Shown here: one piece after another, positions 1-30,902 of the stretch
Layout: each line of letters opens with the position of its first letter
Position numbering within the stretch: the stretch's first letter is position 1
NCBI GenBank assembly: GCA_030612185.1
Contig: JAUWOI010000003.1
Location: forward strand, 1 to 30,902
Length of the DNA: 30,902 bases
Direction: 5' to 3'
From: Anaerolineae bacterium
Lineage (GTDB): Bacteria > Chloroflexota > Anaerolineae > B4-G1
Translations under genes and position numbers: made by a program
The notes under the pieces: generated by a model
What the model was told of the DNA's origin: nothing
Seen by the model: only the letters and a program-made list of their open reading frames with translations
The model's database searches: none

Positions 1-1233
1 CTGGGCGGTCCAGTCAGCGTCAAAGCCCCAGACGGGGTAAAAGCCGTCGGCGTCCTGGGCCAGCCAGATGACCTGCCCCGGTCCGATGGTGGCGATGGTT
101 GGGAAAGACAGACCACCGGTGCCGGTGTCATCGTTCAGTCGACATCCGTCCAGGGAGACGGTGTAGTGACTCTGGTTAAGAAGGGCTGCCGCCTCCTTGC
201 TTCCCCCGTAGTTGGCGGGAGCCAGGGCGTAGAGACGCACGCAGGGGAGGACAGGCGCGGTCCAGGAGGCGGTCTCGGTGCGGCCGGTCCGCTCTGTGGC
301 CGTCGCCACGTTGGTCACTGTGCCGGAGAGGGTGTCGGCGACGTGCAGCGTCAGCGTGATGAGGTGGAGCGTACTGGTGGGCAGGTCCCCTACCTCCCAG
401 CGCAGGGTGCCCGGCGTGGGTTGGGTGAAGGTGTAGAGAGAGGTCTGGGTGGCGAATTCTAACCCTGCCGGGAGTGAGTCGGTCACGACAACGGTGGCCG
501 CTGTCAGGTCGCCCGTGTTGCTCAAGAAGAGGCGGCAGGTAAGGGTGATGCCTGCTGTGGCGACGGAAGGGCCAAGTTTTGCCAGGCTCAGACCGGGGAT
601 GGCGTAGCAGGAGTTCTGTGCCTTCGGCGTGCCGTTGATGGGGGCGCCATTGGCATCCAGGCCGTTGCGGGTGAGACCGTCGTTGGTGGCCCAGTTAGCG
701 TCGGCATCGGGGGCGGTGGGGTCAAGACGCTCCATCGTCGCATAGACGAAAACACTGGTAGAGGCAGTGCCCGCTGGCCAGGGGCCGCCGTCGCCATTGG
801 CAGTGTCTATGACATTGTCCAGGTTGTCGGTTAGCGTCAGCGCCTCGCCGGTGTTGGAGAGGCCGTAGCCAAAACTGCCGGTCCAATCAGCAGGGACGTT
901 ACTGACTGCGTAGTCATCCGTACGCTCGATGAGGTAGTAGCCATAGGGAGAGATGTCTCCACTCAGGGCAATGTCCAGATTGTCATCGTCCACCAGATGC
1001 CATCCCTCCAGCGAGACGGTGGCTACGGTCGTGTTGTAGAGTTCGATCCACTCATCGGCAGGACTGGCCGCCGTGCCCATCCACGCCACCTCGTTGATGA
1101 TCACGTCCAGGGCATCGGCCGAAGTGGTTGTCACCTCCGCCGCCCGCGCCGCTGTGCGCAACCCGCTCACCAGCGCCACAACCAACAGCCCGCTCAGGAG
1201 GCAGGCCCCTGCCAGCCACGTCATCCGTTTCAT
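1..1233 (-). CDS. Secreted lamin-tail / DUF11 surface protein (partial, C-terminus off the left edge)
   Basis: An open minus-strand frame of 411 codons begins at ATG 1233 behind an AAGGTG ribosome site and continues past base 1. Residues 1-33 form a signal peptide (KR, hydrophobic stretch, A-R-A-A). Residues ~43-180 match a lamin-tail domain: VIINEVAWMG, then DEWIELYN, then a GYYLIER strand and ANWATNDG. Residues ~190-310 look like a DUF11 repeat (SNTGDLTAATVVVTDSLP, then TNVATATE). From ~325 a second lamin-tail-like unit starts (ALAPANYGGSKEAAALLN, then GPGQVIWLAQDADG). Such proteins are exported and probably extracellular or cell-surface. The call rests on domain patterns read by eye; the specific role is unknown. 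Confidence 0.8.
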   Translation of the reverse strand, partial: MKRMTWLAGACLLSGLLVVALVSGLRTAARAAEVTTTSADALDVIINEVAWMGTAASPADEWIELYNTTVATVSLEGWHLVDDDNLDIALSGDISPYGYYLIERTDDYAVSNVPADWTGSFGYGLSNTGEALTLTDNLDNVIDTANGDGGPWPAGTASTSVFVYATMERLDPTAPDADANWATNDGLTRNGLDANGAPINGTPKAQNSCYAIPGLSLAKLGPSVATAGITLTCRLFLSNTGDLTAATVVVTDSLPAGLEFATQTSLYTFTQPTPGTLRWEVGDLPTSTLHLITLTLHVADTLSGTVTNVATATERTGRTETASWTAPVLPCVRLYALAPANYGGSKEAAALLNQSHYTVSLDGCRLNDDTGTGGLSFPTIATIGPGQVIWLAQDADGFYPVWGFDADWTAQ

Positions 1234-1260
1234 CACTCACCTTCCGTCATATCTTGCGTC

Positions 1261-1284
1261 GTGTGCATATTATGTCCTGCACAC
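1261..1284. promoter_or_regulatory. Dyad GTGTGCA-N10-TGCACAC upstream of the lamin-tail gene
   Basis: Perfect 7-bp arms (1261-1267 and 1278-1284) are separated by 10 bp, and the centre is AT-rich. The dyad lies 28 bp upstream of the start codon at 1233, where a repressor or activator could act. No clear -35/-10 pair was found around it. Operator function is inferred from position and symmetry only. Confidence 0.3.
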
Positions 1285-1471
1285 CGACTGCCGCCGCCAG
1301 CGCCAGTCCAGCAGGTGGACGTGCTGGATTCTACTCTACCATCCCCGCCTGCGCAAATCGGCGCGTGAGGACCGGTCCCCAGTCTTTGCTCATTTTCGGT
1401 CTCATTTTAGGTGAATGAGTATGCTCGTGTTGCCTCACGAATAAGTGTTACCGCAGGGGTATCGGCCAGAG

Positions 1472-1500
1472 TTGTCAGTCTGAACGAGTTGTGGTATAAT
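1472..1500 (+). promoter_or_regulatory. Sigma-70-type promoter of the PadR gene
   Basis: TTGTCA (1472-1477) and a consensus TATAAT (1495-1500) are separated by exactly 17 bp. Expected transcription start is near 1507, about 35 bp before the PadR start codon. The rest of the 1285-1471 spacer shows nothing recognisable. Confidence 0.75.
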
Positions 1501-1508
1501 ATGACAAG

Positions 1509-1520
1509 TTGTTATAACAA
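1509..1520. promoter_or_regulatory. 12-bp perfect palindrome over the PadR transcription start (probable autoregulatory operator)
   Basis: TTGTTATAACAA is fully palindromic and sits 8 bp after the -10 box, over the expected +1. PadR-family regulators commonly repress their own promoters through palindromes. The usual PadR consensus (ATGT-N8-ACAT) is not what is seen here, so the assignment rests on position. Confidence 0.5.
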
Positions 1521-1542
1521 TATATACATAACGGAACGTGCT

Positions 1543-2121
1543 ATGGCTAGAGCCGTGAGTATTCGTCACCTGATCCTGGGCTTGCTGACCCAGCAGCCAA
1601 TGTCCGGCTATGACATCAAGCGTTTCCTCAAGAGCCTGAGTTGGCTGATTGCTAGCCCTAGTTTCGGCAGCATCTACCCTACCTTGCGCGCTTTGCGGGA
1701 AGATGGGTTGGTGACCGTGGAGGTGGTTCCCCGTCAGGGTAAGCCACCTCGAAAGATCTACACCATCACAGTGGCCGGCAGGTTAGCGTTGCGAGAGTGG
1801 ATAGGTCAGCCAGTCGCACTAGATGCTTCCTTGAAGACTTTCGTGGTGCGCTTGATCCTGGCCAGCAACTTTTCGCACACTGAGTTGATCGCTCTCCTGC
1901 AGCAACGGCGCTCGCAGGTTGTAGCCCATCGCGCTACCCTGAGGCAGATTATCGAGGCGCTGGAAGGGACGATGGACTCTGGGCAACGTCTGACGTTTGG
2001 TTATGGGTTGACTCTAGCCACCGCAGAGTTAGCCTGGCTGGATAGCACACTGGAACAGTTATCTCAACAACCACTACCCGTGGAGGTTGCAAAGGGCGAC
2101 GGCGTTACCTTGACTGTCTGA
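1543..2121 (+). CDS. PadR family transcriptional regulator
   Basis: 192 residues. The start is ATG 1543: it follows the promoter and palindrome, and upstream in-frame starts would lie before the transcription start. The N-terminal winged helix shows typical PadR wording: ILGLLTQQPMSGYDIKR, then PSFGSIYPTLRALREDGLV, then a wing GKPPRKIYTIT and GRLALREW. The C-terminal ~100 residues are helical (LRQIIEALE, TAELAWLDSTLEQL), matching the dimerisation domain of long PadR proteins. It probably represses its own promoter and perhaps neighbours. Effector and targets are unknown. A 170-bp spacer separates it from the CarD-like gene, so they need not be one operon. Confidence 0.85.
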   Translation: MARAVSIRHLILGLLTQQPMSGYDIKRFLKSLSWLIASPSFGSIYPTLRALREDGLVTVEVVPRQGKPPRKIYTITVAGRLALREWIGQPVALDASLKTFVVRLILASNFSHTELIALLQQRRSQVVAHRATLRQIIEALEGTMDSGQRLTFGYGLTLATAELAWLDSTLEQLSQQPLPVEVAKGDGVTLTV

Positions 2122-2294
2122 GGCGCGCGCCCAGCGGATCGTTCTTAGATTCCGTCTGATCCTATCTGCGATTTTCCATAATTCGGGTCCAGGGCTCACT
2201 GTAGACCTGGTTTGTGCCAAGACCGGTGGTAGGGGTTGTGGCCAGCCAGGTCTATTCTATGTGGCATAGGTAGGGATTTGAGGAGGGAGTGACA

Positions 2295-2804
2295 ATGTTT
2301 AAGGCAGGCGACGCGATCATTCACCCCGTTCGTGGAGCAGGTGTCGTGATATGTGTCGAGGAGCGGCAATTGCGCGGAAACAGCGCTCTGTACTACAGAA
2401 TCAATCTACTGGGCCAGCCAGGTACCAGACTTATGATCCCAGTCAGCGCTGCGGAGACGCTGGGCCTGCGGTGCGTGATCCAACAATCTGAATTGAAGAA
2501 GGTGTGGCATGTGTTGCGTGCTACTCCCGAGACGCTGCCGGACAATCACAAGAAACGCTACGAATTGCTGGACGACAAACTTCACACCGGGGATGTCTTT
2601 CAGGTCGCGGAGGTGGTCAGGGATATGACCTGGCGGAAGCAGCGAGAGGGCAGCCTGACCACGATAGGGAAACAAAGGTATGAGGAGGGGATAAAGATCC
2701 TCACTGGGGAAATCGCAGCCGTGCAGGGCGTTGATCTGGATGATGCCGAGGCCCAGGTCAGGGCAAAGTTGATGGAGAGCCTGTCGCCAACCATCGCGAT
2801 GTGA
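2295..2804 (+). CDS. CarD/CdnL-like RNA polymerase-binding regulator
   Basis: 169 residues. ATG 2295 is chosen because AGGAGG (2281-2286) lies 8 bp upstream; the in-frame GTG at 2289 would be too close. The N-terminal ~60 residues read as the CarD/CdnL/TRCF RNA-polymerase-interacting fold: MFKAGDAIIHPVRGAGVV, then YYRINLLGQPGTRLMIPVS. The rest is helical with WRKQREGSLTTIGKQRYEEG, as expected for the CarD C-terminal DNA-contacting domain. CarD proteins bind the RNA polymerase beta subunit and stabilise open complexes. The sigma-factor gene 1.2 kb downstream fits a transcription-related neighbourhood. Spacers 2122-2294 and 2805-2945 show no clear promoter or terminator. Confidence 0.85.
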   Translation: MFKAGDAIIHPVRGAGVVICVEERQLRGNSALYYRINLLGQPGTRLMIPVSAAETLGLRCVIQQSELKKVWHVLRATPETLPDNHKKRYELLDDKLHTGDVFQVAEVVRDMTWRKQREGSLTTIGKQRYEEGIKILTGEIAAVQGVDLDDAEAQVRAKLMESLSPTIAM

Positions 2805-2945
2805 TTCTACAATCGCTCGTGGTCAAATAGTAGCAGTGGGGCGTCCGGTCACCCCGGTAGTAGAGGCCTGTGCCTGGATTGAGCAGGATCACACGCTTTA
2901 CCGACGGTGGTGCTGGAAAGGAGAATAGGGAAGAGGAGGAAGGAT

Positions 2946-3209
2946 TTGGGACGCAAAGTTCACCCCTATGGCTTCAGGCTCGGAGTGACCCGGGATTGGA
3001 AATCGCATTGGTACGCGGAGGGCGAAGAATACGCCGACCTGCTGCACGAAGACCTGGAGATTCGCCAGTTCATCCAGGACACTATGAGGCGTGCTGGTAT
3101 CTCTCGCGTTGAGATTGAGCGCTTTCCGAACCAGGTTTCGATGACCATCAGAAGCGCTACTGCTTCATCCGGCGCGGTGATGGTCTTCCAGACGTCTTCG
3201 TGCACATGA
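2946..3209 (+). pseudogene. rpsC (fragment): Ribosomal protein S3 N-terminal fragment
   Basis: An 87-codon frame begins at TTG 2946 behind a strong purine-rich site (GAGGAGGAAGG). The first ~70 residues are unmistakably bacterial S3: GRKVHPYGFRLGVTRDWKSH, then WYAEGEEYADLLHEDLEIR, then AGISRVEIERFPNQVSMTI. Normal S3 continues into a KH domain and is about 210-250 residues. Here homology stops at NQVSMTI and the frame ends after ~20 unrelated residues. Homology to a cold-shock domain resumes at once in the -1 frame (3149-3331). It cannot replace full S3, so it is a chimeric remnant or, less likely, a small S3-like protein with a new role. Confidence 0.75.
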
Positions 3210-3331
3210 ACGAATTTCGTTTTACAGCGGATGTCCAATGGCTGAAGGAGGGACACGCCGTGGAGTTTGGAGTCGAGCAAACGCCAAAGGGACCAAGTGC
3301 TGTGGACGTTGTTGTGCTGAAAGACGGGTAG
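3149..3331 (+). pseudogene. Cold-shock domain fragment joined out of frame to the S3 piece
   Basis: The frame one base back from the S3 frame reads KRYCFIRRGDGLPDVFVHMN, then EGHAVEFGVEQTPKGPSA and VDVVVLKDG, ending at TAG 3329-3331. This is the RNP1-RNP2 and C-terminal part of a CspA-type cold-shock domain (compare KGYGFI, DVFVH, VEFEVEQGPKGPQA). The usual N-terminal strand (GTVKWFN) is missing, and no start codon with a ribosome site exists in this frame (stop at 3116-3118). Expression would require a frameshift from the S3 frame. No obvious slippery heptamer is present at the junction, so decay or recombination is favoured. Confidence 0.7.
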
Positions 3332-3484
3332 CGTTTCCTTACGCATAGGTGTTGCTCTGCCTGCCTCGGCAGGCGCTTGAGATCTCGCTCAGAGAATCTA
3401 TCCGAGAATCGTTCAGGGCGAATGAGAGTTGCTTGCCGGATTCTCTTTCGGTGGGAGTGACAGAGATCCCCGAATGGGCTCCTG

Positions 3485-3802
3485 ATGACCCCACCAAGGG
3501 CATCTGGGAAGCCCCGAGGGGCCTCCTATGTCGCTGCATTCGGTTTCGCCACTTTCGGCAGAAATGCCCAGTCCGCGCAAGTGATTTCCGCTACCTCCGC
3601 CTGTGGTTGGATCGGGGTGCCTACTTCTCCCAACTTGCTACCGCTTACCGCTGCGGCTTCGATCCTGTTCGCTGCCGCCGTGGGAGTCTGTGTGGCGCTA
3701 TCCCAGTTGGTGCTGGCGGTGGGCGTGACTGTACTGGTGCTTGTCACGCTGCGTGGTTTGGGTTTTGTGGAGCATTGGCTGGGACAGCGAGAGAAAGACT
3801 AG
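3485..3802 (+). pseudogene. Membrane-protein remnant, weakly MgtC/SapB-like
   Basis: The C-terminal half of this frame is strongly hydrophobic: LTAAASILFAAAVGVCVALS, then QLVLAVGVTVLVLVTLRGLG. It resembles the last helices of MgtC/SapB proteins (pattern LTTAAxxWxxAAxGxAxGxGxY followed by a V/L-rich helix). SAQVIS before it recalls the AQVVSGIGFLGAG motif but degenerates immediately. The N-terminal part (MTPPRASGKPRGASY) is not convincing and no good ribosome site precedes it. Probably a decayed gene fragment; family assignment is by eye and weak. Nothing further was seen at 3332-3484. Confidence 0.3.
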
Positions 3803-3826
3803 GAGAATGATGGTGAAGGTGATACT

Positions 3827-3946
3827 ATGAAAGTGAAAGCACCAGTTAAGCGCCGTTGCCCGAAGTGCAAGATTGTCAAGCGCAAGTGCGTGATATACGT
3901 GATCTGTGAGAACCTAAGCACAAGCAGAGGCAGGGCAAGTAGATAG
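3827..3946 (+). pseudogene. rpmJ (frameshifted): Ribosomal protein L36-like gene with a C-terminal frameshift
   Basis: The frame starts [20 protein letters not shown] and continues CVIYVICEN, the zinc-ribbon protein L36 (usual: MKVRASVKKICxxCKIIKRR, then [16 protein letters not shown]). After CEN it reads [10 protein letters not shown] and stops at 3944-3946. Adding one C after AACC (about 3914) would restore PKHKQRQGK followed by TAG 3940-3942, the normal L36 ending. The frameshift removes the conserved NPKH histidine, the fourth zinc ligand. The gene sits alone, away from infA/rpsM/rpsK, its usual partners. It could be a decayed second copy or a sequencing error. Confidence 0.75.
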
Positions 3947-3958
3947 AGATTTACTTAG

Positions 3959-5140
3959 ATGGAAGAGTTCAGACTACAAGAACAATCGCATAGGATTCGG
4001 TGGCTGCTGGATGAGGCAGATGAGCGTGGACATCTCACCTACGACCAGATATTGGAGGCCTTCTCCGAAGCGGAGGATGACACTGCTGCGTTTACGACTC
4101 AACTAGAGCAACTCTTTGCTTATCTCTATGATCACGGCATCGCTGTCTATGACAGCGAGGATGAGGAGATGGCTGCGAACGAGGAGCCGGGCGAAGATGG
4201 AGATCGTGGTGATGCCCCCGACCTGACCGGCGTCTCTAGCGACGATACCATCGGCTTGTACTTCGGCGAGATGAGCCGCGTGCCCCTTCTGACGCGCGAG
4301 GAGGAGGTGGAATTGGCCCAGCGGCTGGATCGAGGGCGAGAGGCCCAACGTGAGTTGGCCCGAAATGGCCATAACCTTCAGGAGAGGGTCAGGCTGCAAT
4401 GCTTGATCGAACAGGGGAGAAGCGCCCGCCAGCACCTCATCAAGGCTAACACCCGCCTTGTAGTGAGCGTTGCTAAGAAGTATAGAGGGCAGGGCCTGCC
4501 TTTCCTGGATCTCATCCAGGCGGGTAACCTGGGCTTGATCAAGGCGGTGGATAAGTTCGACTACCGACGGGGCACCAAAGTTGGCACCTATGTCACCTGG
4601 TGGATCCGTCAGTCCGTCACCAGGACCCTGAGCGAGCAGGGGCGCACCATCCGCATCCCTGTCCATATGAGCGACCGTATCAGGAGGCTCCACAAGATGG
4701 CACAAAGGCTGGAACAGGATTTCGGGCGTCGGCCTACCCCCGAGGAGATAGCCGAAGATGTAGGGCTAGAGCCTGGCACAGTGCGCTGGATGCTGCGCGT
4801 CTCGCGGTTACCGCTCTCCCTGGAGAAGCCGGTGGGCAAAGAGGGGAAAGCCGAGTTGGGCAGCCTCATTGAGGATGAGGCCGCCCCTTCGCCAGCCCAA
4901 GGCGCTGAACAGCATCTTCTGCGCGAAGAACTGGGGGAGATGCTGGACGCTCTCCCTCCTCGCGAAGCCCACGTCCTGCGCCTGCGCTTTGGTCTGCTGG
5001 GTGATCGCGGTTACACCCTAGAAGAAATCGGGCAGAAACTGGGCGTGACGCGGGAGCGCGCCCGTCAGATCGAGCGCCAGGCCCTCAGGAGGCTGCGCCA
5101 TCCGCATCACGGGCGTAGGCTGCGGAGTTACCTGAGTTAA
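3959..5140 (+). CDS. RNA polymerase sigma factor, RpoD/SigA family
   Basis: 393 residues. Residues ~10-60 are a short region-1.1-like helical segment (LTYDQILEAF, AYLYDHGIAVYD), followed by an acidic linker. Region 1.2 is DDTIGLYFGEMSRVPLLTRE (~95-115). Region 2 contains LIKANTRLVVSVAKKY, then GLPFLDLIQAGNLGLIKAV and the -10-recognition stretch GTYVTWWIRQSVTR (~209-222). Region 3 covers IRIPVHMSDRI through RPTPEEIAEDVGLE. Region 4.2 is YTLEEIGQKLGVTRERARQI (~345-375). Spacing fits a group 1 or 2 sigma factor. KVGTYVTWWIRQSV departs slightly from the usual KFSTYATWWIRQAI, so this may be a non-primary paralogue. No ribosome site precedes ATG 3959. A region-4 fragment follows immediately downstream. 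Confidence 0.95.
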   Translation: MEEFRLQEQSHRIRWLLDEADERGHLTYDQILEAFSEAEDDTAAFTTQLEQLFAYLYDHGIAVYDSEDEEMAANEEPGEDGDRGDAPDLTGVSSDDTIGLYFGEMSRVPLLTREEEVELAQRLDRGREAQRELARNGHNLQERVRLQCLIEQGRSARQHLIKANTRLVVSVAKKYRGQGLPFLDLIQAGNLGLIKAVDKFDYRRGTKVGTYVTWWIRQSVTRTLSEQGRTIRIPVHMSDRIRRLHKMAQRLEQDFGRRPTPEEIAEDVGLEPGTVRWMLRVSRLPLSLEKPVGKEGKAELGSLIEDEAAPSPAQGAEQHLLREELGEMLDALPPREAHVLRLRFGLLGDRGYTLEEIGQKLGVTRERARQIERQALRRLRHPHHGRRLRSYLS

Positions 5141-5177
5141 GGGGAAGGTACAGTGTTTTAGATGAACGCCACGAGAA

Positions 5178-5339
5178 ATGTCCCGACAGATGACAATTGG
5201 CCAGAATCAGCACTCACTTGGGGAAATTGGGCAACATCTTGGCGTAACGCACGAGCGTGTACGCCAGATCGAATCAAAGGCATTCCGTATTCTGAGGACT
5301 CCGGGGTATAGGCGCAAACTACGTGATTTTGTCAGCTAG
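5178..5339 (+). pseudogene. Isolated sigma-70 region 4.2 (53-codon remnant)
   Basis: Just 37 bp after the sigma-factor stop, a small open frame from ATG 5178 reads HSLGEIGQHLGVTHERVRQI, then ESKAFRILRTP and YRRKLRDFVS with TAG at 5337-5339. It aligns residue for residue with region 4.2 of the full gene (YTLEEIGQKLGVTRERARQI ... LRHPHHGRRLRSYLS). The sequence has diverged, so this is a second sigma gene that lost its front part or an old partial duplication. Regions 1-3 are absent. A free region-4 helix-turn-helix could still bind DNA or a partner, but expression is unproven and the ribosome site is poor. Confidence 0.65.
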
Positions 5340-5443
5340 CAGGATCAGGGGGATAACCGTTCAGTCTTGAAACGTCTCAATCATTGAATGATAGCGGTGG
5401 GTTGTGGGTTGGTAACCTCAGTATATGCTTAAGGAGCAGGCAA

Positions 5444-5776
5444 ATGAAAGGACGAGAGATCGTCAGGAAATACAAGGCGGGGCAGCGTAACTTCTCCAAG
5501 GCTAAACTGCGCAAAGCCGACCTGGAAGGAGCCGATCTTCGCAAAATCAACCTGAGCCTGGCATACCTGGGAGAGGCCAACTTGAGCGGTACTAACCTGG
5601 CCGGGGCCAACCTAAAGGGGTGCAACCTGATTGAGGCCAACCTGCGCGATGCCAACCTGACCAAGGCTAACCTGCGCTGGGCCAATCTGTACGAGGCCGA
5701 AGTGACCAGTGCGCAACTTGCTCAGGCCAGATCACTCAAAGGTGCAATCATGCCGGAGGGTGGGAGACACAAGTAA
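5444..5776 (+). CDS. Pentapeptide repeat protein
   Basis: 110 residues. ATG 5444 is preceded by AAGGAG (5431-5436). From residue ~17 the protein is a run of A(N/D)LxxA-type pentapeptides: FSKAKLRKADLEGADLRKIN, then LSLAYLGEANLSGTNLAGAN, and onward to ANLYEAEV. About 14 repeats would form a short right-handed quadrilateral beta-helix. Such folds act as DNA mimics or scaffolds in some proteins; nothing here points to a particular target. There is no signal peptide, so it is probably cytoplasmic. The neighbours upstream are sigma-factor sequences, with no operon evidence. Confidence 0.85.
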   Translation: MKGREIVRKYKAGQRNFSKAKLRKADLEGADLRKINLSLAYLGEANLSGTNLAGANLKGCNLIEANLRDANLTKANLRWANLYEAEVTSAQLAQARSLKGAIMPEGGRHK

Positions 5777-5805
5777 CGCGCTCGTAAGCATTTACGTGGG
5801 GACCA

Positions 5806-5903
5806 AGAAACCGGGTTTTTCGTACAGGAAGACCTCCCTGGCAGCGGAAGAGCACCTGCAAACAATACTACTTCGCTTGTGGAGCGCCAAAAACCCGGTT
5901 TCT
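5806..5903. repeat. 98-bp inverted-repeat element (15-bp perfect arms)
   Basis: AGAAACCGGGTTTTT at 5806-5820 is the exact reverse complement of 5889-5903, with 68 bp between. The element encodes nothing convincing and lies 29 bp after the pentapeptide-repeat gene. Size and arm style match the elements at 6238-6334 and 28917-29013. A MITE- or REP-like mobile or regulatory element is the likeliest explanation. No clear target-site duplication was seen. Confidence 0.55.
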
Positions 5904-5946
5904 GCTCTACCCCCTGAACAGATATACCCGTGAGCATCACCCAACC

Positions 5947-6237
5947 GTGGGTATGGCTGGGCCGGAACTTGTTGATGGTAGAAACAGGCTTCAATTCAAT
6001 TGGAGCCGCCTATCGTTCAGAGGTGTCGCTGAGTTTGTGATCAAGCGTCTAACCTCGATGCTCAGTCGAACGCATCCCGTAATCTTGTTCAAACAGCCCC
6101 GTGCCGCCAAATGGCTGACGGGGGCTTGCTGGCTGGTAAGACGAGGTCTCATCAATAAAACTGGCCCATTCGACGAGAACCTGTTTATGTACGGTGAAGA
6201 GCCGGACTTGGGCGCATTTACCACTTGGGAGAGCAGC
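5947..6237 (+). pseudogene. Glycosyltransferase family 2 fragment
   Basis: A stretch of this frame reads AAKWLTGACWLVRRGLINKT, then GPFDENLFMYGEEPDLG. This is the conserved core of GT2 rhamnosyl-type transferases (WLTGACMLVRRE ... FDExFFMYxEDxDLC), including the acidic EEPD and preceding helix. The N-terminal nucleotide-binding part and everything after PDLG are absent. Coding similarity ends near 6213, 25 bp before an inverted-repeat element. A full GT2 has 250-350 residues, so this is a dead fragment left by deletion, flanked on both sides by repeat elements. Confidence 0.55.
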
Positions 6238-6334
6238 AGACCTCGGAGGTTTACACGGTGTTTTGCTTGACCAGATGCGCTGGTTGGAGCGGTTTTTGAG
6301 CCTGAAGATGGTCTTACGGAAACCTCCGAGGTCT
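6238..6334. repeat. 97-bp inverted-repeat element (15-bp perfect arms)
   Basis: AGACCTCGGAGGTTT at 6238-6252 is the exact reverse complement of 6320-6334, with 67 bp between. It sits between the truncated glycosyltransferase fragment and the start of the ATP-grasp operon (ATG 6371), so it could also affect transcription of that operon. The arms share the AGACC...GGTTT frame with the hairpin inside the ThDP enzyme gene at 14285-14318. Confidence 0.6.
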
Positions 6335-6370
6335 TCACAGGTAGATTGGAATGGAGGATGATAGATCACA

Positions 6371-7363
6371 ATGACAAGCCTGAGAATTGGTTTATTAAAC
6401 AAGAAACGGGGAAACTTTGCGATTCAGGCAAAGTTCGTCGGTGCTGATGGCGTCGTTGATGAGACGGACGCCGAGGTGGAACATCACGAACAAGCGTTGA
6501 CTGAAGCCGGGTATAGCGTCCGTCGCATCCGTTGGGGACCAGATTTTGTCAAAGACCTGCAGGACTCACAGGTTGACCTTGTTTTTAACGTTTCCAGCCT
6601 GGTAGAAGCCGCGATCCTTGAAGAACTAGAGATATCCTACGTCGGGTCCGATACATTCACTATAGCCATCGCCAGCGATAAATCACTGGCGAAAAGGCTC
6701 TGGCAGCAAGTGGGCCTGCCGCCGTCGCCTTTCTGTGTGGCCAGATCAGAGAAGGACTGCAAGGTATTCAGGGACGATCCCCCGTTCGAGTATCCGCTTT
6801 TCATCAAGCCGGTAGCCGGCCGAGGCAGCGCAGGGATCAACGAGGCGTCCGTCGTCGACGACTACGGCCAACTGGTCAGTGGCGTCGTGGAAAGACTCGA
6901 GACTATCGGCCAACCGGTCCTCATAGAGAAGTTCTTGCAAGGGAGAGAAATCACCCTGGGGGTCCTGGGCAATGCAGACGCAAGAGTCCTTCCTCCCCTG
7001 GAGATCGTGTGCCGTGAAGGGGACGCTACCCTAACCTTTGAGAAGAAGGAACTCGATAACGATTCCTTCCTTTGCCCGGCCCCGCTGACCGCGGAAGAGA
7101 CCCATAAGACGCAGCGGTTGGCCCTCCAGGCCTACCGGGTGTTGGGTTTCAAGGACTTTGGCCGAATTGACACGATATTGACCAAAGAAGGGCCGTTCTT
7201 GTTGGAGGGGAACACGTTTGCGGGGCTGATGTGCACGCCCAAGGAAAAACCTCACAGTTACGTTGGTTTGATGGCTCGCGCGGAAGGAAAGGACGGCAAG
7301 GATCTGCTGGGTGAGATCATTCAGAGCGCTATTGAGAGACTCAGCTTAAAGACTCGAGATTGA
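6371..7363 (+). CDS. D-alanine--D-alanine ligase-like ATP-grasp ligase
   Basis: 330 residues. ATG 6371 follows GGAGGATG at 6353-6360. The fold is D-Ala-D-Ala-ligase-like ATP-grasp: an N-terminal Rossmann-like part (VDLVFNVSSLVEAAILEELE), SDKSLAKRLWQQVGLPPSPF, the ATP-binding strand YPLFIKPVAGRGSAGI, VLIEKFLQGREITLGVLG and the metal-binding end FLLEGNTFAGL. Genuine Ddl ends its metal motif EVNTxPGM, so EGNTFAGL suggests a different substrate. The family joins a carboxylate to an amine using ATP through an acyl phosphate. The next gene is a PLP racemase 1 bp away, suggesting that this enzyme couples a D-amino acid. Substrate unknown. Confidence 0.85.
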   Translation: MTSLRIGLLNKKRGNFAIQAKFVGADGVVDETDAEVEHHEQALTEAGYSVRRIRWGPDFVKDLQDSQVDLVFNVSSLVEAAILEELEISYVGSDTFTIAIASDKSLAKRLWQQVGLPPSPFCVARSEKDCKVFRDDPPFEYPLFIKPVAGRGSAGINEASVVDDYGQLVSGVVERLETIGQPVLIEKFLQGREITLGVLGNADARVLPPLEIVCREGDATLTFEKKELDNDSFLCPAPLTAEETHKTQRLALQAYRVLGFKDFGRIDTILTKEGPFLLEGNTFAGLMCTPKEKPHSYVGLMARAEGKDGKDLLGEIIQSAIERLSLKTRD

Positions 7364-7364
7364 G

Positions 7365-8537
7365 ATGCCAGCACCGCGGATAGAGATAGAACTCGACAAA
7401 CTGATACATAACGCCCGGAATCTGACGGCGCTATACGGCTCCAAGGGAATCCGCGTCACTGCTGTCACAAAAGGAGTCTGTGGATCCCCCAGGATTGCGA
7501 GTGCTCTGCTCAACAGCGGCATTCGTTCCCTCGGCGATTCGCGCATCGCCAACATCCAAAAGATGCGAGAGGCCGGGATAGATGCGCAATTCATCCTCAT
7601 ACGCTCCCCTATGCCCAGCGAGGTCGAGCGAGTGGTCGAGTTTGCCGACGTGAGCCTCAATACCGAAATCTCCGTCATCCGACTTCTTGCCGAGCACGCG
7701 GCCAAATGCGGCAAAATCCATCGGATCGTTCTGATGGTTGAACTGGGCGACCTACGGGAAGGCATACTGCCCTCCGACGTCGAGGCGGTGGTAAAGGAGA
7801 CGATTAGCCTGCAAGGCGTCAAACTGATAGGGATAGGAACAAACCTGGCCTGTTTCGGGGGAGTCAGGCCAACCGAGGCGAACATGCAAGAGTTGTCCTC
7901 GATTGCCGGCAACGTTCAACGGAAATACGGAATCAACTTTGAAATCGTCTCCGGGGGGAACTCGGCCAACTATCAGTGGTCCGTTTCGACGCCGGACGTC
8001 GGCCTCGTCAACCACTTGCGCATCGGCGAGGCGATACTGCTGGGTTGCGACACGCTAACCCGAGAGCGGATTCCCAGTCTGTATACGGACGCGTTCACGC
8101 TGGTCGCCGAGGTGATCGAGTTCAAGACAAAGCCCTCGCGGCCCTACGGTCAAATCGCCCAGGATGCGTTCGGCCACGTTCCCGCATTCGAGGACAAAGG
8201 AGACGTGAAGAGGGCAATCCTCGCCCTCGGAAGGCAGGACGTTGACGTATCGGCAATCAAGCCCAGGATAAAAGCAGACGTCCTGGGAGCAAGCAGCGAC
8301 CATCTGATTCTGGACGTCAAGGGGCCAGACCTGGAGGTCGGCGACGAAGTGCGGTTCGACGTCGGATATAGCGCACTGCTCAGAGCGATGACGTCGCCCT
8401 ATGTGGAAAAGGTGTACCTGCCCCGATCCTACCTGACGATACGGAGGTCCCCTTGTGCTGACTATCTACTCTACCGTGCAACGTGCCCATCGGCCCGCTT
8501 ACGTCATCAAACAAGGCGAGCGCTCCCCATCGTTTGA
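7365..8537 (+). CDS. PLP-dependent amino acid racemase (ornithine/alanine racemase family)
   Basis: 390 residues, starting one base after the ligase stop. The fold is the alanine-racemase N-terminal PLP barrel: IRVTAVTKGVCGSPRIASAL carries the probable PLP lysine (TKG), then SLGDSRIANIQKMREAGID, VELGDLREGI and the phosphate-binding FEIVSGGNSANYQW. YSALLRAMTSPYVEKVY is typical of the ornithine-racemase (Orr) branch, whose members are ~350-360 residues and end about here. The last ~35 residues (RSYLTIRRSPCADYLLYRAT onward) are unrelated and read over the start of the next gene by 83 bp, so the natural stop has probably been lost by a small indel. Likely makes a D-amino acid for the neighbouring ligase or dehydrogenase. 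Confidence 0.8.
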   Translation: MPAPRIEIELDKLIHNARNLTALYGSKGIRVTAVTKGVCGSPRIASALLNSGIRSLGDSRIANIQKMREAGIDAQFILIRSPMPSEVERVVEFADVSLNTEISVIRLLAEHAAKCGKIHRIVLMVELGDLREGILPSDVEAVVKETISLQGVKLIGIGTNLACFGGVRPTEANMQELSSIAGNVQRKYGINFEIVSGGNSANYQWSVSTPDVGLVNHLRIGEAILLGCDTLTRERIPSLYTDAFTLVAEVIEFKTKPSRPYGQIAQDAFGHVPAFEDKGDVKRAILALGRQDVDVSAIKPRIKADVLGASSDHLILDVKGPDLEVGDEVRFDVGYSALLRAMTSPYVEKVYLPRSYLTIRRSPCADYLLYRATCPSARLRHQTRRALPIV

Positions 8538-8754
8538 TGTGCCGGAGCGTGTTGACAGCATCCTGTCTGCCGTGAGAGAGATTGACGATCCGATTGGCAT
8601 TTTTCATCTCACAACGGCCGGCTTCAGTGAAATCGGCCGGCGTATTCAAACGCTAAGCGCACCCACGCTGGTCGTCCAAGAAGGCGGCTATTGTGTGCCG
8701 GATTTGGGACGAAATGTGGTGACTTTTCTGGAAGGATTGGCTAATTCAAGTTGA
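8455..8754 (+). CDS. Acetylpolyamine amidohydrolase/HDAC-family protein lacking its catalytic core
   Basis: 99 residues from GTG 8455, with GGAGG at 8442-8446. The N-terminus MLTIYSTVQRAHRPAYVIKQ plus SFDVPERVDSILSAVREI matches the start of bacterial acetylpolyamine amidohydrolases. From residue ~44, DDPIGIFHLTTAGFSEIGRR and TLVVQEGGYCVPDLGRNV match their C-terminus (DPISFFKLTSPDY; EGGYGVPEIGLNV). The ~240 residues between, which hold the His-Asp pairs and zinc ligands, are missing without breaking the frame. It should not be catalytically active. It is either a deletion allele, an assembly collapse or a repurposed stub. It overlaps the racemase by 83 bp and lies 16 bp before the dehydrogenase, within one operon. 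Confidence 0.7.
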   Translation: MLTIYSTVQRAHRPAYVIKQGERSPSFDVPERVDSILSAVREIDDPIGIFHLTTAGFSEIGRRIQTLSAPTLVVQEGGYCVPDLGRNVVTFLEGLANSS

Positions 8755-8770
8755 ACAAAGGAGATTCTGA

Positions 8771-9913
8771 ATGAACAATGATACACGTTACGCAGTTATC
8801 GGCGCCGGTCACGGCGGCAAGGCGATGGCCGCTGACCTGGCTGCCAAAGGTTTCACGGTGAACCTCTACAACCGCACCGCCGAGCGCATCAGTGAGATCG
8901 TCTTGCGCGGCGAGATTGATCTGGAGTACGAAAGCGGCGCCTCTCGTTGTTGCCGCCTGGCGGTCGTCACCTCTGACATCGCCGAGGCGCTTGATGGTGC
9001 CGATATAATCATGGTCGTCGTACCCGCTTCGGGTCACCGGGATATTGCCCGTAGTTGCGCCCCTCACCTGCGCGCCGGTCAGATCGTGATACTCAACCCA
9101 GGCCGCACCGGCGGGGCGCTGGAGTTCCACCAGATTCTCAACCGGGAAGGCTGCGCCGCCGACGTCATCGTGGCCGAGGCTGGCACTTTTGTCTTCGCCA
9201 GTCGCAGCACCGGCCCGGCTCAGGCCCGCATCTTCCGGCGCAAGAACGCCGTATCCCTGGCCGCCCTGCCGGCTACGCGCACCGGTCACGTGCTGGAGAC
9301 GGTCTGCGAAGCCTATCCTCAGTTCATCCCTGTCCCCAACGTGCTCCACACCAGTTTAGATAACATGGGGGCGATCTTTCACCCGGCGCTGACACTGCTC
9401 AACGCTGGGTGGATCGAGCGTACCAAGGGAGATTTTCAGTTCTACATAGAAGGTGTTACCCGCTCCACTGCCCACGTGCTGGAGGTGCTGGATCGGGAGC
9501 GGGTGACCATCGCCGCTGCGATGGGGGTGCGCGCTCGACCGGCGTTGAGGTGGTTAAGGGACGCTTACTCGGCGAAAGGGGAGACGCTGTACGAGGCGAT
9601 CCAGGGCAACCCAGGCTACCAGGGGATCAAAGCACCGCGCAATCTGCGCCATCGCTACATCTTTGAAGACGTACCTTTCAGTTTGGTGCCCCTGGCCTCG
9701 TTAGGCGTCCAGTTCGGTGTGGACACCTGGGCGATTGATGCAATGATTCGGTTGGCCTGCGTGATCCACGCCACCAACTACTTTGAACGGGGGCGCACGG
9801 TGGAGGATATGGGGCTGAAAGGACTGCGCGTCAGTGAGGTGAAGCGCTACATTCAGGATGGGGAGGTCAATCCAGTCTACAGCCTGGCCGGAGTGCGGAA
9901 TGGCGCCGCATGA
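8771..9913 (+). CDS. NAD/NADP octopine/nopaline (opine) dehydrogenase family protein
   Basis: 380 residues, with ATG 8771 behind AAAGGAG. The N-terminal Rossmann domain has [20 protein letters not shown] (GxGxxG type), then [17 protein letters not shown] and [13 protein letters not shown]. The C-terminal opine-dehydrogenase domain has [20 protein letters not shown], carrying the conserved Asn and His that bind the keto-acid partner in this family, and [20 protein letters not shown]. Such enzymes reductively join an amino acid and a 2-keto acid, or oxidise opine-like N-substituted amino acids. Being co-transcribed with a racemase and an ATP-grasp ligase suggests that an amino acid made by the operon is its substrate. 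The product cannot be told from sequence. Confidence 0.9.
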
Positions 9914-10191
9914 CGGCGACCAGAATCGCGATGACTGAAGACCATCCAGGTGTGTTCATCCACTACTCGGCCATCGAGGGAGGGGGGTTCCGCACGTTGT
10001 ACGAGGGCCAGCAGGTCGAGTTCGCTGTCGAGCAGGGCCCCAAAGGGCTGCAAGGCCATCCACGTGAGGATTCTAAGCCCGCTGTAGGCAGCCGTGTGCT
10101 GCACCTGAAGGAGAAAGGAATGAGCAGGCCGCCCTGCTGCCAGGCCAGCAGGGCCAATATTTGCCAGAGAGCCCTCAAGTCGCGAATTTGA
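9910..10191 (+). pseudogene. Cold-shock domain fragment, translationally coupled (ATGA overlap)
   Basis: The frame starts at the ATGA overlap with the dehydrogenase stop. Residues ~11-46 read [20 protein letters not shown], then [17 protein letters not shown], i.e. the second half of a CspA-type domain ([20 protein letters not shown] ... VEFEVEQGPKGPQA). The first strands (GTVKWFN and KGYGFI) are missing and the last ~45 residues are unrelated. A single cold-shock domain needs all five strands, so this is probably inactive. It is the second cold-shock fragment in the window. The DNA after it holds the tRNA promoter. Confidence 0.6.
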
Positions 10192-10216
10192 CGAGATGGG
10201 CTCTTAGAGGTATAAT
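10188..10216 (+). promoter_or_regulatory. Promoter of tRNA-Asn
   Basis: TTGACG (10188-10193) and TATAAT (10211-10216) are separated by 17 bp, ending 14 bp before the tRNA 5' end. This is near consensus for a housekeeping sigma factor, as expected for a stable RNA gene. Confidence 0.8.
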
Positions 10217-10230
10217 ACCGCCGCGAACGT

Positions 10231-10303
10231 TCCTCGGTAGCTCAATTGGCAGAGCGACCGGCTGTTAACCGGTTGGTTGCAGGTTCGAGTCCCGCCCGAG
10301 GAG
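10231..10303 (+). tRNA. tRNA-Asn (anticodon GTT)
   Basis: A 73-nt cloverleaf. Acceptor TCCTCGG pairs with CCGAGGA (10296-10302), with discriminator G 10303 and encoded CCA at 10304-10306. The D arm is GCTCAATTGGCAGAGC. Anticodon stem ACCGG/CCGGT closes loop CTGTTAA with GTT at 10264-10266. The T arm has the TTCGAGT loop; its stem GCAGG/CCCGC contains one A-C mismatch, slightly unusual for a tRNA. It has its own promoter and terminator and no other tRNA beside it. Confidence 0.95.
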
Positions 10304-10311
10304 CCAGGCAT

Positions 10312-10347
10312 CAGAAAGGGGAAGCATTGCTTCCCCTTTCTGTTTAT
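10312..10347 (+). terminator. Rho-independent terminator of tRNA-Asn
   Basis: A long perfect stem (CAGAAAGGGGAAGC paired with GCTTCCCCTTTCTG) closes a tiny loop at 10312-10342 and is followed by TTTATCCT. It starts 6 bp after the encoded CCA, so it ends the tRNA transcript. Confidence 0.8.
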
Positions 10348-10359
10348 CCTCACTTGGCG

Positions 10360-11547
10360 ATGGTTACGGCGATGAAACTAATTACGCCCCTGTGGGCAAC
10401 GTTGGCAACCACCGTAGGGCAAGGGGTCTCCAATCTGTTGCGCCGCGTCCGGCTAACCCACCTGATCCGGGTGGCGCTGGTGCTCTTCATCCTGTGGGCC
10501 ATCCGCCCCCCTCGTCTCCCGGTCGCCCTCGGCCCGCCCCAGCAGGTGGTCACCACGAATTCCAGCGGCGGTGTCCACACCCGCCTCACCGATGAGGTGG
10601 AGGAGTGGAAGATCCAGCGCACGCTGCAGATGGTGCGCGAACTGAGCGCTCCCTGGATCGTCGAGTACTTTCCCTGGCCCTATATTGAGCCCGAGGAGGG
10701 GGAATTCTCCTGGGGCCACAGTGACGTGGTGATCAAACACGCCGAGAACCAGGGGCTGACCGTGATCGCGCGGCTGGGCTGGGTGCCGGCGTGGGCTCGC
10801 CCAGACCCCCAGGAAAGCGGGCGGGAGACCACCTTCACTTACCTGGACGGTGACCGTTACGACGACTTTGCTGCGTTCGTGGCTGCCTTCGTCGCGCGTT
10901 ACCGCGGGCGCGTGAGCCACGTCATCTTGTGGAACGAGCCCAATCTCAGTTTTGAGTGGGGCTACCGGCCGGTGGACCCTGAGGGGTACGTCGAACTGCT
11001 GCGGGTGGTCTACCCCCGCGCTCACGCTGCCAACCCCGACGTGGTCGTACTGGCCGGCGCGCTGGCTCCCACGCTGGAGCCGGAGGGTAGCGCGGTTGGC
11101 CTGAGCGACCTGGCCTACCTGGAGCGGATGTACCAGGCCGGCGCTGCGTCTTACTTTGATGCCCTCGCCGTCCACGCCTACGGGCTGACGTTGCCGCCGG
11201 ATGAGGCTCCTGCTCTCGACGTGATCAACTTCCGTCGCGTCGAACTGCTGCGCGAGATTATGGTCGCCCACGACGATGGCGGCAAGCCGGTCTACGTGAC
11301 CGAGGCGGGCTGGAACGACCACCCGCGCTGGGCCGGCGGTGTCCGTCCTGCGCAGCGCATCGAGTACACGATCGGCGCCTACGAGTGGGCCCGCCAACGT
11401 TGGCCCTGGTGTGCGTGCGTCGCGATGTGGGCCTTCCGCTATCCCGCCCCGACCCACAGTTACCAGGACTACTACACCTTCGTGACGGCGGACTTCGAGC
11501 CGAAGGTGATCTATCTTGAGGTGCAGGATTACACCCACGGAAAATGA
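10360..11547 (+). CDS. Membrane-anchored clan-A glycoside hydrolase (GH5/GH39-like)
   Basis: About 395 residues from ATG 10360; ATG 10372 is an equally possible start. Longer in-frame starts lie inside the tRNA and are rejected. Residues ~25-50 contain a membrane segment (LIRVALVLFILWAIR), probably an uncleaved anchor. A TIM-barrel hydrolase follows: APWIVEYFPWPYIEPEEGEF, then HVILWNEPNLSFEWGY with the acid/base Glu of the NEP motif (~residue 192), FDALAVHAYG, and VYVTEAGWNDHP with the nucleophile Glu (~residue 314). Both retaining-clan glutamates are present, so it should hydrolyse a beta-glycoside outside the membrane. The substrate is unclear. Distances to neighbours suggest a monocistronic gene. 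Confidence 0.8.
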   Translation: MVTAMKLITPLWATLATTVGQGVSNLLRRVRLTHLIRVALVLFILWAIRPPRLPVALGPPQQVVTTNSSGGVHTRLTDEVEEWKIQRTLQMVRELSAPWIVEYFPWPYIEPEEGEFSWGHSDVVIKHAENQGLTVIARLGWVPAWARPDPQESGRETTFTYLDGDRYDDFAAFVAAFVARYRGRVSHVILWNEPNLSFEWGYRPVDPEGYVELLRVVYPRAHAANPDVVVLAGALAPTLEPEGSAVGLSDLAYLERMYQAGAASYFDALAVHAYGLTLPPDEAPALDVINFRRVELLREIMVAHDDGGKPVYVTEAGWNDHPRWAGGVRPAQRIEYTIGAYEWARQRWPWCACVAMWAFRYPAPTHSYQDYYTFVTADFEPKVIYLEVQDYTHGK

Positions 11548-11568
11548 TGGGTAACTGCCTGGCAAGTG

Positions 11569-11597
11569 TTGACTCCCATGCAAGGTTGGGCTATACT
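11569..11597 (+). promoter_or_regulatory. Sigma-70-type promoter of the SH3b protein gene
   Basis: TTGACT (11569-11574) and TATACT (11592-11597) lie 17 bp apart, about 45 bp before ATG 11643. It shows that the SH3b gene is transcribed separately from the hydrolase upstream. Confidence 0.75.
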
Positions 11598-11642
11598 GAG
11601 TGTGCGAGAGAAAAAAACGGGGTCCAGACTGGAGGATAGCCA

Positions 11643-12590
11643 ATGAGAAGGAGTTCAGGTTTTCGGTCCGGGCGGGGCCGTGGCGTGTTGCCTGTCGTGG
11701 GGTGGGTTCTCGCGGTGGCGCTGGGCATTGGGTTTGTCTGGTTGGGCTTCAGGCTGGACAAGGGTGATCAGTCCCCTGAGGACGCCCCACCGTCGGTCAC
11801 AACGGCAGCCACGCCGGCACAGGCGACCGTCTGGCCTACTATCACCCCGTTGCCGTCAGCGACGGTGCCCATCATTCCTACTCTCACTGATACGCCGTTA
11901 CCGGTGGCCACGACGGAACCCACCGCGATCCCTGCGACGGCAACATCTGTCGTGGCGGCCATCGTGACTGGCGCTGACGGGGCGAACGTCCGCAGCGGGC
12001 CAGGCACAAACTATACGCGCCTGGGCTATCTCGACCCGGGCGCTGAGGCTGAAGTGATTGGTCGTTACAGCGATTGGTGGCAGATCCGGTACGACGAAAC
12101 GCCGGGTTGGATTTTTGGTGAAATCGTCACCGCCTTCAACGCGGATGGTGTGCCGCAGGTCGAACCGCCTTCCGCGCCGACTGCTGCCCCGTCAGCCGCC
12201 ACTCCTGTACCGACTGCAGCGCCGGCGGCGACTTCGGTACCGGCCGCTGACTTTCGTGGACTGGTGCCGGATGACTACCAGGTGGAGGGTGCGCCCGGCC
12301 CGTACGGAGTCGGTCTAGACATTTGTTTTAACATGTGGATCACGAATGGGTCTGGCGAGACGATTGAGTACGACGCCCTCGGAACGTGGGTGGAGGAGAC
12401 CGGGCAGTTTCAGAAGAGTTATTTCTCCGCGCCCCCGGTCTACCCGTCCTTCGTACCGGGCCAGAACTTCCACCACCGTGACTGTCTCAGAATTCCGGCC
12501 CCCGGCACGTACAACCTGTGGTTGGCGATTCATTTCATTGATGGCACGGCCGTCCTGCTGAAAGGACCTATTTCCGTCGTTGTCCAGTAG
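11643..12590 (+). CDS. Membrane-anchored SH3b-domain protein with Thr/Pro-rich linkers
   Basis: 315 residues, with GGAGGA just before ATG 11643. Residues ~15-38 are a membrane anchor (VLPVVGWVLAVALGIGFVWL). A Thr/Pro/Ala-rich linker follows (~45-105). A bacterial SH3 domain occupies ~107-165: GANVRSGPGTNYTRLGYLDP, then WWQIRYDETPGWIFGEIVT. A second Pro/Ala/Thr linker (~170-205) leads to a C-terminal beta-rich domain of unknown family (GLDICFNMWITNGSGETIEY; YNLWLAIHFIDGTAVLLKGP). SH3b domains often bind cell-wall or surface ligands, so an exported wall- or surface-binding role is likely. Confidence 0.8.
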   Translation: MRRSSGFRSGRGRGVLPVVGWVLAVALGIGFVWLGFRLDKGDQSPEDAPPSVTTAATPAQATVWPTITPLPSATVPIIPTLTDTPLPVATTEPTAIPATATSVVAAIVTGADGANVRSGPGTNYTRLGYLDPGAEAEVIGRYSDWWQIRYDETPGWIFGEIVTAFNADGVPQVEPPSAPTAAPSAATPVPTAAPAATSVPAADFRGLVPDDYQVEGAPGPYGVGLDICFNMWITNGSGETIEYDALGTWVEETGQFQKSYFSAPPVYPSFVPGQNFHHRDCLRIPAPGTYNLWLAIHFIDGTAVLLKGPISVVVQ

Positions 12591-12649
12591 CCACACGTCG
12601 TGAATGACGTCGTAAGTGCAACCACATCAGGCCTGCGGGAGATGAATCT

Positions 12650-12946
12650 GTGAAGAAGATAACGAGAACGCCCTTGTTTCCACTGCTGGTCGCAATTATC
12701 GCTGCTTGCCTGATGCTGGCGGTGGTGCCGTCCGACCGCCTGCTTTCCACGCTGCTCGCGAAGTCGCCGCCGCCGACGCCTACAATTGTTTCTCCTTTGC
12801 CAATACCTTCCCTCTCCCCGCCGGGACCGCCGGGACCTAAACCTGTCTTGACGCCAACGCCAGTTGCCGGGCCAGCGGCGGAGGAGACACCGACGGTGGT
12901 CTTGATGCCAGAGACGGGATACACACAACCAACCACGCCGCCGTGA
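12650..12946 (+). CDS. Small membrane-anchored Pro-rich protein
   Basis: 98 residues from GTG 12650, with GGGAGA about 7 bp upstream. The N-terminal KKITRTPLFPLLVAIIAACL (continuing LMLAVV) is a signal anchor or lipoprotein-like signal with a Cys. The rest is an extended Pro/Thr-rich tail (PPPTPTIVSPLPIPSLSPPG, PGPKPVLTPTP). No domain is recognisable. The tail resembles the linkers of the SH3b protein 60 bp upstream. It probably shares that transcript and ends at the hairpin at 12977. Confidence 0.5.
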   Translation: MKKITRTPLFPLLVAIIAACLMLAVVPSDRLLSTLLAKSPPPTPTIVSPLPIPSLSPPGPPGPKPVLTPTPVAGPAAEETPTVVLMPETGYTQPTTPP

Positions 12947-12976
12947 AATGTGCTCACAATGGCAATGCGTAAGAAC

Positions 12977-13010
12977 ACCGGGGCGGGCCACTCCGCCTCG
13001 GTTTTTGTTT
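12977..13010 (+). terminator. Rho-independent terminator after the Pro-rich protein gene
   Basis: A 10-bp stem with one G-T wobble (ACCGGGGCGG / CCGCCTCGGT, 12977-13002) and 6-nt loop is followed by TTTTTGTTT. It lies 31 bp after the stop at 12946 and ends the SH3b/Pro-rich transcript. Confidence 0.75.
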
Positions 13011-13050
13011 CAGACAACGCCGAGGGCACACCGGCGACACGGAATTTTGA

Positions 13051-13188
13051 CTTTCGCCCAAGGTACGCGAACAATTCCAGACCGCTATGGCCAACATTGA
13101 GGGCATCGCCGTTAGCGGCTGGCCTCAGCCGGGGATGGTTCTCACCGCCGCTGGCCAGCCAGTTATGTTAAAATCCGACTCAGTGTAA
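13051..13188 (+). pseudogene. Orphan C-terminal coding fragment
   Basis: After a TGA at 13048-13050 the frame runs LSPKVREQFQTAMANIEGIA, then VSGWPQPGMVLTAAGQPVML, KSDSV and TAA at 13186. Its composition is protein-like and it ends just before the next gene, as if it were the last ~45 residues of a lost gene. ATG 13087 is the only start and has no ribosome site. The family is not recognised, and coding by chance cannot be excluded. Confidence 0.25.
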
Positions 13189-13194
13189 ATGCCT

Positions 13195-13218
13195 CACGTT
13201 TGACGCCTGACGCTTGAC
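13195..13218. repeat. TTGACGC-type repeat upstream of the ThDP enzyme gene
   Basis: Successive 8-9 bp variants (CACGTTTGAC-GCCTGAC-GCTTGAC) form a short degenerate tandem array directly before the ribosome site. The same motif occurs in inverted orientation right after the gene at 15057-15090. Confidence 0.5.
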
Positions 13219-13236
13219 TTGTACGGAGGTACAGCC

Positions 13237-15060
13237 ATGAAACTCACCGGAGGACAAATCATCGTAGAAACCCTGATCCGCGAGGGCGTGCCCTACATCG
13301 TCGGCATCCCCGGCCACGGCACGCTGGGCCTTTCGGACGCGCTCATCGAGCAGAATCGTAGGGGCGAGCCTCGTGCTCGCCCTCTCAAGGTGCTGCAGGT
13401 GCGGCACGAGCAGGCTGCCGTGCACCTGGCCGACGGCTACTACCGCGTCGCCAGTGTCCCGCTGGCCGTGTTCACCTCCATTGGGCCTGGCGCGATGAAC
13501 ACTTGTATCGGCGTGGCCTCCTGCTACGTGGACTCTATCCCGGTGCTCGTGCTCACCGGCAACAGCCACACCCACATGGCCGGGCGGGGCGTGCTGCAGG
13601 AGATTGAGCGCAAACGCGACGCGGACAGCCTGGCCGTGTTCGAGCCCATCGCCAAGCGTATCTGGCGGCCCACGGGGGTCGAGTGGCTGCCGCGTATCCT
13701 CCAGCGCGCGTTTGCGGAGATGCTCACCGGCCGCCGTGGCCCCGTCGTCGTGGACCTGCCGATGGACGTGCAGTGCGACAGCGCCGAGGTGGTGTTGGGT
13801 GACCCTCATACCTATCGCCCCAGCGGGCCGGTGCTGCCCGATCCCGATCTCATCGCGAAAGCCGGGGGGCTGCTCGACGGAGCCGAACGCCCCGTGATTG
13901 TCGCTGGGGGCGGCGTGATCGCTGCCGAAGCGTGGGACGAACTGCGGGGACTGGCTGAGTTCCTGGGTGCTCCCGTCGTCACCACGATGATGGGCCAGGG
14001 TGCTTTCCCGGAGGATCATCCTCTGTCCGTCTTCCATGGCGGATCGAAGGGTACCACCTGCGGTAACAGGCTCATCGCCAAGGCCGACGTGTTGCTGGCG
14101 GTCGGGATGCGCTTCGCCGACGAGACCACCTCGTCCTACCGGCATGGTGCCACCTACGCCATTCCGCCCACGCGCCTGATCCACCTGGACCTCGACCCCA
14201 CCGAGATCGGCAAGAACTATCCTGTGGAGGTCGGCATCGTGGCCGACGCGCGGGCGGGGCTGGCGGCTTTGTTGGAGTGGTTTCAGACCCGAAGGGTTTC
14301 AGAAAACCCTTCGGGTCTCCGTAGCGACTACTTCGCTGAGATACAGCAGTTGCGGGAGGAGTGGTTGGAGCAAGTGCGGGAACTTGCCGCCTCCGACCAC
14401 ACACCCATCACCATCTCCCGCCTCATCGCCGAACTGCGTGCTTTCCTAGATCGGGACGCTATCGTGGTCACCTCGTCCGGCAACACCCAGGCGCAGTGGT
14501 TCCAGGAGGCGATGGTCTACGAGCCGAAGACCAACCTGACCACCGGCGGGTTCAGCACGATGGGCTGGACTGTGCCCGCCGCGCTGGGCGCCAAACTGGC
14601 CGCGCCGGACCGTCAGGTGGTGGGGTTGGTGGGCGACGGTGATTTTCTGATGACGGCCCAGGAACTGGCGACCGCTGTGCAGTACGACATCCCCGCCGTC
14701 TACGTCGTGGCCAACAACGTGGGCTGGATCGCCATCCGTGATCTGCAGGCCGCCGTCTATGGAGAAGAGCGGGCCATAGGCGCCGAGTTCCTGAAGGAGG
14801 GCGAGCCAGTATCACCCGACCTGACCGCGCTGGCGCGTGCCTTCGGCTGTTATGCCGAGCGGGTCTCCGCCCCGGACGAGGTGCGCCCCGCGCTGGAGCG
14901 TGCCTTCGCCGCCGGCGTGCCTGCCGTCGTCGAGGTGATGGTCGAGCGCACCTATCCGCTTTCGGGCAGCCCTGCTGTGGGATGGTGGGATGTGCCGGTG
15001 CCCACGTACCTGGCGGAGCAGCGGGCGCGGTACGAGCGGGAGCGGGCGGAAGAACAGTGA
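13237..15060 (+). CDS. Thiamine-diphosphate-dependent enzyme, acetolactate synthase/IolD-like
   Basis: 607 residues. ATG 13237 has GGAGG at 13225-13229. The three domains of the ThDP decarboxylase/acetolactate-synthase family are present. The N-terminal PYR domain has VPYIVGIPGHGTLGLSDALI and the catalytic Glu in VRHEQAAVHLADGYYR (E58). The central domain has PVIVAGGGVIAAEAWDELRG. The C-terminal PP domain has GDGDFLMTAQELATAV to VYVVANN (466-495), the GDG-NN cofactor motif. The GHG and TSIGPGAMNTCIGVASCYVD wording recalls IolD (trihydroxycyclohexanedione hydrolase), but the substrate is open. A 34-bp palindrome inserts residues ~350-361. The gene stands alone, with repeats on both sides. Confidence 0.85.
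   Translation: MKLTGGQIIVETLIREGVPYIVGIPGHGTLGLSDALIEQNRRGEPRARPLKVLQVRHEQAAVHLADGYYRVASVPLAVFTSIGPGAMNTCIGVASCYVDSIPVLVLTGNSHTHMAGRGVLQEIERKRDADSLAVFEPIAKRIWRPTGVEWLPRILQRAFAEMLTGRRGPVVVDLPMDVQCDSAEVVLGDPHTYRPSGPVLPDPDLIAKAGGLLDGAERPVIVAGGGVIAAEAWDELRGLAEFLGAPVVTTMMGQGAFPEDHPLSVFHGGSKGTTCGNRLIAKADVLLAVGMRFADETTSSYRHGATYAIPPTRLIHLDLDPTEIGKNYPVEVGIVADARAGLAALLEWFQTRRVSENPSGLRSDYFAEIQQLREEWLEQVRELAASDHTPITISRLIAELRAFLDRDAIVVTSSGNTQAQWFQEAMVYEPKTNLTTGGFSTMGWTVPAALGAKLAAPDRQVVGLVGDGDFLMTAQELATAVQYDIPAVYVVANNVGWIAIRDLQAAVYGEERAIGAEFLKEGEPVSPDLTALARAFGCYAERVSAPDEVRPALERAFAAGVPAVVEVMVERTYPLSGSPAVGWWDVPVPTYLAEQRARYERERAEEQ
14285..14318. repeat. Perfect 15-bp hairpin repeat inside the ThDP enzyme reading frame
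   Basis: AGACCCGAAGGGTTT (14285-14299) is exactly complementary to 14304-14318 with a 4-nt loop (CAGA). It is translated as part of TRRVSENPSGLRS in the linker between the central and PP domains. The arm begins AGACC and ends GGTTT, like the intergenic element at 6238-6334. The likeliest origin is insertion of a short palindromic element that kept the frame open. Confidence 0.65.
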
Positions 15061-15090
15061 AACGTGAAACGTCAAGCGTCAAACGTCAGC
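15057..15090. repeat. TTGACGC-type repeat downstream of the ThDP enzyme gene (inverted relative to 13195)
   Basis: GTGAAACGTGAAACGTCAAG followed by CGTCAAACGTCAGC is an array of AACGTSAA-like units. It overlaps the stop codon and is the reverse complement of the motif before the gene. The two arrays bracket the 1.8-kb gene. Confidence 0.5.
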
Positions 15091-15470
15091 AGGCAGTTTG
15101 TCTCGAGTGTCTTGGCCAAGGAGTCTACTTCTTACTGTTGCGATTCCCCCTTTCCTTCCAGGTTTTGCTTGTATCTGCTTCGTGCTATAATTATTTGGAA
15201 GGGGTAACTACCCAGCCGCTCGGTCTGGATCGCCAGATCCAGGCCAGGGGCAACACGAAACGCGGATTCCTAACGATTGTCGGTCACACGCCAGCATTTT
15301 TGAGCCACCTATTCGCTGGATCTGGCGGTCCGGCGGGAGCAGATGAGTAGTTACTGGGAGGGTCTAAGCCTCTGGGATTATAAAAACTGAACATGACTAC
15401 TCGGGCATCGTCATTCTGAGCTACGCGTGGCGCACATGCACCACTCATTGTGCAAGAAACAGCCGACTTG

Positions 15471-15583
15471 TCATTGCGAGGAGCGCCAGCGACGAAGCCC
15501 CGCCACGAGTACTCGCGGTGGTACTTGCGGTGGCAATCCCCAAATGGCCCAGGCGGAGATTGCTTCGCTGCGCTCGCAATGAC
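15471..15583. repeat. TCATTGCGAG-type dispersed palindromic element
   Basis: The left arm begins TCATTGCGAGGAGCGCCAGC then GACGAAGC (15471-15498). The right arm (about 15557-15583) is its imperfect complement, GATTGCTTCGCTGCGCTCGC then AATGAC. This arm wording is a widespread intergenic repeat in diverse bacterial genomes. The copy is interrupted by a second repeat (15497-15533), giving a nested structure. Confidence 0.65.
15497..15533. repeat. GCCCCGCCACGAG + 2 x TACTCGCGGTGG repeat nested in the palindromic element
   Basis: A 13-bp head is followed by two 12-bp units (15510-15521 TACTCGCGGTGG and 15522-15533 TACTTGCGGTGG). It lies between GACGAAGC and CAATCCCC of the host element. The same head with three units occurs at 18356-18404. 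Confidence 0.65.
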
Positions 15584-15639
15584 ACCGCCCGCCTATGTTT
15601 CTTAGTAGTAATAACGACTTAACGAAAGGAGGAAGCAAA

Positions 15640-16755
15640 ATGGCTGATTTCGCCAGTGGGAAAATCCAGGCTTTCGCCGGTCCAACAGAATTGGGCGCGC
15701 CAGATGATCTCGAGGAAGTAATCCTTGATTTCATCAACGGTGCCAACAAGACGCTTGATATGGCGGTGCAGGAATTGGACTCGAAACCCATCGCGCAGGC
15801 GATCTTGGACGCTCGCTGTCGCGGCGTCAGGGTACGCCTCGTTATGGAGCAGGACTACCTGGCCAGGAGAGAACTCCCTCCAATTCCCCTGCCGCCTTCG
15901 ATTCCCCCGGACGACGATGACCTGCCTCTGACAGTCAATCGGGAGATACTTAGGGCGTTGCTGCTTTACGCCGTGGACGTGAAGGCGGACTTCAACCCCA
16001 AGATTTTTCACCAGAAGTTCATCATCCGCGACAAATCCAAGAAAGAAACCCGTGCAGTCCTAACGGGCTCGACCAACTTTACCCATACAGGCACACACAA
16101 GAATCTGAATCATATTGTGATCTTCCATAATATGAGCATCTGTAAAGCCTACCAGGCGGAGTTTGACGAGATCCGGTCTGGTACCTTCGGTGCACTGAAC
16201 CCGCGTCAACGGGATAAACCGAAAACCTTCAACATCGAAGGTGTACCTGTTCGAATACTATTTGCGCCGGATGATGCACCCGAACTTGAGATCATCAAGC
16301 AAATGCTGAAATGCAACAGCCGGCTGGACTTTGCTATCTTCACCTTCTCGGGCTCCTCGGGTATTGACGATGCAATGACCATTTTACGTGCAGCGGGTCG
16401 AGAACTGCGGGGTGTATTCGATCCAGGCCAGGGAAGAATGTGGTGGGCAGCGAGCCATTGGCTGCACGACAAGGGTATAGCAGTCTATTTGCCGAGAGCG
16501 GTCGAGGGCTTCGGAAAACTACACCACAAACTTATGGTGATTGATGAGGCCATTGTCATAGGCGGAAGCATGAACTACACAGCGCCCGCCAACGAGTACA
16601 ACGACGAGAACATCTTCGTAATTGGCAACCCATACGACCTTCCAGAAGGGAAGGGGGGGCCAGTTGATCACGATGCCTGTGCGGAGATCGCCAGGTATTT
16701 CCGAGGTGAGATTGAACGAATGATTGACACGAGCGACTTGTACCAGGCCGACTGA
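15640..16755 (+). CDS. Phospholipase D-like (double HKD) protein
   Basis: 371 residues. ATG 15640 follows AAAGGAGG by 7 bp. Two PLD catalytic motifs are intact: HQKFIIRD (H124-x-K126-x4-D131) with the downstream GSTNFT, and HHKLMVID (around residues 295-302) with GGSMNYT and NEYNDEN. There is no signal peptide, so it is probably cytoplasmic. Two HKD motifs in one chain form one active site that attacks phosphodiester bonds via a phosphohistidine. Substrates in the family range from lipids to nucleic acids. GANKTLDMAVQELDSKPIAQ is typical of PLD-like nuclease-type domains. Spacing to the oxidoreductase gene is 3 bp, so they are probably co-transcribed, though no functional link is obvious. Confidence 0.9.
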   Translation: MADFASGKIQAFAGPTELGAPDDLEEVILDFINGANKTLDMAVQELDSKPIAQAILDARCRGVRVRLVMEQDYLARRELPPIPLPPSIPPDDDDLPLTVNREILRALLLYAVDVKADFNPKIFHQKFIIRDKSKKETRAVLTGSTNFTHTGTHKNLNHIVIFHNMSICKAYQAEFDEIRSGTFGALNPRQRDKPKTFNIEGVPVRILFAPDDAPELEIIKQMLKCNSRLDFAIFTFSGSSGIDDAMTILRAAGRELRGVFDPGQGRMWWAASHWLHDKGIAVYLPRAVEGFGKLHHKLMVIDEAIVIGGSMNYTAPANEYNDENIFVIGNPYDLPEGKGGPVDHDACAEIARYFRGEIERMIDTSDLYQAD

Positions 16756-16758
16756 TTG

Positions 16759-17829
16759 ATGGACACCATAGGCGTAGCAATCGTCGGCTGTGGCCGCATC
16801 TCTGACCTACACGAACTGGGCTACCACGGGCGGGAGGACGCCCGCATCGTCGCCGTGTGCGACACCAAACGGAAGAACGCCCGGGCTAAAGCCAATGCCT
16901 GGGGCGTGGACAAGGTGTACACCGACTACCACGATCTTTTAGCCGACCCCGAGATTGACCTGGTGGAACTGCTGGTGCCCCATCACCTGCATGCCGAGAT
17001 GACAGTCGCCGCGTGTGAGGCGGGCAAGCACGTCTCGGTGCAGAAGCCTATGGCGCTCACAGTGGCCGAGGCAAACCAGATGATTGAGGCAGCCGAGCGG
17101 GCTGGTCTCGTGCTGCGCGTGTATGAGAACTTTGTGTTCTACCCGCCCCACGTGCGTGCCAAACAGATGATCGAGGCAGGGGAGATTGGCGAGCCGCAGA
17201 TGATCCGGTTGCACGTCAACACCGGCATGCGCGATGCTTCCTGGAAGGTGCCGCTCAGCGCATGGCTGTGGCGCTTCGACGAGAAGCGGTGCGGCGGTGG
17301 TCCCCTCGTCTTCGATCACGGTTACCACCTCTTCTCCCTGGCATATTACCTGATGGGCGAGGTGGAGCGGGTCTACGCCTGGATTGATCGCAGCCCCGTC
17401 GTGCCCACCAAGTATCTGGATGCGCCCGCCACCATCATGTTCCAGTTCGAGTCGCCCCGCCGTTACGGTGTGCTGGACTTTGCGCACACGCCCAATATGA
17501 AGATCGAATCGCTCTACTATGCTGACGATGACCGGGTGGAGGTCATCGGCGACCGGGGCATCCTCTTCATCAATCGCTGCACTGCGCGCACCGTGGACCT
17601 GCCAGCGTTGATGATGTTCCGCGACGGCAAAACCACCCCCATTGAGGTCGAGCGGGTCGAGTGGCACGCTAGTTTTGTGGACTGCACCCGCCACCTGATT
17701 GATGTGCTGCAGGATGGCGGGCAACCCGTGCTCGACGGCCCCACCGGCAAAACAGTGCTCCAGTTCACACTGGCCGCCCACCTCTCCGCGCGTACCGGCA
17801 AGGAGGTACGCCCCGACGAGGTGTGTTAA
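16759..17829 (+). CDS. Gfo/Idh/MocA family NAD(P)-dependent oxidoreductase
   Basis: 356 residues from ATG 16759, three bases after the previous stop (a TTG at 16756 is also in frame). The N-terminal Rossmann fold shows VAIVGCGRISDLHELGYHGR, AVCDTKRKNARAKANAWGVD, DLVELLVPHHLHAEMTVAAC and VQKPMALTVAEANQMIEAAE (the family's EKP motif here reads QKP). The C-terminal alpha/beta domain carries GGGPLVFDHGYHLFSLAYYL, with Asp and His of the usual catalytic region. These enzymes oxidise or reduce sugars, inositols and related polyols. The IolD-like enzyme 1.7 kb upstream makes a cyclitol substrate conceivable but unproven. Confidence 0.9.
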   Translation: MDTIGVAIVGCGRISDLHELGYHGREDARIVAVCDTKRKNARAKANAWGVDKVYTDYHDLLADPEIDLVELLVPHHLHAEMTVAACEAGKHVSVQKPMALTVAEANQMIEAAERAGLVLRVYENFVFYPPHVRAKQMIEAGEIGEPQMIRLHVNTGMRDASWKVPLSAWLWRFDEKRCGGGPLVFDHGYHLFSLAYYLMGEVERVYAWIDRSPVVPTKYLDAPATIMFQFESPRRYGVLDFAHTPNMKIESLYYADDDRVEVIGDRGILFINRCTARTVDLPALMMFRDGKTTPIEVERVEWHASFVDCTRHLIDVLQDGGQPVLDGPTGKTVLQFTLAAHLSARTGKEVRPDEVC

Positions 17830-17860
17830 TGAGAATGAGATAGCAAGAAAGGAGACAAAA

Positions 17861-18064
17861 ATGAAAGATAGACCTGGTTGTTTGTCCGGCCTGCTCAAAC
17901 TCGCGTTCCTCAATTGGATCTTCGACTGGCTGCAGGAGAGGTTTGGCTTCGGAAGAGGGCTATCCTGCACCGGATGCGGTTGTGGGATCATTCTACTTCT
18001 CCTCTTCCTGGCGCTCGCCTGCTCCGTCTTCACAGGCACTGACTGGTTCCAATTAGGATTCTAG
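17861..18064 (+). CDS. Small Cys-containing membrane protein, unknown function
   Basis: 67 residues. ATG 17861 follows AAAGGAG at a normal distance. Sequence: an amphipathic N-terminal half (LLKLAFLNWIFDWLQERFGF), a Cys-rich turn (CTGCGCG), then one transmembrane helix (IILLLLFLALACSVF). It starts 31 bp after the oxidoreductase stop and may belong to the same transcript. No known family is recognised. The CxxCxC cluster next to the membrane is its only notable motif. Confidence 0.55.
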   Translation: MKDRPGCLSGLLKLAFLNWIFDWLQERFGFGRGLSCTGCGCGIILLLLFLALACSVFTGTDWFQLGF

Positions 18065-18584
18065 GTACCAGTCATCCCGCCTGAAGGCAACATCTCGCCA
18101 GTTCTTCGCCCCAGCCCTCCCGGCGGCTGGCCAACCACACGACGCTTATGCTGACGGTGCGAGAGCCGTCGGTCAGCACCAGCGTCTCCCCCAGTCCATG
18201 CCGGGTGATTGGCCGCCATATCTTCCCGCGCGAGCATCCCGATCCCAGTTCAGGAAGCCCTCGAAATCCCGCGCCACGACCTCCCGCAGCCGTCCTAAGG
18301 TGCAACGCACTTATCTCTTGCCATTTCAGTGATTTTGTCCAGCAGCCTGCCACGAGCCCCGCCACGAGTACTCGCGGTGGTACTCGCGGTGGTACTCGCA
18401 GTGGATTGCATCGTAGAACAGGCAGATTTGTAGCAAAAGTGCGTTGCACCTGAAGTAGTAAGTTGCCCGTATGGTTTGGGGCCATTCTTTCGTCATACAT
18501 AGAGGGCGACGAACGTCACAACGGACAGATGCGCGCCCTGGAACAGAGGGGACGTACTCAAGGAGAAAGCGAAAGGAGATTGCT
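18065..18584. other. 520-bp spacer without a convincing gene
   Basis: Both strands carry open frames but no recognisable domain. A minus-strand stretch (about 18230 down to 18072) reads KIWRPITRHGLGETLVLTDG and SISVVWLASRREGWG, which looks like a protein fragment of unknown family. The spacer also contains the repeat at 18349-18404 and the ribosome site AAAGGAG (18572-18578) of the next gene. Confidence 0.35.
18349..18404. repeat. GCCCCGCCACGAG + 3 x TACTCGCGGTGG repeat
   Basis: GCCACGAG is duplicated (18349-18356 and 18361-18368), followed by three 12-bp units at 18369-18380, 18381-18392 and 18393-18404 (the last reads TACTCGCAGTGG). The head matches the copy nested at 15497-15533, which has only two units, so unit number varies between copies. 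Confidence 0.7.
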
Positions 18585-19925
18585 ATGAAACACATTGCTC
18601 GCGTCGGATTGCTCGCACTAGCCATGGGCCTTGGAGTAACTGCTGTCATCTTGATGGTGACGGGCCTCTCCGCTGCGGCTGCCGCCGGGGAGATAGACCT
18701 CACGCTGGACATGCAGGCTCCTGTGCACATCACAGCCGATTTGACCTACGTGGTCAGAATTGGCTACTTTAACTATGGTACAGAAATGGCGCCGGATGCC
18801 TGGGTGACGGCCACGTTGCCCGTGGGGACACAGTTCGTCACTGCCACGAATCGCTGGGGGGCGCCACTCCCGCCGGACGTGACCAATGGCAACGAGTTGA
18901 GCTGGTACTTTGTCAGCCCGCTCTGTGAGTGGCCAGCCGATGCGTGCTGCGGCCACGTCCTGCTCACCCTGCAGCCGGACGAGACATTGCCAGAGGGGGA
19001 ACTGCTGACTACCACGGCGACTATCGCCACGACCGGTGTAGAATCCGATACGACGAACAATACGATGAGTGTGACCAGCGAGGTGTGCGCCATGGCCGGC
19101 TCAACCAAGCAGGTCCAGGCACGGCACGTGATACCAGGCGACGTGCTCACCTACACGATCACAATCAACCTGGCGAACCAGTTCGGCGGGGGAATGAACG
19201 GGCGCTGGGTCACCCTGACAGACACATTGCCCTTCAGCCACCAGGTGTGTTTCCTGGGCTGGAGCGGCGCGCTGACCGGCACGCAGATTGACGGCCACAT
19301 GCTGCGCTGGCAGGGTCAGGTGTACGCCGGGCAGCCGCTGACACTCCAATATCGGTTGGGGGTAGAGGGTGTGGTCACACCTGGCACGGTCATCACCAAC
19401 GTAGCTATGCTTGGTTGGACGGGGCATTACATGCAACTCGGGCCGGTCACCACAGTGGTCACCCTGCCCCACGGCACGATGGCGCTGGGGCCAAACCAGG
19501 GCGGCCAGTTGCACCACCAATACGGCGTCACGCTCACCGTCCCGCCCGGCGCTGTAACCGACACGACGCGCTTCCAGTTCAGGCCGCTCTTCACAGACAC
19601 ACGACCCATCGGCCCACCCGGTGGCCTGCTGTTCGCACATCGCGCCTTCGAGATGACCGCCTCCCGCTTCGGCGAACCCGTGGGCCAATTCAACCGGCCG
19701 CTCACGATCACCATGAACTATACGGATACGGACGTGACCGGACTGAGGCGCGAGACGTTGCGTCTGTGGACACGTTCTGGTCCAGAAGGACCATGGGCCG
19801 TGCTGGGCGAACCGGTCCGCACGATGTCCGGAGCGCTCACCTTCACGACGACGCATTTCACCCAGTTCGCGCTGTTTGGCGAGGCCAAATACCGCATATA
19901 CTTGCCGCTGATCGTCCGCCGATGA
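18585..19925 (+). CDS. Secreted DUF11-repeat protein with ZU5-like domain and YLPL C-terminus
   Basis: 446 residues. ATG 18585 is chosen because AAAGGAG lies at 18572-18578 and the signal peptide starts there (MKHIARVGLLALAMGLGVTA to SAAAAAGE). Two DUF11-like repeats follow: PDAWVTATLPVGTQFVTATN through TNNTMSVTSE (~50-160), and STKQVQARHVIPGDVLTYTI through VVTLPHG (~165-285). Next comes a ZU5-like module (HHQYGVTLTVPPGAVTDTTR; ~295-425). The chain ends YRIYLPLIVRR. From memory, YLPL-type tails recur in exported proteins of Chloroflexota and may be a surface-sorting signal. A cell-surface or extracellular structural role is likely. Confidence 0.8.
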   Translation: MKHIARVGLLALAMGLGVTAVILMVTGLSAAAAAGEIDLTLDMQAPVHITADLTYVVRIGYFNYGTEMAPDAWVTATLPVGTQFVTATNRWGAPLPPDVTNGNELSWYFVSPLCEWPADACCGHVLLTLQPDETLPEGELLTTTATIATTGVESDTTNNTMSVTSEVCAMAGSTKQVQARHVIPGDVLTYTITINLANQFGGGMNGRWVTLTDTLPFSHQVCFLGWSGALTGTQIDGHMLRWQGQVYAGQPLTLQYRLGVEGVVTPGTVITNVAMLGWTGHYMQLGPVTTVVTLPHGTMALGPNQGGQLHHQYGVTLTVPPGAVTDTTRFQFRPLFTDTRPIGPPGGLLFAHRAFEMTASRFGEPVGQFNRPLTITMNYTDTDVTGLRRETLRLWTRSGPEGPWAVLGEPVRTMSGALTFTTTHFTQFALFGEAKYRIYLPLIVRR

Positions 19926-19937
19926 TGCACAGTGCTT

Positions 19938-19975
19938 GCCCAAGCGGCGCACTGCAATGAGTGCGCCGCTTGGGC
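19938..19975 (+). terminator. 16-bp perfect hairpin after the DUF11/ZU5 gene
   Basis: GCCCAAGCGGCGCACT (19938-19953) pairs perfectly with 19960-19975 across a 6-nt loop, followed by GTTCTA. It is a strong stem placed 12 bp after the stop. The T-tract is weak, so it may act as a terminator or an mRNA-stabilising hairpin. Confidence 0.6.
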
Positions 19976-20009
19976 GTTCTATACTGACCAGCCAACGAGG
20001 AGACAGAGC

Positions 20010-20501
20010 ATGAACAAAAGCAAGGCTCACATTCTGGTGGTAGATGACGAACCTGGACATGTCTGGGCTATGCAGGTCAATCTGGAGGCCAGGGGCTATG
20101 CAGTGCTCGTGGCGAGGGACGGGCAGACGGCAGTAGAGCTTGCCGCCAGGGAGGAGCCAGACCTTATCGTTTTGGATATCAAGATGCCTGGCCTGGATGG
20201 CTACGAGGTCTGTCAGCGCATCCGCGAGTTCTCAACGGTGCCGATTATCATGCTCGTCGCCCCGACGGAGAACGCCGACAAGGTAATAAGGGGTCTGTAT
20301 GCAGGTGCCGACCATTGTATGACCATGCCTTTCAGTGTCGCCGAACTCCTGGCCAGGATGCGGGCCGTGTTACGCCGCGCCGGACTCTCAAGGCGGAAGG
20401 GTCTTCAGCCCACGGCTCAGCCGGAGATCTCCAGAGTGTTTTTGCCCAACGGTGGTCTCCAGAGTGTTTTCGCCCAACGACGAGTGCCTGTTGTTGATTG
20501 A
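20010..20501 (+). CDS. Degenerate, truncated response-regulator receiver protein
   Basis: 163 residues from ATG 20010 with GAGGAGA upstream. The receiver domain (1-~125) is a close paralogue of the OmpR-type regulator at 25478-26176. ILVVDDEP and the phospho-acceptor in DLIVLDIKMPG (D56) are kept. The conserved Thr/Ser is Val (MLVAP, V83) and the conserved Lys is Met (TMPF, ~M106), both needed for normal phosphotransfer switching. The DNA-binding winged helix of the paralogue is missing; the tail after ~130 is low-complexity and overlaps a 28-bp tandem duplication. It may be a decaying duplicate or a phosphate sink/decoy for the kinase at 26305-28707. Confidence 0.7.
   Translation: MNKSKAHILVVDDEPGHVWAMQVNLEARGYAVLVARDGQTAVELAAREEPDLIVLDIKMPGLDGYEVCQRIREFSTVPIIMLVAPTENADKVIRGLYAGADHCMTMPFSVAELLARMRAVLRRAGLSRRKGLQPTAQPEISRVFLPNGGLQSVFAQRRVPVVD
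20428..20483. repeat. 28-bp tandem duplication at the receiver-protein 3' end
   Basis: The unit TCTCCAGAGTGTTTTTGCCC + AACGGTGG (20428-20455) is followed at once by a second, slightly changed copy (20456-20483). Since 28 is not a multiple of three, the duplication shifts the frame. With one copy, the protein would run on through LLLIESVRHLLQGIDHRLW to a TAG at 20566-20568. Confidence 0.65.
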
Positions 20502-20536
20502 GAGTGTGCGTCACCTTCTACAGGGCATAGATCACC

Positions 20537-20570
20537 GACTATGGGCGCCAGCCACCTGGCGCCCATAGTC
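20537..20570. terminator. 15-bp perfect hairpin GACTATGGGCGCCAG
   Basis: The arms 20537-20551 and 20556-20570 are fully complementary with a CCAC loop, 36 bp after the receiver-protein stop. There is no T-tract on the plus strand. The same arm sequence (TATGGGCGCCAG) recurs in the hairpin at 21132-21166, so this may be a repeated transcript-end element. Confidence 0.5.
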
Positions 20571-20664
20571 ACTCGAGAGTCACGGTGTGGACGTCGTTGC
20601 TAGTTATCGGCAGGTTGCTGTCTCGTCTGGGTTAGTAGCACCAAAAACGATGAGTGATGTGGCC

Positions 20665-20697
20665 GTCCGGCGCTGTCTATCTCAGACAGCGCCGGAT
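20665..20697 (-). terminator. Terminator-like hairpin after the small secreted peptide gene
   Basis: GTCCGGCGCTGTCT pairs with AGACAGCGCCGGAT (20665-20678/20684-20697) around ATCTC. It lies 10 bp beyond the stop of the minus-strand peptide gene. The T-rich stretch (GTTTTTGG on the minus strand) is ~20 bp further on, so termination strength is uncertain. Confidence 0.5.
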
Positions 20698-20707
20698 TTG
20701 GGTCACG

Positions 20708-20914
20708 TTACTGGCCCGGGCCAGTACCTCCCTCGCCTGGACACACGTTGGACCAACCTGGCGGTCCATCGTCGTCGCCTGCGTCGGCCCAACCTGGCGG
20801 GACACCGTCGCCGGTGCTGTTGCCGTTCGAGCCACCCCCGTGATAGGCGAAGACCGGCACAACAACGGCCAGCAACACCAACAACACGAGTACTAAAATA
20901 AGCAGTTTCTTCAT
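20708..20914 (-). CDS. Small secreted Gly/Asp-rich peptide
   Basis: 68 residues. ATG at 20914, with AAGGAGG 9 bp upstream on the minus strand. A classical signal peptide (MKKLLILVLVLLVLLAVVVP to VFA|YHGG) is followed by a mature ~45-residue Gly/Asp/Pro-rich tail with two PPGW motifs (GVPPGWADAGDDDGPPGWSN). No known family is recognised. Its own ribosome site and terminator-like hairpin support a real gene. The acidic Gly-rich tail could bind metal ions or be a structural surface peptide. Confidence 0.65.
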   Translation of the reverse strand: MKKLLILVLVLLVLLAVVVPVFAYHGGGSNGNSTGDGVPPGWADAGDDDGPPGWSNVCPGEGGTGPGQ

Positions 20915-20988
20915 CTCATTTCACCTCCTTTCCTCTGGTTTATTCTCTACTATGAGAGTAACTGCTCAGGAGAGAGTAAGGTTAGAGG

Positions 20989-21120
20989 ATGATTCTCAAG
21001 ACGAAAGTGACTTCAATAGGCGAAATTCATATCACCAAGAAGGCTATTCGTAACCTTCGCAAGGGTGGCCGAGCAGTTACCTATGAGAGACCGACCTTGC
21101 GTCGGCATCTTTTGTCTTGA
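20989..21120 (+). pseudogene. Small frame resembling the N-terminal half of an AbrB/SpoVT-type domain
   Basis: 43 codons from ATG 20989. The segment KVTSIGEIHITKKAIRNLRK is laid out like AbrB/MazE domains (KVTSKGQITIPKEIREKLGL). The rest (GGRAVTYERPTLRRHLLS) is unrelated and the frame stops early, so if related it is a remnant. The ribosome site is poor. GTAACTGCTC at 20958-20967 recurs inverted at 21071-21080. Low confidence. Confidence 0.25.
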
Positions 21121-21131
21121 TATGTTGGAGA

Positions 21132-21166
21132 GAGTATGGACGCCAGCACAACTGGCGCCCATACTC
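21132..21166 (-). terminator. Hairpin after the large secreted protein gene
   Basis: GAGTATGGACGCCAG (21132-21146) pairs with CTGGCGCCCATACTC (21152-21166) with one mismatch. It lies 8 bp beyond the stop of the minus-strand gene ending at 21175. The arms are nearly those of the hairpin at 20537-20570. It lacks a T-run but its placement suits a transcript end. Confidence 0.5.
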
Positions 21167-21174
21167 CCGTCGTA

Positions 21175-24100
21175 CTATTCTTGTTCTGGTGCGACGTTAC
21201 TAGGGAAAGCGGGAGACATGATCCGGCGGAAAAAGATGTCGCTGCTATCTTCCGCGTCTTGCAGCCAGGTGGCGTAAAAGCGGGAGCCGTCGGGCGTCAT
21301 GCGCAACTGCGCTTCGCCCTGCTCGGCTTCGCCCTTGGCCAGGAAATCCCAGCGGTACACGGTCTCTCCGGCCCAGTTGCCGCTGCTGTCGGGGTTCACA
21401 TCCCACGCCACCTCCACGTAGCTCTCGCCTCTGTCCTGGCTAAAACTGTAGTAGAGATCCAGCGGCGCCGGATACTCTTGTTCTTCGTCACTGTCGCCGT
21501 GGACGATGGGCGGGTTGGTGGACGTGCCATAACTGACATAGAACACGTTCTTGTCCTGCTTGTCCTCGGCGATGCCCGTCCACACGCCGTCTACCTTGAT
21601 CGTCCCCGGAGCCCCGACGATGCGCGGCTCGATCACGCTCTCTTTGCTGTTCGGTAGTTGAGAGACATTGCGCGCCTCCTCGAATTCACCCGCGGGATAG
21701 AAAGTGCAAACATCTTCTTTCACGATGTTGCCGTCAACGTCCCGAACTAGTTCGCCATCCTCATTCACGGTTTTGAAGACCTGGCAGTGTGTCACCCCAT
21801 CGCCAGCGGGGTCTGTCGTCCAGGTCTGCCCGCCGTCGAAGGAACGACGGATGTAAAAGTCGTACTTGTCGTTGCCGTTGCGGGCCGCCGCCCAGTTGGC
21901 CGTGTACGAGTAGCCCATCACGATAAAGTCACCGCGAATGGCACCCCGGTGGGCGCGCGCCTCTTCGTAGGGGTTTACCCACGAGGCGTTGTTCAGAGTC
22001 TCCGGTGTCTGCTCCCATGTCAGCACTTTGACGGCTCCCCATGGATCTTCACTGATGGGGTCGCCCATTGAAGGAGTTGTCGTGATGGGACTGACGGTGC
22101 TCATGTTCTGGGTGCCGTCCACGCAGACGGTCAGGCCTTCTACGTCTTCGCCGATGCTGTCGGCAGTCTCCCAATCGTCGCACACGATGTTATCGAACCG
22201 ATAGGGGTTCCCAGGGGTATCTGCCACAAAGCGGCGCAGCATGATGTCCGACGGGCGGCCCATGCCTTCTTGCCCTTCCTTGTACAGGACGACCATGACC
22301 GTCTCCGAGGCACCCATCGCGGCCTTGCCCTGGATGATGAATCGCGGCCGGCGCGCGTTCTCGTACGCCAGTTGCGGCTCGCCCAGGTAGTCGAGGATGA
22401 GGTCGCCATAGACCACATTGCCGTCGTCATCCAAGCTGACCTCTGTCTGGTACATCAGGTCCCCGTTTTCATCCCTTTCGGGCAGGTTGATGATATTCCC
22501 CGCGCTGACCAGGTCCGGGTTCTGGAAATCAAAACTGTGGTAGATGGCGTTCTTGCCCGTTTCGGGCAAGGGCGCATCGCCGTAGGGGCCGCCTTCCAGT
22601 TCGTGGTCCGGCGGGCCGATGCCGGCCCCCTTGGTCTCCTCGTAAGCCAGGATCGCCCAGGCGCTCTTGGTGCCGTCCGGCTTGGTGTAGGTCTGCAGGA
22701 AGACGTTCGCGCGCGAAGCGCCGGTGTTGCCGTCCAGCAGCCTGCCGTCCTCGGTGATGCAGACACTCTTCTCTTCATCCTGATAGTTGGTGAAATCGTA
22801 AAAGCCCTCGCACAACCCCTCGATCTCGTAGGCATAGGCGTGCGTGCCATCGGCGTCCTCTGCCGTTGCGTCAGGGTTCGTTATCGGGGTCCAGTTGCCA
22901 GCCTCATCTTCCACGGGATAGCCGTCCCCACCCAGTTCGACCAGCAGGTTGTCGGTGTTGACATTGTCATTGTCCGATAGCCGCACCGGCAGAGACATGG
23001 GAACCAGGGCCTTGGGGCGTCCGACAAATTCTTCATCTTCTGGAACATAGTGTTGGGGATCCCCGCCAGCCACAAAGTTCTCATCAACCGTGCGGAAATC
23101 CGCCATAGTGATGTAACTGTACCAGATGTCGGTCTTGTGGTTGGTGGTCGCGCCACCCCACCCCGGTCCGGGTCCGGCGGCGGCGCCAGGGCGCAAGCCC
23201 TCCGGGTCTTCCTGCCAGGCGATGGCGAAACCAGCGCCATCCGAGGCGCCCATAAAGACCTGGTTGGCGTCGCGCCGGCCAGAGGTCAGCCGCTCGGGCT
23301 TGAACCACTGGATGTCGCCGACTGATTTATCCGCCCAGAAACCACCGCTGTTGATCATGCCCTGGGTGACGATGGTGCCGCGCGCAACCCAGACGCAACT
23401 GTAGGGAACCTCGCCGACCTCAGGGAAACCCTGGTCGGTGTAATCCACGGACCGCTGCGGGCCGCCAATGCCCCAGATGTCATCCTTGTAGTAGGGGTCG
23501 TCGTAGGGGTAGTCAGGCTCGCAGACCTCGTTATCCCCGTCGCCATGGCACGTGATCCGGCATAATCCGGTCTCGGGGTCGGCAGTCTCGATCTCTTCGG
23601 TGTCCGGGTCGTCGCAGGTGGTGATCGCATAGGCCGGCTTGCCGCCGCTGCAGAACTTGCTCGTCCAGGCCACCATGATGTTGTTGCCCTTGACCTGGAA
23701 AACCGGTTTCTTGGCCTGGCCATAGTATTCCTCGCCGTTGGCCAACGTGAAGGAAGACCTGTCCGCCGCGCGCGATATATTCTTTCGCTTGAAGGTGTTG
23801 CCGTCGTCGCGCGAGATGGCTGCAAAGATGTCCTCGTTGCCGGTCTCCTCGACGCCGTCGGTATAGACCACGACGATGGGCTTGGCTTCCGTGGCCACTC
23901 GGATGAAGTCGCCATTCTCATCATAGTACGGGACGCCAGTGGCAGTAATCCCCGTAGTCGTAGAGATCACATATTCGGCAGGATCGTTGTTGGCTCTGAG
24001 GGCCGGGAACCACATGCCCATGATATTGAGTTTCGACTTGGAACTGGTCAGGTCCGGTGTTCGGGAGATGTCCTTGCGGAACATGTCTGTGTTCAGCGAG

Positions 24101-25161
24101 CGGTCCAGGTTCGCCTTGGCATCCTCTGCCGAGACCGCGACCAGGGTGACGCCTTCGACGCCTTCGCACTGGGCGATGGTTCCCTGGATCACAAATTCGG
24201 TCAGGTCGTCATCGGCAAAAAAGTCAACGCCCGTCAAACCCAGGTCTTGCACCGCCTGGTCGAGGCAAGCCTCCACGTCTTCTGTGATGCCGATACCTTC
24301 GCTCGGGTCAGCGTCGGCGTCCAGGCTTTGCAGGAGGCGCGCCATGTTGATCACTCTGGGGTCATCCGTGTCCGCGTTCTCATAGATATCCAGCGGAGAG
24401 ACCTTGTGGCCAGCCAGGGGCGTGCCCAGGTGCACCGAGCCAATGGCCAAGTCGACGCGCTCGCCGGGGAAGTAGTCGAAGCCGCCAGATTCGTCGGTCT
24501 TGCCCGCGTGGGTTGGCGTTTCAAAACTCAGGCCACCCACTGGAGAGTCGATAAAATGACCGCGCTGGGGATGGGCCATTTCGTATTTGAACCACCAGGC
24601 CCACCGCCCTCCGTCGAATGTGCCCTCCCCAAAGGCCCACGCGCCCTCCTCTTCGAGGACTCTGATCGTCTGCCCGTTCGTCGTCCCATCCGTATCGAGT
24701 TTGACCAGGTCAGCGTGGACGGCGATATTCTGGATACGCATGTACTCGTAAGGTTCACCCCATCTAAAACCCAGATCATCCACAAGATCCAGTACCAGCG
24801 TATAGTTGGGTGCTGGTTCAGGTAATTCTCCCTTGTAAGGGAATGCTCCCTGGTTGGGATTACCGCTCCTAACGGTTGGCACAGGGTCTGCGCCGACATA
24901 GATCTGGATCGTGTTGATCAGCCACTCATCCAAGGGTCCAACCTGGATGTGCAACTTTTCGCGCGAGTTAAAGACGCGAACCGTGCCGGCAGGATCATCC
25001 ATATACCGTCCGGCAATGAGGTCGGCGACGTGCAGTCCGGGGCCTGAAGCCCCAAACCAAGGCATCTCGGGCTCAGGGGGGCCAGCGTAGGCGAGCGGCA
25101 TGCCGCTCGTCAAAATCACCCCGATCAGTAAAAGCCCCATTATGCTTTTCGTAGCCTTCAT
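21175..25161 (-). CDS. Large secreted Asp-box / beta-propeller-like protein (possibly choice-of-anchor O type)
   Basis: 1328 residues. ATG 25161 has AAGGAG at 25180-25175. The signal peptide is SIMGLLLIGVILTSGMPLAY|AG. An N-terminal domain (~40-240) is beta-rich (REKLHIQVGPLDEWLINTIQ). The bulk consists of sialidase-type repeats with Asp-box wording: SRDDGNTFKRKNIS, RRSFDGGQTWTTD (~1130) and SQDRGESYVEV (~1260). It contains many Asp/Glu-rich loops and several Cys (CRITCHGDGDNEVCEPDYPY). Sialidase catalytic residues were not identified, so a binding or structural role is as likely as hydrolysis. The two-component pair just upstream on the same strand suggests regulated secretion. The choice-of-anchor O label is from memory and weak. 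Confidence 0.75.
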   Translation of the reverse strand: MKATKSIMGLLLIGVILTSGMPLAYAGPPEPEMPWFGASGPGLHVADLIAGRYMDDPAGTVRVFNSREKLHIQVGPLDEWLINTIQIYVGADPVPTVRSGNPNQGAFPYKGELPEPAPNYTLVLDLVDDLGFRWGEPYEYMRIQNIAVHADLVKLDTDGTTNGQTIRVLEEEGAWAFGEGTFDGGRWAWWFKYEMAHPQRGHFIDSPVGGLSFETPTHAGKTDESGGFDYFPGERVDLAIGSVHLGTPLAGHKVSPLDIYENADTDDPRVINMARLLQSLDADADPSEGIGITEDVEACLDQAVQDLGLTGVDFFADDDLTEFVIQGTIAQCEGVEGVTLVAVSAEDAKANLDRSLNTDMFRKDISRTPDLTSSKSKLNIMGMWFPALRANNDPAEYVISTTTGITATGVPYYDENGDFIRVATEAKPIVVVYTDGVEETGNEDIFAAISRDDGNTFKRKNISRAADRSSFTLANGEEYYGQAKKPVFQVKGNNIMVAWTSKFCSGGKPAYAITTCDDPDTEEIETADPETGLCRITCHGDGDNEVCEPDYPYDDPYYKDDIWGIGGPQRSVDYTDQGFPEVGEVPYSCVWVARGTIVTQGMINSGGFWADKSVGDIQWFKPERLTSGRRDANQVFMGASDGAGFAIAWQEDPEGLRPGAAAGPGPGWGGATTNHKTDIWYSYITMADFRTVDENFVAGGDPQHYVPEDEEFVGRPKALVPMSLPVRLSDNDNVNTDNLLVELGGDGYPVEDEAGNWTPITNPDATAEDADGTHAYAYEIEGLCEGFYDFTNYQDEEKSVCITEDGRLLDGNTGASRANVFLQTYTKPDGTKSAWAILAYEETKGAGIGPPDHELEGGPYGDAPLPETGKNAIYHSFDFQNPDLVSAGNIINLPERDENGDLMYQTEVSLDDDGNVVYGDLILDYLGEPQLAYENARRPRFIIQGKAAMGASETVMVVLYKEGQEGMGRPSDIMLRRFVADTPGNPYRFDNIVCDDWETADSIGEDVEGLTVCVDGTQNMSTVSPITTTPSMGDPISEDPWGAVKVLTWEQTPETLNNASWVNPYEEARAHRGAIRGDFIVMGYSYTANWAAARNGNDKYDFYIRRSFDGGQTWTTDPAGDGVTHCQVFKTVNEDGELVRDVDGNIVKEDVCTFYPAGEFEEARNVSQLPNSKESVIEPRIVGAPGTIKVDGVWTGIAEDKQDKNVFYVSYGTSTNPPIVHGDSDEEQEYPAPLDLYYSFSQDRGESYVEVAWDVNPDSSGNWAGETVYRWDFLAKGEAEQGEAQLRMTPDGSRFYATWLQDAEDSSDIFFRRIMSPAFPSNVAPEQE

Positions 25162-25413
25162 CGTTTCTTTCTCCTTATATACACATAGAAACAGGTTTGG
25201 TTACACCAATAGATCGCTCTCTCAATATGATTTTACTTCCATAGACATCTCCGTGTAGACTCAGTGTTGAATATGCCGAGTGAGCACTTAAAGTACGATT
25301 CAAATTGTACCTTCCCCGTGTTACAGACGTGTTATAAATGCCTCTTACACGGTCATAACGCAATTATAAATTCATTAAAAATCTGTTAAAGCCAGTTGAA
25401 TTTACCCGTAATG
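25162..25413. other. Upstream region of the large secreted protein gene, AT-rich with repeated TTATAAAT
   Basis: About 250 bp of markedly AT-rich DNA between a terminator and the start codon. TTATAAAT occurs twice on the plus strand (25332-25339 and 25364-25371), 32 bp apart. CGTGT and ACACG form a dyad around the first copy. These could be binding sites of the adjacent OmpR-type regulator, which prefers direct repeats. No clean -35/-10 pair could be fixed. Confidence 0.35.
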
Positions 25414-25450
25414 AAAAATGCCACGCACTTGCAAAGTGCGTGGCATTTTT
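25414..25450. terminator. Bidirectional terminator after the response-regulator gene
   Basis: AAAAATGCCACGCACTT (25414-25430) is the exact complement of 25434-25450 around GCA, giving a 17-bp stem with A- and T-runs at both edges. It lies 28 bp after the regulator stop on the minus strand, so the secreted-protein gene needs its own promoter. Confidence 0.9.
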
Positions 25451-25477
25451 GGACGAGGAATCTAGATGCCGGTATTA

Positions 25478-26176
25478 TTATGAGGGGATAAAGACGTAGC
25501 CGATCCCTGTCCGGGTCTGGATGTAGCGCGGATTTCTCGGGTCGCGCTCTATCTTGCGGCGCAGGCGGTGAATGACCTGGCGCAACAGGAGCGTTTCCTC
25601 CTCGTGTCCCATTCCCCACACCTCTTCCAACAGGTATTCCGGCACGAGCACCTGTCCAGCGTGCTCGACCAATTCGCAGAGCAAACGATACTCCTTGGCA
25701 GTCAGATGCACCTCTTGATCGCCAGCGTACACTCGCTGCTGCTCAAAATCAACCAGCAGGTCACCGGCCTGGAACGGGGGACGGGGCTCCTTCTGTTCTG
25801 AGAATTCGACACGCCGCAGTGCAGCCCGCACCCTGGCTAGAAGCTCGTCGGCGCTGAAAGGTTTGGTCACGTAATCGTCGGCGCCCATATCCAGGCCTTC
25901 TACCTTGTCGGCGTCCTCTGCCAGAGCGGTGAGCATGATAATCGGCACCGTTGAGAACTCGCGGATACGCCAGCAGGCGTCGTAACCGTCCATGCCGGGC
26001 ATCTTGATGTCCAGAATGATGAGGTCTGGCTCCTCACTGGCGGCAATCTCTACAGCTGTCTGTCCGTCCCTCGCCACGAGTACCTCATAGCCCCTGGCCT
26101 CCAGATTGGCCTGTATGGTCCAGACATATCTAGGCTCGTCATCTACCACCAGAATGCGAATTCTATCCTTGCTCAT
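25478..26176 (-). CDS. OmpR/PhoB-type two-component response regulator
   Basis: 232 residues. The receiver domain (1-~120) has the acidic pair in VVDDEP (D12-D13), phospho-acceptor D56 in LIILDIKMPG, T83 and K105 (TKPF), all intact. The C-terminal winged helix (~135-230) shows EVHLTAKEYRLLCELVEHAG, QVIHRLRRKIERDP and YIQTRTGIGYVF. It should be phosphorylated by the kinase encoded 128 bp upstream on the same strand and bind direct-repeat DNA. The degenerate receiver at 20010-20501 is its paralogue. The large secreted-protein gene downstream is a likely target. Confidence 0.95.
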   Translation of the reverse strand: MSKDRIRILVVDDEPRYVWTIQANLEARGYEVLVARDGQTAVEIAASEEPDLIILDIKMPGMDGYDACWRIREFSTVPIIMLTALAEDADKVEGLDMGADDYVTKPFSADELLARVRAALRRVEFSEQKEPRPPFQAGDLLVDFEQQRVYAGDQEVHLTAKEYRLLCELVEHAGQVLVPEYLLEEVWGMGHEEETLLLRQVIHRLRRKIERDPRNPRYIQTRTGIGYVFIPS

Positions 26177-26258
26177 GCTTTGTCTCCTTCGGAATTAAAC
26201 CGGACGCAGTCGCCACGATCCTCGGCTCACCCCCAAGGACGAAAATGAACCGAGAGTA

Positions 26259-26279
26259 GGACAAGATGCCATCTTGTCC
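26259..26279. repeat. Perfect palindrome between kinase and regulator genes
   Basis: GGACAAGATG-C-CATCTTGTCC lies in the 128-bp gap. It can fold as a hairpin in the shared transcript, with an effect on differential expression, or it may be a dispersed repeat. There is no T-run on the minus strand, so a strong terminator is unlikely. Confidence 0.55.
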
Positions 26280-26304
26280 CTCAGCCCCTGCCTTCCCGAA
26301 AGAC

Positions 26305-28707
26305 TCAGGGGCGAGCCGACAGGTGTGTTGGCTGGTCGGGAGGGGCCTCTGGCCTGACGCCGACGGGCATACTGAAATAGAAAGTGCTCCCCACTCCGAG
26401 CGTGCTCTCAACCCAGATGCGCCCGCCGTGGGCCTCTGCGATGCTCCGACAGACAGACAGGCCCAGGCCAACCCCCCCCACGTTCTGGGTGGCCTCGTTC
26501 TCAACCCGATAGAAGCGCTCAAACACCCGCTCCAAATCCTCTGGTGGGATACCTATCCCCTGATCGCTGACCTGGATGGTGAGTTGCCCCTTGCCCTCAG
26601 ACCCCCGGATGGTGATGATTCCTCCTTCAGGTGAGTACTTGATGGCATTGCTCAGGAGATTGCGCAGCATTTGCTCAAAACGTTTGGGACTAATAATCGC
26701 CACCAACGGATCGGAGGGTGAGTCGTGGACAAAGCGATGTTGTGTAGATTGGGCCTCCATGCTCCCTATCACCTTTCTGACAAGACATCCCACATCTGTA
26801 GGGTATCTGTCCAGGCGCAGCCGCCCACTCTCTATCTGGGAGAGATCCAACAAGTTGTCAACGATTCTCTCCAGCCTGTCCGTTTCCTCGTCAATGCCGC
26901 GCAGAAACTCCCGCCGGATCTCACGATCAAAGTCCACATCTTCCGCCAGCAGAGAAGTGCAAGAGAGTTTGATCAGTCCCAGGGGAGTTCTCAGTTCGTG
27001 GGAGACGTTGGCGATCAACTCCGACCGCAGACGATTCAGTTCCTGGAGGATCTCCACTCGGGACGCTTCCTCGGCCAGTCTCGCGTTCTCAACGACTACG
27101 CCGACCTGGTGGCCGATGGCGATGAGCAGTTGCACTTCCCGATGACTCAGTTCGCGAGGAACACGACTGAAGACACTCAGCACCCCCAGCACTTTGTCCT
27201 TCGACTTGATGGGAACGCCCGCGAAAGCGCGTAGCCCTGCCCGCTGGCCGATCTCTATACTGAACTGGGACTCATCCAAGGCCTCGCCCATCACGATGGG
27301 CTGTCCCAGTTGTGCCACCCTACCGGTCACGCCTTCGCCCAGTTTGACTGTCTGTGTCTCTTTGTCCACTTCCTGGATGAACCCACGTTGAGCGACCAGC
27401 GACAGCACGTCCCCATCCTCGTCAAGCAGGTGTACCCATCCCGCGTCCACACCTGTCACCTGCAACACTTTGTCCAGGACCGCATTCAGCGTACGATCCA
27501 GGTCAAGTGATTGGCTTATCGTGGCGCAAACTGCGTTGAGGGCGACCAACTCCTCGTTGCGGCGCCAGACCTCTCTCTCTGCCCGCACCCATTCGGTGAG
27601 GTCTATGAGGAACCCCTCCAGCCCTACCACCTCGCCACCCCGTATGACAGGAGCGACAGAGGATGTGTGGTAGCCAACGGATCCGTCTTTGCGGCGTCGT
27701 GTCAACTCACCGGTTGAGATGGATTTACCGTTGAGCAGTTTTTCCACGCCTCTCTGCGCTTCCTCCAGATCCGACTCGACCTGAACCAGGGAGAAATGCT
27801 GGCCGATCACCTCGTCGGATGAACTGTACCCATGCATTTGCAGCCAGGCATCATTGACGTGCTGAAACCGTCCGTCTCGATCCATATAGAAGTAACCTGC
27901 TTGTGTACCCTCAATGATCCCTCGAAACCGCTCTGCGCTCTCTCGCAATGCCCTCTGCGCCCGATCTCTCTCGACGGATTGCTCGCGGATATAGACATAC
28001 CCTAGCAGGGGGATAGCCAAAATGTGGAAAGTGTGGCAGATGGGACAGAGCACATGTGTGTAGACATCATCCGTGGCCAGGTTAACGAGCATTAGCAATT
28101 CACCCAGGAAGAAGAATGTCAGCGCCACTACCACTACGTTGCGCAGCCATCCCTGCTTCTTTACCAAGAGAGCAATAGGAATGGCTATCAACACAGACGC
28201 GGTCAATCGAAAGAGCCATGCACACCAGGTCTGTCCAAAACTGCTCCATGGGTTGGCCGCGATGTACAAGGCCCACCACCAGGATGTGGTCAGGTAGCAG
28301 ATACCCGTTGTCCCCATCCCAATCTGCAGATAGCGACGTGACAGGCGAGCGTCATCCAGAATGTATCGCAAGAACGAGCCAGCGACCATCACAACCGCCG
28401 CCATTGCCAGAGCGCGCTCCAGTGGGGCGGAAATGAAGTACGCCGATTCACGTTCTACTATGCCTAGTATTTGCAGGGAGACGAAGCCAAACATGAACAG
28501 TTCGCGTGCCAGGCCCAGGCCAAAGCCCCATACCAGCAACTTTTCACGCGGCAGATCACCTTGGCGCTGTCTGGACCAGGCTACTATCAGAAGTGCCCCC
28601 CAGAGTATTGCCGCCAGACCAAAGCGCATGAGGTTATTTTCTATTCTGCCAGGCCCCCCGGCAAACTGGGTCAGGAGCACCAACAAGAAGTCCAGAAACT
28701 TGCTCAC
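26305..28707 (-). CDS. Membrane sensor histidine kinase (multi-TM, PAS, GAF, HisKA, HATPase) with external CxxCH
   Basis: 800 residues. GTG 28707 is chosen because AGGAGG (28718-28713) lies 5 bp upstream; the TTG at 28725 would place that site inside the gene. The N-terminal ~250 residues form 7-8 membrane helices. The last external loop carries THVLCPICHTFH, a CxxCH (28033-28047). A PAS domain (~260-380: GIIEGTQAGYFYMDRDGRFQ), a GAF domain (~400-545: DAGWVHLLDEDGDVLSLVAQ; GVPIKSKDKVLGVLSVF), HisKA with SHELRTP (His ~570) and HATPase_c (NLLSNAIKYSPEGG; SDQGIGIPPED; GVGLGLS) follow. It autophosphorylates and signals to the regulator encoded downstream. Stimulus unknown. Confidence 0.9.
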   Translation of the reverse strand: MSKFLDFLLVLLTQFAGGPGRIENNLMRFGLAAILWGALLIVAWSRQRQGDLPREKLLVWGFGLGLARELFMFGFVSLQILGIVERESAYFISAPLERALAMAAVVMVAGSFLRYILDDARLSRRYLQIGMGTTGICYLTTSWWWALYIAANPWSSFGQTWCAWLFRLTASVLIAIPIALLVKKQGWLRNVVVVALTFFFLGELLMLVNLATDDVYTHVLCPICHTFHILAIPLLGYVYIREQSVERDRAQRALRESAERFRGIIEGTQAGYFYMDRDGRFQHVNDAWLQMHGYSSSDEVIGQHFSLVQVESDLEEAQRGVEKLLNGKSISTGELTRRRKDGSVGYHTSSVAPVIRGGEVVGLEGFLIDLTEWVRAEREVWRRNEELVALNAVCATISQSLDLDRTLNAVLDKVLQVTGVDAGWVHLLDEDGDVLSLVAQRGFIQEVDKETQTVKLGEGVTGRVAQLGQPIVMGEALDESQFSIEIGQRAGLRAFAGVPIKSKDKVLGVLSVFSRVPRELSHREVQLLIAIGHQVGVVVENARLAEEASRVEILQELNRLRSELIANVSHELRTPLGLIKLSCTSLLAEDVDFDREIRREFLRGIDEETDRLERIVDNLLDLSQIESGRLRLDRYPTDVGCLVRKVIGSMEAQSTQHRFVHDSPSDPLVAIISPKRFEQMLRNLLSNAIKYSPEGGIITIRGSEGKGQLTIQVSDQGIGIPPEDLERVFERFYRVENEATQNVGGVGLGLSVCRSIAEAHGGRIWVESTLGVGSTFYFSMPVGVRPEAPPDQPTHLSARP

Positions 28708-28746
28708 TATATCCTCCTGGTTCAAAAGGACAGATGGCTTGATCTC

Positions 28747-28774
28747 ATTGTAGCAGAGTAGCAGATGGTGACAG
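28747..28774 (-). promoter_or_regulatory. Possible promoter of the kinase-regulator operon
   Basis: Read on the minus strand, CTGTCA (28774-28769) and TACAAT (28752-28747) are 16 bp apart, about 40 bp before the kinase start. The -35 box is weak. No better pair was seen nearby. Confidence 0.35.
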
Positions 28775-28888
28775 TCTTGGCTTCCCGTATTTTACTCTGC
28801 TTCTCCCCTTCGGGCAAGACGCAGGTCCTCAAGCACATAATCCTGCTCTCAGATGCTCTCTGGGGCGGTGAACGTTGCTCTGTGGCGT

Positions 28889-29037
28889 GGGTGCATTTCA
28901 GTCCTGGGGCAAGTTGACCCTCCCGCAGGCTCCTGAAGGTGTTTCCTACGCTTTTCCGGCCTGTCAAGTGGCTTGGGCAAGCGTTGCTGTGCTTGCGGAG
29001 CCTGCGGGAGGGTTCGCCCCCAAATTGAAATGCACCC
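28889..29037. repeat. 149-bp inverted-repeat element with a 17-bp perfect inner arm
   Basis: ACCCTCCCGCAGGCTCC (28917-28933) is the exact complement of 28997-29013, making a 97-bp core. Imperfect outer arms extend to GGGTGCATTTCA (28889-28900) and its complement TGAAATGCACCC (29026-29037). It encodes nothing and occupies the spacer between the divergent kinase and DUF499 genes. It is MITE- or REP-like. The rest of the 28775-29053 spacer holds nothing else recognisable. Confidence 0.7.
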
Positions 29038-29053
29038 TGTGACGTGAGCCGTT

Positions 29054-29082
29054 TTGCACTTCAGGAGAGGCTATGCTATACT
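29054..29082 (+). promoter_or_regulatory. Strong extended -10 promoter of the DUF499 gene
   Basis: TTGCAC (29054-29059) and TATACT (29077-29082) are 17 bp apart. TG at 29074-29075 gives the TGn extension. The expected start is near 29089, ~30 bp before ATG 29120. It sits immediately after the inverted-repeat element, so the gene at the edge begins its own transcript. Confidence 0.75.
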
Positions 29083-29119
29083 AGGGACGCAACAACACTC
29101 AGTATGAACAGGGGTTCCT

Positions 29120-30902
29120 ATGAAAACGATCTTTGATACTTGCGAACCGCGACCCGAAGTCCTGAAGGGAGAGTTGAGAGAGGAGATCTTCGCTGCCCGT
29201 CTCAAAGACGTCATTGAAGATAAGGCCGATTCTGTTTACCAGAATCCCGCGACGTTCTTCGACAACACCTACCCCACAGAAGGGCTGAGGCTCCTGCTCG
29301 ACGAGGCCTTGGGCCGGTTGACAGGTGCGAAGGCAGCCAACAACTCCATCATTCGCCTGGAGACGGCTTTTGGAGGCGGCAAGACCCACAACCTGATCGG
29401 CCTCTACCACGCAGCCAGAGGGCACGCACCCGGCGCGTCGTTCGTTGACGCAGCCCTGATCCCCACCCCTGGAGTAGTGCGGGTGGTCGGCGTTGTCGGG
29501 TCGGACCTGCAGCCTCGCGACGGCCTCGATCACGTGGATGTGACCACCTTCACGCTGTGGGGCGAACTGGCCTATCAATTGGGCGGCGCAGCAGGGTATG
29601 CTTTCGCTTCCGGCAGCGATCAAGACCGTTCTGCACCCGGCACCGGGTTGCTGGAGAAACTGGTCGGCGATGAACCAACCCTCATCATGCTCGACGAGGT
29701 CGCGCGCCACCTGCGTGCGGCAAAAACCGTGCCCACCGTCACCGGAAAATCTGACCTGGCCGAGCAGACGGTGGCCTTCCTGATGTCTCTGTTCGAGTTT
29801 GCCGCCAGCAAGGAGCGGGTGGTCGTGGTGCTGACGTTGTCCGACCCGCGCGACGCCTTTGGCAAGGAGACGGAGGGACTGCGCCACGACCTGGCCGAAG
29901 CCCGGCGCGTATCGGCCCGCCAGGAGCGGGTGATCACGCCGACAGAGGAGACGGAGATCTCAGCCATTGTGACACACCGCCTGTTCAAATCTGTTGATCG
30001 GGACAGCGCCCGTGAGACCGCCAGGGCGTATACGAATTCGTATCGCCAACTCGTAGAGCAGGGCGCCAACCTGCCCCAGAGGGCTGTTCGCGCCGAGTAC
30101 GCCGAGGAGATAGCCGGGGACTATCCCTTCCATCCCGAGTTACTGAACACGCTGAACCGCAAGACCTCGACCATCCCCAACTTCCAGAAGACCCGAGGGG
30201 CGCTGCGGTTGCTGGCGATGGTCATCCGCCGCCTGTGGGAAACTCGCCCTCCCGACACATACCTGATCCATCCCTTTCACCTGGATCTGGGCGTCGAGTC
30301 CATCACCAATGACCTGACCAGCCGCCTGGATCGTCCAGCCTTCAAGCAGGTCGTCGAGGCCGATATTATCAGCACCAAGACAGGCTCGCCCGCCCACGCT
30401 CAAGTCTTCGATCAGCCCCTGTTGGAGGCCGGCAAGCCACCTACCACCCGTCGCGTCGCGACGGCGGTTTTCCTGCACAGTCTTACCCAGGGGATCGCCT
30501 CCGGCGTGGACCCGGCCGACCTGCTTCTGGCGGTGCTGATCCCGGGCGACGACCCGATGTTAGCCCATAAGGCTGCCGAACGTCTCTACGACAAGGGGTG
30601 GTTCTTTGAGTGGGACGGTCATCGCTACCGCTTCAAGACGGAGCCCTCGCTGAACAAGATCGTCACCGATGAGATGGGAATGGTGGGGCGCACGAAGGCC
30701 AAACAGGAGTTAGACAGCCGTATCCGCCAGGTCTGGAAGAGCGGTATCTTCAAGGTCGTTCCCTTTCCCCAGGAGGCGGGCGAGGTAGACGACGACGCCG
30801 GGCTGCCAAAACTGGTGCTGCTCCACTACGACGCAGCCACCGCGACAGCGACCGAGCCCGCGCCACCAGAACTGGCACGCAAGATCGCCGATTATGCCGG
30901 CT
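29120..30902 (+). CDS. DUF499-type P-loop ATPase, BrxC/PglY-like (partial, C-terminus off the right edge)
   Basis: 594 codons are visible and still open at the end. ATG 29120 has AGGGG at 29110-29114. The N-terminus EPRPEVLKGELREEIFAARL and YQNPATFFDNTYPTEGLRLL is typical of DUF499 proteins. Walker A is LETAFGGGKTHNLIGLYH (~80-97) and Walker B is TLIMLDEVARHL (~187-198). VVVVLTLSDPRDAFG and FHPELLNTLNRKTSTIPNFQ, then KTRGALRLLAMVIRRLW, match the AAA-like core of this family. DUF499 ATPases are known partners of DNA methylases (DUF1156, PglX-like) in anti-phage islands such as BREX. Partner genes, if any, lie to the right of the window. The family call is by eye but the motifs are clear. Confidence 0.8.
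   Translation, partial: MKTIFDTCEPRPEVLKGELREEIFAARLKDVIEDKADSVYQNPATFFDNTYPTEGLRLLLDEALGRLTGAKAANNSIIRLETAFGGGKTHNLIGLYHAARGHAPGASFVDAALIPTPGVVRVVGVVGSDLQPRDGLDHVDVTTFTLWGELAYQLGGAAGYAFASGSDQDRSAPGTGLLEKLVGDEPTLIMLDEVARHLRAAKTVPTVTGKSDLAEQTVAFLMSLFEFAASKERVVVVLTLSDPRDAFGKETEGLRHDLAEARRVSARQERVITPTEETEISAIVTHRLFKSVDRDSARETARAYTNSYRQLVEQGANLPQRAVRAEYAEEIAGDYPFHPELLNTLNRKTSTIPNFQKTRGALRLLAMVIRRLWETRPPDTYLIHPFHLDLGVESITNDLTSRLDRPAFKQVVEADIISTKTGSPAHAQVFDQPLLEAGKPPTTRRVATAVFLHSLTQGIASGVDPADLLLAVLIPGDDPMLAHKAAERLYDKGWFFEWDGHRYRFKTEPSLNKIVTDEMGMVGRTKAKQELDSRIRQVWKSGIFKVVPFPQEAGEVDDDAGLPKLVLLHYDAATATATEPAPPELARKIADYAG

Follow-up and report, generated by a model that had tools for sequence, protein, structure and literature searches.

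Glutamate mutase is a fermentation enzyme that converts glutamate to 3-methylaspartate. In the pyrrolysine pathway, PylB, PylC and PylD carry out in turn a radical skeleton rearrangement, the formation of an amide bond by an ATP-grasp enzyme, and an NAD(P)-dependent dehydrogenase reaction. Zincophore gene clusters combine a racemase, a coupling enzyme and an opine dehydrogenase (ODH) with MFS exporters and dipeptide-type importers, as described in PMC7438024. According to PMC10787698, an Arg/Gly pair in six characterised metagenomic opine dehydrogenases (mODHs) accompanies a preference for L-Asp or L-Glu with pyruvate. Published mODHs are reported to be strict for L-amino acids. We analyzed a window of 30,902 nucleotides from an Anaerolineae bacterium (contig JAUWOI010000003.1), in which genes for a ligase, a racemase and an ODH lie together.

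The ORF list contains five plus-strand frames at 6371..10191 (6371-7363, 7365-8537, 8455-8754, 8771-9913 and 9910-10191). Successive frames lie 1 or 16 bp apart or overlap by 83 or 4 bp, and these values agreed on recheck with those of an earlier note on this DNA. The ligase, racemase and octopine dehydrogenase families named there were matched, whereas the deacetylase gave only a partial match below the cut-off, and the racemase stayed below the cut-off of the Orr model. The fifth frame (9910-10191, +) encodes a cold-shock domain without its N-terminus (profile positions 21-59 of 66) and is apparently unrelated to the ligase-racemase-ODH set, whose downstream boundary is formed by tRNA-Asn (10231-10306). 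Fragments of other genes also flank the set: pieces of sigma-70, cold-shock and deacetylase genes lie around and within it, and the region 5.1-10.2 kb is a patchwork of fragments. Such surroundings would suit four fortuitous neighbors in a decaying region, with no common pathway here, but we found this hardly credible, since the genes for ligase, racemase and ODH run their full length, the ligase and ODH retain their catalytic residues, and the linkage recurs in other phyla, in genomes unrelated to this one.

The first gene (6371..7363, +) encodes a Ddl-like ATP-grasp ligase of 330 aa. It matched Dala_Dala_lig_C (PF07478) with 97.7 bits and contains the EGNTFAGL motif that the note had reported; against the curated Ddl model TIGR01205 it scored 116 bits and did not reach the cut-off of 245.65. 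The ATP/Mg and acceptor residues of the Ddl superfamily are kept, and Lys104, Lys146, Glu186, Arg265, Asp267, Glu279, Asn281, Gly285 and Ser296 were invariant in all 16 ligases compared. Glu227 and Gly152 stand where Ddl has the donor-site residues Tyr216 and Ser150 (DdlB numbering). The Ser150 site is occupied by Gly in 16/16 family members and the Tyr216 site by Glu in 15 and Lys in one, whereas the Ddl rows (14, including one identical pair) hold Ser (12) or Cys (2) and Tyr (12) or Phe (2). In the tree, the 16 ligases and the 14 Ddl rows fell on opposite sides of one branch with 100/100 support. The tight grouping with housekeeping Ddl that would have spoken against the note was not seen, and its view that an EGNTFAGL ligase is no ordinary cell-wall Ddl was borne out by the separate clade. 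Judged by pocket residues and phylogeny, the ligase has a changed donor pocket and belongs to a family distinct from housekeeping Ddl.

These data also bear on a function of the cell-wall or glycopeptide-resistance type, already disfavored, in which ligase and racemase would make a D-Ala-D-X dipeptide and the ODH would be incidental. The Ddl fold and the conserved acceptor-site residues would agree with it, but the replaced donor-site residues, the low Ddl score and the co-occurrence of the ligase with the c3-ODH pair described below make it extremely unlikely. Of the 22 ligase genomes, 13 also carry a genuine Ddl above the cut-off. The absence of such a Ddl from the bacterial bins G007, G008 and G014 would agree with a cell-wall role, although bin incompleteness also explains it; in the Heimdallarchaeota class, six genomes had the ligase as their sole Ddl-type match, which again argues against that role.

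The second gene (7365..8537, +) encodes an Orr-type fold-III PLP racemase (Ala_racemase_N). The Orr model NF040742 aligned along positions 2-351 of 351 with 408.6 bits, below its cut-off of 480; Orr is still the nearest named family, and ornithine racemization would be the predicted activity. The conserved part stops near 8450, and about 25 further codons extend the gene at its 3' end; relatives in three loci (L002, L004 and L006) end at 365 aa, leaving the window frame about 25 residues longer, and comparison with L002 by eye revealed a one-base difference in its frame near the 3' end. In three of the ligase-racemase loci of other genomes (L003, L012 and L027), the racemase is split across two frames. 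The extension overlaps the third frame (8455..8754, +). Comparison with L002, whose gene is intact (345 aa), identified this frame as a remnant of an acetylpolyamine-amidohydrolase-like deacetylase. It consists of ~42 N-terminal and ~57 C-terminal residues fused in frame, with an internal in-frame loss of ~243 codons that includes the catalytic core, and the Hist_deacetyl profile covers only positions 243-296 of 298, below the cut-off. The histidine and aspartate motifs of the active site are present in L002 and absent from the window remnant, which thus lacks the intact zinc-binding and histidine core of an acetylpolyamine amidohydrolase. Among 19 loci in which a further gene would fit, 3 have a deacetylase after the racemase (L002, L004 and L006), divided over two frames in L004. 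The data do not support the deacetylase as a working part of the pathway; a few Chloroflexota loci have it as an accessory gene, and the window copy is broken.

The ODH (8771..9913, +) matched Octopine_DH (PF02317) with 170.6 bits, as well as NAD-binding families, and its nearest solved structure was 1bg6 (288.8 bits). The Rossmann domain, the helical domain and the His-Asp dyad of opine dehydrogenases are all present, and the residues read were Arg35, Arg112, Gly200, His204 and Asp300. Arg112 and Gly200 match the Arg at ArODH position 111 and the Gly at 198 that characterize the mODH subclass, pointing to an ODH of the acidic-amino-acid type. The pair was found in 9/9 ligase-locus ODHs, 56/56 mutase-locus ODHs and 0/7 controls; because these controls are distant (27-34% identity), the signature may mark a clade. 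Since published mODHs are reported to be strict for L-amino acids, it is improbable that the ODH acts on what the racemase makes.

Among 32 related loci of other genomes, which span several phyla and include Heimdallarchaeota bins, 23 have the racemase after the ligase, and this linkage is more than chance. An ODH lies in cis in 10 of the 32 and was otherwise seen with a mutase elsewhere in the genome. Scattering in relatives, named in advance as grounds for doubt, was not what we saw for ligase and racemase; it partly holds for the ODH. The mutase, c3, is a fused B12-binding/glutamate-mutase-like protein encoded beside the ODH in related genomes. It is absent from the window, and the note had missed this adenosylcobalamin-mutase-like partner. 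Of the 18 ligase genomes tested, 16 contained c3 (one with the longer form only) and two, G001 and G004, did not; in G177, ligase and racemase are present without c3 at E<=1e-100. An ODH adjoins c3 in 65 of 70 fetched places. At E<=1e-100, c3 occurs in 24 of 58 genomes in the class of a Heimdallarchaeota bin. In the class of G002, an Anaerolineales bin, 298 genomes were sampled and 91 gave such a match, about 17 of these with the longer form only (counted from frame lengths). The ligase is present in 5 of the 298, and because most c3 genomes are without it, the c3-ODH pair has a role independent of the ligase. The presence of c3 in the window's organism is assumed.

The c3 protein has a B12-binding domain and a GlmE-type barrel. 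A direct PF06368 search placed it above the cut-off in one of nine c3-bearing genomes (28.1 bits, cut-off 26.6) and in none of the other c3 scanned, and precomputed PF06368 matches exist for part of the 120 homologues listed; by this 1/9 result, c3 is a distant sequence relative of glutamate mutase E. In 67/67 sequences, c3 has His163 and Gln197 at the sites of Arg66 and Arg100, which with Arg149 are the substrate arginines of glutamate mutase, the alignment of Arg149 being uncertain, and this replacement suggests that the substrate is probably not plain glutamate. The long form is an S-E-L fusion about 35% identical to the shorter c3. In addition to c3, G016 carries a genuine GlmE, and G003 has a further gene of the GlmE family. 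Some c3-type proteins are labeled at their source as methionine synthase or a methylmalonyl-CoA mutase subunit.

Linkage, co-occurrence, predicted folds and pocket residues demonstrate the module at the level of sequence, and its existence is well supported. With confidence just short of even, we propose that the window holds the ligase-racemase half and the ODH of this conserved four-enzyme module, with c3 as the fourth, and that the ligase would couple an acidic opine to a D-amino acid. We infer its substrates, order, direction and purpose as follows. Modeled on glutamate mutase, c3 would use adenosylcobalamin radical chemistry to rearrange the carbon skeleton of an acidic L-amino acid or of the corresponding opine; the ODH would join the acidic L-amino acid and pyruvate reductively with NADPH to an N-(1-carboxyethyl) amino diacid; the Orr-type racemase would supply a D-amino acid; and the ligase would activate the opine carboxylate with ATP and couple it to the amino group of the D-amino acid. 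An opine-like product with a D-amino acid, as suggested earlier, fits this scheme. Literature searches found no paper combining these families, in line with the note, which knew of no described pathway uniting its four enzymes. Somewhat more tentatively, Chloroflexota, Heimdallarchaeota and other phyla may possess an undescribed adenosylcobalamin opine pathway, in which c3 with a new substrate, either an acidic amino acid or the N-carboxyethyl opine derived from it, and a dedicated acidic-amino-acid ODH would yield a branched iminodiacid, and in a subset a re-purposed Ddl ligase would add a D-amino acid.

Neighboring genes, of which about 45 were annotated in all, hint at catabolism instead. 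An imported opine or peptide would be cleaved, the ODH would act oxidatively to give an acidic amino acid and pyruvate, c3 would isomerize the former for fermentation, as its relative glutamate mutase does, and ligase-racemase would form a side branch. Long-form c3-ODH loci (L124-L126) adjoin an SBP_bac_5 peptide-binding protein, an AAT/C45 hydrolase and an RpiR regulator, and in L003 the same-strand genes upstream of ligase-racemase encode a dipeptide-type ABC permease/ATPase, with relatives also in L124-L126, as well as an aldehyde dehydrogenase and two aminotransferases of class III. However, the L003 arrangement occurs in one ligase locus only, the hydrolase and binding-protein neighbors belong to the longer c3 type, and both the ATP-consuming ligase beside a racemase and the sugar-nucleotide (surface-sugar) operon around ODH-c3 in L187 point to synthesis, so that we consider catabolism rather unlikely. 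An intracellular anionic opine amide serving as compatible solute under osmotic stress is very unlikely. A mechanosensitive-channel-helix protein lies directly downstream of c3-ODH in L186 and L189 (class of G015, a Spirochaetales bin), and the isolate names BS150m and CSMAG denote Black Sea and cold-seep series, but these two loci are related and the only ones with that neighbor, the L187 pair belongs to a surface-sugar operon, and LacPavin isolates, from a freshwater lake, are also among the 32 loci. A staphylopine-style metallophore, a metal-chelating iminodiacid peptide made by racemase, joining enzyme and ODH and then exported and re-imported, would follow the logic of zincophore clusters (PMC7438024), and an MFS protein before ligase-racemase (L190), a HlyD-type protein after the ligase (L011) and the ABC genes of L003 would agree with it. 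Yet we regard it as quite unlikely, since the window ODH is of PF02317, with no match to PF10100 (CntM-family ODH) at E<=0.01, and when 51 stretches were clustered, any protein cluster other than those of ligase, racemase, c3, ODH and deacetylase was shared by at most 3 of them.

If the synthetic module is right, a common, unnamed gene pair gains a concrete testable reaction, adenosylcobalamin carbon-skeleton mutases gain a substrate class, acidic-amino-acid ODHs, so far studied as biocatalysts, gain a biological setting, and the Ddl fold is re-used in archaea for a role other than the bacterial wall. This reading also suggests that proteins of the ligase family are wrongly labeled as D-Ala-D-Ala ligases. 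As far as literature searches show, c3 would be the first B12 mutase in opine metabolism, and the module a B12-based parallel to PylBCD logic.

Compared with the mODHs (available part of PMC10787698) and CENDH/ArODH of Arthrobacter sp. 1C (1bg6), the window ODH has the same PF02317 fold and His-Asp dyad, and shares the Arg111/Gly198 pair with all six mODHs and Arg35 with all but one; unlike the window module, the mODHs are described there without a mutase, ligase or racemase partner. With DdlB (1iov), the ligase shares the ATP-grasp fold, the ATP/Mg residues and equivalents of acceptor-site Arg255, Gly276 and Ser281, but it differs in Tyr216 to Glu, Ser150 to Gly, an additional loop after the ENT motif, its own clade and its presence in archaeal bins. 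Relative to glutamate mutase GlmS/GlmE/GlmL, c3 joins S and E in one chain, has His and Gln for Arg66 and Arg100, and mostly lies under PF06368 detection. The staphylopine-type CntK-CntL-CntM system likewise unites a racemase, a coupling step and an ODH in one cluster, whereas the module has an ATP-grasp ligase in place of nicotianamine-synthase-like CntL, a PF02317 ODH, a B12 mutase partner and no recurring transporter cluster. The order of chemistry matches that of PylB-PylC-PylD, but the mutase is B12-dependent rather than radical-SAM, and ligase and dehydrogenase come from other families; a search for PylS (pyrrolysyl-tRNA synthetase) gave 0/22 ligase genomes and, as a control, recovered the enzyme from Methanosarcina acetivorans. 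Clostridium Orr and D-ornithine aminomutase likewise place an Orr-type racemase and a B12 mutase in one genome, often in one operon.

We located the five frames of the set in the window, all on the plus strand, and their coordinates and spacing agreed with those of the earlier note. In searches with Pfam and NCBIfam profiles, the ligase frame (6371-7363) matched PF07478 with 97.7 bits and the D-Ala-D-Ala ligase (Ddl) model TIGR01205 with 116 bits against a cut-off of 245.65. The racemase (7365-8537) was of the Orr type (NCBIfam, 408.6 bits against a cut-off of 480), and the opine dehydrogenase (ODH, 8771-9913) belonged to the octopine dehydrogenase family (Pfam, PF02317, 170.6 bits). The deacetylase frame (8455-8754) matched just the C-terminal end of a histone-deacetylase-type domain in Pfam. 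Its first 42 and last ~57 residues corresponded to the two termini of a gene that is intact (345 aa) in L002, a ligase locus of another genome, and ~243 codons between them, which include the catalytic motifs, were absent in frame; either a true deletion or a fault of the assembly may account for the loss. Among the 19 loci that extend >300 bp past the racemase, a deacetylase lay 3' of it in three (L002, L004, and L006). Being that rare and broken in the window, the deacetylase was ruled out as a core enzyme, and its earlier listing as a pathway member was not upheld.

The surroundings of the set were also inspected. Just downstream of a full sigma factor gene (3959-5140) lies a sigma-70 region 4 fragment (5196-5336) that is 53% identical to the end of that gene, followed upstream of the ligase by a pentapeptide-repeat protein (5384-5776), a 45% relative of which is also upstream of the ligase in L002. 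The frame at 5947-6270 had no Pfam match, looks by eye like a piece of a family-2 glycosyltransferase, and is probably a gene fragment. A cold-shock domain without its N-terminus and then a tRNA-Asn follow 3' of the ODH (9910-10306). From 5.1 to 10.2 kb, the window has the look of a mosaic of complete genes and fragments. In L006, a phage-type integrase (3327-4283) is directly upstream of the ligase; this integrase and the tRNA beside the window set hint that integration mobilizes the ligase genes. Elsewhere in the window, an open frame of 1328 aa on the minus strand (21175-25161) had no Pfam match at E<=1e-5.

We scanned a species-genome collection with two 8-9-residue patterns from close relatives, by which distant members may be missed, and obtained 48 loci, 32 of which fell in the ligase family (51-86% identity) while 16 were Ddl-like matches at 26-36%. 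The 32 loci, nearly all from metagenome bins in which single cases may be misbinned, were named as Chloroflexota, Heimdallarchaeota, Neomarinimicrobiota, Armatimonadetes, Spirochaetales, Clostridiales, Aminicenantes, and others. A racemase relative was directly 3' of the ligase in 23 of them, split over two frames in three. Six of the nine remaining loci end inside the ligase or within ~130 bp of it, and L010, L011, and L021 continue past the ligase without a racemase, the ligase of L021 being broken. An ODH was found in cis in ten of the 32 loci, and c3, a fused B12-binding/glutamate-mutase-like protein whose gene is absent from the window, in eleven.

To compare the family with housekeeping enzymes, we aligned it with DdlB and with 14 Ddl rows, two of them identical, taken from the same genomes. 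The family retained the ATP/Mg residues as well as Arg, Gly, and Ser on the acceptor side; on the donor side, Ser150 was replaced by Gly in 16/16 ligases and Tyr216 by Glu in 15/16. It also carried an extra loop. In the tree, ligases and Ddl rows formed the two sides of one 100/100 branch. A Ddl above the cut-off coexists with the ligase in 13 of the 22 ligase genomes, and in six Heimdallarchaeota-class genomes the ligase is the sole Ddl-type match; in the search of these 22 genomes, no Ddl over the cut-off was found in three bacterial bins (G007, G008, and G014), which are perhaps incomplete. On the score, the separate branch, the donor pocket, and the presence in archaeal bins, a housekeeping Ddl or van-type enzyme was rejected, which bears out the earlier view that this is not an ordinary cell-wall Ddl. 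From the pocket residues, we infer that the acceptor would still be a D-amino acid and the donor a different, larger acid.

To evaluate the linkage between c3 and ODH, 70 c3 places were fetched. A same-strand ODH was within the flank at 65 of them, and at another two the ODH comes after c3, separated from it by two genes; the contig of L175 (that of L032) stops short of the ODH place, and no ODH was seen within the fetched flanks of L055 and L071. The c3 alignment used a usable frame from 66 of 67 c3 loci, which with the L029 reference gave 67 rows, L052 repeating L029. A c3 match at E<=1e-30 was present in 16 of 18 ligase genomes tested, drawn from the 32 loci; one of the 16 (G006) had only the longer form, an S-E-L fusion ~35% identical to c3. 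We then sampled four taxa, each named after the bin on which it was centred. In the class of the Anaerolineales bin G002, the ligase was found in 5/298 genomes and c3 in 91/298, four of the five ligase genomes having both; in the class of the Heimdallarchaeota bin G013, the counts were 6/58 and 24/58, and all six had both. The ligase and c3 occurred in the same 2/199 genomes in the phylum of the Neomarinimicrobiota bin G009, and in 1/297 and 8/297 genomes in the class of the Spirochaetales bin G015, where the one had both. The one-sided Fisher p values for co-occurrence (0.032, 0.0033, 5e-5, and 0.027, respectively) are optimistic, as each centre genome was chosen with both genes, related genomes are not independent, and long forms are counted as c3. 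With the centres left out, c3 was present in 3/4, 5/5, and 1/1 ligase genomes, none being left in the G015 class. The ligase therefore represents one branch within a broader c3-ODH pairing. The window contains no c3, yet the genes that come closest to its ODH in the fetched loci (one at 82%, the other partial and at 79%) adjoin c3.

The nearest solved structure to the window ODH was CENDH/ArODH (1bg6, 288.8 bits). According to a 2024 study, six related hot-spring ODHs prefer L-Asp and L-Glu with pyruvate, the acidic preference was traced by a two-way mutational switch to Arg for Ala111 and Gly for Asn198, and Arg35 is tied to NADPH (PMC10787698). The window ODH carries all three residues (Arg112, Gly200, and Arg35). 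The Arg/Gly pair was found in 9/9 ODHs of ligase loci (ten loci, with L010 left out as partial) and in 56/56 ODHs of c3 loci (60 loci, 56 giving an ODH of usable length), one gene (L051, the same as that of L002) being in both groups. The pair occurred in 0/7 plasmid-borne Pseudomonadota ODHs used as controls (Gly alone in 2/7; two were cut to the match region and are unannotated), which are distant, and the signature may be a clade-wide trait. Arg35 is not specific, because 5/7 controls carry it. In five long-form loci, Arg was kept in 4/5, Gly in 5/5, and the pair in 4/5; the exception, L126, has Cys in place of Arg and, in the alignment used, lacks the catalytic His as well. From the signature, the predicted substrate is an acidic amino acid, the kind of compound on which a glutamate-mutase-type enzyme would be expected to act, and the c3-ODH product would be a natural candidate for the ligase donor. 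As a tentative best explanation, c3 and ODH would make an acidic opine-type amino acid, and the Ddl-like ligase would couple it to a D-amino acid.

To search for further partners, we surveyed 18 longer stretches and 11 more, clustered 51 stretches, and annotated ~45 neighbours by Pfam. No other cluster recurred in more than three of the 51. Among the neighbours, two loci had DUF72/DUF2148, two had MscS-helix proteins, one had a sugar-nucleotide operon, and L003 and L124-L126 had peptide-transport genes. In L003, a dipeptide-type ABC permease and ATPase, two class-III aminotransferases, and an aldehyde dehydrogenase (70-9187) lie upstream of the ligase-racemase pair on the same strand, and the long-form loci hold relatives of these transporter genes plus a peptide-binding protein, a C45-type hydrolase, and an RpiR regulator. 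Both neighbourhoods hint at a catabolic role, and for that reason catabolism is retained as the main rival to biosynthesis, although we consider it rather unlikely; the L003 genes raised its weight and lowered that of ligase-coupled synthesis and of an osmolyte role, the last now improbable. On the side of ligation, L187 (a 3.55-Mb contig) carries ODH-c3 inside a flippase/DegT/nucleotidyltransferase/dehydratase sugar-nucleotide operon (439-10343) followed by a different ATP-grasp ligase (PF13535). This operon independently suggests that the ODH-c3 product may be ligated, and its own product is perhaps an opine-decorated sugar.

Some further observations were made at these loci. The ligase locus L007 also holds a relative of the L003 aminotransferases. 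In L122-L126, a mutase relative of 1,214-1,241 aa, a fused S-E-L whose C-terminal GlmL/MutL domain was scanned in L122 and L126, adjoins ODH genes. A mechanosensitive-channel conserved helix protein is directly downstream of c3-ODH in two genomes (L186:4844-5569 and L189:3375-4061). Upstream of ODH-c3-ligase in L024, a histidine kinase with B12-binding and PocR domains and an AraC-type response regulator (3817-6657) may place the module under B12-sensing control.

Support for the four-gene module is good, and its substrates, direction, and purpose are predictions. The gene combination is real and conserved. We found no paper uniting these enzyme families in the open-access literature, with subscription journals mostly outside the search; within that literature the combination is apparently undescribed, in line with the earlier remark that no known pathway combines the four enzymes first listed. 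Judged by sequence, each module enzyme is a member of a known family or similar to one. Pyrrolysine synthesis itself was considered for PylBCD-like chemistry and rejected, PylS being absent in 22/22 ligase genomes. The overall logic of the module is like that of opine metallophore and pyrrolysine synthesis.
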